Shown: in pieces, positions 1 through 52,753 of the stretch
How the letters are laid out: each line of letters starts with the position of its first letter
Position numbering within the stretch: position 1 is the stretch's first letter
DNA from: an uncultured Clostridia bacterium
GTDB taxonomy: Bacteria; Bacillota; Clostridia; Christensenellales; Aristaeellaceae
Reading direction: 5' to 3'
NCBI GenBank assembly: GCA_946407745.1
Contig: CAMJPQ010000018.1
Span: 1 to 52,753 of the forward strand
DNA length: 52,753 nucleotides
Position numbers and translations under genes: made by a program
Notes under the pieces: model-generated
Told to the model about the DNA's origin: nothing
The model's input: the letters and a program-made list of their open reading frames with translations, nothing else
The model's database searches: none

Positions 1-29
1 CAATCATCACAGGAAAGGACTGATGATGC

Positions 30-3000
30 ATGCCTGACGGCTCTGTTTTAATTGATACTAAGCTGGATCCATCCGGCCTAAAATCCGGCCTTGATGGGCT
101 ATCCGGTATTGTGTCCAGCTCCGGCCTTGCCAAAGTTGGGGCGGGCATCCTCAAGACTGTTACGGCGGTCTCCGGAAGCCTTGTAGCCATGGGCAAGTTT
201 GCCGTGGATGCCGGCATGAACTTTGACACGTCCATGTCGCAGGTCATGGCCACCATGGGCCTTACCGGGCAGGCGGCGGACGATGCTTACAAAAAACTGT
301 CCTCGGCTGCCAAACAGGCAGGCGAAACGACGCAGTTCTCAGCCAAAGAAGCGGCGGATGCCCTCAATTATCTGGCCTTGGCCGGGTATGACGCGGAAAC
401 GGCGGCAAACGTCCTGCCCTCGGTGCTGGACCTTGCTGCGGCCGGCGCAATGGATCTGGCCTACGCCTCCGACCTTGCTACCGACGCGATGGCGGCCCTC
501 GGCATTGAGGCCAACGGGGAAAACCTGCAGCATTTCGGCGACCAACTGGCAAAAACGGCCAGCCGGTCCAATACCTCTGTAGCCCAGCTCGGCGAAGCCA
601 TCCTCACGGTCGGCGGCACCGCAAAGCAGCTCGCAGGCGGAACGACCGAACTCAATACGGCCCTCGGCGTTCTTGCCAACCGCGGCATTAAGGGCGCGGA
701 GGGCGGCACCCACCTGCGCAACATCATCCTGTCCCTCACAGCGCCCACGGACAAAGCGGCGGAAGCAATTAAGCAGCTCGGCCTCAAGACCACCGACGCG
801 GCGGGCAACCTTCTTCCCTTGGATGAAATCATGGCGGATTTCAACAAGAAGACGAAGGGCATGTCCGAAACCGCAAAGATGGACTTGATGAACCGCATAT
901 TCAACAAGACCGATCTTGCGGCCGTTCAGGCTTTGTTAGCCGGTACCGGCGAAGAATGGGACAGCCTTGAAAGGGAAATCGAGGACTGCGAAGGGGCCAT
1001 GCACAACATGGCGGCCACGCAGCTTGATAACCTCGAGGGCGATATCACCATCATGAAGTCGGCCCTTGAGGGCCTTGGTATTGCGGCCTACGAAGGGGTC
1101 AAGGAACCGCTCAGGAAGATTGTCCAGCTCGGTACCGACCTCATCGGGCAGCTCACCAAAGCCATGAAGGAGGGCGGGTTTGCCGGGCTGGCTGGCGCTC
1201 TGGGCGACGTGTTTTCTCAGGTCGTTACCAAAGTAGCCGAATATCTGCCGAAGGTCGTGTCCATGGCAATGCAGGTCATTCAGGCCTTTGTCAAGGGCAT
1301 CTCTGAAAACGCGGGCGTTCTGGCCTCTGCGGCCTTGGAGGCTATGTCCTCCATCTCGGAAGGGGTCATGCTGGCCATTCCTGACCTGATGGAAGCGGCC
1401 GGCAGCATTGCTCTGGCTCTGGCTACCGGCATTGCGGACAGGGCGCCGGCCCTCATTGCGTCCTTTGCCACCATGGCGGAAACCTTGGCCGCAAAGGTAC
1501 AGGATTTCGTCCCGAAATTCATCCTTGCGGCGAAAATCCTCATCAATTCCATTGCCAAAAGCGTAAAGAAGAACCTGCCGGGCATCATCAAATCGCTCAC
1601 GAAGGTGCTGCTGCAGGGCCTCAAAGCCTTTATCTCCATCAAAACGGACTTGATGAAGCTCGGCTTCACCATCATTGAAGCCATCGGAGACGGCCTCATT
1701 GAAGCTATCCCGGATATCATCGAAGCCCTCCCGTCCATCATCAGCGGGATCGCCAATTTCTTTGCGACCAAATTCTCTACGATGGTGGAGATCGGGGCGA
1801 AGCTGTTCTCTGCCCTCATCGATAACCTGCCGCAGATTTTTAGCGGTGTCTGGAACGCAATCGCCGGGATAGACTGGGTAGGTCTCGGTAAAAAAATCCT
1901 CAAGGCCATCTGGGACGGCCTTTGCAAAATCGGTGACAGCATCCTCGGCCTCTTCGGCACCAGCATTGAAAAGATCACCGGCCTTAGCTGGGGCGACATC
2001 TATAAAGCCATCACGGGAGCCTTTACCAGCTTCGGTTCTTGGTTCCTCGGCCTCTTCACGGGTGGAAAATCGGATGCGGAAGGCGTTACGTGGGGTGACA
2101 TCTTCGCAAAGGTCAAGGAAGGGTTTGCCGGACTTGGCGCATGGTTCCTCGGCCTCTTTACCGGGGGCAAAAGCGAAGTTGAAAAGGTCTCTTGGAGTGA
2201 GGTCGGCACCAGCATTGAAACCGGCATTCAGACGGTCCTCGATGCGGGAGGCAAATTCCTCGAAGGGATCTTCACCGCAGGCAAAGCGCTCGTTGAGGCC
2301 ATTGACTGGGGAACCCTTGGCACGGTCATCGGCGATGGTGTCAACGGTGTTATAGACATAGCCGGTAAATTCCTCGAAGGATGCTTCACGGCCGGCAAGT
2401 CCCTCATCGAGGCAATCAACTGGGACAACATCGGCAAGGTCATCGGCGACGGGGTCAACAGCACCGTTGATCTGGCGGGCAAATTCCTTGAGGGATGCTT
2501 TACCGCAGGAAAGACCCTTGTGGAAGGGATCGACTGGGCCAATATCGGCAAGACCATTTCAACAGGGGTCAACGGCTATATCGACACGGCGGGCGCTTTC
2601 CTCAAAGGGTCCTTTGACGCGGCGAAGTCTGCCATTGAAAAAATCAAATGGTCGGAGATCGGCTCCACCATCGGCAACGCAGTCAATGAAACCATAGACA
2701 CGGCTGGAGAATTCCTCTCTGGCTGCTTTACGGCGGCCCATACCACCATTGCGGAAATCGACTGGGCGGGCCTTGGATCAACGGTTGCCTCTGTAGCCAA
2801 CGGCCTGATTACCCTCACCGGGGACACCCTCAGCGCGGCCTTTACGACCGCTCACGCCACCATTACCGCCATCAAGTGGGACGAGCTGGGCAAGACCATT
2901 GCGCAAGTCCCCAACGGTCTTATCACGCTTACAGGCGACGCACTCAGCGCCGCATTTACAACGGCGCACAGCACCATCACGGCCATCGAATGGGGCAAGC

Positions 3001-5039
3001 TGGGAGAAACCATTGCCTCTGTTCCGAATGGCCTTATCAATCTTACAAGCGACGCTCTTTCCGGGGCGTTCACAGCGGCGCACGAAGCAATCTCCGGTAT
3101 CAAATGGGCGGAGCTTGGCACCACCATTGCGGACACCTATAACGGCTTGGTCAGCCTGACAGGGGAAGCGCTTTCTGCGGCCTTCACAGCAGCCCATGAA
3201 ACCATCAGCACGATAGACTGGGCAGCCCTCGGCAAGACCATCGGCGGCATTGCAAACGGTCTCATTAACGTAACGGACGCGGCTCTGTCCGGGGCCTTTA
3301 CAACGGCCTATGAGACCATCAATGCCATTAACTGGGCAGGCCTTGGGCAGACAATCGCCTCTGTCCCCAACGGCCTTATCAATCTGACTGGGGATGCCCT
3401 CAGCGGGGCGTTCACCTTGGCCCATGAAACCATTACCGGGATCAAGTGGGCGGAACTCGGTCAAACACTGGCCTCGGTTCCAAATGGTTTGATCAACCTC
3501 ACAGGAGAAACGCTCTCGGCGGCCTTTACGGCCGGGCATGAGCTTATCTCCGCCATTGACTGGGCCGGACTTGGAACCACCATCGGAAGCATTGCCAACG
3601 GCCTTGTCAATCTAACGGGCGAAGCAATGTCCGCCGCGTTCACGGCGGCACATGCCACCATCAGCGCGATCAAATGGGAAGACCTCGGGAAAACGGTCGG
3701 CAAGGCGGCCAATGAACTGATCAGCCTCACGGACGAAACCCTCAGCGGAGCCTTTACCGCGGCCCACAAGACCATTGAGGCTATTGACTGGGCCGGACTG
3801 GGCGAAGCGCTGGCGGCGGTCCCGAACGGCCTGATTTCCGTCAGCGCGGAAGCCCTCAGCGCCCCGTTTGAAACGGCAAGCTCCGTTATCAGCGGGATCA
3901 ACTGGGCTGGAATCGGCGACCAGATCGCAAACGGCCTCAACCGCGCGTGGGGCATCGTCTCCGGCCTTGGAGATGCGGCCCTGAGCCTCGGCGAAGGTGT
4001 GTCCGGGGCGGCACAGGGAGGCGCGGCGGCATTCAAGGAATGGGCGCTAGGCCTTTTCAGGGGAGCGGACGATCCCAAAACGGAATCTGACGCGGAGGCT
4101 GCTGGCAAGAAAATTGTCACCGACCTCAACGCTGGTGTAACGGGACACACATCGGACCTTGTCACCACCGGCGAACAGGCAGGGCAGGTTTTTCTGGATG
4201 CGGTCAAGAGCAAGCTATCACCCGAAACCATGTCCACCCTTGGAACCAATGCCCTTGGCGGGCTTGTCAGAGGGTTCTCCATCGATTACCGCGAAGCGGC
4301 GGAAACCTCATTCTCCACCACGGCCAAAGCCCTGCATGACAAGGCCTCCGATGAGCTAACCCTCGACAAAGGAAAGACCATCGGCGAAGCCTTCGGAAGC
4401 GGTATCAAAACCGGAATAAGCAACAAAGAAACAGCTGTCAAGGTGGCCGGTCAAACCGTCATGGGCGCGGCCTACCTTGCCATGCAAGCGGCCATCGGAG
4501 GGGCACAGGGAACGTCCTTCAACGCCATTGGAACGGCTATCTGCAACGGCATTGCTCAGGGAATCAAGAACGGAACGTCCGCTGTCACCGTGGCCGCCAC
4601 CAATGCGGCGATCAGGGCCTACAACGCAGCGAAAAAAGCCCTGCAGATCAATTCCCCGTCAAAGGTCTTTGAAAAGCTCTTCCAGTATGTCCCCCTCGGC
4701 GCGGCAAAGGGCATCGACGATAATGCCGACAAGGTAGAAGACTCCGTTGCACGCCTTGCGGATTCTCTGGCAAGCCCGGACATCGCGGCACGCATGCAGG
4801 CGGCCGTAGCGAAAAACGCCGGAGGGTTCGCGGATGTTATCGCGGATTCCGAACCGGTTCACTCAGCCGAAGAAGCGCAGCAGGCCATTGATTACGGACA
4901 GCTTGCGAAAGCCATCTGGGACGAAGCGCCGGACATTGGATTCAATGTCGATTCTGTCCGGCTGGCGGACCTGCTGGAACCCCGCGTATCCGAAAAACAG
5001 GCGACACGCACACAAAACAAAGTCAGGAGGGGAGAATGA
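30..5039 (+). CDS. Tail tape measure protein with 38-residue repeats
   Basis: This 1669-residue protein should set tail length and act in tail assembly and DNA ejection. The N-terminal third (about residues 45-350) is the conserved phage tail tape measure region, with an FDTSMSQVMATMG-like start and a GTAKQLAGGT segment. Residues 350-700 are long hydrophobic amphipathic helices. Residues 722-1291 (bases 2193-3902) are fifteen tandem 38-residue units, each starting W-x-x-(L/I/V)-G and carrying a conserved F near position 27. The C-terminus contains INSPSKVFEKLF, a motif often seen near the end of tape measures. The ATG at 30 follows AGGAAAGG at 11-18; an ATG at 23 stops after four codons. It overlaps the distal tail gene by 4 bp, and upstream it joins the tail chaperone genes at the far end of the window if the molecule is circular. 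Confidence 0.95.
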   Translation: MPDGSVLIDTKLDPSGLKSGLDGLSGIVSSSGLAKVGAGILKTVTAVSGSLVAMGKFAVDAGMNFDTSMSQVMATMGLTGQAADDAYKKLSSAAKQAGETTQFSAKEAADALNYLALAGYDAETAANVLPSVLDLAAAGAMDLAYASDLATDAMAALGIEANGENLQHFGDQLAKTASRSNTSVAQLGEAILTVGGTAKQLAGGTTELNTALGVLANRGIKGAEGGTHLRNIILSLTAPTDKAAEAIKQLGLKTTDAAGNLLPLDEIMADFNKKTKGMSETAKMDLMNRIFNKTDLAAVQALLAGTGEEWDSLEREIEDCEGAMHNMAATQLDNLEGDITIMKSALEGLGIAAYEGVKEPLRKIVQLGTDLIGQLTKAMKEGGFAGLAGALGDVFSQVVTKVAEYLPKVVSMAMQVIQAFVKGISENAGVLASAALEAMSSISEGVMLAIPDLMEAAGSIALALATGIADRAPALIASFATMAETLAAKVQDFVPKFILAAKILINSIAKSVKKNLPGIIKSLTKVLLQGLKAFISIKTDLMKLGFTIIEAIGDGLIEAIPDIIEALPSIISGIANFFATKFSTMVEIGAKLFSALIDNLPQIFSGVWNAIAGIDWVGLGKKILKAIWDGLCKIGDSILGLFGTSIEKITGLSWGDIYKAITGAFTSFGSWFLGLFTGGKSDAEGVTWGDIFAKVKEGFAGLGAWFLGLFTGGKSEVEKVSWSEVGTSIETGIQTVLDAGGKFLEGIFTAGKALVEAIDWGTLGTVIGDGVNGVIDIAGKFLEGCFTAGKSLIEAINWDNIGKVIGDGVNSTVDLAGKFLEGCFTAGKTLVEGIDWANIGKTISTGVNGYIDTAGAFLKGSFDAAKSAIEKIKWSEIGSTIGNAVNETIDTAGEFLSGCFTAAHTTIAEIDWAGLGSTVASVANGLITLTGDTLSAAFTTAHATITAIKWDELGKTIAQVPNGLITLTGDALSAAFTTAHSTITAIEWGKLGETIASVPNGLINLTSDALSGAFTAAHEAISGIKWAELGTTIADTYNGLVSLTGEALSAAFTAAHETISTIDWAALGKTIGGIANGLINVTDAALSGAFTTAYETINAINWAGLGQTIASVPNGLINLTGDALSGAFTLAHETITGIKWAELGQTLASVPNGLINLTGETLSAAFTAGHELISAIDWAGLGTTIGSIANGLVNLTGEAMSAAFTAAHATISAIKWEDLGKTVGKAANELISLTDETLSGAFTAAHKTIEAIDWAGLGEALAAVPNGLISVSAEALSAPFETASSVISGINWAGIGDQIANGLNRAWGIVSGLGDAALSLGEGVSGAAQGGAAAFKEWALGLFRGADDPKTESDAEAAGKKIVTDLNAGVTGHTSDLVTTGEQAGQVFLDAVKSKLSPETMSTLGTNALGGLVRGFSIDYREAAETSFSTTAKALHDKASDELTLDKGKTIGEAFGSGIKTGISNKETAVKVAGQTVMGAAYLAMQAAIGGAQGTSFNAIGTAICNGIAQGIKNGTSAVTVAATNAAIRAYNAAKKALQINSPSKVFEKLFQYVPLGAAKGIDDNADKVEDSVARLADSLASPDIAARMQAAVAKNAGGFADVIADSEPVHSAEEAQQAIDYGQLAKAIWDEAPDIGFNVDSVRLADLLEPRVSEKQATRTQNKVRRGE
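2193..3902 (+). repeat. Fifteen tandem 114-bp (38-residue) repeats in the tape measure gene
   Basis: Each unit starts with a TGG codon followed by a pattern like WAGLGxTIxxVxNGL, then a TGxALSAAFTxAH-like stretch. The first unit begins at residue 722, and the sixteenth tryptophan falls exactly 15 x 38 residues later at base 3903. The protein pattern is far better kept than the DNA, so the array is old or under selection rather than freshly duplicated. Looser, longer units (WGDIY, WGDIF) precede it. Confidence 0.93.
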
Positions 5040-5815
5040 TGCCCGGATATTTTAACCTTGGGAGATTCAATCTCCTGTCCGGCGAAATCTCAGTCCGAAA
5101 CAACCCGGTCATGTTCGGCGGGTATGCCATCACGGATATTGTGCCGTATGCGAATATCTTGGATGTCAGAATCGGATCCCCGGCCATTGAAACAAGCACC
5201 ATCACGCCCGGCATTTCTGCCGGGTCTCTCTTTGCCCGTAACCGCCACAAAACGCGCGTCATTGAGGTGGATATTGAACTTCCCTTGGATAAAGAATCAT
5301 ACCCGGAAAACGTTCGAGCGATCCGGGCATGGGCATCAAGCCGGGAACCCATGCAGCTTGTCCTATCTGCCTATAAGGGCAGGTACATCATGGCAAGCTG
5401 CACCAACCTCAATGAATTCTCCGTCAAAACGTGGTGGAAGCCCGTAACGGTCAAATTTGAGTGCTGGCAGGCTTATTTCGTATCATCCCAGCCCTCTGCC
5501 GCTCAAATCGGCCAGAATTTGAAAATATACGGGGACGCGGAACCACTTGCGGTCATCAGCTACGCTCTCGGAGGATCTGGCCGCCTTGTCAATCCACAAT
5601 GGACCTTTGATCAGGAAACTTTCATCAAGCTCAGCGGTACCTTTACCGGCGGAACCTTTGAAATTGACATCAACCGGCAGAGTGTCTATCACAACGGCCA
5701 GTCCGTCATGAACAAGCTCACGCTGGACAGCCGCTTTCCTTCCATCCTTCCGGGGGACCACACCATCACGGGACCGTCCGGCGGCATCATCACTTGGCAC
5801 GAAAGGTGGCTCTGA
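5036..5815 (+). CDS. Distal tail protein (Dit-like)
   Basis: This 259-residue protein is the likely hub that joins the tail tube to the tip. The N-terminal half (about 1-140) looks like the siphovirus tail component family, including the segment ETSTITPGISAGSLFARNRHK and an expected beta-rich organisation. The C-terminal part resembles the galectin-like fold of Dit proteins, ending in ITWHERWL. The start ATGATG follows GGAGGGGAGA, and the gene overlaps the tape measure stop. Position between tape measure and tail-tip protein is the standard siphovirus order. Confidence 0.88.
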   Translation: MMPGYFNLGRFNLLSGEISVRNNPVMFGGYAITDIVPYANILDVRIGSPAIETSTITPGISAGSLFARNRHKTRVIEVDIELPLDKESYPENVRAIRAWASSREPMQLVLSAYKGRYIMASCTNLNEFSVKTWWKPVTVKFECWQAYFVSSQPSAAQIGQNLKIYGDAEPLAVISYALGGSGRLVNPQWTFDQETFIKLSGTFTGGTFEIDINRQSVYHNGQSVMNKLTLDSRFPSILPGDHTITGPSGGIITWHERWL

Positions 5816-5818
5816 TCC

Positions 5819-8800
5819 ATGGAAAAAGTACAATGCTATTTCCTCAACAAGGATGACGCCATCCTTTTTGTCCGGGATGACGCAATCACATTCGTGGCTG
5901 AGGAAGCGGATTTGGAGCTGGACTGCTCTTTCCCCATCGACACGCAAAAACCTATCCAGAAGGGCATGAAGATCGGCTTCTACGACATTGACAACAAGCT
6001 GGTTTTTTATGAAATCCGCACCGTGGAAGAAGACGCGATCTCCATGACCACGGCCATCTATGCGGAGCATGCCCTCATCCCGGAAATGTTGGAAGACCCG
6101 ATAACCGACATCAGGGCCAGTGCGGCGACGGCCTCCGAAGCCCTCTCGGCAGTCCTCAGCGGAACCCGCTGGCAGGTCCGCAATTCCATAGACACGCAGC
6201 GGGTCTCCTGCCGGTTCTGGTATATAAACCGCTGGGAAGCCCTCAAGCTCATCCGGGAAAAATGGAATGTAGCATTTTCCTTCTCTTGGGAAATCGACGG
6301 ATCCCAAATCGTCAGCCGCTATGTGGACATCATCTCCAAAGAACCGGTCAACCGCGGGAAGCGCTTCGACACCCTCAAGGATATCTCGGCGCTCAAGGTA
6401 GCCTATGACGATACGGAAACCTGCACAGCCCTTTACGGACGCGGGGCAGATGAAAAAACCGACGAAAAGGATCAGGACGAACAGGGAAACACCTACGATC
6501 ACAAGATTTCCTTTGCCTCTGTTGTCTGGTCCACCCAGAGCGGGGATCCGGCCAACAAACCGTCTGGCCAGCAATATGTGGAGGACGTACAGGCGACGGC
6601 CATCTATGGACGCTCCGGCAGGATGCGGGCGCGGTTCATAGATTTCAGCAACTGCACAGACCCGGCGGAGCTGCTGCGCCTTACATGGAACGCCCTGCAG
6701 CTGGTCAACAAACCCAAAGTCACCATCAAGGCAACCGTGGCGGACCTTGAAAAAATCTGGGGGTACAAGCCTGAGGCGGTACGCCTCAATGACTGGGGAC
6801 TGGTCATTGCGGATTCTACCATGACCCAGATAGAAACCACCGTGGTAGATGTCAAGCGTGATTATATCAATCCTCAGCAGACTAAAATCACCCTTGGCAA
6901 CAAGGTCATCACCATATCGGACATTCAGGCGGAATATCAGGCCCACACCCGCAAGGTGGAGGAAGAAGCACACAGGGCAGGCGGCGCCGCCTCGGCGGCC
7001 AGCGAAAAGATTGACCAGACGCAGCAGGAACTCCGACTTGAATTTGCCGGGGCGCAGAGCGCCATCTATTCGTCCCTCTACATGACCGCCGAAGAACTTG
7101 AAATTGAATTCACAAACGGCATTTCGGATCTTCATTCTCAGATCCATGTCACGGCGGAAGAACTCAAAACAGAATTTCAGAAAAGCGAAAGCAAGATTTA
7201 TTCTTCCATCCGCCAGACAGCGGAAGACCTGCAGGTCGAATTCGGAAGCGTGGATTCTGACCTCTATTCTACCATCCATGCGTCCGCGGAAGCCCTGCAG
7301 ACGGAATTCCACACGGCCAACAGCGCCATCTATTCCACCATCCAGCAGACGGCGCAAACGCTGGAAACGGAATTCGGCGACGCGGTGTCCGACCTCCATT
7401 CCTCCATATCCCAGACAGCCGAATCCATCCAGACGGAACTCCATACAGCGCAGAGCGCGATTTACTCCTATGTTGTCCAGACTGCCGAAGGGATGGAGGC
7501 TGAGTTCGGCAACAGCCTGTCCGGGGCCTATGCCTATATTGCGGCATCGGCGGATGAAATCAAATCGGAGCTGCATACCTCGGAAAGCTCCATCTATTCC
7601 GAAATCAGCCAGACGGCAAGCGGCGTTCGCATGGAGTTTGGCAATGCCCTCTCCGGGGTCTATTCCTCCATATCCTCAACCGCGTCCTCTCTGCAATCGG
7701 AATTCCATAGCGCGGACAGCAGCATTTACTCCAAAATCTCCCAGACAAAAAGCACCATAGAAACCGAGATCCATAGCACAGAAAGCAGCCTCCGGTCCTC
7801 CATCAAACAGGAGGCGGACAGGATCGGCCTTGTCGTAGAGGGGACCGGGGCCAATGCCAAAGTCAAAAAAGCCGCCATTGTTGCAGCCGTCAAGGACAGC
7901 AACGGGTATCTGGAAAGCACCATCAAAATTGACGCTGATAAAGTCTATATTGGCTCTGAAAAAAGCACTACCGTCATAGCCGGGAAATGCACTCTGGACG
8001 ATGTTACGGCGGACTATATCGGCGGCAAAATAGCCACGCTTTCAACGCTCAACGGCATTGCAGGCTCTTTCACTGGCAACCTTTCATGCTCTGGCCTGCT
8101 GGCCGGTCAGGTTTACGTTGGAAGCGGCAGCGGGTACAGGAATATATCAAACCCGGTTATGAGCGTCGTGCTCACAGGCCCGGTTGATAACGTCTATACC
8201 CTTACGTCAACGAAATCGGACGGCACATATAGCAGCTACCCTTTTAGCCGCGCCACTTCACTGAGCGGTTCGTGGAGTGGCCGCAACTATACAGTCACCG
8301 CAGACCCTCAAGGCAATACGAAGACCGGCATTGTCTATAACGGCCTTGTCCCGACCGGCACTGTTTCAAAGAACGGCAAAGACGTTAAGAAAACCTTTAT
8401 TGTCTACAGTGATGACGGAAACGGGGATGCTGATTCCATCATCATGCAGCATGAGGTCAGTATTGACGCCTCTTCCGTCTATACGGACGGCTATACGGAC
8501 GGCTGGGACGCCGCAAGGGCGAAGGTGGTTTTGCCGGCTCAGGCAGGCAGCGGGGAGGTCACATCCTTTGTTTTCAAAGCCCCATCGGCAACCGAAGGCG
8601 AACAGCAGACATATACTTTCACCATCCAAAAGGGGCAAACGCCCGGCTCATCCGGCTATGCTTCGGTCGCTCTTTCCGGAACGGTAGTCGGTCGCATATC
8701 AATCGGCAACTGGTATACTGCCGGCTATAACGACGGAAAGCCGGTCAGCGGTACCGCCGGAGGGCGTACAAGCGGGGTCTCCGCTCTGGTTCATGATTTC

Positions 8801-9487
8801 ACCATCACAAAGGGCGACGGTACCACGGCCACCCTGCAGATCAACGTAAGCGACATCTACGCCACCGCAAGAAATGGGTATACCTACGGAACCTTTACCC
8901 CGGCGACTGTTACCACGCAGGGAACGGCCCATGAGGAAATTACTCCGATAGGCACGGAGTATCATTACACCTATACCCATCTTTACAAGGCCGGAAGCAG
9001 CAACACGTATTATCAGGCTGGCAGCAATAAGACCTATTACAACTACGGCGGAACATATTCCGGCTACGCAGGCGACGGAGGATATATCGTCGGAAGAGGA
9101 GATTCTGTTTCGGTTACGCCATGCGGAAACGCTGTCAGGTTTAAGCGCCATACGAAAAGCGAGGTCCCGACCGGTACATGGTATTCTATAAATTCATCCG
9201 ATTATGACCTCACCTATTACGTTGGTGGTTCGTCAACGACATACTACAAAGGGAACGGAGTTTCCGGCTATCTTAGAGGGTCCTCAATCTCAGGCTATAA
9301 GCAGGGCAGTTCTGTCACTGTCACGGAACAGGGGTCGGCTGTCACGGTCACGGAACAGGGGGCCTCTCAATACGCCTATGTTTCAGATTCGGACGGGTCC
9401 GTTGTCAGATATGCTGCAGGTACCAAAGTCACCGGGCTATACAACGCGGGCACCGAAGTATCCAACACCTACTACACCAAAAGCTAA
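5819..9487 (+). CDS. Tail-tip / tail-associated protein (prophage endopeptidase tail type) with 22-residue repeats
   Basis: This 1222-residue protein follows Dit, as Tal or receptor-tip proteins do. Residues 1-390 resemble the prophage tail endopeptidase family (phage minor structural protein N-terminal region); no catalytic site is obvious. Residues 416-679 are about twelve 22-residue units of the form IYSxIxxTAxxLxxEFxxxxSx, predicted helical and probably trimeric coiled coil. After a short segment resembling fibre shaft (residues 680-800), the C-terminus (about 880-1222) is rich in Tyr, Gly, Ser and Thr, with internal repeats such as VTVTEQGSAVTVTEQG and STTYYKGN. It probably forms the central fibre reaching the cell surface. 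An AAAGGTGG ribosome binding site precedes the ATG at 5819. Confidence 0.85.
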   Translation: MEKVQCYFLNKDDAILFVRDDAITFVAEEADLELDCSFPIDTQKPIQKGMKIGFYDIDNKLVFYEIRTVEEDAISMTTAIYAEHALIPEMLEDPITDIRASAATASEALSAVLSGTRWQVRNSIDTQRVSCRFWYINRWEALKLIREKWNVAFSFSWEIDGSQIVSRYVDIISKEPVNRGKRFDTLKDISALKVAYDDTETCTALYGRGADEKTDEKDQDEQGNTYDHKISFASVVWSTQSGDPANKPSGQQYVEDVQATAIYGRSGRMRARFIDFSNCTDPAELLRLTWNALQLVNKPKVTIKATVADLEKIWGYKPEAVRLNDWGLVIADSTMTQIETTVVDVKRDYINPQQTKITLGNKVITISDIQAEYQAHTRKVEEEAHRAGGAASAASEKIDQTQQELRLEFAGAQSAIYSSLYMTAEELEIEFTNGISDLHSQIHVTAEELKTEFQKSESKIYSSIRQTAEDLQVEFGSVDSDLYSTIHASAEALQTEFHTANSAIYSTIQQTAQTLETEFGDAVSDLHSSISQTAESIQTELHTAQSAIYSYVVQTAEGMEAEFGNSLSGAYAYIAASADEIKSELHTSESSIYSEISQTASGVRMEFGNALSGVYSSISSTASSLQSEFHSADSSIYSKISQTKSTIETEIHSTESSLRSSIKQEADRIGLVVEGTGANAKVKKAAIVAAVKDSNGYLESTIKIDADKVYIGSEKSTTVIAGKCTLDDVTADYIGGKIATLSTLNGIAGSFTGNLSCSGLLAGQVYVGSGSGYRNISNPVMSVVLTGPVDNVYTLTSTKSDGTYSSYPFSRATSLSGSWSGRNYTVTADPQGNTKTGIVYNGLVPTGTVSKNGKDVKKTFIVYSDDGNGDADSIIMQHEVSIDASSVYTDGYTDGWDAARAKVVLPAQAGSGEVTSFVFKAPSATEGEQQTYTFTIQKGQTPGSSGYASVALSGTVVGRISIGNWYTAGYNDGKPVSGTAGGRTSGVSALVHDFTITKGDGTTATLQINVSDIYATARNGYTYGTFTPATVTTQGTAHEEITPIGTEYHYTYTHLYKAGSSNTYYQAGSNKTYYNYGGTYSGYAGDGGYIVGRGDSVSVTPCGNAVRFKRHTKSEVPTGTWYSINSSDYDLTYYVGGSSTTYYKGNGVSGYLRGSSISGYKQGSSVTVTEQGSAVTVTEQGASQYAYVSDSDGSVVRYAAGTKVTGLYNAGTEVSNTYYTKS
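7064..7855 (+). repeat. Twelve 66-bp (22-residue) repeats in the tail-tip protein gene
   Basis: Units begin (I/L/V)(Y/H)S and carry TA near position 8 and (E/T)EF near position 15. Odd and even units differ: those ending with a GNxLSG-like turn alternate with those ending in a HTxxS-like turn, giving a 44-residue superperiod. The pattern fits a long coiled-coil shaft. The last unit (starting LRSSIKQEADRIG) is degenerate. Confidence 0.88.
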
Positions 9488-9503
9488 AAGGAGGAGCAGA
9501 ACC

Positions 9504-9737
9504 ATGAATGAAACTGTGACAGTCACCGACGTACTCTTGGGCAACATTGGCAAGCTGGAAAACATCCGTATTCCGGCAAAGGAGATCGCGGCAATCAACG
9601 CAATCAATGAGGTGGTACATGACCTCATGGTCTGCGTGGATGCAATTATGGCGGACGCTCAGGCCCAGAAGGAAGCCCAGAACCAGCAACCGGAACAGGC
9701 GGAGGAGGAACCGAAGGATGACGCTGACGCTCAGTGA
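9504..9737 (+). CDS. Small tail-module protein, unknown function
   Basis: A 77-residue acidic protein. It has a helical middle (IPAKEIAAINAINEVVHDLMVCVDAIMAD) and a Gln/Glu-rich C-terminal tail. I do not recognise the family. Its ribosome binding site AAAAGGAGGAG stands directly after the tail-tip stop codon, and its end overlaps the next gene by 20 bp, so it is co-translated with the tail tip. It could be a chaperone or accessory part of the tip. Confidence 0.75.
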   Translation: MNETVTVTDVLLGNIGKLENIRIPAKEIAAINAINEVVHDLMVCVDAIMADAQAQKEAQNQQPEQAEEEPKDDADAQ

Positions 9738-9984
9738 CGGAACCGTGTTCCAAAATAGCCACGCAATTGAAAACGGAACAAACCTGCACATCTATGTTCA
9801 GGACGGCCAGAGCGACATCCGGGACGTCTTCGAGGCCTTCATTGACCCTGAAAAAACATCGGAGATCATTTTTCAGGACCTTGGAGACCAGACAGCCATC
9901 TTTCGCGGCTATAACAAGCTCATTGCCGTCCGAGATGAAGGCCGGGGCCTCTTTACGGCAATTCTCACCGTAAGACCGGCATAA
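9718..9984 (+). CDS. Small tail-module protein, unknown function
   Basis: An 88-residue protein starting MTLTLSDGTVFQNSHAIENG. It alternates short hydrophobic strands and turns, so it is probably beta-rich, and it resembles small proteins found after tail fibres in Bacillota phages. The ATG at 9718 uses a GGAGGAGG site inside the end of the upstream gene. It is followed by the glycosyltransferase gene after a GAAAGGAG ribosome binding site. Confidence 0.72.
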   Translation: MTLTLSDGTVFQNSHAIENGTNLHIYVQDGQSDIRDVFEAFIDPEKTSEIIFQDLGDQTAIFRGYNKLIAVRDEGRGLFTAILTVRPA

Positions 9985-10002
9985 CAGAAAGGAGCCTAAT
10001 AC

Positions 10003-10959
10003 ATGCTTGACATCATCATTCCCCATTACACCGAAAACTGGCAGGTCGGAAAAAAGATGTTCTCCATGCTCGACCTGCAGCGCGGCATTGACTTTGCAAA
10101 GATCGGGGTCATCGTGGTCAATGACGGCCACGACAATGCGCTGGATCAGTCCTGCTTTGACGGGCATCCCTATCGGGTGGATCAAATCTCCATCCCCCAC
10201 GCCGGGGTATCGGCGGCACGCAACGCGGGCCTCCGGGCCTCGAAAGCACAGTGGGTCATGTTCTGCGATTTTGATGACATGTTCGCCCACGTCTACGCCC
10301 TGCGGGACATCCTCAACGCCCTCGAGGAAGCGGACGGCTATGACATGCTCTGGTCCGATCTCTATATCGAGAACGGCAAGACGGAAAAATGGCAGCTCAT
10401 CAAAAAAACGCAGGAGGACGCGGTTTTCACCCACGGAAAGCTCTTCCGCCGTCAATGCCTGCTGGATAATGACATCTGGTTCAACACGGACCTCGCATTC
10501 AACGAGGATTCCGAATTCAATGCCATTTTCCATACCAAAATCCATTTCAAGCGCACAGGAAAGCTCATCACGGACGTACCGCCCTATGTCTGGTGCTGGC
10601 GCAAGGACAGCACCACCAACCGGGAAGGGGCGGCCGTCTCGGCGGCATGGGGCCACTACAAGCGCAACGTATCCGTATGCAAGGCCTTTGAGGAACGCAT
10701 GCCGCTCGACCGGTACTGCGCCATGGTAACGCGCATGGTCTATGATACCTATTACACCCTCAACGGGAAGAACCTGCAGCCGGAACTCCTGCCCATGAAA
10801 GAGGATTTCCGCAACTGGTACCGGGATCATAAACGGTTCTACGGCCGCGTCGATCAAAAGGCGCTGGCGGCCATACAGGCAATCAGCCGGGCGGAATGCA
10901 TCCGGGAGGATCACGACGAAAGCACCGGCATTGATGAATGGCTCGCTCAGTTTGATTAA
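10003..10959 (+). CDS. Family 2 (GT-A fold) glycosyltransferase
   Basis: A 318-residue enzyme expected to move a sugar from a nucleotide-sugar donor to an acceptor. The GT2 signature is clear: an N-terminal Rossmann-like strand LDIIIPHYTEN, VVNDG at 38-42, SAARNAG at 70-76, and the metal-binding DFDD at 89-92. A second helical half includes FNEDSEFN near the expected catalytic region. It sits inside the tail operon, between the tail-tip genes and the DGR target. Its partner could be a phage tail protein, the host envelope (seroconversion) or a cell-wall polymer. Its late-operon position favours a virion or lysis-time role, but the acceptor cannot be read from the sequence. The stop codon TAA at 10957 is the first element of a short TAAGTT repeat. 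Confidence 0.85.
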   Translation: MLDIIIPHYTENWQVGKKMFSMLDLQRGIDFAKIGVIVVNDGHDNALDQSCFDGHPYRVDQISIPHAGVSAARNAGLRASKAQWVMFCDFDDMFAHVYALRDILNALEEADGYDMLWSDLYIENGKTEKWQLIKKTQEDAVFTHGKLFRRQCLLDNDIWFNTDLAFNEDSEFNAIFHTKIHFKRTGKLITDVPPYVWCWRKDSTTNREGAAVSAAWGHYKRNVSVCKAFEERMPLDRYCAMVTRMVYDTYYTLNGKNLQPELLPMKEDFRNWYRDHKRFYGRVDQKALAAIQAISRAECIREDHDESTGIDEWLAQFD

Positions 10960-10989
10960 GTTACGCTAAGTTTCAGCTAAGTTTCAGAA
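10957..10989 (+). repeat. Three short tandem TAAGTT(T/A)C units
   Basis: TAAGTTACGC, TAAGTTTCAGC and TAAGTTTCAG follow each other with steps of 10 and 11 bases. They begin on the glycosyltransferase stop codon and end just before the ribosome binding site of the next small ORF. No function is visible. Confidence 0.7.
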
Positions 10990-11003
10990 GGAAGGGTGAT
11001 CCG

Positions 11004-11069
11004 ATGCCGTACTGGAATGAACATCCGCCCAACACCGCCCCGCCCCTGTCACACAACATCAAACCATAA
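11004..11069 (+). CDS. Possible 21-residue leader peptide before the DGR target
   Basis: ATG CCG TAC TGG AAT... encodes a 21-residue, proline-rich peptide, MPYWNEHPPNTAPPLSHNIK plus P, and ends in TAA 13 bases before the DGR target start. A good ribosome binding site (AAGGAAGGGTGAT) precedes it, and the target gene's own site (AAGGAGG) overlaps its stop. It may be a short tail peptide or may couple translation to the target gene. It is too short to be sure it is a gene. Confidence 0.45.
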   Translation: MPYWNEHPPNTAPPLSHNIKP

Positions 11070-11082
11070 GGAGGATAAACGC

Positions 11083-12924
11083 ATGGCTTTCAAAACCATG
11101 TACCCGGCGATCAATAACAGCCCGGTCACAACGCTGGCGGCGGCCATTACAACGGCCTCCACCACCATTGAGCTGGTAGACGCTTCCTGTCTGCCGGCAG
11201 CCCCAAACCTCTGCACCATCGGCACGGATGACACGGCAGAGCTGGTCCTTTATACGGGTATTTCCGGCAATTCCCTCACCGGCTGCACCCGCGGCTTTAA
11301 CAACACCACCATCAAAGGATGGGCGCTTGGCTCAAAGGTCTACCGTGCGCATACGGCCTATGACCATCAGACGTTCATTGATAACCTCAATGATCTGGCA
11401 GCCTCCCGTACAACGGATGAAGCGGCCATCCAGCAGAACGCCGACGATATCGACGATCTGGAAGAAGATCTTACCGATCTTTCCAATTCCGTTGACCAGC
11501 GCGTAGCTGACCTTCAGCAGCAGATCAACGCGGCCATGACCCGCGGCATCCACATCTACGGCGCGAAGTGGGATAAGACCAACGCGGCTTGCACCCGTGT
11601 CTTTGAGGCGGCTTCTATCGCCACGGATACCAGCAATTTCAAGCACGCAGGGTCCGTCAACGCCAATCTTTCCAACCCCTTTGACAACATCTACCCGTGG
11701 AACCTCTTCCGCCAGTGCAATGTCGACCTCGCCAAATATGCCGCCCTCAAGCCGGGTGACGATATTCGGCAGGCAGTCGTTGCGTGGTACGGGGAACCCG
11801 GTTTCAAGGATGACGGATCCAACGGCTTTGTAGGCGCGTACCGCCCTCAGTACTGGTACACCGCCTACGAGGACGGGGATGATGTCATCTTCGCGGTCGC
11901 CGACGGCAAGATGGACGGCTGGGCCGAATCTCCGGCCTATATCCGCGGCTATGGCTTTGCGGTCGATGCCGGGGACAGCAAGCTCACCTGCTACAACGGC
12001 CAGCCCCTTACCAACGTAGCCTTGTCCACCCTCCACACCAGAGCCAATAACAGCGGGTTCACGGTTGAGGATATTTACACTTACAGCGCGGAACTCACCG
12101 CCTTTGTAGTGGAATATGCCACCATGAACACGCAGGCGGCCATTGGATCCGGCTGCGATTCCTGCTACCGTTCCAGCAACGATGACAAGCCCCATGTTGC
12201 GGAAACCGGGGCCACCCGCGTTGTACTTCCGGCAGCCTGCGCGGCCTTTGCTCTGGAAGGGGTCACGCTGGACTTTGCGGCTGCCAAAGACGGTGTTGTC
12301 CTCGAAAACCGCCGCGCCTGCACCGGCTATGAAGCCTACTCGGACAACGACTATATTTCCGTCACGTTTGACGCTCCGCTGGACATCACAACGGATATGT
12401 TCGTTTCCTTCCACGGCATGGCCAACGGCGACGCCATCGGCAACGCCTCCGGCTTCATCGGCACGGCGGGCAAGCACAACGCGTTCTATCGCGGCTCTGT
12501 CCTCCACGCCAACCGCTGGCGCTATGTCCTCGGAGCTTACAGGCAAACCGGTACCGGCAAGGTCTGGATCTGCCCTGCGGATGATGATCCTGACGCTTAC
12601 AACGCCCTCAACACATCAAAGCACACGGACACCGGGGTGGCCCTGCCTGAATCCAAATCCGGGGCCTATATCGACGAACTGGCGGTGCTGGAAGGTCTCG
12701 GCGCGGTACCGGTCGCTCCGGCAGCCGGCGGAGGCGGGTCCAGCGCAAACCCGGTCGGCGACGGTCTGTACACGCCTGCAGCTTCCACCGGAAACACCGT
12801 CCTGCTCGCGGGCGGCAACGCCAGCTACGGGGCGTACGCCGGGGCTTTCTTCGGCTCCTGGCTCAGCGCTGCGTCGCTCTCGTACTGGCTCTGCGCGGTT
12901 CTGCCCGTCCTAAAAAACCCCTGA
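11083..12924 (+). CDS. DGR target protein: variable tail/receptor-binding protein
   Basis: A 613-residue protein whose last 40 residues are rewritten by the retroelement. The N-terminal 100 residues contain a strand-rich module also seen at the base of phage tail fibres. Residues 115-155 are a short coiled coil (DDIDDLEEDLTDLSNSVDQRV). Residues 160-560 are a large beta-rich region, probably a carbohydrate-binding or lectin-like module. A GGGGSS linker then leads to the C-terminal variable domain, whose VLLAGGN...GxxAGAF...N...AVLP pattern is that of the C-type lectin-like fold of other DGR variable proteins. The VR lies at residues 573-607. The start ATG at 11083 has AAGGAGG at 11068-11074. 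It is probably the host-recognition protein. Confidence 0.92.
   Translation: MAFKTMYPAINNSPVTTLAAAITTASTTIELVDASCLPAAPNLCTIGTDDTAELVLYTGISGNSLTGCTRGFNNTTIKGWALGSKVYRAHTAYDHQTFIDNLNDLAASRTTDEAAIQQNADDIDDLEEDLTDLSNSVDQRVADLQQQINAAMTRGIHIYGAKWDKTNAACTRVFEAASIATDTSNFKHAGSVNANLSNPFDNIYPWNLFRQCNVDLAKYAALKPGDDIRQAVVAWYGEPGFKDDGSNGFVGAYRPQYWYTAYEDGDDVIFAVADGKMDGWAESPAYIRGYGFAVDAGDSKLTCYNGQPLTNVALSTLHTRANNSGFTVEDIYTYSAELTAFVVEYATMNTQAAIGSGCDSCYRSSNDDKPHVAETGATRVVLPAACAAFALEGVTLDFAAAKDGVVLENRRACTGYEAYSDNDYISVTFDAPLDITTDMFVSFHGMANGDAIGNASGFIGTAGKHNAFYRGSVLHANRWRYVLGAYRQTGTGKVWICPADDDPDAYNALNTSKHTDTGVALPESKSGAYIDELAVLEGLGAVPVAPAAGGGGSSANPVGDGLYTPAASTGNTVLLAGGNASYGAYAGAFFGSWLSAASLSYWLCAVLPVLKNP
12798..12905 (+). 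repeat. DGR variable repeat (VR)
   Basis: 108 bases match the template repeat 250 bases downstream except at 15 positions, and every one of the 15 is an A in the template (now G, C or T). Eleven codons of the target protein are altered, eight AAC and three TAC-type or similar positions being the hotspots. Changed bases run from 12824 to 12893. The unaltered 3' end CGCGGTTCTGCC is the likely initiation site for mutagenic homing. Confidence 0.97.
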
Positions 12925-12958
12925 AGAGGGGGTCCGGGGGAGGCCGCAGCTTCCCCCG
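12918..12958 (+). promoter_or_regulatory. Pair of GC hairpins just after the VR
   Basis: CCCCT(GAAG)AGGGG at 12918-12931 overlaps the target stop codon. A longer stem follows: CGGGGGAGGC at 12935-12944 pairs with GCTTCCCCCG at 12949-12958 around a CGCA tetraloop, with one G-U pair. Hairpin or cruciform DNA directly downstream of the VR is known to help homing in the Bordetella phage DGR, and this pair is in the right place. No T-run follows, so they are not ordinary terminators. Confidence 0.6.
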
Positions 12959-13047
12959 AATAAACCTTTGACCACATCCAACAGATGATTTTTGACGGCA
13001 TCAAAAATGCCGTTCGCACAAGGCTGTTATGCCGCGTCATCGGGCCG

Positions 13048-13155
13048 CGTCCTGCTCGCGGGCGGCAACGCCAACAACGGGGCGAACGCCGGGGCTTTCT
13101 ACGGCAACTGGAACAACGCTGCGTCGAACTCGAACTGGAACTACGCGGTTCTGCC
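13048..13155 (+). repeat. DGR template repeat (TR)
   Basis: Non-coding copy of the VR, with 22 adenines of which 15 differ in the VR and none of the other bases do. It is built from AAC codons (read in the VR frame it gives GGNANNGANAGAF and similar). Its position between target gene and reverse transcriptase is the usual one. The flanking RNA up to 13326 has no gene and should form part of the template RNA. Confidence 0.96.
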
Positions 13156-13326
13156 ACTCCAAAGTAAACGTCCGCCGGAAGGCGGGCGGCGTACTGACGC
13201 ATGGGGAAACCTATGCGAAGCAGTATAACAGCCTCAGCCCTTGCTGAAAATTACGCAATCAGGAAACGGGTTAGTAGGTCTGCCGGAAGGCATGCTCGAC
13301 CGCCCGTATGCTAAGGAGGTTTTGAA
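13156..13326 (+). ncRNA. Probable 3' part of the DGR template RNA
   Basis: This 171-base stretch between TR and reverse transcriptase holds no credible gene. A GC hairpin CCGCC(GGAA)GGCGG lies at 13172-13185. The sequence ends with TAAGGAGGTTTTGAA, the ribosome binding site of the reverse transcriptase. In other DGRs this flank binds the RT and primes cDNA synthesis, so I assign it by analogy. Confidence 0.6.
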
Positions 13327-14376
13327 ATGCCGAAGAGGATCGGCTTTCTATACGAAAAGGTCTTAACCCTCCAGAACTGCACGGCAGCGGTTCTGGAGGG
13401 GACGGCCAACCTCAAAAAGACCGCAAAAATACGGAGGATCCGCAAGAACCCTGAAATCTGGGGACAGAAAATTCTTGACATCCTCACGGCTGGCTGGACC
13501 CCTGAGCCAACCAGAGAAAAAATCATCAACGAAGGTACAGGTCACAAGGTCAGGCACTTGCAGATACCCACAACAACAGATCATCTCATCCATGTAGCCA
13601 TCATGCGGCCCATTCTCCCGGAGCTGGAAAAGCGCTATGACTTCTATTCCTGCGGTTCCGTTCCAGGAAGAGGGCAAAAGCGGGTCAATGACAGCCTCAA
13701 AACGTGGATGGGAGCGGCAAAGCCGCCCAAATATGGGGCGGAAGCAGATGTTCATCACGCCTACGAATCCACACAGGCCCGTTTTGTCATGTATGCCCTC
13801 CGCCGCTTCATCAAGGATGAAAAATACCTTGCTTGGCACCGCCAGATATTGAACCAGATGGGCGGTCATCTGGCCATAGGGTTTCAGCCCTCACATTGGT
13901 ATTTCAATCTGGTCATGACCCGCGTGGACACAGCGGTTCGATCCTCCTGCCCGGGTATCCGTCTGGTCCGCTACATGGACAATTATGTCTTTGCTGCCAG
14001 CAGGAAAAGGACGCTGCACAAGGCCATCCGAATAGTCACGGATAAATGCGCCAAAATGGGCATGAGCATCAATCACGACTGGCAGGTCTTCCGAACGGAC
14101 GCAAGGGCCATCGTCATGCTCTCTTACCGCTATTTCCGGGGCTATACTCTGCTCCGCAAGGATACCATGTACAGCATAGCGGCCAGCATCCGCACAACGG
14201 CGAAGAACATGAACGCCCATCTATGCCGGGCGGCCATGTCGCAGATCGGCATACTGCGCCACTGCAACAGCTACCATTTCCGCAGGAAACACGTTTACCC
14301 CATTCTATCTATCAAACGGTCAAAGGAGTTGATTTCCCGTGCTGACAAGAAACGTATACTTCTCACAGGAACCTGA
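13327..14376 (+). CDS. DGR reverse transcriptase
   Basis: A 349-residue RT that copies the TR RNA with adenine-specific errors into cDNA for the VR. Visible motifs are SCGSVPGRGQKR (109-119, motif 2 of DGR RTs), EADVHHAY with catalytic D141 (motif A), IGFQPSHWYFN (184-194, the position of the DGR-type GxxxSQ motif) and LVRYMDNYVF (motif C). Two positions are unusual: SH replaces SQ, and YMDN (216-219) replaces YMDD, so the second motif C aspartate is an asparagine. The remainder is intact, with no stop or frameshift, and the VR has plainly been mutagenised, so the enzyme was active. No Avd gene is seen beside it. It overlaps the next gene by 38 bp. Confidence 0.95.
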   Translation: MPKRIGFLYEKVLTLQNCTAAVLEGTANLKKTAKIRRIRKNPEIWGQKILDILTAGWTPEPTREKIINEGTGHKVRHLQIPTTTDHLIHVAIMRPILPELEKRYDFYSCGSVPGRGQKRVNDSLKTWMGAAKPPKYGAEADVHHAYESTQARFVMYALRRFIKDEKYLAWHRQILNQMGGHLAIGFQPSHWYFNLVMTRVDTAVRSSCPGIRLVRYMDNYVFAASRKRTLHKAIRIVTDKCAKMGMSINHDWQVFRTDARAIVMLSYRYFRGYTLLRKDTMYSIAASIRTTAKNMNAHLCRAAMSQIGILRHCNSYHFRRKHVYPILSIKRSKELISRADKKRILLTGT

Positions 14377-14656
14377 GCGGGTCTCAGTCCACCGCATGGG
14401 CCGCAACGGCTATACGGCCCGCGTAGATTTCCCGGTCAATGTTCAGCGGATCGTCATGCCGGATGACGAGCCTCAGTACAAGGCCGATGTCTACTCCATC
14501 GAGGTAGGCTTCACCGTCGGCCTCAAAGAGCGCATCGAAAACAACTATGAAGCATGGCTCGCGGTGGCGAAGGAAATTCCGGCCCCGCAGCCGACGATCA
14601 ATGATGTCATCGAGGCCGTCAACGAGCTGGCGGACATCATCTTGGGAGGGGAATAA
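14339..14656 (+). CDS. Small tail/lysis-module protein, unknown function
   Basis: A 105-residue protein using the GTG at 14339, nine bases after AAAGGAG, so it begins inside the end of the reverse transcriptase gene. The middle looks beta-rich (VQRIVMPDDEPQYKADVYSIE), and the end is helical (TINDVIEAVNELADIILGGE). Small proteins like this sit between tail fibres and holins in many Bacillota phages. It is not a clear match to Avd, although its place directly behind the RT means that should be tested. Confidence 0.75.
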   Translation: MLTRNVYFSQEPERVSVHRMGRNGYTARVDFPVNVQRIVMPDDEPQYKADVYSIEVGFTVGLKERIENNYEAWLAVAKEIPAPQPTINDVIEAVNELADIILGGE

Positions 14657-14657
14657 C

Positions 14658-14804
14658 ATGGTTGAATTTTATCTCAAGCTCACGCTCAACCGCATGGAAA
14701 GCGGCATGACCAAAGAAGCGGCGCTCGCCAAAGTCCCGGCAAAGTGGCGGGATGCTGTCCGGCAGGCCCTTGAACAACTGGAAGCGGAGCAGGAAGCCGA
14801 ATAA
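14658..14804 (+). CDS. XkdX/CD1375-like small protein
   Basis: 48 residues, starting MVEFYLKLTLNRMESGMTKE and helical at the end. It resembles the tiny XkdX or CD1375-like proteins that follow tail fibre genes; their function is unknown. The start has GGGAGGGGAATAAC before it, and it begins directly after the upstream stop. Confidence 0.65.
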   Translation: MVEFYLKLTLNRMESGMTKEAALAKVPAKWRDAVRQALEQLEAEQEAE

Positions 14805-14900
14805 GGCGGCCTGCTTTTCTCTTGGAGGGAGGCGATACCATGACCGCCGACGGTCAGTATAGAAAGGCCTCCTATATGCTTTCGAAAGGAGGAACCTGCT

Positions 14901-15200
14901 ATGACACCCGATATGGCAATCTATGTGAGCCTCGCCTCTGTCATCATCGCCCTCGTTGCCCTCGTCCGCAATTCCCACAAGGACAACAAGCAGGACGCTG
15001 TCTCCGACGCGGCATCAGCGGCCCGCATTGAGGCAAAACTGGACGGCATTCAGTCCAGCGTTGACGATATCCGCATTGAACTCAGAACCACCCGTGAAAA
15101 GGTCAACGACCACGCGGAACGTCTGGCAAAGGTCGAGGCAAGGGCGGCCAGCAACACGCACAGGCTGGACGCCCTTGACGGAAGAGGGAAGGAGGAATAA
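14901..15200 (+). CDS. XhlA-like membrane-anchored coiled-coil lysis accessory protein
   Basis: 99 residues. An N-terminal membrane segment (IYVSLASVIIALVALV, 6-22) is followed by a coiled coil (about 30-95) with heptad hydrophobics, as in XhlA/hemolysin-type proteins that act with holins. It has the ribosome binding site AAAGGAGGAACC and lies 5 bp before the holin gene. A role in lysis is inferred from this position. Confidence 0.7.
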   Translation: MTPDMAIYVSLASVIIALVALVRNSHKDNKQDAVSDAASAARIEAKLDGIQSSVDDIRIELRTTREKVNDHAERLAKVEARAASNTHRLDALDGRGKEE

Positions 15201-15205
15201 GCCTT

Positions 15206-15481
15206 ATGCTCAACTGGAAAGTTCGGTTCAATAACGAGGAATTCTGGATCCACTTCATCCCGGCTGTGCTTCTGCTGGTCCAGCTGGTGCTTGACCTGTT
15301 CGGGGTGCATCTGGACTTTGGCGAACTTGGAAACAAGCTGCTCGCCATCGTTGATGTGGTCTTTGTCATTCTGGCCCTGCTCGGTGTGGTCAATGACCCC
15401 ACGACGGCCGGCATCAAAGACAGCCAGAGAGCCATGACCTATGTTGAACCATGGACGGATGACCCCTATAACGACGATTAA
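15206..15481 (+). CDS. Holin, phi-LC3 type
   Basis: 91 residues with two membrane segments (about 17-34 and 44-62). They are separated by a short loop, and the protein ends in the conserved stretch LLGVVNDPTTAGIKDSQRAM, the signature of the phi-LC3 holin family. It would form holes in the cytoplasmic membrane so that the endolysin can reach the cell wall. A terminator-like hairpin stands between it and the endolysin gene. Confidence 0.92.
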   Translation: MLNWKVRFNNEEFWIHFIPAVLLLVQLVLDLFGVHLDFGELGNKLLAIVDVVFVILALLGVVNDPTTAGIKDSQRAMTYVEPWTDDPYNDD

Positions 15482-15495
15482 CCCTCAGCATCACA

Positions 15496-15532
15496 GGGCG
15501 GCGGCGCAGAGCTGTCGCCCGCTTTCTTTTTT
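15496..15532 (+). terminator. Intrinsic terminator between holin and endolysin
   Basis: GGGCGGC at 15496-15502 pairs with GTCGCCC at 15514-15520 (one G-U), followed by a T-rich run at 15523-15532. The endolysin's GGAGGA ribosome binding site starts right after the T-run. It may reduce endolysin mRNA relative to holin mRNA. Confidence 0.6.
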
Positions 15533-15542
15533 GGAGGACACC

Positions 15543-16580
15543 ATGAAATACACAGATCAGAATCCACCCCTTGTCTGCATGCTCTCAACCTCCACCTGTT
15601 ACCAAAAGACCCGAAGGATGGAACCGTGGGGGGTCCTCTGGCACAGCACCGGGGCCAATAACAGCACCCTCAAGCGCTACGTCCAGCCAGCCGACAACGA
15701 CCCGCGCCGGGAGGAACTGCTGCAGATCATCGGAAAAAACAAGTACGGCAACGACCAGAACCACCGGACCGGAACCACCGGTATGAATTTCTGGATCGGC
15801 AGGCTGGCGGACGGCACCGTCGCAGCGGTCCAGACCATGCCCTGCGATTATCGCCCGTGGGGATGCGGGGGCGGAAATAACGGCTCCTGCAACGACCATT
15901 GGATCCAGTTTGAAATCTGCGAAGACGGCCTCAAAGACGAAGCCTACGCGCAGGAGGCTTTCCGGGAAGCCTGCGAACTCACGGCCTACCTTTGCGCCCT
16001 CTACGGGATCGACCCGAACGGCATGCTTTCCTTCAAGGGCAAGCAGGTACCGGCCATCCTCTGCCACAAGGACGCGCACACGCTGGGCCTCGGCTCCAAT
16101 CATGCGGATGTGCTGCATTGGTTCCCAAAGTACGGCCTCACCATGCAGACGGTCCGGGATCGGGTGACGGAGCTGCTGGCCGGGGCGGAATGGGCGCCGG
16201 AACCCATGAAGCCGGTCCAGCCTCAGCCTGCCGCCCCTCTGACGCTGGGAGACCGTCTGCTCTCCAAAGTCACGCCCCGCCTCACCGGCCCGGATGTCAC
16301 GGACCTGCAGACCCGCCTCAATGCCCTTGGGTATAATGTCGGGACGGCTGACGGGGTTTTCGGCACCGGAACCGAAGCCGGGGTTATGGCCTTCCAGAAA
16401 GCGGCGGGCCTTACCGCTGACGGCAAGTTCGGCCCTGCGTCCTATAACGCCATGCTTTCCATGGAGGCGGCGAAAACGAAGCCCAAAACGCTTTGTACCG
16501 TCATCATCCCGGATCTGGATGAGGCGGCCGCGGATCTTCTCATCCAGAAGTATCCGCAGGCTCAAAAATCATATGGCTGA
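15543..16580 (+). CDS. Endolysin: N-acetylmuramoyl-L-alanine amidase with peptidoglycan-binding domain
   Basis: A 345-residue lysis enzyme. Residues 25-200 form an Amidase_2/PGRP-type domain, with H34 in LWHSTG and a later histidine cluster CHKDAHTLGLGSNH (174-187) that can supply the other zinc ligands; E125 lies in the central region. Residues 246-306 are a PG_binding_1 domain (DVTDLQTRLNALGYNVG...). A short C-terminal tail (about 315-345) is of unknown type. There is no signal peptide, so release depends on the holin. The start ATG at 15543 follows TTGGAGGACACC. Confidence 0.93.
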   Translation: MKYTDQNPPLVCMLSTSTCYQKTRRMEPWGVLWHSTGANNSTLKRYVQPADNDPRREELLQIIGKNKYGNDQNHRTGTTGMNFWIGRLADGTVAAVQTMPCDYRPWGCGGGNNGSCNDHWIQFEICEDGLKDEAYAQEAFREACELTAYLCALYGIDPNGMLSFKGKQVPAILCHKDAHTLGLGSNHADVLHWFPKYGLTMQTVRDRVTELLAGAEWAPEPMKPVQPQPAAPLTLGDRLLSKVTPRLTGPDVTDLQTRLNALGYNVGTADGVFGTGTEAGVMAFQKAAGLTADGKFGPASYNAMLSMEAAKTKPKTLCTVIIPDLDEAAADLLIQKYPQAQKSYG

Positions 16581-16587
16581 TCATCCT

Positions 16588-16627
16588 GCCCGCGTCTGGC
16601 TCCAAAGCCGGACAGCGGGCCTTTTTT
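16588..16627 (+). terminator. Terminator after the endolysin
   Basis: An interrupted stem, GCCCGC at 16588-16593 with GCGGGC at 16615-16620 and an inner GTCTGGC/GCCGGAC arm, is followed by CTTTTTT. It ends the late operon before the first early promoter. Confidence 0.85.
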
Positions 16628-16651
16628 CTTTTTGGAAATTCCAATTTTTCT

Positions 16652-16705
16652 GCAATATAATTTCAAAATACCTGTTGCAATTTGTCTGAAAGTATGGGAA
16701 GATAC
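16652..16705 (+). promoter_or_regulatory. Early promoter P1 (one of three near-identical copies)
   Basis: TTGCAA at 16675-16680, a 17-bp spacer, and GAAGAT at 16698-16703, preceded by the shared block ATTTCAAAATACCTG. The same 45-bp layout returns at 19695 and 21205. A near-palindrome TTGGAAATTCCAA lies just upstream at 16632-16644. It would drive the genes from 16768 onward. Confidence 0.65.
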
Positions 16706-16767
16706 TCTCGCCGGGTGAGAAACCGGCAACACCGAAACCACCACCGATCAATAAGGAGGACGCAAAA

Positions 16768-17241
16768 ATGACTACGAAGGATCAGGAACGCAAGGCTCTG
16801 GAACAGATCAGGAAGATCGTCGCCTCTCTGGGAGAAGACAGCTACATCGGCACCGCCTTTGAAGGCTGCTTCGAAATCGCCGCCGAGAACATCGAAAACG
16901 ACTTCGCCTGCTCCATGAAGCAGCGTAAGGAAGCCGCCGAGGCAGCCGAAGACAACCTCCGGGAAAAGGTCGCCACCCTCACCAAACAGGTTGAGGCCCA
17001 CAAGAACGCACGGGAGCTGGCAGAACAGACCATGCGCCTTGAATCGGAAAGGGCAAACAGCCTCGTCGAAAAGCTGCAGAACTACAAAAAGGCAGCCGAT
17101 GAAGCCAATCAGGAATTTGCCATCACGAACGGCAAGCTGGAAATTCTCAGGGCCGAAACCGACGCGGAGCGCAAGCGCATGCAGGAAGAAATCATCCACC
17201 TGAAGGCGAAGCTCTACGACCTCATGACGGCCGGCAAGTAA
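16768..17241 (+). CDS. Coiled-coil protein, first gene of the early block
   Basis: 157 residues of unknown function. A short N-terminal helical part (1-45) is followed by a long coiled coil from about 50 to 150, rich in Glu, Lys and Ala (ELAEQTMRLESERAN and similar). It resembles structural rod proteins only in general composition. The ribosome binding site is AAGGAGGACGC. First in the P1 unit, so it may be made early in infection. Confidence 0.75.
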   Translation: MTTKDQERKALEQIRKIVASLGEDSYIGTAFEGCFEIAAENIENDFACSMKQRKEAAEAAEDNLREKVATLTKQVEAHKNARELAEQTMRLESERANSLVEKLQNYKKAADEANQEFAITNGKLEILRAETDAERKRMQEEIIHLKAKLYDLMTAGK

Positions 17242-17254
17242 CCACTGCAAGCCC

Positions 17255-17278
17255 CGCCCGCCGGGCAATAGGCGGGCG
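17255..17278 (+). promoter_or_regulatory. Intercistronic hairpin
   Basis: CGCCCGCC at 17255-17262 pairs with GGCGGGCG at 17271-17278 around GGGCAATA. The ribosome binding site of the next gene starts right after it. There is no T-run, so it more likely affects mRNA stability or processing than ends transcription. Confidence 0.55.
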
Positions 17279-17292
17279 AAAAGGAGGACGCA

Positions 17293-17481
17293 ATGAATAA
17301 GCTCTGCAAGGCCCTGCTGGCCCGCTGCATCGAGGCCAATACCCAGTTGGAGATTGATACCCTCTGCCATGACGTGGATGTCTGGTTCCAGAAGGAGAAA
17401 ATTACTTGGGAGGAACATGAGCTGTTCTTCCGTCTCATCAACAAGCTGCACCCATATGACGGCGAACGGTACAAAGCATAA
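17293..17481 (+). CDS. Small early protein, unknown function
   Basis: 62 residues, helical, with two Cys and a conserved-looking core WFQKEKITWEEHELFFRLI. I do not recognise a family. AAAGGAGGACGCA precedes the start, and it lies in the same unit as its neighbours. Confidence 0.7.
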   Translation: MNKLCKALLARCIEANTQLEIDTLCHDVDVWFQKEKITWEEHELFFRLINKLHPYDGERYKA

Positions 17482-17491
17482 GGAGGACACC

Positions 17492-17698
17492 ATGAAATTA
17501 CGCTATATCAAGCCCGGAGACACATTCACGGTCAACGGCCGGTCACTTGTCTTTGTTGGCGTGGAGAACGACACGGCAGTTGTCAGGGATGCACGTAAAG
17601 GAACCAACAAGACATATACCTACGGTGTTGAAGCTCTATGCCGAATCCTCCGCACGTTTGGCATGAGCCTTGATCTGGCTGCCGATCAAAGTAAGTAA
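17492..17698 (+). CDS. Small early protein, unknown function
   Basis: 68 residues (MKLRYIKPGDTFTVNGRSLVFVG...). The first 50 residues look like a small beta-barrel that could bind nucleic acid, ending in a helix. Ten bases separate it from the upstream gene, and the AAGGAGGACACC ribosome binding site fixes the start. It is followed by a strong hairpin. Confidence 0.7.
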   Translation: MKLRYIKPGDTFTVNGRSLVFVGVENDTAVVRDARKGTNKTYTYGVEALCRILRTFGMSLDLAADQSK

Positions 17699-17703
17699 TA
17701 TGT

Positions 17704-17733
17704 TGACTTTCCTCCGCCCATGGAGGAAAGTCA
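17704..17733 (+). promoter_or_regulatory. Perfect 12-bp inverted repeat
   Basis: TGACTTTCCTCC at 17704-17715 pairs with GGAGGAAAGTCA at 17722-17733 around GCCCAT. No T-run follows, so it is a weak terminator at best. It could protect the 3' end of the upstream mRNA, or bind a protein as DNA. The right arm carries a ribosome-binding-site-like GGAGG held in the stem. Confidence 0.6.
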
Positions 17734-17796
17734 TCCTGCAACTCTCACTTTCAATTTTCCTGCGCTACCGGGATCACGGGCAGAAAGGAACACACA

Positions 17797-17997
17797 ATGA
17801 CCACCACTGACAAGATCAAGAGACTGGATGCCATCACCTACCATTACGAGACCGCCATTTCCCAGCTCGGAAGCATCGTCGCCGCCTCCGGCCTCGAGGG
17901 CCAGCAGGAGAATGACAGCGAGCTTGCAAAGGTCTACACCGCGGCGAACGAGCTGCGTCTGGCGGCCATCCGCTACCTGCTGGAAGCCAAACGCTGA
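17797..17997 (+). CDS. Small early protein, unknown function
   Basis: 66 residues, mainly helical, starting MTTTDKIKRLDAITYHYETA. The family is not recognised. It follows a 98-bp gap with the 12-bp inverted repeat and has a GAAAGGAAC site. The reading frame ends 31 bases before the next gene. Confidence 0.65.
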   Translation: MTTTDKIKRLDAITYHYETAISQLGSIVAASGLEGQQENDSELAKVYTAANELRLAAIRYLLEAKR

Positions 17998-18028
17998 CGG
18001 CACCGGAACCACCACAAGGAGGAACGAT

Positions 18029-18346
18029 ATGGAAGTCATTCGCACAGGTACCGGCTACATGCCGGACGGCACGCCGGTCTATATTGAGGACTGGACCGTG
18101 GATTTCAAGGGGACGGATGTCAACCCCTACATCGTGGCGGCCTTCCCGGTCTCCACCTTCACCATGCCCGGCAAATGGAGCCCGAACGCCGGAGAAAAGT
18201 TCCGCTATGCCATGCACTTTGAAACCTTCGCGCAGGCGAAGAACTGCGCGGACAATCTCATGCACGGCTATAAGAAGCTCGAAGACTATGCAGATCATCT
18301 GGATCGCCCTGAATATGTTCGCTGTGTGCAGGAGGTACAGCAATGA
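18029..18346 (+). CDS. Small early protein before ssb, unknown function
   Basis: 105 residues. The N-terminal half is beta-rich (TGYMPDGTPVYIEDWTVDF), and the C-terminal half is helical. It overlaps the ssb start by 4 bp (ATGA), so the two are translationally coupled, which suggests a job in DNA replication or repair. The ribosome binding site is AAGGAGGAACG. No known domain is recognised. Confidence 0.75.
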   Translation: MEVIRTGTGYMPDGTPVYIEDWTVDFKGTDVNPYIVAAFPVSTFTMPGKWSPNAGEKFRYAMHFETFAQAKNCADNLMHGYKKLEDYADHLDRPEYVRCVQEVQQ

Positions 18347-18837
18347 ATAAACTCTTTATCGTCGGCAATCTCACCCGTGACCCGGAACTCCGAACCACCC
18401 CATCCGGGGTGTCGGTCTGTTCCTTCACCGTGGCGGTCAATCGCCGCCGCAGCCAGAACAACGACCAGCCGGAAGCTGACTTCTTCCGGGTTTCCGCATG
18501 GCGGGCGCTTGGAGAAAACTGCGCCAAATACCTTGCCAAAGGCCGCAAGGTGGCCGTGACCGGCAGCGTGTCCGTCAGCGCCTATCAGGCCAACGACGGC
18601 ACCACGCGGGCCAGCCTTGAGGTCAACGCCGACGATGTAGAATTCCTTACCAGCAGGCAGGAGGCACAGGAGGCGGACAATCAGGCGCAGGCATACGCTC
18701 CGCAGCCTGCTTACGCTCCGCAGCCGGCCTATACGTCGCAGCCATCTTACCAGCCGCCAGCGGCCCCGGCCCCTCAGCAGCAGGCCTTTACCTCTCGCGG
18801 CTTCGTGGAAGTCGAAGACGATGATTTGCCATTCTGA
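18343..18837 (+). CDS. ssb: Single-stranded DNA-binding protein
   Basis: 164 residues. Residues 1-105 are the OB fold (MNKLFIVGNLTRDPELR..., FTVAVNRRR, FFRVSAWR, GSVSVSAYQANDGTTRASLEV). A flexible Gln/Pro/Tyr-rich linker has tandem AYAPQP repeats (120-140), and the C-terminus is the acidic tip DDDLPF that recruits other replication proteins. It would coat single-stranded phage DNA. The length is typical. It lies away from the main replication genes, in the early block. Confidence 0.97.
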   Translation: MNKLFIVGNLTRDPELRTTPSGVSVCSFTVAVNRRRSQNNDQPEADFFRVSAWRALGENCAKYLAKGRKVAVTGSVSVSAYQANDGTTRASLEVNADDVEFLTSRQEAQEADNQAQAYAPQPAYAPQPAYTSQPSYQPPAAPAPQQQAFTSRGFVEVEDDDLPF

Positions 18838-18851
18838 AAGGAGGATCCGCT

Positions 18852-19325
18852 ATGAGTGAAAACCGTCTCTATGCTGTCCTGCTCAAAACAGATGACCTGC
18901 ACCCGCAGATTGTTATGTCATCCATCCTGCAGGTTGACACCAACGTATGCCAACTGGCCCGCAGCTTTATTTCCTGCGATTATGTGCAAGTAGTCAAGGC
19001 TGCGGGGATCAAGAACCCGTACCGCCTGCTGGTGGATGAGGAAGGCATGTGCAAGGAAAAGCCGGTTCTCAATTTCCTTGCGTCGTACCTGTACGGAACC
19101 CATCATCACGGTCAGCCCATTGTCGGCAACGCGGTCCTCGTCGCCGAAGAAGTCCTCCCGAACGGGGACCGTGATCTCCGCCTGCTCACGAAGAAGGAAG
19201 CGGAAAACGCCCGGTTCGATCTGGAATATGTTGCCCTCGCCGCGTATCAACTCATTGTCGCGAAGATGGAGCAATCCGGCATGATGCAGAACAAGCCGCC
19301 CCATATCGACAAAAATCTCAATTGA
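18852..19325 (+). CDS. DUF3846-like protein
   Basis: 157 residues resembling the DUF3846 family of phage and mobile-element proteins, of unknown function, seen in the GNAVLVAEE segment and the mixed alpha/beta layout. AAAGGAGGATCC precedes the ATG, and it follows ssb after 14 bases. It is probably an early anti-host or replication accessory protein. The family call is moderate. Confidence 0.6.
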   Translation: MSENRLYAVLLKTDDLHPQIVMSSILQVDTNVCQLARSFISCDYVQVVKAAGIKNPYRLLVDEEGMCKEKPVLNFLASYLYGTHHHGQPIVGNAVLVAEEVLPNGDRDLRLLTKKEAENARFDLEYVALAAYQLIVAKMEQSGMMQNKPPHIDKNLN

Positions 19326-19372
19326 TGGTATCATGTACCCGCATCGATACCACCACGGAAACAGGAGGAACC

Positions 19373-19609
19373 ATGAACGAAATCGAAAATCAGGAAAGCA
19401 TGACCGCCTGCCAGATCATCAAGGCGATCTTAAAGCAGGAGCGGCTCCATCAGAAGGACCTTGCCGAACGCATCGGCAAGTCCACTCCGGCCCTCTCCAC
19501 GCAGCTGAACTCCGGCTATATGTCAGCAGAGGAATTCCGCCGCATGGCAGATGTTCTGGGCTATGAGGTCATCGTCAGACGCAAGAAGGGCCGCAAAACA
19601 TCCGAATAA
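19373..19609 (+). CDS. Xre-type HTH regulator
   Basis: 78 residues with a helix-turn-helix at about 24-60 (LHQKDLAERIGKSTPALSTQL), likely a DNA-binding regulator. It has the ribosome binding site CAGGAGGAACC and ends the first early unit, before a terminator. It could control the neighbouring repeated early promoters. The end (EVIVRRKKGRK) is basic. Confidence 0.85.
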   Translation: MNEIENQESMTACQIIKAILKQERLHQKDLAERIGKSTPALSTQLNSGYMSAEEFRRMADVLGYEVIVRRKKGRKTSE

Positions 19610-19625
19610 TTGTCTGCCTGCAACC

Positions 19626-19648
19626 GCGCCGGAAGCCCGGCGCTTTTT
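19626..19648 (+). terminator. Terminator of the first early unit
   Basis: GCGCCGG at 19626-19632 pairs with CCGGCGC at 19637-19643 around AAGC, followed by TTTTT at 19644-19648. It separates the HTH gene from the next promoter. Confidence 0.93.
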
Positions 19649-19664
19649 CTTTGAAAAAAACTTG

Positions 19665-19680
19665 TTTTCTTGCAAGAAAA
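19665..19680. promoter_or_regulatory. 16-bp perfect palindrome (candidate operator)
   Basis: TTTTCTTGCAAGAAAA lies 14 bases upstream of the -35 box of the second early promoter. A partial copy (TTTCTTGCAA) lies at 36286-36295, in front of the zinc-finger/MazF unit. It looks like a dimeric regulator site. Which protein binds is not known. Confidence 0.5.
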
Positions 19681-19725
19681 TTTCAAAATACCTGTTGTAA
19701 TTCACTCGAATCTATGGGAAGATAT
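19681..19725 (+). promoter_or_regulatory. Early promoter P2
   Basis: TTGTAA at 19695-19700, a 17-bp spacer and GAAGAT at 19718-19723, again after TTTCAAAATACCTG. It follows a terminator and precedes the genes from 19783. Same design as P1 and P3. Confidence 0.65.
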
Positions 19726-19782
19726 CCTTGCCGGTGAGGAACACGGCAGCACACCACCAACCACCACAAGGAGGGCAACACA

Positions 19783-20244
19783 ATGAAGTTTCTGAGAATG
19801 CGTCATGAAATCACGGATGCCATCAACATTAAGAAGTACCCTGTTCTGACAATCGACCTTCGGCAGCCGATGAACGGATACCCGGACTGCTACTCCGGAA
19901 GCAAGGTCAACGTTGCCGGTGGCCATAGCAAGGGTTATGAGGACCTTCTCACCCGCTGCACGGTCCAGATGTTCGGAGACGAACCCGGAAACGAGCGCCA
20001 CGACGAACCTTGGATGTACCAGAAAATCATCCTCAGCGGCGGTTGTGTCTGCCTCCACTCATCGTTCACCATGAAGGACATTCTGGAAGACATCGAATGG
20101 TCGAACGCCAGAACGGTCAAGGCCGGAGACACCGTCGTGGTCTTCTTCCAAACGGAAAACGCCTGCTACCTCAGAATGATGAAAGTGTCCGACCGCATCA
20201 ATCCTCATTGCTCGACGGTCGCGGTGCTGGTTGATATCGACTGA
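19783..20244 (+). CDS. Early protein, unknown function
   Basis: 153 residues, mixed alpha/beta, with several conserved-looking Cys (positions in YPDCYSG, TRCTVQ, GGCVCLH and ACYLRM). No signal peptide or membrane segment. First gene of the P2 unit with an AAGGAGGGCAAC site. I do not recognise the family; a small cysteine-bearing enzyme or an anti-defence protein is possible, but this is a guess. Confidence 0.7.
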   Translation: MKFLRMRHEITDAINIKKYPVLTIDLRQPMNGYPDCYSGSKVNVAGGHSKGYEDLLTRCTVQMFGDEPGNERHDEPWMYQKIILSGGCVCLHSSFTMKDILEDIEWSNARTVKAGDTVVVFFQTENACYLRMMKVSDRINPHCSTVAVLVDID

Positions 20245-20286
20245 TGGAATCCCGCCCCGGAGGTTACGAGGGCAGAAAGGGCCACC

Positions 20287-20496
20287 ATGAAGCACTACAC
20301 TTCACCCGCCGAGATCGATCAGATTCTCGCGGACACCAGAAAGGTTCTGGACACCGTTCGCAGGCACCAGCAGGAAGACTTGATCATCCTCATCGTCGGC
20401 CTCATCGTCTTCGTCCTGCTGATGGTCTACGTCTACCGCAGGTGGACGTGGATCCCCCGCAAGCGCCAGCGTACCCACTTCACCGAGAAGTTCTGA
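20287..20496 (+). CDS. Small single-pass membrane protein
   Basis: 69 residues with a membrane segment (LIILIVGLIVFVLLMVYVY, about 32-50) between a short N-terminal helix and a strongly basic C-terminus (RRWTWIPRKRQR), so the C-terminal end is probably inside the cell. No family recognised. A GCAGAAAGG site lies ahead of it. Early membrane proteins in phages often change the host envelope or block other phages, but nothing here proves it. Confidence 0.72.
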   Translation: MKHYTSPAEIDQILADTRKVLDTVRRHQQEDLIILIVGLIVFVLLMVYVYRRWTWIPRKRQRTHFTEKF

Positions 20497-20511
20497 AAGG
20501 AGGAACAGGAA

Positions 20512-20667
20512 ATGACAAGGCAGCAGATGTACAAGGAGCTCGAAAAGCTCCATGCTCAGGTCGACTGGACCAGCCGCGAAAGCATCCACCAGTACAACGA
20601 GAAGGCCAGAGAATACCGCCACATGGTGGAGGAGGAAGAAGAACGGGAACGGGAGGAACGGCGATGA
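20512..20667 (+). CDS. Very small charged protein, unknown function
   Basis: 51 residues, starting MTRQQMYKELEKLHAQVDW. The second half is almost all helical and ends in a Glu/Arg stretch (EEEEEREREERR). AAAGGAGGAAC precedes it, and its stop TGA overlaps the ATG of the next gene at 20664. Confidence 0.65.
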   Translation: MTRQQMYKELEKLHAQVDWTSRESIHQYNEKAREYRHMVEEEEEREREERR

Positions 20668-20834
20668 AGTATTACGTCTTCACCTACTACGACGGCAAAG
20701 GCCACGGTGGGAGAAGCTACCATCTCGCCGCCTCGAAAGATGAAGCCCTGAAGCGCCTCAGACGTCGCCTGCACCAGCGTTACCCCTTCTGCAAATTCCG
20801 CATTGACCTCGAAAACGTCATGCCGGCCAACTGA
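20664..20834 (+). CDS. Very small basic protein, unknown function
   Basis: 56 residues (MKYYVFTYYDGKGHGGRSYH... then DEALKRLRRRLHQRYPF). The ATG overlaps the upstream stop (ATGA), so translation is coupled, and GGGAGGAACGGCG is the likely site. It looks like a compact beta-beta-alpha protein. Function unknown. Confidence 0.65.
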   Translation: MKYYVFTYYDGKGHGGRSYHLAASKDEALKRLRRRLHQRYPFCKFRIDLENVMPAN

Positions 20835-20854
20835 TAAAAGGAGGAACCACCACG

Positions 20855-21142
20855 ATGATGACCATGAAAGAAAAGCTCCGCATTCATGCTGAGATCGAAG
20901 AAGCCAACCGCCGCCATCTGGAAGACTGGAAAGCGGCCATGAATCAGCAACCCGCCGCGGACGAAGTTGTCTCAGCCCTCATTGATTTCATGGATGGCAA
21001 GATCACCGAATGGCCTTGGCCGGAAACCATGACACCGGATGAAAAGCTGCACGGCCCGGTTGTCCGTACATACTGGACCGCCTATCACAACGTCACCGTC
21101 TACGCGGACGGCCACGAAGAATATGACTACATCGGCGATTAA
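20855..21142 (+). CDS. Early protein, unknown function
   Basis: 95 residues, starting MMTMKEKLRIHAEIEEANR. N-terminal helical part, then a Trp-rich middle (EWPWPETMTPDEK) and a strand-rich end (YHNVTVYADGHEEYDYIGD). It is the last gene of the P2 unit before a strong terminator. The ATG at 20855 is one of two in-frame starts (20855, 20858). Confidence 0.68.
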   Translation: MMTMKEKLRIHAEIEEANRRHLEDWKAAMNQQPAADEVVSALIDFMDGKITEWPWPETMTPDEKLHGPVVRTYWTAYHNVTVYADGHEEYDYIGD

Positions 21143-21149
21143 AACAGCA

Positions 21150-21178
21150 GGGCCGCTCCGAAAGGAACGGCCCATTTT
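21150..21178 (+). terminator. Terminator of the second early unit
   Basis: GGGCCGCTCC at 21150-21159 pairs with GGAACGGCCC at 21164-21173 (one C-A mismatch) around GAAA, followed by ATTTT. It is directly before the third early promoter. Confidence 0.9.
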
Positions 21179-21189
21179 CGTGTCAGATT

Positions 21190-21235
21190 ATTTCAATTTC
21201 CCTGTTGTAATTTGTCTGAATCTATGGGATAGTAA
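21190..21235 (+). promoter_or_regulatory. Early promoter P3
   Basis: TTGTAA at 21205-21210, 17 bp, GATAGT at 21228-21233, preceded by TTATTTCAATTTCCCTG. Almost the same 45 bases as P1 and P2. It drives the genes from 21281 to the ArdC gene. Confidence 0.65.
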
Positions 21236-21280
21236 GGGCGTGCTAAGGAACCACCCACCGACCGCAAAGGAGGCAACACC

Positions 21281-21550
21281 ATGACCACCACGAAAGCAGC
21301 CCGGCAGCCTGAACTTGAAACACTCTTCGAAGTCTACGTCATGCAGGCCATGGATCCCGGCGATTTCTACCGCATCAGCAACGAGCGCTGGATGGAGCTT
21401 CTGCCGGAAGCCAAAGAATGCTACGACGATGTGGAACAGCCGTTCCCCTTCACCAACCGGGACGCTGAACTCATCCGGGCCAGCATGGACAAGATGCTGG
21501 AAGACGAATTCGGAACCGAAGTCATGCGGGAATATGAAAAGACCCGCTGA
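21281..21550 (+). CDS. Small early protein before ardC, unknown function
   Basis: 89 residues, acidic, helical. No family recognised. It starts the third early unit after AAAGGAGGCAAC. The next gene is an ArdC-type anti-restriction protein, so a related counter-defence role is possible; that is inference from position only. Confidence 0.7.
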   Translation: MTTTKAARQPELETLFEVYVMQAMDPGDFYRISNERWMELLPEAKECYDDVEQPFPFTNRDAELIRASMDKMLEDEFGTEVMREYEKTR

Positions 21551-21589
21551 CCGGAGCCAGCGGGACGCACACCGTAACCACCACGAAAC

Positions 21590-21621
21590 GGGACGCAAGA
21601 ACATTGTACCACTTGCGTCCC
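21590..21621 (+). promoter_or_regulatory. 10-bp hairpin in front of ardC
   Basis: GGGACGCAAG at 21590-21599 pairs perfectly with CTTGCGTCCC at 21612-21621 around AACATTGTACCA. There is no T-run; the ribosome binding site of ardC begins 9 bases later. CGGGACGCA also occurs at 21561. Candidate translational control or protein-binding site. Confidence 0.5.
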
Positions 21622-21644
21622 AACAACGCAAGGAGGAATTTGCA

Positions 21645-22544
21645 ATGAAGCCTGATGTTTACCAGATCGTCACCGACCGCATTATCTCTGAACTGGAAGC
21701 TGGTCAGATTCCGTGGGAAAAGCCGTGGGTCAATACCTCCGGCACCAACGTGGCCCGCAGCCACAACGACGGCCGCGTCTACTCGCTGCTCAATCAGATG
21801 ATCCTCGGCATCCCCGGCGAATATGTCACCTTTGAGCAGGCGAAGAAGCAGGGCGGCCACGTCAAGAAGGGCAGCAAGTCCCGGCCGGTAGTCTTCTGGA
21901 GGATGTTCTACAAGGACCGCACGGACAAACAGGGCAACGTCATCATGGGCGAGGACGGAAAGCCCATGAAAGAGAGCATCCCGGTCCTCAAATACTTCTC
22001 CGTTTTCCATCTGGAAGATACCGAGGGCATCGAACCGAAGTACGTGTTCAGCAAGGGAATGGTCGCCGACAATCACCCCATCGAAGACGCTCAGGCGGCG
22101 GTCGATGATTACCTCTCTCGCTCCGGCGTCACCCTCCGCCACTACGAGCAGAACGAAAGCTACTACAGCCCAGCAGAGGATAAAATCATCCTCCCGCACA
22201 TGAACCAGTTCCACAACCCCGAAAGCTACTATGCGACCCTCTTCCATGAGCTGGGCCACTCCACCGGAAGCGAAAGCCGCCTCCACCGCGACATGTCGGG
22301 CAGCTTCGGAGATGACAAGTACTCCCGCGAGGAACTGGTCGCCGAAATAACCTCCGCAGTCCTCTGCAATCACTTCGGAATTGATACCGCCAAAATCCAG
22401 CGCAACACAGCGGCCTATGTCCAGCACTGGTTGAAGATCCTCAAGGATGACAAACGCCTCATTGTCACGGCGGCGGCCAGAGCCGAAAAGGCGGTCAACC
22501 TCATCCTCAACACCCAGCCGGAACCCATTCAGGAAGCCTGCTGA
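21645..22544 (+). CDS. ardC: ArdC-type anti-restriction protein (DUF1738 plus zincin domain)
   Basis: 299 residues. Residues 1-130 are the ArdC N-terminal domain (MKPDVYQIVTDRIISELE...IPWEKPW...), which binds single-stranded DNA. Residues 140-299 form a metallopeptidase-like domain with the zinc site HELGH (201-205) and a candidate third ligand in EELVAE (229-234). Known relatives protect incoming DNA from type I and II restriction. It is last in the early block, which fits early action against host defences. The ATG at 21645 follows AAGGAGGAATTTGCA. Confidence 0.93.
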   Translation: MKPDVYQIVTDRIISELEAGQIPWEKPWVNTSGTNVARSHNDGRVYSLLNQMILGIPGEYVTFEQAKKQGGHVKKGSKSRPVVFWRMFYKDRTDKQGNVIMGEDGKPMKESIPVLKYFSVFHLEDTEGIEPKYVFSKGMVADNHPIEDAQAAVDDYLSRSGVTLRHYEQNESYYSPAEDKIILPHMNQFHNPESYYATLFHELGHSTGSESRLHRDMSGSFGDDKYSREELVAEITSAVLCNHFGIDTAKIQRNTAAYVQHWLKILKDDKRLIVTAAARAEKAVNLILNTQPEPIQEAC

Positions 22545-22549
22545 CCAGA

Positions 22550-22575
22550 CCGGAGCCGAAAGGCTCCGGCTTTCG
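22550..22575 (+). terminator. Terminator after ardC
   Basis: CCGGAGCC at 22550-22557 pairs with GGCTCCGG at 22562-22569 around GAAA, followed by CTTTCG. It lies 6 bases after the ardC stop. Confidence 0.85.
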
Positions 22576-22591
22576 TTTGCGCAACTTTCGC

Positions 22592-22620
22592 TTGCAAGCC
22601 GCCTGAAAATGGGATAGAAT
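22592..22620 (+). promoter_or_regulatory. Promoter for the small 22647 ORF
   Basis: TTGCAA at 22592-22597, 17-bp spacer, TAGAAT at 22615-22620. It sits between two terminators (22550 and 22744) and so serves only the 34-codon ORF or a short RNA. Confidence 0.6.
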
Positions 22621-22646
22621 AGCCCCGTACCATTGGAGGTGATTTG

Positions 22647-22751
22647 ATGCACATCCTGCGTCCTGTTTACTTAGGGGACGCCATGTTAATAATAGGCAGG
22701 ATGCCCGGGGAGAAATGCGAACCCTTCTGTATAGAACCAAATGCCCGCTGA
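22647..22751 (+). CDS. 34-residue peptide gene between two terminators
   Basis: MHILRPVYLGDAMLIIGRMP..., 34 codons, ending in TGA inside the left arm of the following terminator. It has a strong site (TTGGAGGTGATTTG) and its own promoter. The peptide has two Cys near its end. It could be a small regulator, or the stretch could be an integration site or untranslated RNA instead. No family is known to me. Confidence 0.5.
   Translation: MHILRPVYLGDAMLIIGRMPGEKCEPFCIEPNAR
22652..22703. other. Candidate attP site for the serine integrase
   Basis: CATCCTGC (22652-22659) and GCAGGATG (22696-22703) are perfect inverted arms 52 bp apart end to end, about the size of large serine recombinase attP sites, with imperfect symmetry inside and a central GA at 22677-22678. 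It lies beside the 3' end of the integrase gene. It overlaps the 34-residue ORF, so one of the two readings may be wrong. Weak without an attB or an integrated copy. Confidence 0.35.
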
Positions 22752-22780
22752 AACAAGGGTTTCAGCGGGTTTCCGTTTTC
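22744..22780 (+). terminator. Terminator between the early block and the integrase
   Basis: CCCGCTGAAAC at 22744-22754 pairs with GTTTCAGCGGG at 22759-22769 around AAGG, followed by TTTCCGTTTTC. It stops plus-strand transcripts before they run into the minus-strand integrase. It may also help in the other direction. Confidence 0.9.
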
Positions 22781-22793
22781 TGCGTCAGGTAGG

Positions 22794-24509
22794 TCATTCA
22801 TACAGGAATTTGATCACAATCCCGTTTTTGAGGTCGATTTCCATGATTTTGCCCTGTAAAATTACAATTTTTTTGCATAAGGAATTTATGAATAATTTCA
22901 GGGTCCTTTTATCCAGCACGCGAATTACTTTCTCGTAATCCACGTATCTTTTTGACAGCAGCTCCTCCGTAATCACCAGATACGAAGCCTGCTCCATGAA
23001 GGTCTCGTCGTCCGGGGACCCGTCATCATTTTTGGAGACATCCAGCTCGGAAAGCCGGCTGTTTACTTTTGACAGCTTTTCGGCCAATTGTAAACACTCA
23101 GACAGGTACTCAGATTCCGGCATGGAATCATCGGAATACAGGTATAGCGATTTTAAGCGATTCTGGGCGCGCTCTAAGCGCCTCTTTTCTTCCTCGAGTA
23201 TTTCCCTCTCGTTCGGCGTCTCGTTGCTCACAGGGGCCGCAGGGCGAAAATACGGGCCGTCTCCGAAGCGGTCGGCGCGAAACAGGCAATGGATGTCCTC
23301 GAGGCTGGATCGATCTATCCTCACGCCCTCAAAGTACACACCCCGCAGCAGCTTCTTTTCCAGCATCTCGGCGCTGGTGGTCCGGCCGAAATTCCTCTGC
23401 GCCCGGATATAATTCGAAATGAAGTTCAGCATAAACGGCCCGACGGTCACGTCAGACACATATTTATTATCACAATCCTTGAACCGCCGGTGTCTGGAGC
23501 AAAGGTAGATCGAAGGCCGCCATGCGGATTTTGCGCGGGGCCGGTCGATGGTGGATTGGAACTGGCTGCCGCAGGACCCGCAGATCAAAAGCCCGGCGAA
23601 AACGTGGATGTTCTTCCGCTCATAGGTCTGTGTTGAAGAAATCCCACGCTCATTGGCTGCCAGCTTTGCGGCGATAGCCTTTTGCCGTTCCTCGGTAACG
23701 ATGGCCGGGTGATGGTCCGGGACCAATACCCATTCCTCCGGCCGCTTTTTGGTATAGGTCTTCTTTTTCTCGGACATGTAGTTATAGCGAAGCGTCCCGG
23801 AATAAAACGGGGAAGTCAGGATTGCCCGGACCGTGGTCGGGTTCCATGGGATGCCGCTCCGGTTCTTGATCCCCTTTTCGTTCAGGTAGGTAGCGGTTTT
23901 CAGCAGGGAAGGAACCTTATCATACTGGTCATAGATCTGCAGCACGACGGCGGCCTCGGCCTCGTTGACGGTAAATATGTTCGTACCCCTTGGGTGGTCA
24001 TATCCGAACGGTGCCTTTCCCCCATTCCATTGACCGCCCTGCGCTCTGGAAATCATGGTGGCGGTCACACGCTCGGAGGTCATATTCCGTTCAAGCTCAG
24101 CAAACACAAGGATGATTTTCAGCATGGCCTCGCCTATGGCGGTGGAAGTATCGAACTGCTCATTCTTGGAAATGAACACCACTCCGAGGTCCTTTAATTC
24201 AGCATACATCCCGGCGAAGTCCAGAAGGTTGCGGCTGATCCGGTCCAGCTTCCAGACAACGATGTGTGTGAACTCCCCGTCACGAACGCGGGACATCATC
24301 TGCTGATAGCTGGGCCGCTCGGTATTCTTGGCAGAAAATCCGGCGTCCTCGAAGATCTCATAGTCTGTAATACCGAGGGCATACTGCACGTACTTCGGAA
24401 GTTCCTCCCGCTGCATGGGCAGGCTGTCTCCATCATCGGCCTGCATCTTTGTGGACACCCGGATATACAGCGCGGCCTTTTTAGAGGCAAGGTCTATTTT
24501 CTTTGCCAT
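22794..24509 (-). CDS. int: Large serine recombinase (integrase)
   Basis: 571 residues. Residues 12-150 form the resolvase catalytic domain with nucleophile S19 in YIRVSTKMQ and the DRISRN motif near 92. A Recombinase domain follows (about 170-280, KAPFGYDHPRG and onward), then a zinc beta ribbon (CGSCGSQF ... CSRHRRFKDCDN, about 305-355). A coiled coil (about 395-475) fits the synapsis-controlling element. It would integrate and, with a directionality factor, excise the phage. Nothing resembling a known directionality factor is obvious. The ATG at 24509 has only a weak AAGG site. Confidence 0.97.
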   Translation of the reverse strand: MAKKIDLASKKAALYIRVSTKMQADDGDSLPMQREELPKYVQYALGITDYEIFEDAGFSAKNTERPSYQQMMSRVRDGEFTHIVVWKLDRISRNLLDFAGMYAELKDLGVVFISKNEQFDTSTAIGEAMLKIILVFAELERNMTSERVTATMISRAQGGQWNGGKAPFGYDHPRGTNIFTVNEAEAAVVLQIYDQYDKVPSLLKTATYLNEKGIKNRSGIPWNPTTVRAILTSPFYSGTLRYNYMSEKKKTYTKKRPEEWVLVPDHHPAIVTEERQKAIAAKLAANERGISSTQTYERKNIHVFAGLLICGSCGSQFQSTIDRPRAKSAWRPSIYLCSRHRRFKDCDNKYVSDVTVGPFMLNFISNYIRAQRNFGRTTSAEMLEKKLLRGVYFEGVRIDRSSLEDIHCLFRADRFGDGPYFRPAAPVSNETPNEREILEEEKRRLERAQNRLKSLYLYSDDSMPESEYLSECLQLAEKLSKVNSRLSELDVSKNDDGSPDDETFMEQASYLVITEELLSKRYVDYEKVIRVLDKRTLKLFINSLCKKIVILQGKIMEIDLKNGIVIKFLYE

Positions 24510-24517
24510 GGCAAGCC

Positions 24518-24871
24518 TTACTCTTTCCCATACACGGAATTGGATTCCGGGCCGGTCATATAATCATCCAGCACGGCAAGGATGATCTTCCGGTCCCTTG
24601 CGTCACAGCGCATGAAGGCGCGCCCGACGATATACTCCACGTTTTCTTTCCGGGAATTCACAGCCGGATCAGAAGTCCGCCCGAGCAGGTAGTCCGTGGA
24701 TACTCCGAAAGCGTCCGCCATCCGGCAGACCAGATCCGTGCCGGGGGTGCTCATGCCCTTCACGGCCCGTGATATGGTAGGCTCCGCAACCCCACAGGCA
24801 TCGGCAAGCCATTTCTGGGATAGCTGCCTGCTGGCGAGCAGATCGCCGACGATGTCTTTTAGCTGGCGCAT
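24518..24871 (-). CDS. Xre-type HTH repressor next to integrase
   Basis: 117 residues. HTH at about 12-60 (LASRQLSQKWLADACGVAEPTISRAVKGM), including the TDYLLGR segment that often ends such domains. The C-terminal half has no obvious cleavage domain. The site GGAGGGAAGAAAG on the minus strand precedes the ATG at 24871. It sits 8 bp before the integrase in the same operon, and may repress the early promoters or control integrase. A second HTH switch lies at 25711-26523. Confidence 0.88.
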   Translation of the reverse strand: MRQLKDIVGDLLASRQLSQKWLADACGVAEPTISRAVKGMSTPGTDLVCRMADAFGVSTDYLLGRTSDPAVNSRKENVEYIVGRAFMRCDARDRKIILAVLDDYMTGPESNSVYGKE

Positions 24872-24886
24872 CTTTCTTCCCTCCGA

Positions 24887-25207
24887 TCAGATCTTGTCCC
24901 CGTTTTCCAAACTCCATGCAGCAGCCGTCACGGCTTCCTCTGTCAGCAGGTCTTTGTAAAGGACAGCATTGTTCTTAACAAATTGCTCAAGGGTACAGTC
25001 CTGCAGCCCCAAAGCACACAGCTTTTTATAGCCGGATGTCCCTACATTCAGAACACAGGCATTCACGGCGGCGACAGCCCCTTGGCTGTTCACCACCTCG
25101 AAAAGCCTTGAAGGGAAGTAGCTCTCCCCTCTGGCCTTGGCGCTCTCATGCATGGTCTTGATCAGCTCTCTTACTTCGGCATCGAACCGGGATTCCAACT
25201 CAGTCAT
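24887..25207 (-). CDS. Unknown protein in the lysogeny operon
   Basis: 106 residues, largely helical (MTELESRFDAEVRELIKTMHESAK...). It is first in the minus-strand operon with the HTH repressor and integrase, after GGGAGGCAGGATCA. No domain recognised. It could be a lysogeny accessory protein or an excision factor, but its family does not show this. Confidence 0.65.
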   Translation of the reverse strand: MTELESRFDAEVRELIKTMHESAKARGESYFPSRLFEVVNSQGAVAAVNACVLNVGTSGYKKLCALGLQDCTLEQFVKNNAVLYKDLLTEEAVTAAAWSLENGDKI

Positions 25208-25568
25208 TGATCCTGCCTCCCGTATATAAGTTACTTGTCTTATATCTAACTATTATTCTTTCTCTTAGATAATAAACAGTATATATATTATTACTGTTAT
25301 TATAGAGAAGAGAAAACCCCCTTTTCGCAGCGAAAACCGGTTTTCGACCTCGAAAATTGGTTTTCGACCTCGAAAATAATTACTCAAAAGTAATATTTTC
25401 AAAGTGATTCTGGAAGATTCTTTCCGATGAGTTTTCGACGTCGAAAACCTCGAAAACCGGGTTTCTGACGCGAAAACCTCGAAAACCCAGTTTTCGTGTC
25501 GAAAATTCCATTTCTGGAACCTTGGGCCTCAAAAAACTCTGTTCACATTCGGCCGCCTTTGTGGGATA
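25208..25568. promoter_or_regulatory. AT-rich gene-free control region between the two lysogeny modules
   Basis: About 360 bp without a gene between the minus-strand operon and the plus-strand 25623 gene. It holds TATAAG/CTTATA arms (25215-25240), an AACAGTA/TACTGTT arm pair around TATATAT (25275-25300), the six TCGAAAA dyads (25322-25505), then the promoter at 25541. It may work as a divergent operator region, as a replication origin, or both. Confidence 0.7.
25322..25505. repeat. Six TTTTCGANNTCGAAAA dyads plus two half-sites
   Basis: Dyads are at 25322-25336 (TTTTCGCAGCGAAAA), 25341-25356 and 25361-25376 (both TTTTCGACCTCGAAAA, exactly 20 bp apart), 25432-25447 (inside the perfect 18-mer GTTTTCGACGTCGAAAAC), 25462-25476 (imperfect, TTTCTGACGCGAAAA) and 25491-25505 (TTTTCGTGTCGAAAA). 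Single CGAAAAC half-sites lie at 25450 and 25479. A regulator or initiator that binds as a dimer is implied. Confidence 0.92.
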
Positions 25569-25569
25569 A
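25541..25569 (+). promoter_or_regulatory. Promoter for the 25623 gene
   Basis: TTCACA at 25541-25546, a 17-bp spacer and GATAAT at 25564-25569, an extended -10 type (TGGGATAAT). It is downstream of the TCGAAAA dyads. Confidence 0.65.
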
Positions 25570-25622
25570 TGGCACCGTGCACAATATACGGAAACCGGTT
25601 CCAAAGAACAGGAGAATACGTC

Positions 25623-25862
25623 ATGCCTAAAACAATAGGCCATATCACCATCAGCGCCCCGATCATCATTGACAGGGCCTCGGATCAGGAGGCGGCGGCC
25701 GTCATGGAAGTCAGCCTTGATCATGCTTACCTTGAGAGAATAGACCGGCAAGAGCATCCGGAAGAATTTCAGGAAGTGCTTTCCGCAATTCTTCTGAAAT
25801 CAATTGCCGAATCCGTTCGTCGTTCTCGGAATCCTCAGAAAGTCCGGTTATTGACTGAGTAA
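25623..25862 (+). CDS. Small protein antisense to the repressor, unknown function
   Basis: 79 residues (MPKTIGHITISAPIIIDRASD..., then a helical half). The start at 25623 follows CAGGAGAATACGTC; an in-frame ATG at 25569 overlaps the promoter and is rejected. Its last 152 bases run opposite to the end of the repressor gene at 25711-26136. A dedicated terminator (25881) and promoter (25541) support that it is a true gene. It has no family I recognise; it could act on the neighbouring switch by antisense transcription alone. Confidence 0.7.
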   Translation: MPKTIGHITISAPIIIDRASDQEAAAVMEVSLDHAYLERIDRQEHPEEFQEVLSAILLKSIAESVRRSRNPQKVRLLTE

Positions 25863-26136
25863 CCGTAGAGCCATCTTTCAGCCGCTCCGCATCCGGGGCG
25901 GCTTTTTTTGTTGGGGACGGATCGTCGGTCAGGCCCAAAATGTAGTCAGCGCTCACATTGTACCGCTCCGCATACCAATACAGGGAAGCGGCGTTCGGCA
26001 GTGATATTCCGCATTCATGGCCGGACACGGCACTCTGTTTCAGGCCCAGAGCATTTGCGACCTCAAGCTGCTTGATCTCGTTCGCCAGCCTCAGCGACTT
26101 CAACCGGGATCCAACAAGTTTCTGATCAATAGGCAA
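25711..26136 (-). CDS. CI-like Xre repressor
   Basis: 141 residues with the TTG start at 26136, chosen because GGAGGG lies 7 bases before it; an ATG at 26154 is also in frame but has no site. HTH at about 6-60 (GSRLKSLRLANEIKQLEVANALGLKQSAVSGHE), with SADYILGL at its end. A charged linker and a helical C-terminus (DERIRQLISEELRKALPEI) complete it. Divergent to a Cro-like HTH gene at 26296 with operators between, it is the best candidate for the lysogeny repressor. Its 3' part is overlapped by the plus-strand 25623 gene. Confidence 0.85.
   Translation of the reverse strand: MPIDQKLVGSRLKSLRLANEIKQLEVANALGLKQSAVSGHECGISLPNAASLYWYAERYNVSADYILGLTDDPSPTKKAAPDAERLKDGSTVTQSITGLSEDSENDERIRQLISEELRKALPEILPDALAGLFSQGKHDQG
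25881..25909 (+). terminator. Plus-strand terminator inside the repressor gene
   Basis: GCCGCTCC at 25881-25888 pairs with GGGGCGGC at 25895-25902 (one G-U), followed by TTTTTTT at 25903-25909. It ends the antisense 25623 transcript 19 bases after its stop, and its bases also encode the KKAAPDAER part of the minus-strand repressor. Confidence 0.9.
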
Positions 26137-26149
26137 AGCAATCCCTCCA

Positions 26150-26285
26150 TTCATACCGTTTACAATGATAATTTATCAGCCTGCAAAAATCCACACAAAA
26201 AATATCAGTTATACCGGTTGACACTACATTTCAAACGGAGTACAATACCGACTGTACCAGTTCAAATGAAGTGCCATACAAAAGG
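26150..26285. promoter_or_regulatory. Divergent CI/Cro-type switch with promoter and operators
   Basis: Rightward promoter: TTGACA (26218-26223), 17 bp, TACAAT (26241-26246). Repeated operator-like words: ATACCGTTTACAATG (26152), ATACCGGTTGACACT (26211), ATACCGACTGTACC (26246) and GTACCAGTTCAAATG (26256); GTACAATACCGACTGTAC is itself partly palindromic. Leftward, TTGTGT-17-TAAATT on the minus strand is a possible repressor promoter. Confidence 0.7.
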
Positions 26286-26295
26286 GGGTGACGCG

Positions 26296-26523
26296 ATGGC
26301 TGACTTTGGTACCGAAATCAACCTGCGGCGACGGCAATTACTCATGAAGCAGAAGGACCTTGCGGAGGCGCTGGGCCTCAAGCAGAGTGTGGTCAGCGCT
26401 TATGAGAAGAACATCTCAAAGCCGACCTTTGAGGGCTTCATGAACCTGTGCGCAATCCTCAAGTGCGAACCAACAGACCTTTGCGCCGAGGAATTGCGAG
26501 CCGCAAGAATTACGCACACGTAA
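26296..26523 (+). CDS. Cro-like Xre HTH protein
   Basis: 75 residues, HTH at about 8-60 (RRRQLLMKQKDLAEALGLKQSVVSAYEKNISKPTFEGF), starting 26296 after AAGGGGGTGACGCG. It shares GLKQS-V-S with the divergent repressor, as CI/Cro pairs do. It would repress the lysogeny promoter and favour lytic growth. The end is short, without an effector domain. Confidence 0.88.
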   Translation: MADFGTEINLRRRQLLMKQKDLAEALGLKQSVVSAYEKNISKPTFEGFMNLCAILKCEPTDLCAEELRAARITHT

Positions 26524-26562
26524 CCACCACGACCAGAATACCCCTTACAAGGAGGTAAGAAA

Positions 26563-27048
26563 ATGGGGCGCAAAGCTACAACTGCCCTTGAAAATGTCTA
26601 CTTCCAGTGCAGGAAAAGGGCGGCAAAAACGGACACCCGGCTCAATTCCAGAGAACGGGCCGCGGAATTGCTCAACATCTCCCCGTCAACGCTGGCGGAC
26701 TATGAGCTTGGAATTACAAAGCAGATACCGGTGGAAAGTGTCATGGCCATGGCAAGCCTCTACAAAGCGCCTTTCCTCATGACAAGGTTCTGCAGCTGTG
26801 AATGTCCTCTGGGAACGGCCTGCAAGGTGGATCTGCCGACCTGCCAGCCGTCCATACAGCCGGTGGTCCTGCAGATAGCGGCCTATATCAAGCCGGACAC
26901 CATCAGGCAGGTCCGGGATGACCTCATCGTCATTGCCAGCGACGGCCGGGTCAACGACTGGGAACGGGACAAATTGTCGGACATCGTCCGCAGCTTGGAA
27001 GTCATTGCACGGGGCGCGATCAGCCTCAAACTAATCAATGCGGTTTAA
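26563..27048 (+). CDS. HTH regulator with C-terminal domain
   Basis: 161 residues. HTH at about 22-60 (RERAAELLNISPSTLADYELG). A cysteine cluster follows (FCSCECPLGTACKVDLPTC, about 80-98), possibly metal-binding. A helical C-terminal part (VRDDLIVIASDGRVNDWERDKLSDIVRSLEVIARGAISLKLINAV) resembles the phage helix-turn-helix family seen after Cro genes. First gene of the lytic operon after the Cro-like gene, after AAGGAGGTAAGAAA. Confidence 0.78.
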   Translation: MGRKATTALENVYFQCRKRAAKTDTRLNSRERAAELLNISPSTLADYELGITKQIPVESVMAMASLYKAPFLMTRFCSCECPLGTACKVDLPTCQPSIQPVVLQIAAYIKPDTIRQVRDDLIVIASDGRVNDWERDKLSDIVRSLEVIARGAISLKLINAV

Positions 27049-27062
27049 CAGGAGGGAAGGCC

Positions 27063-27257
27063 ATGAAGCCGGATGCAGTCTCGGAAATGAAAGCGTTCCT
27101 CAAAGAACGCTACGGCATAGAAACCTATGACCAGCTTGTCCAGCGCGTCCGGCAGGCGCCCCGCATCAATCTGGCAATCTTTAATGAGGTGATAACCGAT
27201 GACCATTCAGCAAGCGCGGCAGCGGGGAGAACAGCTTGCGGGAGAAAGGCTGGATGA
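27063..27257 (+). CDS. Small early-lytic protein, unknown function
   Basis: 64 residues, starting MKPDAVSEMKAFLKERYGIETYDQL after CAGGAGGGAAGGCC. Helical. Its last 59 bases overlap the next gene in another frame, so the natural end or one of the two frames may be approximate. Function unknown. Confidence 0.6.
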   Translation: MKPDAVSEMKAFLKERYGIETYDQLVQRVRQAPRINLAIFNEVITDDHSASAAAGRTACGRKAG

Positions 27258-27594
27258 GCAGACCTTCGAAGAAGTCCTTGCCTACACCACCCGAAAGTCC
27301 AGAATGACCGGGCATCAGGATGATTACATTCCTCTCCTGCTGGTCGATGAAATCAAAGATCATATCTACCGCAACCGCATCAACAACAGCAACCGCAAAC
27401 TCATTCAGCTTAGAAAGGAGGTCAGCGAACAATGTGCGACATCTGCCTCCACTCGCCTTGCCTGCACGGATGCCCTAATGAGGAAATTCCCGTTTATGGG
27501 GTATGCAGACATTGCGGAGATGGTATCCCGGTTGGCAGCAGATATGTCGATCTCGGAGGAGACCGCTTGTGCGAGGATTGCGCAGGCAATATGA
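27199..27594 (+). CDS. Small protein with overlapping ends, unknown function
   Basis: Up to 131 residues, starting MTIQQARQRGEQLAGERLDEQ after GAGGTGATAACCG. Its last 163 bases overlap the zinc-finger gene at 27432 in another frame. The last part (SRLAADMSISEETACARIAQAI) may be chance translation, or the long overlap may be real. Helical throughout; no family recognised. Confidence 0.5.
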   Translation: MTIQQARQRGEQLAGERLDEQTFEEVLAYTTRKSRMTGHQDDYIPLLLVDEIKDHIYRNRINNSNRKLIQLRKEVSEQCATSASTRLACTDALMRKFPFMGYADIAEMVSRLAADMSISEETACARIAQAI

Positions 27595-27680
27595 CATTAT
27601 CGGAGCTGCTGGAATATCTGGGGTACAGCCTCGAAGAAAATACCCCTCCAGAACCGGATGACTGGAGGGAGGATCCATGA
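27432..27680 (+). CDS. Double zinc-ribbon protein
   Basis: 82 residues with CDICLHSPCLHGCP near the start and CRHCGDGIPVGSRYVDLGGDRLCEDC (about 24-50) as a second ribbon. The site AAAGGAGG is ten bases before the ATG at 27432. Its stop overlaps the nuclease start by 4 bp. Probably a nucleic-acid- or protein-binding adapter in the recombination operon. Confidence 0.78.
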   Translation: MCDICLHSPCLHGCPNEEIPVYGVCRHCGDGIPVGSRYVDLGGDRLCEDCAGNMTLSELLEYLGYSLEENTPPEPDDWREDP

Positions 27681-28282
27681 AAGAAGATCAACTCACGTTC
27701 GACCCTCAGACCCACATATACAGGTTGAACGATGTGCCTATTCCATCCGTCACCCAGATCATGCAGCCGCTCAGCCGGCACAAGTACAGGGACATCGACG
27801 AGGAAACACTCAATCACGCCGCGGAACGCGGCACCGCAGTCCATTCGGCTATTGAATTTTATGACAGGTTCGGGCTGGATGAATGCGAAGGTGAAGCCCG
27901 GCCATATTTTGAGGCCTATCTGGCTTGGAACCGCAAATACAGGCCGAAGATCATATCCAACGAACAGCCTACTTGGCACAAACATCTTTTATATGCCGGG
28001 ACTGTGGACATGCTGGCCGAGGTTATGGGAAAGTTGACCCTGATAGATTTCAAAACCACGGCAACCCTCAACGATATGCTCACAACGGTGCAGCTGGAAG
28101 CGTACCGCCGGGCGCTGGACACGCAGGACCCATATCATCCCATCATGCAGACGGCCATCCTGCAGCTAAAACCAGATGGCACCTACACTTGGAAAACCTA
28201 CAAGGCACCAGACCTTGAGGCTTGGCAAACGTTCACAGCCCTGATCACGATCCGGGCGCACATTATCAAATACGGAGGTTAA
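27677..28282 (+). CDS. PD-(D/E)XK nuclease (RecB/Cas4-like exonuclease)
   Basis: 201 residues. H56 in RGTAVHSAIE, then the catalytic AGTVD (107-111) and LTLIDFKTT (121-128, D124 and K126), and a later QLEAYRRAL helix. It is next to a coiled-coil protein and a Bet/RecT protein, the usual set in which the exonuclease makes single strands for annealing. Start after GGAGGGAGGATCC. I infer double-strand exonuclease activity from family and context. Confidence 0.88.
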   Translation: MKEDQLTFDPQTHIYRLNDVPIPSVTQIMQPLSRHKYRDIDEETLNHAAERGTAVHSAIEFYDRFGLDECEGEARPYFEAYLAWNRKYRPKIISNEQPTWHKHLLYAGTVDMLAEVMGKLTLIDFKTTATLNDMLTTVQLEAYRRALDTQDPYHPIMQTAILQLKPDGTYTWKTYKAPDLEAWQTFTALITIRAHIIKYGG

Positions 28283-28286
28283 ATCT

Positions 28287-29000
28287 ATGGAAACCATGCC
28301 GGAAGTCGTAGTAGCAACTATCCCTGAACAGGTGGTCATTGACCAGCAGGAACGCCAGCAGACCACGGAAAACAAGGCCCTCGCATCCAGAGCGGCGGCA
28401 TTGGTCATCTCCAATGATGACCAGTACCGGGAAGCCGGGGAATTCGGAAAGGAAATCAAACGCCGCCAGAAGATGGTCTCGGAACTGTTCGCCCCCATCA
28501 AGCAGGCGGCCAACAAGGCCCACAAGGCGGCCTGCGACCGGGAAAAGGAAATGCTGCTGCCTCTCAATCAGGCGGAAACGGCCATCAAGCGGGCAATGGG
28601 TGCCTATGCTATGGAACAGGAGCGCAAGCGCCGGGAAGCCGAAGAAGCGGCCCGTCGCAGGGCGGAAGAAGAAGCCCGCCGCCTGCTGGAAGAAGCCCAG
28701 AAGCAGGAAGAACAGGGCAATAAGGAAGCCTCGGCAATGGCGCTGGAAGAAGCGGTGGTCATGGCGGAAACTCCGGTCGTGGCGGCGGCCCCGGCCCCGG
28801 CAGCAAAAGGGGTCACGCAGAAAAAGGCATGGGACATCGTCGTGGAAAATCCGCAGGCTGTCCCGGTGGAGGTCATGGGCGTAGTTATCCGCCCGGTCGA
28901 TGAAGCGGCCATCAAGAAGCTGGTCAGCGCCAGCAAGGGCGCAATCAGGATCCCCGGCATCAAGGTCATCGAAAAGATGCAGACCATTCTCAGAACGTAA
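28287..29000 (+). CDS. Coiled-coil protein of the recombination operon
   Basis: 237 residues, with a long charged coiled coil (about 45-145, with RREAEEAARRRAEEEARRLLEEAQ-like repeats) and a C-terminal conserved stretch IRIPGIKVIEK. Many siphoviruses have this protein just before RecT or ERF genes, with unknown function. ACGGAGGTTAAATCT precedes the ATG. Possibly a scaffold for the nuclease and annealase. Confidence 0.7.
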   Translation: METMPEVVVATIPEQVVIDQQERQQTTENKALASRAAALVISNDDQYREAGEFGKEIKRRQKMVSELFAPIKQAANKAHKAACDREKEMLLPLNQAETAIKRAMGAYAMEQERKRREAEEAARRRAEEEARRLLEEAQKQEEQGNKEASAMALEEAVVMAETPVVAAAPAPAAKGVTQKKAWDIVVENPQAVPVEVMGVVIRPVDEAAIKKLVSASKGAIRIPGIKVIEKMQTILRT

Positions 29001-29014
29001 AGGAGGAAACCACC

Positions 29015-29878
29015 ATGAGCGAACTCGTACAGGCACCGCAGCAGAACGCCCTCACCACCTTTGAAACGGCCTACGGCTCCGTCTCCCTCTCCCCTCAGAC
29101 GGTCCGGGACTACCTCACGCGGGGAAACAAGTCACTCTCGGATCAGGAAGTCATGCTCTTTATTCAGCTCTGCAAGTATCAGGGCCTCAACCCCTTCGTC
29201 AACGAAGCCTATGCAATCAAGTTCGGGGACAACTTCCAGATGGTGGTCGGATATGACACCTACAAGCGCCGGGCCTATGAAAACCCGGACTACAAAGGAC
29301 GCAAGTCCGGCATCGTGGTCAAGCGCGGGGACCAGATCATCTGCAAGGAAGGGACATGTGTCTATCCCGGAGAGGACCTGCTCGGCGGCTGGTGTCGGGT
29401 CTTCTACATCCGCAACGGCGTAGAGGCGGAGGAATACAGGGAAGTCTCTATGTCGGAGTTCAACAAGAATCAGGGAAACTGGAAGGTCATGCCGGCCACC
29501 ATGATTGAAAAGGTGGCCGTCAGCCAGTGCCTCCGGTCAGCCTTCCCCAAAGATTTTACCGGTCTCTATACGCCAGAAGAAATCCAGACGGCGGATGATT
29601 CGGCTAAATCGGCACCCACCGCGCAGCGCGTCGATCCTGTCACCGGGGAAGTGGATACCAGCCCCATTGTCACCAAAGAACAGCGCAAGAACCTCTTTGA
29701 CCGGGCGACGATGGCCTATGGCGGGCAGTCGGTGGAAATCATCAAAAAGTACTGCGAAGAACACGGGTTCCGGGCCACGACTGAGTTGACAGTTTCGGCT
29801 TATCAGGAGATGCTTTCTACCATCGAAGCGGTCATCCAGCAGCAGCAGGCCGTAGAAGCTCAGGGCGAAGTTCAGTAA
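29015..29878 (+). CDS. bet: Phage recombination protein Bet/RecT
   Basis: 287 residues. The Bet (RecT superfamily) core at about 15-200 includes LFIQLCKYQGLNPFVNEAYAIKFG, VVGYDTYKRRA and MIEKVAVSQCLRSAFPKDF. It anneals complementary single strands during homologous recombination. It is downstream of the exonuclease. The C-terminal 80 residues (with a helical tail) are less conserved, as is usual. The ATG follows AAAGGAGGAAACCACC. Confidence 0.93.
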   Translation: MSELVQAPQQNALTTFETAYGSVSLSPQTVRDYLTRGNKSLSDQEVMLFIQLCKYQGLNPFVNEAYAIKFGDNFQMVVGYDTYKRRAYENPDYKGRKSGIVVKRGDQIICKEGTCVYPGEDLLGGWCRVFYIRNGVEAEEYREVSMSEFNKNQGNWKVMPATMIEKVAVSQCLRSAFPKDFTGLYTPEEIQTADDSAKSAPTAQRVDPVTGEVDTSPIVTKEQRKNLFDRATMAYGGQSVEIIKKYCEEHGFRATTELTVSAYQEMLSTIEAVIQQQQAVEAQGEVQ

Positions 29879-29915
29879 ATAGGCACGATCTGTGCGGGGA
29901 GGGGGTATCTGAAAA

Positions 29916-30707
29916 GTGTCAAGGCCGCTCAAAAAAGGAGTGGATTATTTTCCGCATGATACAGATGCCTCCACCCGCCAGACCTTGCGGTCACTGCAAA
30001 GGAAGTACGGCAACGACGGATACGCGGCATGGTTCAAAATCCTTGAAAATCTCGGCAGGAGCGACAACCTCAGCATTGACTACTCCAAAGAAGAAACCGC
30101 TCAATGTCTCAGCGAAGACCTCAGATTGTCCCGCCAGAAAACGGAGGAGGTCATAGATTTCATGGCGGACCTTGAAGCCATAGACTATAACCTCTGGCAC
30201 CAAAGCAGGGTCATCTATTCCCCCAACTTTGCGGAAAGGCTCAAGGGGGTGTTCAGCAAAAGAAAGTCGGACCGGGAAAAGAAAACGCCGGATAAAGCGC
30301 CGCAGCCGCGCCAAACACAGGAAAAGCACCCGAAGCTGGTACTCAATTACCCGCCGCCGGATCCGCAGCCTCAGCAGGACGATGATCTCCCGTTTGGCCT
30401 CACACAGCAGGACGTGGAACGCTATCAGCACATTGTCAACACCATCTATGACGAGGCGGAAAAGTACGGGCTGCCAACCCATCAGGGAAACATAGATGAC
30501 GCGGTGGAGCTGGTCAATAAATACTCTCTGGAATGGGTTTTGGAGGCCATCAAGAGAACCGGGGACGGCAAAGAACAGACTTGGAGGTACCTCAAGGGGA
30601 TCCTCAGGAAATGGGAGGCGAAAGGGGAAATTGATCAACCGGCAGACAGGAACAAACCGGCGGAAGTGGACGAACATGCCCTTGACGCATGGGGAGGGAA
30701 CTTATGA
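29916..30707 (+). CDS. DUF4373-type replication initiator
   Basis: 263 residues, GTG start at 29916 after GGAGGGGGTATCTGAAAA. The N-terminal domain (about 5-110) matches the DUF4373/Lin1244 family (KKGVDYFPHDTDAS..., YAAWFKILENLGRS), and residues 160-240 resemble a DnaD-like helical region (VNKYSLEWVLEAIKRTG). It is expected to bind the origin and load the helicase with the DnaC-like protein encoded next, which it overlaps by 4 bp. Confidence 0.83.
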   Translation: MSRPLKKGVDYFPHDTDASTRQTLRSLQRKYGNDGYAAWFKILENLGRSDNLSIDYSKEETAQCLSEDLRLSRQKTEEVIDFMADLEAIDYNLWHQSRVIYSPNFAERLKGVFSKRKSDREKKTPDKAPQPRQTQEKHPKLVLNYPPPDPQPQQDDDLPFGLTQQDVERYQHIVNTIYDEAEKYGLPTHQGNIDDAVELVNKYSLEWVLEAIKRTGDGKEQTWRYLKGILRKWEAKGEIDQPADRNKPAEVDEHALDAWGGNL

Positions 30708-31552
30708 ACATCTTTGAGCAGGTTTTGGCACCGTATATCCAGCCTCAGCAGCCGGAACAAAATGACTACAGGGATGAAGAAGGGTATCTATGCTGCGGAA
30801 ACTGCCGTACCCGCAGGGAATATCAGATTGAATTTGACGGGGATGTCCGCCGGGTTCCGGTCCTCTGCACCTGCAGGCAGCAAAAGAAAAAGCAGGAAGA
30901 AGACGCCGCCCGGGAACAGCAGCGCAGGAGGGGCATACAAGACACCCTCAGTGAACTGCAATCGCAGTCGGCGGCCATCCAGCCCAAAGCCGCGTTTGAT
31001 CAGGATGACGGGAAAAACCCGGCAATCACATCAAAGGTCGAAGGGTATGTCAGGAACTTTGACAAAGCGCTGCAGAACAACCTCGGCCTCATCCTCTACG
31101 GGCCGCCCGGTACCGGAAAGACCTTCTATGCTCAGTGCATAGCGGACGGGCTGCAGAAAGCGGGATATTTCCCTTGGATCACATCCATACGCCTTTTGTC
31201 GGCGGCCATCAATCAGAATTACGGGGAAAACCGCCAGAGGCTTCTACGCCTCGTCAAGATCGTGGATGCCCTCATTCTGGATGACTTCGGAGCAGAGCGG
31301 GATACGTCCTTCATGGCGGAACAGGTCTTCGAAATCATCAACACCCGCTATGAAGCGGCAAAGCCGCTCATTGTCACCACAAACCTTGACCTCAATGCCA
31401 TGGCTTCTGAAAAGGACATAGCAGCCCGCCGGGTCTATGAAAGGGTCATGGAAATGTGCGCCCCCCTTGAAGTCAAAGGGGAAACCAGACGCAGGCAGAT
31501 AGCCAGCCGCAAAATGGCGGACCTCAAAGACATACTTGGATTGGAGGGATAA
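30704..31552 (+). CDS. DnaC-like helicase loader ATPase
   Basis: 282 residues from the ATG at 30704 (GGGGAGGG at 30691-30698; overlaps the upstream TGA). An N-terminal cysteine cluster (LCCGNC at 29-34 and CTC at 55-57) is likely a zinc site. Residues 125-280 are the AAA+ domain: Walker A GPPGTGKT (133-140), Walker B LILDDFG (190-196). It should place the host replicative helicase at the phage origin with the DUF4373 protein. Confidence 0.9.
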   Translation: MNIFEQVLAPYIQPQQPEQNDYRDEEGYLCCGNCRTRREYQIEFDGDVRRVPVLCTCRQQKKKQEEDAAREQQRRRGIQDTLSELQSQSAAIQPKAAFDQDDGKNPAITSKVEGYVRNFDKALQNNLGLILYGPPGTGKTFYAQCIADGLQKAGYFPWITSIRLLSAAINQNYGENRQRLLRLVKIVDALILDDFGAERDTSFMAEQVFEIINTRYEAAKPLIVTTNLDLNAMASEKDIAARRVYERVMEMCAPLEVKGETRRRQIASRKMADLKDILGLEG

Positions 31553-31553
31553 C

Positions 31554-31751
31554 GTGAAAACAGTACTCATCCCAATCGCATCAGAACAGGACCGCCAGAC
31601 GGTAGCCGGGATTCTGGTCAAAAACTTTATCGCCGTCAGGCCGGTCAAAATCCCCCGTAAAAAGAGGGACGGAACACCCGGGAACAGCACCGCCTATGCC
31701 CTACAGGTGGAACTTGAAGAAGCTCAGGGGGTGCCGGTCGCCGATGACTAA
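31554..31751 (+). CDS. Small protein between helicase loader and RusA
   Basis: 65 residues from a GTG at 31554, six bases after GGAGGG. A beta-alpha pattern (VKTVLIPIASEQDRQTVAGI). No family recognised. It overlaps the RusA gene by 8 bp. Probably part of the replication operon. Confidence 0.65.
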   Translation: MKTVLIPIASEQDRQTVAGILVKNFIAVRPVKIPRKKRDGTPGNSTAYALQVELEEAQGVPVADD

Positions 31752-32202
31752 GACCTTTACCATCCTCGGAGAACCGAAGGGAAAACAGCGCCCCAAATTC
31801 ACCACCATTGCGGGGCATCCACGGGCCATCACCCCGCAGCAGACGGTCAACTATGAAAACCTTGTCAAGCTGGAATATCAGGCCCAGTGCGGCAACGCCT
31901 TTTTCTCGGATAAGCAGCCGGTCTTTGTCGCAATAGACTGCTTTATGGCAATCCCCAAATCGACCAGCCATCTCAAGCGCAGGCAGATGCTCTATGAACT
32001 CATCCGCCCCATGAAAAAACCGGACTGGGACAACGTGGGAAAAATCATCTGTGACAGCCTAAACGGCATTGCCTACAGGGATGACAGCCAAATTACGGAC
32101 GCACGGGTCCGCAAGTTCTACTCGGACCAGCCCCGCGTAGTGGTCACAATCTCCGATCAGGAGATCGAGGCATACAATTACATTCAGGAGGGAAACGCAT
32201 GA
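31744..32202 (+). CDS. rusA: RusA-type Holliday junction resolvase
   Basis: 152 residues, start ATG at 31744 inside the end of the previous gene. RusA signature: KQRPKF early, then KPDWDNVGKIICDSLNGIAYRDDSQI (92-117) with the catalytic aspartates D94, D96, D104 and D113/114. It cuts four-way junctions made by phage recombination and replication. Four-bp overlap with the next gene. Confidence 0.92.
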   Translation: MTKTFTILGEPKGKQRPKFTTIAGHPRAITPQQTVNYENLVKLEYQAQCGNAFFSDKQPVFVAIDCFMAIPKSTSHLKRRQMLYELIRPMKKPDWDNVGKIICDSLNGIAYRDDSQITDARVRKFYSDQPRVVVTISDQEIEAYNYIQEGNA

Positions 32203-32699
32203 TCAAAGCTGTAAGCGCAAACATCCGGGGGGTCTCTATCAAAGGGGATACGTTCGAGGCCTTCCGGGACGATTTCGACGAAATCCTCACCAAAACCCTT
32301 GACAACATGAGGCAGCAGGATCTCTCGGAAGCGGAAATCACGGTCAAGATGAAGGTCAAGACCATCCAGAAGGAAGTGGAGGCCCCTATCTCCACGGACT
32401 ACAGCAACAAACGGACGGCCGTGGTCCCCACATTCAGCCACACGATCAGCACGGCCTACAAGGTCGAAACCAAAGTGGACGGCCAGCTCGCGGCCAATCA
32501 GGAACTCATTTACGATGAGGAAACCGGGCGGTACATCCTTGTGGACATCCTCACCGGGCAGCAGTCTTTCTGGGATTACAATCAGGGGGATCCGCAGGAT
32601 TATTCCCGCGGCGAAGCTCAGGATGTGCCGGCCATCGAAGCGGCGCCGCTGGGTCTCATGGAACCGGAAGAAGGTCAGGAGGAAGAACCGAATGAGTAA
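32199..32699 (+). CDS. Unknown protein of the replication operon
   Basis: 166 residues. The first 110 residues are mixed alpha/beta (MIKAVSANIRGVSIKGD...), with tandem Lys/Val strands (ITVKMKVKTIQKEVEAPI); the end is acidic and disordered. Its start overlaps the rusA stop. Family not recognised; a replication or repair accessory role is likely from position alone. Confidence 0.7.
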   Translation: MIKAVSANIRGVSIKGDTFEAFRDDFDEILTKTLDNMRQQDLSEAEITVKMKVKTIQKEVEAPISTDYSNKRTAVVPTFSHTISTAYKVETKVDGQLAANQELIYDEETGRYILVDILTGQQSFWDYNQGDPQDYSRGEAQDVPAIEAAPLGLMEPEEGQEEEPNE

Positions 32700-32838
32700 G
32701 CACCGCAAAACCACCACCAGACACCCCGCACGGGCTTCAAAAACACAGGCCTGCGGGAAGGGCGCTATTTTGGCTTCTATGGCCCTTCTTTTCTTCCCCT
32801 TGTATTTATTCCACAAGGCACGCAAGGCCCGCTCATAG
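32692..32838 (+). CDS. Short membrane peptide
   Basis: 48 residues, starting MSKHRKTTTRHPARASKTQACG, a very basic N-terminus, then a hydrophobic stretch (ILASMALLFFPLYLF) and a basic end. AGGAGGAAGAACCG lies in the end of the upstream gene, which it overlaps by 8 bp. Probably a single-pass membrane peptide; function unknown. Confidence 0.55.
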   Translation: MSKHRKTTTRHPARASKTQACGKGAILASMALLFFPLYLFHKARKARS

Positions 32839-32887
32839 GGCCTGTCAAACGTTTTTACAGGCGGTTATGCCGCGAAAGGAGACAATC

Positions 32888-33205
32888 ATGTATCAGGAAA
32901 GCTATGACACCCTGCAGCAGGTAGCGGGCGGCCTCAAGGCTCTTGCCATTGTTTTTCAGGAATTGGAAGAGGCGGGCAAAGCCCTCTCTCATCTCGCAGA
33001 TCTGGTGGAACAGGTCATCGAGGCCGAAACGGAGAACGAGGACACGGATGAAAACGGCGGGGACGGAGAATGCGATGGGGCCTGCTCCTGCTGCCCTGAT
33101 CCATGCCCCGTAGTTCATTATGAGGATTCTCTGCATGCCACTATCGAAGTCGGCCAGCACCGCATTGAAATCCGGGATGATCTCGGAAAGGGATCGAACG
33201 AGTAA
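32888..33205 (+). CDS. Cysteine-rich protein, unknown function
   Basis: 105 residues. Helical first half (LQQVAGGLKALAIVFQELEEAG), an acidic linker, then CDGACSCCPDPC (about 65-76) with five Cys in 12 residues, then a strand-rich end. The cluster may bind a metal. The site AAAGGAGACAATC fixes the ATG at 32888. I know no family for it. Confidence 0.7.
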   Translation: MYQESYDTLQQVAGGLKALAIVFQELEEAGKALSHLADLVEQVIEAETENEDTDENGGDGECDGACSCCPDPCPVVHYEDSLHATIEVGQHRIEIRDDLGKGSNE

Positions 33206-33213
33206 TAAAGGCC

Positions 33214-33243
33214 GGCAGGCCGGGTATTTTCTTCCGGCCTGCC
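33214..33243 (+). promoter_or_regulatory. Hairpin before thyX
   Basis: GGCAGGCCGG at 33214-33223 pairs perfectly with CCGGCCTGCC at 33234-33243; loop GTATTTTCTT. No T-run after it, so it is unlikely to be a strong terminator. It lies in the 63-bp gap before thyX. Confidence 0.5.
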
Positions 33244-33268
33244 CCATTCCATACAGGGAGGAAAAACC

Positions 33269-33919
33269 ATGAATGTAACTTTGCTCAGGGTCACGCCGTT
33301 CGGTGACGATCTGGCCGGGGAAGCGGCGGCCATCTGCACCCGCTCAGACAACCCGGATCGGGCGCGGGGCCATGCCATCATGTCGGGCCATCAGTCCATC
33401 TTGGAGCATATTGTATTCACCTTCAAAATTGAGGAAATCTCCCGCGTCACGCTGGCCCAGCTCACCCGCCACCGGCTGGCAAGCTATGAGGTGGAAAGCC
33501 AGCGCTACACGGACAACGGGCAATGCTCGGTCATCGTCCCGAAGAGCATTTCCGATGATCCGGTACTCTATCAGGAATATTTGCAGCTCGTCCAGAGGAC
33601 CCGGGATTTCTATGACAAGGCCGTCAATATCATGGGAATACCTAAAGAGGATGCCCGCTATGCCTCTTTGCAGGGGACGGCAACCCGCCTTATTCTCACC
33701 ATGAACGCAAGGGAACTCCGGCATTTCTTCTCTCTTCGCTGCTGCAACCGGGCGCAGTGGGAAATCCGGGAAATGGCGGATAAAATGCTGGACATCTGCA
33801 AGCAGGAATGCCCGGCGGCCTTTGAAGACGCAGGCCCCGGATGCGTTCGCCATCAATGCCCGGAATTCAGGCCATGCGGGCATGAACGGACGCACGACTG
33901 GGACGTGGCCGAAGCATGA
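33269..33919 (+). CDS. thyX: Flavin-dependent thymidylate synthase
   Basis: 216 residues. The ThyX motif RHRLASYEVESQR (67-79) is present, as are SGHQSILEH (39-47) and the FAD/dUMP-binding LRHFFSLRCCNRAQWEIR region (about 150-167). It makes dTMP from dUMP with methylene-tetrahydrofolate and NADPH. The C-terminus has four Cys (CKQECP, CVRHQCPEF), possibly metal-binding. Helps the phage meet its thymidine need. Start after GGGAGGAAAAACC; overlaps the next gene by 4 bp. Confidence 0.96.
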   Translation: MNVTLLRVTPFGDDLAGEAAAICTRSDNPDRARGHAIMSGHQSILEHIVFTFKIEEISRVTLAQLTRHRLASYEVESQRYTDNGQCSVIVPKSISDDPVLYQEYLQLVQRTRDFYDKAVNIMGIPKEDARYASLQGTATRLILTMNARELRHFFSLRCCNRAQWEIREMADKMLDICKQECPAAFEDAGPGCVRHQCPEFRPCGHERTHDWDVAEA

Positions 33920-34635
33920 CACATCAAGAAATTGTCCGGGAGGAAGCCCGTAAGAAAGCAAGGAATCTCCGGTATAAAAAGCCAATATGTCGGACCACAT
34001 TTGAAAGCATCTGCGACGAGCTTTCGGAAATAGAAGACCGGATCGGCGACTATACGGGCTCGCTCTGGGATGATGACACCTTGGAAGAACTGCTCGGCAG
34101 CGAAGAAGATGCATTTGAATTCAAAATGGCATTCAATGACCTGCAGTTCGAATGCCAGCGCATGCGGGAGGACATCGACGCGCTCGGAGATCTCCTGTAC
34201 ATGGATGACGATCAGGCTGTAGCAACCTTCGACCTTTTCTTTCCGGCAGCCGGGGACAGCGGGGACATGTTCGGCTATGACGAATATGAAGGCGATTACT
34301 ACAGGTTGGACGGAGACTGGGAGCGGGACGCGGCACACCGGGAAGCGGTCGCAAAAATAAAAAGGCTCACCAAAGACCAATTGCTGGAAGTAGCCGGGGC
34401 CTGCCTCCGCATAGAACGCCAACATATAGCTCTGGCCTATCGCTATGACTGCCTCAGCGCGGCGATGGATATCCTCAGAGGGAAACAAGAAGGCTTGCTC
34501 CAACTGGCAAAGGAAATTGAAGAAGCCTACAAAGAAGCGGAATATGCCATAGCGAAAGGATTCAAATTTGACCAATCAGTCCACCGCCTTGACAGGGCGC
34601 TTGCAGACGTACCGGACAGGATGTGGATTGAATAA
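33916..34635 (+). CDS. Unknown protein next to thyX
   Basis: 239 residues, acidic, mostly helical. The first half contains coiled-coil-like helices (FESICDELSEIEDRIGDYT). A Tyr/Asp-rich loop (FGYDEYEGDYYRLDGDWE) separates it from a second helical half. No known domain is seen. It begins inside the end of thyX, so it is translated with it. Confidence 0.7.
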   Translation: MTHQEIVREEARKKARNLRYKKPICRTTFESICDELSEIEDRIGDYTGSLWDDDTLEELLGSEEDAFEFKMAFNDLQFECQRMREDIDALGDLLYMDDDQAVATFDLFFPAAGDSGDMFGYDEYEGDYYRLDGDWERDAAHREAVAKIKRLTKDQLLEVAGACLRIERQHIALAYRYDCLSAAMDILRGKQEGLLQLAKEIEEAYKEAEYAIAKGFKFDQSVHRLDRALADVPDRMWIE

Positions 34636-34637
34636 CG

Positions 34638-34675
34638 GCCCGGATTAAGCACGGTCAGTGAGCCGGCATCCGGGC
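34638..34675 (+). promoter_or_regulatory. Hairpin before the DUF3850 gene
   Basis: GCCCGGAT at 34638-34645 pairs with ATCCGGGC at 34668-34675; the 22-nt loop has a smaller GGC/GCC arm. The ribosome binding site follows (AGGAGG). Confidence 0.45.
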
Positions 34676-34691
34676 TTAACAGGAGGAAACA

Positions 34692-34961
34692 ATGGAACAG
34701 GAAAAGCAAAAAACCTTCACCCCGGACCACGTATTGAAAACCATCCCGGAATATTTTGAAGCCGGGTTCCGCGGGGAAAAGATGTTCGAGCTTCGCCGGG
34801 ATGACCGGGATTTCAAGGTCGGGGACTATATCCTGCTCAAGGAATGGGACGGCGAACAGTTCACGGGCCGCATGATGGCAAAGAAGATCACCTATATTCT
34901 CAGGGATTGTGAGCAGTACGGCCTCAAGGACGGATTCTGCATCCTGTCCCTCACTTGGTAG
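34692..34961 (+). CDS. DUF3850 protein (ASCH/PUA-like)
   Basis: 89 residues with the DUF3850 pattern: H-V-LKTIPEYFEAGFRGEKMFELRRDDRDFKVGDYILLKEW. These are small RNA- or nucleotide-binding-like proteins of unknown role in phages. Site CAGGAGGAAACA, ATG at 34692. In its operon it neighbours other small proteins. Confidence 0.88.
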   Translation: MEQEKQKTFTPDHVLKTIPEYFEAGFRGEKMFELRRDDRDFKVGDYILLKEWDGEQFTGRMMAKKITYILRDCEQYGLKDGFCILSLTW

Positions 34962-34974
34962 GAGGGTCTATTCT

Positions 34975-35421
34975 ATGACCATCGACGAATGGAGAGACGA
35001 AAAGCCGGGAGAGCATCATATCCCGCTCTGGAAGTTCCTTCGTGTCATACATTATTACACCGAAAGAGTAGGCATCTATGTGGTGTCCGGCGACAACTGG
35101 CAACCGGGCGATCATGATTTCTGGCTTTCGCGGGATGTGTTTAAGGGGATCCGTACCGGCCAGTATCAGGCAGAGCTTGAACGGCTGCTGAAATACTATG
35201 CAGACGTACCCGTCTGGAATGTCTGTGCGGAGTGGACCAACGACGGGTTACGCGCCAACGGAAATGGCCGTAATGCGGTTACTTGGCTGACGGCCCGCTG
35301 TCATTATTCTGACATCCGCGAGGGGCTGAAGCAGGAAAAGGCAGACCGGCGGCGGGAACAACGCCGGGAATACCAAAGAAGACGAAGGGAGAAAAATAAT
35401 GGGACTGCTGGCACAGATTGA
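34975..35421 (+). CDS. Unknown protein
   Basis: 148 residues from the ATG at 34975 (TAGGAGGGTCTATTCT). Beta-rich first 110 residues (HIPLWKFLRVIHYYTERVGIYVVSGDNWQPGDHDFW) then an Arg/Glu/Lys-rich helix (ADRRREQRREYQRRRREK) that may bind nucleic acid or form a coiled coil. It overlaps the next gene by 23 bp. No family recognised. Confidence 0.7.
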   Translation: MTIDEWRDEKPGEHHIPLWKFLRVIHYYTERVGIYVVSGDNWQPGDHDFWLSRDVFKGIRTGQYQAELERLLKYYADVPVWNVCAEWTNDGLRANGNGRNAVTWLTARCHYSDIREGLKQEKADRRREQRREYQRRRREKNNGTAGTD

Positions 35422-35785
35422 CGCGGAACTACAAAAAGACCTCATTGATTTTGTCAAGGCGCAGGAGGCGGACACCTCTCCGCACACGCTGGGTGATTAT
35501 CTGCTGGCCGATATTCTAAGGCACATTATCAACGGAGATGCGAGGCTCAGCGGATGTGCCACCAATCACGCCACAAAGCGCATGTACCTTGAAATCAGCT
35601 TTTTCGAGGAGGATCCGCCAACCATTAAAACGGGCGAAAATGCCAAATGGGAAGAATGGTGGCCCGGCGATTGTTCATTGATCATGACCGGCGAAGAAAT
35701 GCTATGGAAGTGCTCGAACTGCGATGCAAAACATACGCAAAAAAGTAAATACTGTCCAACTTGCGGAGCAAAGATGAATGAATAA
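35399..35785 (+). CDS. Protein with C-terminal zinc ribbon
   Basis: 128 residues. Helical start (LLAQIDAELQKDLIDFVKAQEAD) and a C-terminal zinc ribbon CSNCDAKHTQKSKYCPTCGA (about 105-125). AGGGAGAAAAAT precedes the start. It overlaps the next gene by 8 bp. Unknown function; one of several zinc-ribbon proteins in this stretch. Confidence 0.72.
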   Translation: MGLLAQIDAELQKDLIDFVKAQEADTSPHTLGDYLLADILRHIINGDARLSGCATNHATKRMYLEISFFEEDPPTIKTGENAKWEEWWPGDCSLIMTGEEMLWKCSNCDAKHTQKSKYCPTCGAKMNE

Positions 35786-36095
35786 TCAAGAAATAATTGG
35801 AGTAAACAAGCTCTACCATCCGAACAGACGGATTGTGATTTATAAAACAATCGAGGCAAAACTTGCCATTGCAGAAAACCTTGGGCAGCGCGAAATGCTT
35901 GTGCCAATCGATATTATGAAAGAAATCCTTTCAATGATGGAAGAGCTGGAACCGGTCACGCCGACCCATTCATATTCCGTTTATCGCTGCGGAAAGTGCG
36001 GGTATATTGTCGGCATTGATGACATAAAAGGTGTTCCGGGCTACAAAAGTCACTACTGTGCAGACTGCGGGAAAGAGGTGAAATGGCATGGCTGA
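35778..36095 (+). CDS. Protein with zinc ribbon
   Basis: 105 residues with CGKCGYIVGIDDIKGVPGYKSHYCADCG (about 70-98), a clear zinc ribbon, and an N-terminal helical part. It starts inside the end of its upstream neighbour. Unknown function; possibly a regulator or nucleic-acid adaptor. Confidence 0.72.
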   Translation: MNNQEIIGVNKLYHPNRRIVIYKTIEAKLAIAENLGQREMLVPIDIMKEILSMMEELEPVTPTHSYSVYRCGKCGYIVGIDDIKGVPGYKSHYCADCGKEVKWHG

Positions 36096-36219
36096 GGGCA
36101 AGGAACAAAAGCAATGCCCCTTCCGTCTGCGTCTCGAAACAATGTACACCTTTGATCTGCAGGACATCCGAAAAGGGGAATGTCCGTTCGCTACCATAGA
36201 ACGCTTTACAGGCAGATAG
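36088..36219 (+). CDS. 43-residue peptide gene
   Basis: MAEGKEQKQCPFRLRLETMY..., 43 residues, starting at 36088 with GAAAGAGGTGAA in front, overlapping the previous gene by 8 bp and ending TAG at 36219. Two CPF motifs (CPFRL and CPFATIE) suggest a small metal-binding or disulphide peptide, resembling short phage proteins that carry two CPF-type segments. Function unknown. Confidence 0.6.
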   Translation: MAEGKEQKQCPFRLRLETMYTFDLQDIRKGECPFATIERFTGR

Positions 36220-36261
36220 AAGGGACCGCCGTCAATGCCTATTTTCGCGGGTCAAGAAATG

Positions 36262-36332
36262 TTATTTTTTTGCAACATTGCTTGCTTTCTTGCAACTTTT
36301 ACTTGCAATATTCAATTAAAATTGCAATCTTG
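36262..36332 (+). promoter_or_regulatory. TTGCAA-rich AT gap before the 36341 gene
   Basis: TTGCAA occurs at 36270, 36290, 36303 and 36322 within 60 bases, part of the word TTTCTTGCAA also seen in the palindrome at 19665. No clean -35/-10 pair stands out. It probably is a regulated promoter region for the unit 36341-37059. Confidence 0.4.
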
Positions 36333-36340
36333 GAGGGAAA

Positions 36341-36727
36341 ATGATAAAACAGTACGTGGACAGCATCAGGCGGGAAAGCCAGTACAAAAGGGTATTCCGC
36401 AAATGGCTAAAGGGGGAAATCCCGGACAATCAGCTCAGGGCGGACCAGCGGGCCTATATTCAGAAAACCATGAAGGCCAGAATGAAGCGGATCAAAAGGA
36501 GATTCCGCAGGCAGGTGGAGCTGCACATGTTCCTCCGCAATATCACGGTCAAACCAATAGGCAGGCTGCTCAGGCCGCTGCCGGTCAACTGGCATGAGGA
36601 CTTTGCGGACGGGATAAGCTACCCTCACTGCCCCGCCTGCGATGAGCTGGCCTATCAGAAGGATCATTGCGTATTTTGCGGCAGGAGGTTCAGCCAATGG
36701 GATACAATTACAGGAAGCGGCAAATAG
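36341..36727 (+). CDS. Basic protein with zinc ribbon
   Basis: 128 residues. The first 85 are strongly basic and helical (KARMKRIKRRFRRQVELHMFLRN), the end has a zinc ribbon (CPACDELAYQKDHCVFCGRRF, about 97-117). Likely nucleic-acid-binding. It overlaps the MazF-like gene by 31 bp. No known family beyond the zinc ribbon. Confidence 0.7.
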   Translation: MIKQYVDSIRRESQYKRVFRKWLKGEIPDNQLRADQRAYIQKTMKARMKRIKRRFRRQVELHMFLRNITVKPIGRLLRPLPVNWHEDFADGISYPHCPACDELAYQKDHCVFCGRRFSQWDTITGSGK

Positions 36728-37059
36728 AAAAGATTCAGCCACGATGGGGAGACATCTACATTGCGGACTTGGGTGACAGGAAAATCCGGCCGGTCATCAT
36801 CGTGCAGAACAACTCAGGGAATCATTTTTCGGAACACATCATCGTGGTACCGCTCACCAGCCGCAAGAAGAATGATCAGCCAACGCATGTAGTCATCCCC
36901 ACGAGGTGCGGGATCCGCCAGACATCAACGGCCATCTGCGAAACCATCCTCACCATAGACAAGGATGATCTGCTCCGCTGGGTAGGAACGGTCACGGGGT
37001 TTCCGCAGGAAAAGAAGCTCCGCAGGGCGATAGAAATTTCCCTCAATCTTATCAAATAA
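36697..37059 (+). CDS. MazF/PemK-like toxin family protein
   Basis: 120 residues from the ATG at 36697 (GCAGGAGGTTCAGCC). The PemK/MazF fold is visible: GDIYIADLGDRKIRPVIIVQNNSGNHFSEHIIVVPLTSR (18-56) and a later QPTHVVIPT. MazF enzymes cut single-stranded RNA, but no antitoxin gene lies next to it. In Bacillota phages such lone copies often sit just before the late regulator. It may be tuned or inactive. Confidence 0.88.
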   Translation: MGYNYRKRQIEKIQPRWGDIYIADLGDRKIRPVIIVQNNSGNHFSEHIIVVPLTSRKKNDQPTHVVIPTRCGIRQTSTAICETILTIDKDDLLRWVGTVTGFPQEKKLRRAIEISLNLIK

Positions 37060-37064
37060 AAAAA

Positions 37065-37092
37065 GGGAACCGGAGCGGCAACTCTGGTTCCC
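37065..37092. promoter_or_regulatory. Hairpin behind the MazF-like gene
   Basis: GGGAACCGGAG at 37065-37075 pairs with CTCTGGTTCCC at 37082-37092 (one G-U) around CGGCAA. An A-run lies on its left, so it is shaped like a minus-strand terminator, with no T-run on the right. Confidence 0.5.
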
Positions 37093-37163
37093 CTGACCGC
37101 AGCCTCCACGCCGCAGCCAATCGCAGGACATATTATAACATACTGGCATGGAGGTTTGCAAGC

Positions 37164-37661
37164 ATGACACCGCAGCAGGTGGATAAGATGCTCTCGGATT
37201 ACAATCGTTGCCGATCACGGGCAACCCATATCAAGAACCAGCTTGCCATTATGGAAAGGCAGCTCCAGCAGGAAAGGGACCATGCCATGGAAGGAGAAGC
37301 CATCCATGCGCAGGCCTATGATCCCACGCCGCACGGAAACATGCCCGGCAATCCGGTGGAAAGCCTTGTCCTTCGCTATATGTCCGGGTATGAACCAAAA
37401 TATATCAAAGACCTGCAGCAGGACGTGGACAAGGTCCGGGATGAACTCTATGAGGCGGAAATGGTCATCCGGTTTGTGGACGGCTGGCTCATCTGCCTGA
37501 CGGACCGGGAACGCTTCGTCATCCTCCATCATGTCATCAGCTCGGAAACGTGGACGGAGGTTCTGGACCTCTATGAAAAACAGTTTGGCCAGTTCGGAAA
37601 GGAAGGGCTGCGCAAAATCAAAAAGCGGGCGCTCAATAAAATCTATGAGGCGGCGGAATAA
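37164..37661 (+). CDS. ArpU/RinA-like late transcription regulator
   Basis: 165 residues. The N-terminal helical part is followed by a C-terminal sigma-like HTH region (TDRERFVILHHVISSETWTEVLDLYEKQFGQFGKEGLRKIKKRALNKIYEAAE). The family turns on late packaging and structural genes in Gram-positive phages. ATG 37164 after GGAGG. Directly downstream lie iterons and a promoter that it may use. Confidence 0.83.
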   Translation: MTPQQVDKMLSDYNRCRSRATHIKNQLAIMERQLQQERDHAMEGEAIHAQAYDPTPHGNMPGNPVESLVLRYMSGYEPKYIKDLQQDVDKVRDELYEAEMVIRFVDGWLICLTDRERFVILHHVISSETWTEVLDLYEKQFGQFGKEGLRKIKKRALNKIYEAAE

Positions 37662-37708
37662 AGCTGCCTCTTTTTATTTGCACGCAGGGCCGCACGTGCA
37701 AGCCGATC

Positions 37709-37722
37709 TTACACGCGTGTAA
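37709..37722. promoter_or_regulatory. 14-bp perfect palindrome
   Basis: TTACACGCGTGTAA. It lies 28 bases after CGCACGTGCA (also palindromic-like) and 15 bases before the 11-bp iterons. Likely a dimer binding site in the late control region. Confidence 0.6.
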
Positions 37723-37736
37723 AGAATTACGACGGA

Positions 37737-37780
37737 TTTTACCAGCTTTTTACCAGCTTTTTACCATGTTTGTACCTTTG
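37737..37780 (+). repeat. Four 11-bp iterons (TTTTACCAGCT)
   Basis: TTTTACCAGCT twice, TTTTACCATGT, then TTGTACCTTTG, at 37737, 37748, 37759 and 37770. The step of 11 bases puts every copy on one face of the helix. They stop exactly at the -35 box of the next promoter. Confidence 0.88.
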
Positions 37781-37805
37781 CGCAACCCGGAAAAGGTGGT
37801 ATTAT
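37778..37805 (+). promoter_or_regulatory. Late promoter downstream of the iterons
   Basis: TTGCGC at 37778-37783, 16-bp spacer, TATTAT at 37800-37805. The weak -35 next to iterons suggests activator dependence, fitting an ArpU-like regulator. Confidence 0.6.
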
Positions 37806-37884
37806 GTCATCGTCGCAAGGCATCGGACGCGGGCACCCGCTCCGGTGCCTTTTCCATTGCGAAAAACAAAAGGAGGAAAACATC

Positions 37885-38223
37885 ATGGAAGAAGTTGGCG
37901 TTTTGAGGGCAATGATCTCTCAGCCTATGGCGGGCAAAACCAAAGAGGAAATCGAACAGGTCCGGGAACGGGCCATCGACACCCTCAAGGAAAAAGGGTA
38001 TGACGTGGTCAACACCCTTTTCACGGACGAATGGTACAGCCCTGAAAAAATGCGGGAACGCGGGGTCTTGGTCATTCCTCTTTGTTTCCTTGCGAAGAGC
38101 CTTGAAAACATGACCCTCTGCAATGCAGCCTACTTCTGCAAAGGGTGGGAAAAGGCACGCGGCTGCCGCATCGAGCATGAGGCTGCCAAACAGTACGGCC
38201 TCGAAATCATCTACGAAGAATAA
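37885..38223 (+). CDS. DUF4406 / nucleoside 2-deoxyribosyltransferase-like protein
   Basis: 112 residues. DUF4406 features are SQPMAGKTKEEIEQVRERAI and CNAAYFCKGWEKARGCRIEHEAAKQYGLEIIYEE, with glycine/glutamate positions like the 2-deoxyribosyltransferase superfamily. The substrate is unknown. AAAGGAGGAAAACATC precedes the ATG at 37885. First gene behind the promoter at 37778. Confidence 0.88.
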   Translation: MEEVGVLRAMISQPMAGKTKEEIEQVRERAIDTLKEKGYDVVNTLFTDEWYSPEKMRERGVLVIPLCFLAKSLENMTLCNAAYFCKGWEKARGCRIEHEAAKQYGLEIIYEE

Positions 38224-38250
38224 CAAAGTGGGGGCGGCGCCTAAGCATGG

Positions 38251-38282
38251 GCGCGGGATTTCGTTGTTCGCGCTGCTTTTTT
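38251..38282 (+). terminator. Possible terminator after the DUF4406 gene
   Basis: GCGCG at 38251-38255 pairs with CGCGC at 38269-38273, extended by AGC/GCT, and a T-run follows (38277-38282). The stem is short, so strength is uncertain. Confidence 0.45.
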
Positions 38283-38353
38283 ATGCAGCTTCTTCACAGC
38301 GCGGCACCTCCGACCTTGGCGGGGAGGTCGGAAAAACCATCGGAGGGATCACC

Positions 38354-38905
38354 ATGGAAAATATCTTCCGCGAAGCGGAATACAGGGTCGTGAAGCTTTC
38401 GGACATGCATCCGGCGGACTACAATCCCCGGTTTGATCTGCAGCCGGGGGATATCAATTATGACAACCTCAAAGCCTCCATCATGCAGAACGGCCTTATC
38501 CAGCCCCTTGTCTGGAACCCGGTCACGGGTAACATTGTCGGCGGAAACCAGCGCTACAAGGTCCTGCAGGAACTCGGTGTCACGCAGGTGGTATGCGCGG
38601 TCATCGAATACCAAACCATAGAGGATGAAATGGCGGCCTGCATAGCCCTCAACAAGGCGCAGGGACGCTGGGAAAACGCCCTGCTCATCCAGCTTTTCGA
38701 CAAGCTCGACAAGGCCACGCTGGATTATGGGGCCATGGGGTTTGACCGGGAAGAAGTGGAGCATCTTTATTCCGGGCTGGACGATCTGGAAGACGGGGAT
38801 ATTTTTGACTGGTCACAGGAACCGGAAAAGAAACCGCCGATGATCACCTGCCCGCATTGCGGAAAGAAATTCGAGGAGCGTGAGAACCGTGTCACAGATC
38901 AATGA
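38354..38905 (+). CDS. ParB-N domain protein
   Basis: 183 residues. ParB/Spo0J-like nuclease domain at about 10-130 (MHPADYNPRFDL, GLIQPLVWNPVTGNIVGGNQRYKVLQELG), followed by ACIALNKAQG..., an acidic linker and a C-terminal CPHCG zinc knuckle. Such phage proteins often pair with DNA methylases or act on DNA. GGAGGGATCACC fixes the start at 38354. The next gene begins inside its end and is a second, fused copy. Confidence 0.86.
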   Translation: MENIFREAEYRVVKLSDMHPADYNPRFDLQPGDINYDNLKASIMQNGLIQPLVWNPVTGNIVGGNQRYKVLQELGVTQVVCAVIEYQTIEDEMAACIALNKAQGRWENALLIQLFDKLDKATLDYGAMGFDREEVEHLYSGLDDLEDGDIFDWSQEPEKKPPMITCPHCGKKFEERENRVTDQ

Positions 38906-39731
38906 ACAGATTTTGCAGGACATTCTCACGGCGGCCACCTACAAACGCCTTGACCTCGACATCATCCAGCCGGCCCCATATAATCCGCGGGCGGACCTCA
39001 CGCCAGATGACCCGGACTACCAGCGCATAAAACAGAGCATCATAGATCACGGCCTCCTGCAGCCCATCGTCTACAACGAGCAGACAGGAAACGCGGTCGG
39101 AGGGAACCAGAGGCTCAAGATTCTTCGGGAAATGGGGATCAAGGAAGCCACCATCTTTGCCAATATTTTTGAGGCGAAGAATATTGAACTGTTCGGCCTC
39201 AATCTGGCAGCCGGTCACGTCATGTTCGGAAGCGTATTCCTCGCGACCGACATCCTCAGCGAATATTACGGGAAAAAGGCCGCGAAGGCCGGGGTCTGGA
39301 TGGGACTCTGCGCGGACGTGGCCCTCATAGCATGCACGCAGCTATGCCGCCTCTACATCCCCTCGGCGGCTGATTCCGCAGATCCGGCCATACAGAGATT
39401 GTTCACGATGAGCCTGCGGATCACGGCGGCAAGCGCGGTCATGTTCTTTATATCCAACTGGTGTGATGTTCTTCTCTTTGCGAAAATCCGGGAACTCACC
39501 CACGGACGGTATTTGTGGCTCCGCAACAACGTGGCGACCATCCTCTGCAACTGCCTTGAAAACTTCCTGTTCTACTTCCTTGCTTTCTATCCTGATTTTG
39601 GGATGGGACAGATATTCAGCATGGGACTGGCGACCTGCCTGCTGGAAGTCATCATCGGCATTTGCGATACCCCGTTCCTCTATCTGGCGAAAAGATGCAG
39701 GCACGGGGATGAACTGGAGGCTGCAAGGTGA
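38889..39731 (+). CDS. ParB-N domain fused to VUT/YhhQ-type membrane transporter
   Basis: 280 residues from the GTG at 38889 (GAGGAG ends ten bases before); a GTG at 38880 is also in frame but has a spacing of one base. Residues 1-88 are a ParB-N domain (YNPRADL, GLLQPIVYNEQTGNAVGGNQRLKILREMG), cut off before its last strands. Residues 89-270 match the VUT family of queuosine-precursor transporters (YhhQ type): FLATDILSEYYGKKAAK, SNWCDVLLFAKIRELTHGRYLWLRNN and four to five membrane segments. The first membrane helix of the transporter looks shortened by the junction. No frameshift or stop lies at the join (about base 39153). Confidence 0.85.
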   Translation: MSQINEQILQDILTAATYKRLDLDIIQPAPYNPRADLTPDDPDYQRIKQSIIDHGLLQPIVYNEQTGNAVGGNQRLKILREMGIKEATIFANIFEAKNIELFGLNLAAGHVMFGSVFLATDILSEYYGKKAAKAGVWMGLCADVALIACTQLCRLYIPSAADSADPAIQRLFTMSLRITAASAVMFFISNWCDVLLFAKIRELTHGRYLWLRNNVATILCNCLENFLFYFLAFYPDFGMGQIFSMGLATCLLEVIIGICDTPFLYLAKRCRHGDELEAAR

Positions 39732-39946
39732 CATATGAGCTGTTCGGCATTCTTGGAACGGTGCTCATTCTGATTGGCTTTCTTTCTGACAGCGAAAAGA
39801 GGATCCGCATTTTTGATATGGCAGGCTCCGCCCTCTTTGTCCTATACGGAGTTTTGATCGGGGCGTACAGCAATATCCTGCTCAACGGGATACTCATCAT
39901 CGTCCATATTTTCAAGCTGCGGAAAATCGGGAAAAAGGCCGGATAA
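39728..39946 (+). CDS. YgjV-like small membrane protein
   Basis: 72 residues from a GTG at 39728. Three hydrophobic segments (GILGTVLILIGFLS, IFDMAGSALFVLYGVLIGA, ILLNGILIIVHIFKL) resemble the YgjV family of bacterial inner membrane proteins. GGAGG at 39717-39721 precedes it, and it overlaps the transporter stop by 4 bp, so the two membrane proteins form one cassette. Function unknown. Confidence 0.72.
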   Translation: MTYELFGILGTVLILIGFLSDSEKRIRIFDMAGSALFVLYGVLIGAYSNILLNGILIIVHIFKLRKIGKKAG

Positions 39947-39984
39947 TCAGATTTTGCGGAGCGATCAGAAAACGAGGTGATTCA

Positions 39985-40782
39985 ATGCCGCAACAGACCA
40001 CCGAAAAGCGGGAGACTGCGAAACGGTTATATCTGGACAGCGGCGGAAGAATCCTACTTAAAGACATCGCTTCACAGCTCGAAACCCCGCCGTCAACCGT
40101 TTCGTCATGGAAGCGGTCGGACAAGTGGGACAGCTACCTCAAACGCAAACCCCGCAAAAACGCCCATGTTCTGAAGGGCAACAAAAGGTCGGCAAAGCCT
40201 CACCCTTCACAGCTTGACAATAAAAACCCTTTGCGTCATGGCCGCTATGAAAAGCTCAAGTATGAAACCATGACCGACGAGGAAAAGAGCCTCATTGACG
40301 AGGTACGGGCCTCAACGGACCAAATCAGGATGCAGGTGGATCTCATTGCAGAACTGGAAGTCCGGGAACGCCGCATGTACGCTCGCATTGAGGCTCTTCG
40401 CCTTGTCGCAGAAAAGGACCCGGAGCGCCTTGTCACCAACTTTGCCACGCTGGAAACGGAAACGCCCACGGAAACCGGAAAGAAAAAGGGAAAGCCGGGA
40501 ACCATGCGGGTCAGCAAGGCGAAGCGTCACGCGACCGACCTTATTCAGGAAATCGAAAACGCCCTGACGGCAGTCCAGAAGCAGAAACAGCAGGCAATAC
40601 TCACCCTGCACAAACTCACGGAAGACAAGATCATCCGGGAACGGGAACAGCGCCGCCTTGAGCTGGAAGAAAGGCGGGTAGCCCTCTTGGAACGCCGCCT
40701 TGCCCTCTCTGACCCGGACATTGAAACGGATGCCATGAAGGAAGCAAAGCGGCTTTTGGAGGGGATAGAAAGTGCCTTTTAG
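39985..40782 (+). CDS. terS: Terminase small subunit
   Basis: 265 residues. N-terminal HTH (LYLDSGGRILLKDIASQLETPPSTVSSWKRSDKWDSYL, about 16-52), as in PBSX-type small terminases, then a long helical region with charged coiled-coil (about 185-235) for oligomerisation. It recognises the packaging site and partners the large subunit encoded next, overlapping by 11 bp. ATG 39985 after GAGGTGATTCA. Confidence 0.88.
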   Translation: MPQQTTEKRETAKRLYLDSGGRILLKDIASQLETPPSTVSSWKRSDKWDSYLKRKPRKNAHVLKGNKRSAKPHPSQLDNKNPLRHGRYEKLKYETMTDEEKSLIDEVRASTDQIRMQVDLIAELEVRERRMYARIEALRLVAEKDPERLVTNFATLETETPTETGKKKGKPGTMRVSKAKRHATDLIQEIENALTAVQKQKQQAILTLHKLTEDKIIREREQRRLELEERRVALLERRLALSDPDIETDAMKEAKRLLEGIESAF

Positions 40783-41989
40783 TCCAAAGCAGCAAGAGTA
40801 CTTCAACAAGGCGGCCCACCGCTGGAACGTCAAAACAGGCGCTACGCGATCCGGCAAAACCTTCATGGACTATTTCGTCATCCCGAAAAGAATCCTCAAC
40901 ACACAGGGGCACGGGCTGATTGTCATCCTCGGTCATACGCAGCAGACCCTACAAAGGAACATCATAGACCCCATGCAGCGGATCTGGGGAACCTCTCTGG
41001 TCGGCAATGTTTCCAACCGCACCGGGGCGGCGACCATATTCGGGAAGAAATGCTATGTCCTCGGCGCGGACAACAAGGCCAGAATCAACCCCATTCGAGG
41101 CTCGTCTATTGAGTACTGCTACGGGGATGAGGTGGCCACGTGGGAAGAAGGGGTCTTCCAGATGCTCAAGTCCCGTCTGGACCGCCCCAACAGCACCTTT
41201 GACGGAACCTGCAACCCGGAAACCCCGATGCACTGGTTCAAGACCTTTCTGGACAGCGACGCGGACATTTATCAGCAATCCTATACCATCTATGACAATC
41301 CGTTCCTTGACCCGGAAATCGTCCGCAATCTGGAAAAGGAATATGCCGGGACGGTCTTTTTTCAGCGGTTCATTCTGGGAGAATGGACGCTGGCGGAGGG
41401 GCTGATCTACAAGCATTTCTCGGAAGAAAAGAACCTCTACGACAAACCGCTCTCCGATGAGATCCGAAGGCGCTCCATCCCCTATGTCGCCATTGACTAC
41501 GGATCCGCCAACCCGACAGCCTTTCTCTATATCCTCTATGATCCGCAGGACCGGGTCATCTACGTGGACAGGGAATACTATTACGACGGCCGGCACGAAG
41601 TAGTCCAGAAAACGGATGCGGACTATGCTCAGGACCTCTTGGCTTTTTCGCAGCCGGAACAAACCGTGGCGGTCATCATAGACCCCTCGGCGCTTTCTTT
41701 CCGCATTGCGGCCCGCAGGCTCGGCTATCGCGTCAAGGAAGCGGACAACGAAGTCCTCAACGGAATCCGGGATGTGTCCACCCTCATGTCCGTTGGAAAG
41801 CTCAAGGTCAATGCAGATTGCCAAAACCTGCTCAAGGAAATCCGCACCTATGCGTGGGACGAAAAGGCGGCGCAGCAGCTCGGCATTGACAAGCCTATCA
41901 AACAGAACGACCACGCTGTAGACGCATTGAGATATTTTGTCAATACCATCGTCAGAATGCGCCAAATGCTCACAGGGAGGAACGAATAA
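40772..41989 (+). CDS. terL: Terminase large subunit (PBSX type)
   Basis: 405 residues, GTG start at 40772. The packaging ATPase has Walker A GATRSGKT (23-30) and the Walker B region YCYGDE (115-120). The nuclease domain has D242 in VAIDYGSANPTAF, D304 in VIIDPSA and D384 in NDHAVDALRYF, the expected metal-binding set. It drives DNA into the prohead and cuts it. It is directly before portal, the usual order. Confidence 0.97.
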   Translation: MPFSPKQQEYFNKAAHRWNVKTGATRSGKTFMDYFVIPKRILNTQGHGLIVILGHTQQTLQRNIIDPMQRIWGTSLVGNVSNRTGAATIFGKKCYVLGADNKARINPIRGSSIEYCYGDEVATWEEGVFQMLKSRLDRPNSTFDGTCNPETPMHWFKTFLDSDADIYQQSYTIYDNPFLDPEIVRNLEKEYAGTVFFQRFILGEWTLAEGLIYKHFSEEKNLYDKPLSDEIRRRSIPYVAIDYGSANPTAFLYILYDPQDRVIYVDREYYYDGRHEVVQKTDADYAQDLLAFSQPEQTVAVIIDPSALSFRIAARRLGYRVKEADNEVLNGIRDVSTLMSVGKLKVNADCQNLLKEIRTYAWDEKAAQQLGIDKPIKQNDHAVDALRYFVNTIVRMRQMLTGRNE

Positions 41990-41991
41990 TC

Positions 41992-43476
41992 ATGTTCGCA
42001 AGAATTATAGCTTGGCTCAAGGGCATCATGGCGAGAATGCTCAATGCGGGAGACACAGCCTCATTGACCGCCGGGGTTCCCTTGGCCATCTCAAACGACA
42101 TGGCAAACGCCATACAACGCTGGCGGGAGGAATACGCGGGCCGGGCCTACTGGCTCAAGCACAACACGCAGTCGCTTTCACTCCCGGCCCTCATCTCGGC
42201 GGAAATGGCTACCCTTGTCACGCTGGAAGCGAAGATTACCATCAGCGGAAGCCCACGGGCAGACTGGCTCATGCAGCAGTTTCAGCCGGTCATTGAACGC
42301 CTCCACACAAATGTGGAATATGCCTGCGCCTTGGGCGGCCTCGTCATGAAACCGTACTTTGACGGGAATGGAATCTCCGTGGACTACATACAGGCGGATG
42401 ACTTTTACCCGGTCGCCTTCAACAGCAAAGGGGATATAACCTCGGCAATCTTTGTGGAGCGCAAGCGCATTGCTCAGACCATTTACAGTCGGGTCGAACA
42501 CCATACCATCACCACGGAAAAAGGGCAGGACGGCGCGGAACGGGTCAAGTATGTCATCACCAATCAATGCTACCGCGGGTACTCGGAAGATGACATCGGA
42601 ACGGAAGTGCCGCTCACAGAAGTCCCGGAATGGCGGGAGCTGCAGCCGGTGGTCAATGTGGAAAACGTACCCTTTCCCCTCTTCGCCTATTTCAAAATCC
42701 CCCTCGGTAACTTCATTGATCCAAAATCCCCGCTTGGTGTCTCGGTCTTTGCCAAAGCCGAAAACAACATCAAGGAAGCGGACAAGCAATACCAGCGCCT
42801 TTTGTGGGAATATGAGGGCGGCGAGCTGGCAATTGACGCCTCGTCTGATGCCTTTGAAACGGACAAAAACGGAATGGCCATTCTCCCGGTCGGGAAAGAA
42901 CGCCTGTTCCGGGTCAATGCCTTTGATGAAAAGGCCGGGGTCAAGGATCTGCTGTTCTCTACCTTTTCGCCAAAGCTCCGGGATGAATCATACCGGGACG
43001 GCCTCAATGCCATCCTGCAGCGCATAGAGGATCAGTGCGGCCTCGCAAGGGGAACCATTTCCCACCGGGCGGACGTGCAGACCCAGACGGCGACGGAAAT
43101 CAAAATGCTCCGCCAGAGAACCTATGCCACCGTTACCAGCATTCAGACGGCCCTTGAAAAGGCCCTGCACGCCCTGCTGGATGCCATGGACGCAACGGCT
43201 ACCCTCTACAACATTGTGCCGGCCGGGAAGGTCACTCTTTCCTGCGTCTGGGATGACAGCATCGTCACCGATGCCGATACCGAACGGGTCCGAGATATGC
43301 AGGAAATCCGGGACGGCATTATGAAGAAATGGGAATACAGGGTCAAGTGGTACGGAGAGGACGAGCAAACGGCTAAACAGATGACGGAAGCGGACCAGCC
43401 TGACGATGATACCATCATGGGCTTTGTCACTACAGCACAGCGAAACAACGGAGAAACAGGAGGACAGCAGCAATGA
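41992..43476 (+). CDS. Portal protein
   Basis: 494 residues, matching phage portal families of the SPP1/PBSX-like kind: N-terminal SNDMANAIQRWREEYAG, a middle with EGGELAIDAS and KERLFRVNAFDEKAG, and a helical C-terminus (QTATEIKMLRQRTYATVTSIQTALEKALHALLDAM). Twelve copies form the DNA channel. Four-bp overlap with the next gene. The end (DDTIMGFVTTAQRNNGETGG) is typical of portal ends. Confidence 0.93.
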   Translation: MFARIIAWLKGIMARMLNAGDTASLTAGVPLAISNDMANAIQRWREEYAGRAYWLKHNTQSLSLPALISAEMATLVTLEAKITISGSPRADWLMQQFQPVIERLHTNVEYACALGGLVMKPYFDGNGISVDYIQADDFYPVAFNSKGDITSAIFVERKRIAQTIYSRVEHHTITTEKGQDGAERVKYVITNQCYRGYSEDDIGTEVPLTEVPEWRELQPVVNVENVPFPLFAYFKIPLGNFIDPKSPLGVSVFAKAENNIKEADKQYQRLLWEYEGGELAIDASSDAFETDKNGMAILPVGKERLFRVNAFDEKAGVKDLLFSTFSPKLRDESYRDGLNAILQRIEDQCGLARGTISHRADVQTQTATEIKMLRQRTYATVTSIQTALEKALHALLDAMDATATLYNIVPAGKVTLSCVWDDSIVTDADTERVRDMQEIRDGIMKKWEYRVKWYGEDEQTAKQMTEADQPDDDTIMGFVTTAQRNNGETGGQQQ

Positions 43477-43760
43477 GAGGAAAGATCGGCAGCCTCACCG
43501 GCACCATGGCGGCCGGGGAAAACATCATCGAAACCATAGCGGAAAAAGAACGATCCGCAACGAAGAAGTACACCAATTCGGCAGGGTTCTCCATCCTCAA
43601 GATGGCGGTCAGCGCGGCCCCCGGAACCAAATTTGCCTTTAACGGGGCGGACATCATTCTCCCGGCATCGGGCGTATTCGAGGTTGATCTGGGGCTGACC
43701 GAAGTGGAAAGCCTCGTTTTTGAAAGCACAACCGAAGCCTGCATCGTCTATCTCTTTTAA
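43473..43760 (+). CDS. Small structural-module protein
   Basis: 95 residues (MRGKIGSLTGTMAAGENIIETIAEKERSATKKY...). The second half is beta-rich (FAFNGADIILPASGVFEVDLG). It lies between portal and minor capsid genes, where small head proteins of unknown function are usual. It overlaps the portal stop by 4 bp. Not recognised further. Confidence 0.68.
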   Translation: MRGKIGSLTGTMAAGENIIETIAEKERSATKKYTNSAGFSILKMAVSAAPGTKFAFNGADIILPASGVFEVDLGLTEVESLVFESTTEACIVYLF

Positions 43761-43772
43761 CAGGAGGCGGCC

Positions 43773-44000
43773 ATGAAAAAGCCTTACGAACCAGAAAGGC
43801 GGTTCTTTGGCGGCGGGCGCGGCTTTTTCGGCGGCTCCGGCAGCTTTTCCGCCAGACCTCCGCGGGAATCCATGTGGCAGTTCTTTAACCGCATCCTCTA
43901 CAACCGGGGAAGCATAGAACGGGATCCGCGGGATTCCCTCACCCTCTCGCAAAAGTTCAACCGCCTGTTCTTTAACCGGGGCGATGAAGGTGATCAATAA
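43773..44000 (+). CDS. Gly/Phe-rich small protein
   Basis: 75 residues. RRFFGGGRGFFGGSGSFSARPP is a low-complexity Gly/Phe/Arg region, followed by two similar short motifs FFNRILYNRG and FNRLFFNRG. CAGGAGGCGGCC precedes the start, and its stop overlaps the minor capsid start by 1 base. No family recognised; may be a disordered, membrane- or RNA-sticking protein packed with the head. Confidence 0.65.
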   Translation: MKKPYEPERRFFGGGRGFFGGSGSFSARPPRESMWQFFNRILYNRGSIERDPRDSLTLSQKFNRLFFNRGDEGDQ

Positions 44001-45922
44001 TGCTCACGGCAAATTACCTCATGAACGTAGCGGAACCAATGGTAGACCTCTGGGCGCAGGTGGAAGATGACATCATTGCGGACATCTCCCGCAGGCTGGC
44101 AAAGAACGCGGGCACCATGACGGAGACCGCCAAATGGCAGGCCCTCAAGGCCCGGGAAATGGGGATTCTTCAGACGGACATAGCCTCCACCGTCTCACGG
44201 ATAACAGGCCAGTCCCAGAAGGAAACCTACGGCCTCATTGTGCAGGCCTGTCAAAAGGCCCTTGCCTATGATGACGCGATCTACATGAAGCACGGGCTTT
44301 CCCCTATTCCGCTGGCCCAGTCGGCAGCCCTGCAGGATGTTATCATGGCGGGATGCCGAAAGACAAACGGCCTCATGAGAAACTTTACCAGAACCCTTGC
44401 GGACACGGCCTCCAAAGCCTTTGAAAACGCCATGGACCGGGCTTGGCTGCAGGTCAATACCGGAGCGTTCAGCTACACAGAAGCACTCAACCGGGCTATC
44501 CGGGACCTGTCAGCTCAGGGCATCCAGAAGATCGCTTACCCGTCCGGCCATGTGGACCGCATGGATGTAGCGGCCCGCCGAGCCTTAATTGCCGGCCTCA
44601 ATCAAACAACGGCGGAACTGCAGCTTGCCAGAATGGACGAACTGCAGACAGACCTTATCGAAGTATCCTCCCACGCGGGCGCCCGGCCTACTCATGCCAT
44701 CTGGCAGGGGCAGGTCTATCAAAAAACGGGGAGAGGCAAGTATGAGAACTTCTATGATGAAACTGGCTACGGAACCGGGGACGGCCTTTGCGGCTGGAAT
44801 TGCTATCATAGCTTTTTCCCTTATTTTGAGGGAATGTCTCATCAGGCATTTGAACGGGACCCGTCGGCGCGTCTGGGCAAATCCAACGATCAGATGTATG
44901 AGGAATCCCAGCGCCAGCGGGCCTTGGAACGCAGAATCAGGGACAGCCGAAGGGCATGCGCGGCCTCATCGGCGGCCCGTGACGCGGCCACTGATCCGCA
45001 GGCGAGAGCCGCCTTAGAAGCTCAGTTTGAAAAGGACGCGGCCCTGCTCAAGGAAAGGGAACAGGCCCTTGATGACTTCTGCGCCCAGACCGGGAGAACA
45101 AAGCTCGTTGACAGGGTTTATGTTCCCACGTACAATAGGAGTGTCAGCAGCAAGACCACTTGGGCGGCCAGAAGGGCGAACGCCAATAAACCCACAGCGC
45201 CGGGCAAGGCTCCGGCTGCAAAACCGCCCGCGCCTGCGCCTGCGCCGGCATCGTCGGCGGACGGCAAAACGGTGTTCTCGAAGCTCTCAGGCACCACACA
45301 GAGCCATGACGGCTACCGGGCGTCTCTGGCTAGCAAGTTTGATTCCGGTACTGACACGGCAAAGAAGGTCTTTCAGAAGTACATCCCGGCAGGCGGAAAC
45401 GTGGTCGATTCTTCCTTTACCGGGACAGCCCACATTGAACACGCGACCGGCAATGTCCTCATGAGCTACGACAAGGACGCGAAGAACGTCAGGGGAGCCG
45501 GGACAACCTTCTTCCATGAACACGGTCATTATGTCGATTTCAAAAGCGGCTGGGTTTCCGAAAAGCACCCGTCCTTTGTGAAAGCGCTCAAGAATGACTA
45601 CGAAGCGGCCCTCAAGGCAACCGGAAAGGCAACCCGCAGCGCACAGCAAAGGGCGCTCAAAAACGACCTTGTCTACACACGCGACACCATCCACAGTGTT
45701 TCTGACATCATGGAGGGTGCTTCTAACGGGGTAGTCAAAGGCAACTGGGGCCACGGGAAAAACTACTGGAAGGATCCGACCGCCTTGCCGCACGAAGCCT
45801 TTGCCCACATGTTTGAAGCATCGTTCAGCCCGGAAAAGACCAAACACATGCAGAAATACTTTCCCACTGCGTGGAAAGAATTCGGCAACATTCTGGAGGG
45901 GATTAAATGGTCGGAGCATTAG
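44000..45922 (+). CDS. Minor capsid protein with C-terminal HEXXH metalloprotease-like domain
   Basis: 640 residues. Residues 1-390 match the phage minor capsid protein 2 family (TGAFSYTEALNRAIRDLSAQGI, HAGARPTHAIWQGQVY, CGWNCYHSFFPYFEG). A Pro/Ala-rich linker (about 398-418) leads to a C-terminal domain (about 421-640) with HEHGH (506-510) and PHEAFAHMFEASF (597-609), which is a zincin zinc site with a possible third ligand in the second motif. In related phage proteins, C-terminal extensions on head proteins are often effectors injected with DNA or toxins. Whether this is a peptidase or a toxin is inference. Confidence 0.85.
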   Translation: MLTANYLMNVAEPMVDLWAQVEDDIIADISRRLAKNAGTMTETAKWQALKAREMGILQTDIASTVSRITGQSQKETYGLIVQACQKALAYDDAIYMKHGLSPIPLAQSAALQDVIMAGCRKTNGLMRNFTRTLADTASKAFENAMDRAWLQVNTGAFSYTEALNRAIRDLSAQGIQKIAYPSGHVDRMDVAARRALIAGLNQTTAELQLARMDELQTDLIEVSSHAGARPTHAIWQGQVYQKTGRGKYENFYDETGYGTGDGLCGWNCYHSFFPYFEGMSHQAFERDPSARLGKSNDQMYEESQRQRALERRIRDSRRACAASSAARDAATDPQARAALEAQFEKDAALLKEREQALDDFCAQTGRTKLVDRVYVPTYNRSVSSKTTWAARRANANKPTAPGKAPAAKPPAPAPAPASSADGKTVFSKLSGTTQSHDGYRASLASKFDSGTDTAKKVFQKYIPAGGNVVDSSFTGTAHIEHATGNVLMSYDKDAKNVRGAGTTFFHEHGHYVDFKSGWVSEKHPSFVKALKNDYEAALKATGKATRSAQQRALKNDLVYTRDTIHSVSDIMEGASNGVVKGNWGHGKNYWKDPTALPHEAFAHMFEASFSPEKTKHMQKYFPTAWKEFGNILEGIKWSEH

Positions 45923-46149
45923 CCCGCCAACGGTACTTGGAAGCCTTTGACGATCCTATCACTGTCAATGAGGCTGACGGGGAAACCGTGTTCGTAGAGG
46001 ATCCGGAAGGAAACGCCTACAACCTGTCCGGCCTCACAGACGAGGACGTTCTGGACAAGATAGAAAGGAGCCGCAAAGCGGGCCTCAATCTCTTCTTTAT
46101 CGAATGTCCTCCGTATAATCCGGGTTACAGCCCGGACGCAGACTATTAG
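45907..46149 (+). CDS. Small acidic protein after the capsid-HEXXH fusion
   Basis: 80 residues, very acidic, with a beta-rich first half (PITVNEADGETVFVEDPEGNAYNLSGLTDEDVLDKIER). It starts inside the end of the minor capsid gene, overlapping by 16 bp, right behind the metalloprotease-like domain. It could be an immunity or maturation partner. There is no family match I recognise. Confidence 0.68.
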   Translation: MVGALARQRYLEAFDDPITVNEADGETVFVEDPEGNAYNLSGLTDEDVLDKIERSRKAGLNLFFIECPPYNPGYSPDADY

Positions 46150-46192
46150 ACTATTTTAAGATTATTTTGAGACTATCTTAATACTGTCACTC
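46141..46192 (+). repeat. 11-bp tandem repeat after the small acidic gene
   Basis: GACTATTA, GACTATTTTAA, GATTATTTTGA, GACTATCTTAA, TACTGTCACTC follow in steps of 8, 11, 11 and 11 bases; the repeat starts on the stop codon of the gene. The step puts stop codons in all three forward frames. The 37737 repeat has the same period but a different sequence. Confidence 0.75.
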
Positions 46193-46199
46193 AGGCAAC

Positions 46200-46229
46200 A
46201 AGCCGCACTCCGAAAGGGGCGCGGCTTTT
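46200..46229. terminator. Terminator before the scaffold gene
   Basis: AAGCCGC at 46200-46206 pairs with GCGGCTT at 46221-46227, with CTCC/GGGG inside and GAAA at the tip, then TTTT. The scaffold gene follows after 100 bases, with no clear promoter, so readthrough may be controlled. Confidence 0.75.
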
Positions 46230-46330
46230 GTATACCCGTCTTTATATCCTTTTTCCGGCAGACGTAAAAGAACCGGCACGAATGCGGGGCCAACCGCGTC
46301 AACAAGGCGTAATCGAAAGGAGAGTATCGC

Positions 46331-47035
46331 ATGAAGCGCGAGGAATTGAAAGCTAAGGGTTTCACCGACGAACAGATTGAGTACATCATGGGCGAAAACG
46401 GCAAGGACATCAACGCCGCCAAAGCGGAGACCGCTTCCCTGCAGGAAAAGCTCAATCAGGCAAACACTCAGGCCAACACTCTGCAGCAGCAGATTGCGGA
46501 CCGGGACAAGGACATCCAGACCCTCAAGGATGCGGAAAAGGCCAATGAAGGAGTTACCCAGAAATTGACCGACCTGCAGGCCAAATATGACGCGGATACG
46601 AAGGCTCTGGAAAAGAAGCTGGAAGATCAGCGCATTGAAACGGCCATTGACAAGGCCTTCGCGGATGTTCCGTTTGCATCCAATCTGGCAAAGAAAGCCG
46701 CTATTGCGGATTTCAAGGCAAAGGGCTACAAGCTGGCGGAGAACGGCACCTTTACGGAAGCCGCCTCTTTCATCGAAGCCCTCAAAAAGGATGACCCGGC
46801 AGCCTTCAAACCCGTAGCCCCGGACGGGGACGGCAAGGACAAGGAAACGGGAGCCGCAGGGCAGGCCATCGGAAACGGCAATACGTGGGTAGGGGGCCAG
46901 CAGAACGGCGCTCAGCCCCGGTTTACCCAGCAGATGACCGGTCAGCAGGCGGGATCCATCCCTAACGGCCAGAACGGCACCGCTCCCATGGGCCTTGCCC
47001 TCAACTACGTCCGGAAGCCCCCTGAAACCAAATAA
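46331..47035 (+). CDS. Capsid scaffold protein (GP20 type)
   Basis: 234 residues. N-terminal MKREELKAKGFTDEQIEYIMGENGKDI and a long coiled coil (about 30-100) with LQEKLNQANTQANTLQQQI match phage minor structural GP20 scaffolds. The C-terminus is Gln/Gly/Asn-rich and low complexity. It sits before the major capsid gene as usual, so it guides prohead assembly. Confidence 0.88.
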   Translation: MKREELKAKGFTDEQIEYIMGENGKDINAAKAETASLQEKLNQANTQANTLQQQIADRDKDIQTLKDAEKANEGVTQKLTDLQAKYDADTKALEKKLEDQRIETAIDKAFADVPFASNLAKKAAIADFKAKGYKLAENGTFTEAASFIEALKKDDPAAFKPVAPDGDGKDKETGAAGQAIGNGNTWVGGQQNGAQPRFTQQMTGQQAGSIPNGQNGTAPMGLALNYVRKPPETK

Positions 47036-47057
47036 CACGAAAAGGAGCTGAAAGACC

Positions 47058-48242
47058 ATGGCTGCTATCAACTACGTAACCGAGTATGCGCAGGCTCTGG
47101 TGCAGGCGTACCCCTATGTCCTGCATTTCGGCGCTCTGTACAACACTCCCAACAATGGCCGCTTCCGCTGGACCGGCGCGAAGACCATTGAAATTCCCTC
47201 CATTTCCACCACCGGCCGCGTGAACAGCAACCGCGATACCATCGCCCTTGCCCAGCGCAACTATGACAATGCTTGGGAGCCGAAGACGCTCACCAATCAG
47301 CGCAAATGGTCTACCCTTGTCCATCCCATGGACATTGACCAGACCAACAACACCGTCACCATCAACAACATCACTTCTGTTTTCAACAATGAGCAGAAGT
47401 TCCCGGAAATGGACGCGTACTGCATCAGCAAGATCTATGCGGACTGGGTCGCCGCCGGCATGGTTGCTGATAACACGGTCCCCACCGTGCAGAACATCCT
47501 CAACATCTTTGACAAGTTCATGCAGGAAATGACCGAAGCCCGCGTCACCGCCACCGGCCGTATCCTCTATGTTACCCCGGCCATCCGCACCATGCTCAAG
47601 AACGCGCAGGACATCTCCCGCCAGTTCAACGTGCAGGGCGGTTCCCCGGTCATCAACCGCATTGTCAATTCTCTGGATTCCGTCCAGATTGAGGAAGTTC
47701 CCTCCGAACTCATGAAGACGGTCTACAACTTCACCTCCGGCTGGCAGCCCGGCGCAGGCGCGAAGCAGATCCACATGATGCTCATTGACCCGTGGGCCGT
47801 CATCACTCCGGTCAGCTACCAGTTCGCCCGTCTGGACGAACCCTCCGCCGGTTCCGAGGGCAAGTACATCTACTTCGAGGAATCCTTTGAAGATGTCTTC
47901 ATCCTCAACAAGCGGGCCTCCGGCATCAAGTTCCTTGTTGCCGCCGAAGACGAGGATCTGGACACCATCACGGTTGCCTCTGCTGCCGGTACCGCCTCCG
48001 GCGATACCAAACTCACCCTGTCCGGCTACACCCCCGCCGCCACGGAATCCTATGTCTATAAGATCGGCGCGACCGCTGCCCCGACCATCGGCTGGCACGA
48101 AACCCCGGATTATAGCTGGACGCCTTGGGACGGTTCTTCCGACATTACCGCCGCCACCGGCCACAAGATCGCCGTGGTCAGCGTCAATGCCAACGGTCAG
48201 GCGGAAGCCTACGGCTCTGCCACTGTTACCAGCCACGCTTAA
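47058..48242 (+). CDS. Major capsid protein with Ig-like C-terminal domain
   Basis: 394 residues of HK97-type major capsid protein (AAINYVTEYAQALVQAYPYVLHFGALYNTP...). Residues 310-394 form an extra domain (TVASAAGTASGDTKLTLSGYTPAA... GHKIAVVSVNANGQAEAYGSATVTSHA) with an Ig-like beta pattern, likely on the capsid surface. GC-rich codons and a strong AAAGGAGCTGAAAGACC site fit high expression. Confidence 0.9.
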   Translation: MAAINYVTEYAQALVQAYPYVLHFGALYNTPNNGRFRWTGAKTIEIPSISTTGRVNSNRDTIALAQRNYDNAWEPKTLTNQRKWSTLVHPMDIDQTNNTVTINNITSVFNNEQKFPEMDAYCISKIYADWVAAGMVADNTVPTVQNILNIFDKFMQEMTEARVTATGRILYVTPAIRTMLKNAQDISRQFNVQGGSPVINRIVNSLDSVQIEEVPSELMKTVYNFTSGWQPGAGAKQIHMMLIDPWAVITPVSYQFARLDEPSAGSEGKYIYFEESFEDVFILNKRASGIKFLVAAEDEDLDTITVASAAGTASGDTKLTLSGYTPAATESYVYKIGATAAPTIGWHETPDYSWTPWDGSSDITAATGHKIAVVSVNANGQAEAYGSATVTSHA

Positions 48243-48266
48243 TTTCCAATCAAGGAGGCAACTACC

Positions 48267-48611
48267 GTGTCAGTTCTCGTAAGAAGGGGCAACGGCGAGC
48301 TGCTTATTCCGGATGAAAAAATGGCGGAGTATCTCTCCATGGGATACTCCGTCATTGATTCCAACGGCAAAGTGCTCGTAGAACCGGAACCCACAACCGT
48401 ACCTCAGTACAAGGAACTGGTCGCTACCCTTCGCAGGCAGGTCAAAGACCTCCAGACGCAGGTCAACGCCCTCACGGCCAAGATAGACGCTCTCAAAACC
48501 TCTCACAGCGTCCGTAAGCCCGATGACGGGCAGCAGCCGACCAATTCCACCCCAGAAAAAGAACCCGCTCAGAACGCGGAAAAACCCGCAAAAAACGCAA
48601 AGCAGAAATAA
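48267..48611 (+). CDS. Small structural protein with coiled coil
   Basis: 114 residues, GTG start after AAGGAGGCAACTACC. N-terminal beta-rich part, a short coiled coil (LVATLRRQVKDLQTQVNALTAKIDALK, about 52-78) and a disordered, Lys/Pro/Gln-rich tail. It may be a head decoration or scaffold-like protein. Family not recognised. Confidence 0.65.
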   Translation: MSVLVRRGNGELLIPDEKMAEYLSMGYSVIDSNGKVLVEPEPTTVPQYKELVATLRRQVKDLQTQVNALTAKIDALKTSHSVRKPDDGQQPTNSTPEKEPAQNAEKPAKNAKQK

Positions 48612-48632
48612 ACCGGAAAAGGAGGGATTGTC

Positions 48633-49055
48633 TTGGCCTACCTCACGAAGCAGTACTACGTCGAAACGTTCCATGGTCAGACCGTCCCTGATGACCAGTT
48701 TGACCGTCTGGCAGACATGGCCTCCGATGTCATTGACGCGATTGTCCTTGTTCCCATCAATGCCGAAAAGCATGACATGCAGAAGATAGCCAAAGCCGCC
48801 GCCTATGAGATGGAATATCTCTATCAGGAGGGCGGCTTGGACGCTATCACGGGCAAGGCAACGAGCGGGATGGTTCAGTCTGAAAAGCTGGATGAATACT
48901 CCATCAGCGAAAGCCAGTCAGACACAACGAAGCAGCAAACGCTCACCGTCAACGGCATCCCGGTTTCTGCTCTTGCGGTCGCCATCCTCCGCAGCCTCGG
49001 CCTCATGTGCCGCTGGTGGTACGCTGGAAGGGGGCTGCATTACGATGGGGACTAA
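48633..49055 (+). CDS. Head-tail connector protein (gp6-like)
   Basis: 140 residues from TTG at 48633 (GGAGGGATTGTC). Starts AYLTKQYYVETFHGQTVPDDQFDRLADMASDVIDAIV, as in DUF3199/gp6-like connectors. The end (ALAVAILRSLGLMCRWWYAGRG) is helical. It would join portal and tail. It overlaps the next gene by 11 bp. Confidence 0.82.
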   Translation: MAYLTKQYYVETFHGQTVPDDQFDRLADMASDVIDAIVLVPINAEKHDMQKIAKAAAYEMEYLYQEGGLDAITGKATSGMVQSEKLDEYSISESQSDTTKQQTLTVNGIPVSALAVAILRSLGLMCRWWYAGRGLHYDGD

Positions 49056-49542
49056 ACGGGTTTGCCCTCACACCATTACCCTGTTCAACTTTACCGGCGA
49101 AGACGAAAACGGAAGCGCATGCTATAACCCGGTCCTGCTGGAATGGGTACACGTCTTCAAAAAAGAGGGCATCAACGCCACCAACTCGGCGGATGATGCC
49201 CCGCATGTCCATATCTTCGATGATACGGTCATAGCCAGCCCGCCGGAAAACGTCACCCTTGACCGAAGCCTGTACACTCTCACCCCGGACAGCCTGCAGC
49301 GGGCGCTTGAAACCCCGCAGGGGGAAGTTCCCTACGTCCCTTATCATGAGTGGAAGACCGCTCCACATCAGGAGCAGTACTGGACGCTCAGCACGGAAGG
49401 GAAAGACTATTTCGCCGTCGGAGATCACAGAAGAACGGATCACAAACTCCCGACGGATGTACCCATATTCAGGATAATCGATGTGGAACGCCATGACGTG
49501 GGTACCCGCCGGATGTGGCATTGGAGGATTGAGGCCCGATGA
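49045..49542 (+). CDS. Head-tail/minor capsid protein
   Basis: 165 residues (MGTKRVCPHTITLFNFTGEDENG..., ATG at 49045). Beta-rich, in the place of head closure or minor capsid proteins, with a strong similarity in layout (hydrophobic strands and FDDTVIASPPENVTLDRSLYTLTPDS). It overlaps the next gene by 4 bp. Confidence 0.75.
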   Translation: MGTKRVCPHTITLFNFTGEDENGSACYNPVLLEWVHVFKKEGINATNSADDAPHVHIFDDTVIASPPENVTLDRSLYTLTPDSLQRALETPQGEVPYVPYHEWKTAPHQEQYWTLSTEGKDYFAVGDHRRTDHKLPTDVPIFRIIDVERHDVGTRRMWHWRIEAR

Positions 49543-49886
49543 AAATCGACGCAAAGCTGGAGCTTGATGTCAACAAGGTCTGCAACAGGTTCGATCCAAA
49601 ATACGAGCTTGCTCAGAAACGCCTTGACAGCGAGGTTGTCCGCTGCTCATCCCCCTATGTCCCCATGCGGTCCGGCCAGCTCATGCGCTCCGGCGAAAAC
49701 GGAACGAAGCTCGGTTCTGGTCTGGTAGTCTGGAATACGCCCTATGCCCGCCGTATGTATTACGGCCTCAATTATCACTTCAGCACAGACAAGCATCCGC
49801 AGGCCTGCGCTCAGTGGTTTGAAAAGGCAAAGGCCGTACACAAGGACGCTTGGCTCAAGACCGTGCAGGAAACCATGAAGGGGTGA
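49539..49886 (+). CDS. Minor capsid / HK97 gp10-like protein
   Basis: 115 residues (RCSSPYVPMRSGQLMRSGENGTKLGSGLVVWNTPYARRMYYGLNYHFSTDKHPQACAQWFEKAK), the pattern of phage minor capsid 2/HK97-gp10-like tail completion proteins. It takes part in joining head and tail. Four-bp overlap with the neighbour. Confidence 0.85.
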   Translation: MKIDAKLELDVNKVCNRFDPKYELAQKRLDSEVVRCSSPYVPMRSGQLMRSGENGTKLGSGLVVWNTPYARRMYYGLNYHFSTDKHPQACAQWFEKAKAVHKDAWLKTVQETMKG

Positions 49887-49893
49887 ACAGCCA

Positions 49894-50322
49894 ATGGATC
49901 AACTCATCGCCAAAGCCATTTATGACCACCTGAACCAGTGGCCGGAAAAGCCCTGCCAAATCAGGCTGGAAATGATGGATAAAGCGCCAATCGCCTTTAC
50001 CATGTCCATGCAGCAGCTCTCAGGTACCAGAATCCTGCGCCGCTATATTGACGGGTCCTTCACGGGGGCATGGCCATTCGCGGTATATGTCCGCATGGCG
50101 GCCTCGGATACGGCAAAGAAGTTCGATGCCGTTTCCCTGCTGGAAACCCTCAATCAATGGCTCATGACGCAGCCGGTCCCGGACCTTGGAACGGGCAGGA
50201 CAGCAACCCGGTTTGAAATGACCTCGCTCCCCTCGATCGCGGCAACGTATGAGGACGGAAGCACGGACTATCAAGCCATTTTCCAACTCGAATACAAGCA
50301 AAGGAGTGATTTCGATGCCTGA
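49894..50322 (+). CDS. Tail terminator / minor capsid protein
   Basis: 142 residues (MDQLIAKAIYDHLNQWPEKPCQIRLEMM...), position and length of the tail-terminator group that caps the tail tube. The middle has RRYIDGSFTGAWPFAVYVRMAASD, typical for the family. Eight-bp overlap with the major tail gene. Confidence 0.8.
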   Translation: MDQLIAKAIYDHLNQWPEKPCQIRLEMMDKAPIAFTMSMQQLSGTRILRRYIDGSFTGAWPFAVYVRMAASDTAKKFDAVSLLETLNQWLMTQPVPDLGTGRTATRFEMTSLPSIAATYEDGSTDYQAIFQLEYKQRSDFDA

Positions 50323-50809
50323 ATCCCGCCTTATCAAACGCGCGGAACTCCGCTCGTTCATGGAGCTGAACCCCTCCGGGTCCAGCCTCACATTCTTCCT
50401 CATTGGCGAGGGCTTCACCAATCTTGCGGAAAGCAAGAACGCGAAGGAGTATTCCCGCCAGTACATCCATGAGTATACCGAGCGCACGGACGTAGTCGGC
50501 TACGCTCCGTCTCTGGCCTACTCCGTGGATGCTCACACCAATAACCCCGTCATCAAAAAGATCATGGAAGTCACCGATAAGGAACTCACCGGTTCCGATG
50601 CGGTTGTTCCCGTGGTCGCGGTCAACACCTTTGAAGAAGTGGAGACCGGCAAATGCAAGGCCTACAAGCGCAACTATTCCATCATCCCCGACGGCAAAGC
50701 TGACGGTACGGACGCACTGGTCTATACCGGCACCCTGCGTGCGGTCGGCGATCCGGTCGAGGGCGCTTTCGACCTTGAGGGAAAAACTTTTACTCCGACT
50801 GGGACTTAA
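50315..50809 (+). CDS. Major tail tube protein
   Basis: 164 residues (MPESRLIKRAELRSFMELNPSGSS..., ATG at 50315 after AAAGGAGTGATTTCG). The beta-rich pattern with VETGKCKAYKRNYSIIPDGKADGTDALVYTGTL fits tail tube proteins. The frame ends KTFTPTGT. A canonical -1 slippery heptamer GGGAAAA at 50779-50785 lies near its end; the -1 frame stays open to 50934 (see the separate entry). Confidence 0.88.
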   Translation: MPESRLIKRAELRSFMELNPSGSSLTFFLIGEGFTNLAESKNAKEYSRQYIHEYTERTDVVGYAPSLAYSVDAHTNNPVIKKIMEVTDKELTGSDAVVPVVAVNTFEEVETGKCKAYKRNYSIIPDGKADGTDALVYTGTLRAVGDPVEGAFDLEGKTFTPTGT

Positions 50810-50934
50810 ATCATAGAGGGACGGACAACTACGGCATTGACCTCCCTCGGTTTGGTATTTATTACTTTAACCGAAAAGTTGCCCAGTCAAACGAAAGTGC
50901 CGTGCAAATGTTCAATATCGTAATGGAGGATTGA
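50315..50934 (+). CDS. Frameshifted, C-terminally extended major tail protein
   Basis: At G GGA AAA (50779-50785) a -1 slip would continue at AAC 50785 and add 49 residues (NFYSDWDLNHRGTDNYGIDL...), ending at TGA 50932, five bases before the next gene. The stretch would otherwise be a 130-bp gap, and no ribosome binding site before it suggests a separate gene. Major tail proteins of some siphoviruses have such longer minor forms. The extension is hydrophilic-aromatic without a recognised domain. Confidence 0.6.
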
Positions 50935-50938
50935 GCCT

Positions 50939-51331
50939 ATGAGCCAGAATCAAGTCTCGGAAACCGTCTGGACCATCAACGACCTGACTTTCAACCTTGA
51001 CATGCACGACGTGGCGGTCATGGAACGCTATGAAAAAGCGTTTGAAAAGATGGAAGAGCAGGAAAAGAAAATCCCCGTGGACGGCAAAGCATCCGTCCGC
51101 AGCCGTATGTACTGCGACCTTTTCCGCAACCTGTTTGATGACATCTTCGGAGAAGGAACCGCGGACACCATTTTCGGATCCCGCTACAACGTCAAGGAAT
51201 CCATCGAAACATATGAAAGTTTCCTTGAATTTGTCGCCAATCAGCAGGCGGGCATTGAAGAGACCACAAATCGCCTCGTTACCCGGTTCACGCCGAACAG
51301 GGCGCAGCGCAGGGCTGCCGCTAAGAACTGA
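50939..51331 (+). CDS. Tail assembly chaperone-like protein (gpG position)
   Basis: 130 residues, helical (VAVMERYEKAFEKMEEQEKKIPVDGKASVRSRMYC...). Its length, position between tail tube and tape measure, and helical pattern fit tail assembly chaperones of the DUF6673-like group. ATG 50939, eight bases after AATGGAGG. It abuts the Gp15-like gene (1-base overlap). Confidence 0.78.
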   Translation: MSQNQVSETVWTINDLTFNLDMHDVAVMERYEKAFEKMEEQEKKIPVDGKASVRSRMYCDLFRNLFDDIFGEGTADTIFGSRYNVKESIETYESFLEFVANQQAGIEETTNRLVTRFTPNRAQRRAAAKN

Positions 51332-51939
51332 TGCAGACAGCAAATATACTCATCGACCCCCTGCCGCTGGCTATTCAGGTCAGCGGCAGGGACCTGCCGA
51401 TTGAAACGGACTTCCGAACCGGGATCCTCTTTGAACAGCTTGTCGAAAGCAATGAGGTTCCTCAGGAAGAAAAGATTGCCTATGCGGTCAATCTATACTT
51501 TCCGGGCCGGTTCCCGTCAAACGCATTGGAGCAGATACAGGCCGTGGAAGGCATGCTCTGGTTCTACTCCTGCGGGGACGAAGAACAGCCCAAACAGCAG
51601 GATCAGCAGCAAAACAGCGCAGGCATAGCCAGACGCATCTATGATTACGACATAGACGCGCCGCTCATATACTCTGCTTTTCTGGCACAGTACAACATTG
51701 ACCTGCAGGATATTCAGTATCTTCACTGGTGGAAATTCATAGCCATGTTCAGGGGCCTTGCACAGCACCACAAAATTGTTGAAATCATGGGGTACAGAGC
51801 CATGAACATTGCGAAGATCAAAAACCGGGCGGAACGCGAACACTATGCGGCCCTGCAGGCAAAATACGCCCTGCCGGACAACCGCTCTGCGGAAGAAAAG
51901 GCCGCCGCCGCCGGAGCGCTCTTTGGAGGGATGTTCTGA
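51331..51939 (+). CDS. Bacteriophage Gp15-like protein
   Basis: 202 residues. Gp15 family features: TDFRTGILFEQLVESNEVPQEEK, AVEGMLWFYSCG, YDYDIDAPLIYSAFLAQYNIDLQDIQYLHWWKFIAMFRGLAQHHK. The second tail chaperone-like partner of the gene before. It overlaps the zinc-ribbon gene by 1 base. Confidence 0.88.
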   Translation: MQTANILIDPLPLAIQVSGRDLPIETDFRTGILFEQLVESNEVPQEEKIAYAVNLYFPGRFPSNALEQIQAVEGMLWFYSCGDEEQPKQQDQQQNSAGIARRIYDYDIDAPLIYSAFLAQYNIDLQDIQYLHWWKFIAMFRGLAQHHKIVEIMGYRAMNIAKIKNRAEREHYAALQAKYALPDNRSAEEKAAAAGALFGGMF

Positions 51940-52130
51940 TGTACCTAAAGAAACCGGCCATAGAAAGAAAATGGCTACTTTGCCCGCACTGCGGCATGAA
52001 GGTTCTGCTTTACGACAATACGGCCAACTGCTCAGGGGTCTTTGTCAAATGCACAAGGGGATGCCGCCGGACCTTCGAAGTACAGATCAAGGACGGAGAA
52101 CAATCGCCATTGCAAGACGCGAAAAAGTGA
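51939..52130 (+). CDS. Small zinc-ribbon protein in the tail module
   Basis: 63 residues with CPHCGMKVLLYDNTANCSGVFVKCTRGC (about 15-42), four to five metal-ligand Cys. It is not usual between chaperone and tape measure genes, and may resemble the Com-type translation regulators in other phages, which also have zinc ribbons. Its stop precedes the moron promoter region. Confidence 0.68.
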   Translation: MYLKKPAIERKWLLCPHCGMKVLLYDNTANCSGVFVKCTRGCRRTFEVQIKDGEQSPLQDAKK

Positions 52131-52138
52131 GATATAAT
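52110..52138 (+). promoter_or_regulatory. Consensus-like promoter of the secreted-protein gene
   Basis: TTGCAA at 52110-52115, exactly 17 bp, TATAAT at 52133-52138, the best -10 in the window. It overlaps the end of the zinc-ribbon gene. With the downstream terminator at 52687 it makes a self-contained unit. Confidence 0.85.
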
Positions 52139-52167
52139 TCCTCCAATACCGAAAGGAGGAACCAGCC

Positions 52168-52668
52168 ATGAAAAAGCGCATCCTTGCAATTATCCTTCTG
52201 CTGTCCATGATAACCGTGCCGGCATCCGCAGAAATTGACCCGGCATCCATGACGGATGAAGAACTCAGGGCCACTATTGCGGCCTGCACGAAGGAACTCA
52301 GCAGCCGCTCTGAAACGGAAAAAGGGGTCCTACTCTATCAGGACGAAAACTTTTCCATATACCAGACAGCGGCACCGTACCTCAGCAGCTCCGGCCGGGT
52401 CAAAATCCCGGTCACGGCCTACAACAACTCGGATCAGGTGGTCTGGATCTCCCCTGATTACTGCACCGTCAACGGGTTTACGGTGCAGGGATACGGCCTT
52501 ATCAACATTGTCCCGCACTCGGCCATTATAGGTGAGCTGGACTTTGCCTCGGAAAAGCTCAACCTTACCAGCGCGGAAAACATCAGCCTGTCCGTTCAGT
52601 GGAAGGTGCTGGACGAAAAGTATAAAGTCATCCTGCTTACGCCAGACCGCTACGATTATCATTTCTAA
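52168..52668 (+). CDS. Secreted protein, moron (lysogenic conversion candidate)
   Basis: 166 residues. A signal peptide at 1-21 (MKKRILAIILLLSMITVPASA, cut after ASA) is followed by a helical segment (MTDEELRATIAACTKEL) and a beta-rich Ig-like body (about 50-166). No lipobox Cys, so it is probably exported or wall-associated. It sits between tail chaperone and tape measure genes but has its own strong promoter and terminator, so it can be expressed in the prophage state. Superinfection exclusion or host-surface change are the likely roles; not proven. Confidence 0.8.
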   Translation: MKKRILAIILLLSMITVPASAEIDPASMTDEELRATIAACTKELSSRSETEKGVLLYQDENFSIYQTAAPYLSSSGRVKIPVTAYNNSDQVVWISPDYCTVNGFTVQGYGLINIVPHSAIIGELDFASEKLNLTSAENISLSVQWKVLDEKYKVILLTPDRYDYHF

Positions 52669-52686
52669 ACCATCATAAAACCATCT

Positions 52687-52717
52687 GGAGTCGGGCATCC
52701 GCCCGGCTCCTATCTTT
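52687..52717 (+). terminator. Terminator after the moron
   Basis: GGAGTCGGGC at 52687-52696 pairs with GCCCGGCTCC at 52701-52710 (one G-U) around ATCC, followed by TATCTTT. It isolates the moron from the tape measure gene, which begins soon after on the circular map. Confidence 0.88.
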
Positions 52718-52753
52718 ATGCACATTTTGAGCCGTTGAGCCGTGCAATCATCA

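Follow-up and report, generated by a model that had tools for sequence, protein, structure and literature searches.

An in-frame ParB–transporter open reading frame in a Clostridia phage is very probably a deletion scar within a predicted 7-deazaguanine DNA-modification operon

The stretch of DNA analysed here (the window, 52,753 nucleotides from an uncultured Clostridia bacterium) contains an open reading frame in which the first half of a ParB-like protein runs in frame into the body of a queuosine-precursor transporter (QPTR). We conclude with high confidence that this fused frame arose when a phage operon predicted to serve 7-deazaguanine DNA modification lost about 1.63 kb by deletion at a short microhomology, and that the resulting chimera is most likely inactive. 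The frame is most likely the scar of an ordinary event, with no new architecture behind it.

A search of the source assembly, a draft of 3.77 Mb in 194 contigs (96% complete, 3% contamination), with the fused protein returned, besides the window, two separate matches about 1.6 kb apart on a single other contig, C76: one to the transporter part (89% identity) and one to the ParB part (82%). The gene order in C76 is parB1, parB2 (190 amino acids), a gene for a DpdA-like protein (292 amino acids), DUF6275 (88 amino acids), the transporter gene (229 amino acids), a YgjV-like gene, terS and terL. The corresponding features of the window are as follows.

38123..38905, plus strand: parB1, an intact ParB_N protein (Pfam ParB_N, E = 3.8e-8; phrog_620, E = 1.9e-37; dN/dS 0.06 with its C76 counterpart)
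38880..39146, plus strand: parB2 remnant, N-terminal 89 codons (82% identity to C76 parB2 over query residues 2–92)
39147..39152, plus strand: probable deletion junction, GCCACC, with 4–6 bp of microhomology (ungapped base-by-base comparison of both sides with C76; ends of the blastn arms)
39147..39731, plus strand: transporter remnant, a QPTR/YhhQ-like body (89% identity to the C76 transporter over query residues 87–283; TIGR00697, 148.1 bits; hydropathy)
39728..39946, plus strand: YgjV-like small membrane protein (PF10688, E = 1.5e-7, profile positions 91–158 of 159, the C-terminal half of Imp-YgjV)
39985..40782, plus strand: terminase small subunit (PF10668, E = 4.1e-13; phrog_1889, E = 1.9e-43)
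40772..41989, plus strand: terminase large subunit (phrog_2, E = 4e-41)

The fused frame is uninterrupted from 38880 to 39731 on the plus strand (283 amino acids, GTG start, no internal stops). The first-pass annotation, made from the letters alone, had described an in-frame ParB/queuosine-precursor-transporter frame, and this is genuine in the assembly: the frame is open and both domain types match. Its frame and end also stand, and we move its start from 38889 to a putative GTG at 38880, for the sole reason that the same GTG lies in the parB2 frame of C76. Pfam ParB_N matches residues 22–92 (E = 5.9e-6, 26.7 bits, just above the gathering cut-off of 26.3), Pfam Vut_1 residues 111–270 (E = 1.4e-38) and the NCBIfam queuosine precursor transporter model TIGR00697 residues 90–272, at a score far over its cut-off of 50.95 bits. 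The start of the parB2 remnant overlaps the end of parB1, in which homology to C76 begins at about 38345 and whose CPHC...C-type end gave weak zinc-ribbon matches, below cut-off.

Both halves had been called slightly cut. This is accurate for the ParB_N domain, which covers profile positions 4–75 of 95 compared with 4–79 in the intact C76 ParB2, but the whole proteins have lost far more. About 100 C-terminal residues of the 190 are missing from ParB2. On the transporter side, the TIGR00697 alignment begins at profile position 13 instead of position 2 as in the intact C76 transporter, the Kyte–Doolittle peaks at residues 6–24 and 27–45 of the C76 protein are not seen, and the retained sequence starts at about residue 36, with the first hydrophobic segment absent and the second cut by about half. 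By hydropathy, the fusion lacks the complete set of membrane segments found in the C76 transporter.

The two versions align in two main blastn arms: window positions 36503–39124 correspond to C76 to the left of dpdA (81.7% identity) and positions 39147–41960 to C76 to its right (88.4% identity). A join had been suggested at about 39150, and base-by-base comparison places it at 39147–39152. The C76 sequence absent at this point amounts to 1,631 bp and comprises the 3' half of parB2, dpdA, DUF6275 and the part of the transporter gene that encodes its first hydrophobic segment and about half of the next; the two junction places in C76 have four bases in common, CCAC. The observation that no DpdA is obvious here was right for the window, and when the C76 DpdA was used as the query against the entire assembly, the one match was in C76, so that the DpdA that was missed sits, as read from the alignment, in the very stretch deleted from the window. 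An open frame after such a join is a one-in-three outcome. A frameshift or sequencing error at the join was considered and rejected, for the window lacks about 1.63 kb of the homologous sequence; of the counter-case raised earlier, separate genes in all relatives with a frameshift here, the separate genes were found in the relatives seen, but the cause is a deletion of about 1.6 kb. Also rejected was a junction left by the acquisition of a foreign cassette: parB2 and the transporter gene already belong to one operon in relatives, and material was lost, not gained.

Whether the junction exists in a DNA molecule has to be weighed against the nature of the assembly, for which the following features matter.

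33189..33243, no strand: presumed left edge of an assembly-graph bubble (55 bp identical to one terminus of C76)
39727..40046, no strand: 320-bp block identical to C76 against a background of about 88% identity (window/C76 comparison)
41906..41960, no strand: presumed right edge of the same bubble (55 bp identical to the opposite terminus of C76)

C76 is 12,656 bp long, and its two ends are each an exact 55-bp match to the window, the pattern expected of a k = 55 de Bruijn graph in which a variant path branches off and rejoins. C76 would then be an alternative version of the same region and not a phage located elsewhere. An assembler could have joined parB2 and transporter reads from related phage strains into a molecule that does not exist, as might be feared in a draft of 194 contigs where the region is present in two versions, with bubble-like contig ends and a junction of which degenerate patterns found no second copy in the viral and genome contig collections. 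We nevertheless consider this unlikely. The two sides share only about 4–6 bp at the join, far fewer than 55, and the window contains no N. Blocks of 55-mers common to the window and C76 lie at 33189–33243, 34773–34904, 37796–37855, 39727–40046 and 41906–41960, and the junction falls between the third and fourth, within a stretch (37856–39726) that has none; the 61 55-mers around the junction each occur once in the window and not at all in C76. Both sides have also diverged from C76 (dS 1.0 for the parB2 part and 0.77 for the transporter part). Because both sides differ from C76 and the stretch around the join shares no 55-mers with it, the junction was not built from C76 reads, and a k-mer misjoin between the two versions is improbable. 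A chimeric molecule or a gap-closing error may still lie behind the junction, but the evidence points to a real deletion in the phage. Separately, the 320-bp identical block spans the YgjV-like frame and the start of terS, which suggests recent exchange or a collapsed assembly path.

The reverse order of events, in which an ancestral fusion was split in C76 by the insertion of dpdA, strikes us as scarcely credible. Mobility of cassettes is frequent among phage modification genes, which speaks for such an insertion, but both genes have their ends complete in C76, which an insertion between the halves could not bring about, and the start of its transporter matches the complete transporters in all nine viral loci that hold that end.

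The same fusion was sought in relatives and not found in viral contigs, genome contigs or a phage collection, several of the collections searched being ones that may omit records very near the window. Scanning viral contigs with the fusion protein gave 12 stretches matching the pattern, in 10 loci. The 5' end of the transporter gene is held in nine of these (the tenth, L018, begins inside the transporter), and there it is a whole, separate gene in 9/9 and part of a fusion in 0/9, with dpdA directly upstream (truncated at the edge of the contig in L010 and L015); a new two-part protein, the other reading first offered, is at odds with this pattern. A YgjV-like frame lies downstream of the transporter in all 10 loci. 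Degenerate junction patterns had no match in viral or genome contigs, the 53 stretches that the protein query drew from genome contigs included no relative, no record in the phage collection covers 80% of the fusion query, and in 150 relative genomes, the window's own among them, none of the matches listed except the window's own spans both halves. In L017 (2009–2952, the same place as L066) dpdA is split by a change of frame, which may mark a second loss of the gene or an error in sequencing.

The retained transporter sequence is well preserved. Amino-acid changes in this part number 4 on the window branch and 5 on the C76 branch, with 10 ambiguous, and where five outgroups agree without exception (151 columns), the window departs from them in 2 and C76 in 3. 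Since the remnant shows no sign of decay, either the loss happened recently or selection still acts on the product; recent loss is favoured because the missing parts include DpdA, half of ParB2 and the start of the transporter. A working fusion, with the ParB-like domain tethered to the membrane beside the transporter body in some new job, could draw on the open frame, the retained overlap with parB1 and the scarcely touched conserved columns. We think it very improbable, given that the first hydrophobic segment, half of the second and half of ParB2 are gone, that no relative seen has the fusion, that the window lacks DpdA, the partner enzyme, and that chance yields an in-frame join in one of three deletions. 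An inactive chimera is the most likely state.

What the deletion removed can be judged from the C76 operon, and a link to 7-deazaguanine DNA modification, raised in the first-pass annotation from the transporter, gains substance from related operons, which carry a DpdA-like enzyme between the ParB-like and transporter genes. The C76 protein matches phrog_887, queuine tRNA-ribosyltransferase (E = 3.4e-20), and its predicted fold is the TGT fold. It carries D79 (in MDSG) and D230 (in ADST), both invariant in 29 viral sequences, which may be the equivalents of the substrate-binding and nucleophile aspartates of TGT. It had no match above cut-off in Pfam or NCBIfam, none in PADLOC and no PDB chain by sequence search; comparing a profile of alignment A1 with the host TGT also gave no match, and single-sequence structure prediction of the viral DpdA of L013 was uninformative (pLDDT 33). 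Among nine proteins scanned with PADLOC, one viral DpdA (L080) had a weak DpdA match (E = 0.0043), and the ParB proteins matched only the MTase_II model, with no Dpd match at E up to 1 in a library that may hold no DpdB model.

Scanning viral contigs with the DpdA alignment gave 38 loci, many of them in fragmentary records, in which operon genes were called with profiles built from C76 and viral proteins. A ParB-like frame lies upstream of dpdA on the same strand in 34 of the 38, and just upstream in every locus that holds at least 600 nt there (33/33); the four loci without a call (L062, L064, L076 and L084) are those whose records reach less than 300 nt upstream. In 12 of the 34 the end of the frame and the start of dpdA have 4 nt in common, and no gap between the two is larger than about 330 nt. 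Ten upstream frames compared with Pfam all matched ParB_N at E up to 0.005, six of them above the gathering cut-off. As an internal control, the ParB profile called no ParB frame downstream of dpdA in any locus (0/38); a terminase-based control set for ParB frequency came to three loci and was set aside. The linkage alone proves little because many phages that lack DpdA also have ParB-like genes: in the phage collection, 30 of the 40 matching records listed, from a total of 151, match the fusion on the ParB side only, and two records match DpdA.

Downstream of dpdA the loci divide by how the base would be supplied. In the 37 with at least 1,000 nt there, 23 have the importer only, 13 at least two of queD, queE and folE only, one (L078) both and none neither. 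Where there is an importer (24 loci), its start is never more than 350 nt from the end of dpdA, and for the first biosynthesis gene the limit is 480 nt (13/13); in L080 (4867–6905), L062 (1096–3039) and L089 (4881–7209), queD, queE and folE, joined by queC in L089, occupy the importer's place. With Pfam Vut_1 the importer is detected in 26 of the 38 records, weakly in L063 and L088, which were counted as biosynthesis loci (in L088 the match is directly downstream of dpdA), so that loci with both may number two or three instead of one. QueC was found in one of the 38 records, one without a Vut_1 match, although absence of either QueC or the importer is weak evidence in fragments. On a DpdA tree of 38 rows (L066 and L085 left out, C76 and Roos added, L088 labelled as having both), the importer and biosynthesis kinds cluster, and the import label needs three changes, at least two of them forced by starred branches. 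Because the split falls on so few branches, the 37 loci are not independent and the pattern is largely one of descent; for the same reason a Fisher test of importer against biosynthesis (two-sided p = 4e-9) was not used as evidence. As read from gene content, importing the base and making it would be alternative supply strategies.

Excerpts of published work place this arrangement among known systems. DpdA-based 7-deazaguanine DNA modification is described for Enterobacteria phage 9g and others (PMC6884629), and Salmonella phage 7-11 has DpdA alone (PMC8651126). The C76 operon resembles these in its DpdA/TGT-fold enzyme, with an importer where other loci have queD, queE and folE; the window differs in having lost dpdA. 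A 2019 survey, in its excerpted text, raised uptake of an exogenous precursor as a possibility and described YhhQ homologues in some phages as uncorrelated with any phage group (PMC6884629), whereas here 24 of the 38 DpdA loci have the importer no more than 350 nt from dpdA. YhhQ is also recorded in the archaeal viruses HCTV-1 and HCTV-16 (PMC8651126), and a 2025 phage paper states that it can supply preQ0 from outside (PMC11945000). The transporter body of the window belongs with the YhhQ/QPTR family above the curated TIGR00697 cut-off, but half a ParB-like protein replaces its first hydrophobic segment and half of its second. In bacterial Dpd, DpdB is a ParB-like ATPase that works with DpdA and is dispensable in certain clusters (PMC12839542, excerpted); the likeness is a ParB-superfamily gene adjoining a DpdA-like gene, the difference that the ParB proteins here match only the MTase_II model of PADLOC, the sole, weak DpdA match being that of L080. 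In mycobacteriophage CRB2, ParB-superfamily ORF1, a suggested dpdB homologue, adjoins DpdA-like ORF2, and ORFs 3–5 resemble queC, queD and queE, whereas C76-type operons have the importer there (PMC6392294). ParB-domain genes also occur near other phage DNA-modification genes (PMC12783734). Among annotated phage records, only Faecalibacterium phage Roos (PP479939) matched DpdA over the full length; it has a row of ParB-like, small, DpdA-like (44% identity) and QPTR-like (27%) genes, all annotated as hypothetical, with no fusion and no YgjV-like match in a record that ends 12 nt past the QPTR-like gene. No report of the ParB–DpdA–importer arrangement was found in the literature searched, available in part and with most subscription journals outside its scope.

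The window as a whole (1–52753) looks like a near-whole phage genome opened at the tape-measure gene (30–5039). Its 22 larger frames scanned were phage-type or unmatched, and the contig ends showed no repeats at the lengths tried. An integrase (22794–24509, minus strand) also matches the DNA-invertase family. A diversity-generating retroelement has a 116-nt variable repeat (12798–12913) at the end of a tail-protein frame (10996–12924), a template repeat 250 nt on (13048–13163) and a reverse transcriptase frame (13327–14376), with 17 of 18 mismatches between the repeats at template adenines. Other frames are of thymidylate-synthase type (33269–33919; phrog_85, E = 1.5e-44) and DUF4406/nucleoside-deoxyribosyltransferase-like (37804–38223; phrog_355, E = 2.7e-20), and one among the tail genes has a weak GtrB-like/glycosyltransferase match (10003–10959; phrog_22739, E = 4.3e-6).

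The host assembly has one TGT match, no QueC match and no TIGR00697 transporter besides the two phage versions, and an importer would therefore suit a phage needing 7-deazaguanine in this host. In the intact version, we propose, QPTR would import a 7-deazaguanine base (preQ0, preQ1 or queuine) and DpdA, a TGT-fold transglycosylase, would exchange guanine in phage DNA for it, perhaps assisted by the ParB-like protein in the manner of DpdB; the modified DNA would presumably resist host nucleases. Enzyme and transport activity, substrate and ParB role are assigned here by homology and gene context. The ParB role could be more general than help for DpdA, given ParB genes near other phage DNA-modification genes and in phages without DpdA. 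The window phage would have lost this pathway: with dpdA gone, no modification is expected of it and its chimera is probably inactive. In a broader and more doubtful proposal, ParB-like protein, DpdA and QPTR would form one import-and-insert module that uses a scavenged base in hosts without QueC, the ParB-like protein would be an obligate DpdB-like partner, and modified and naturally unmodified versions would coexist, the latter still making the chimera.

A supposed new architecture thus gives way to a testable operon. The intact operon appears, from its gene content, to be a variant of known phage DNA modification in which the base is apparently scavenged by import and not synthesized by the phage. 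The tight ParB–DpdA linkage across all 33 assessable loci leads to the hypothesis of a ParB-like partner for phage DpdA, and the natural pair with and without dpdA, in one phage region of one assembly, could show what the modification is worth.
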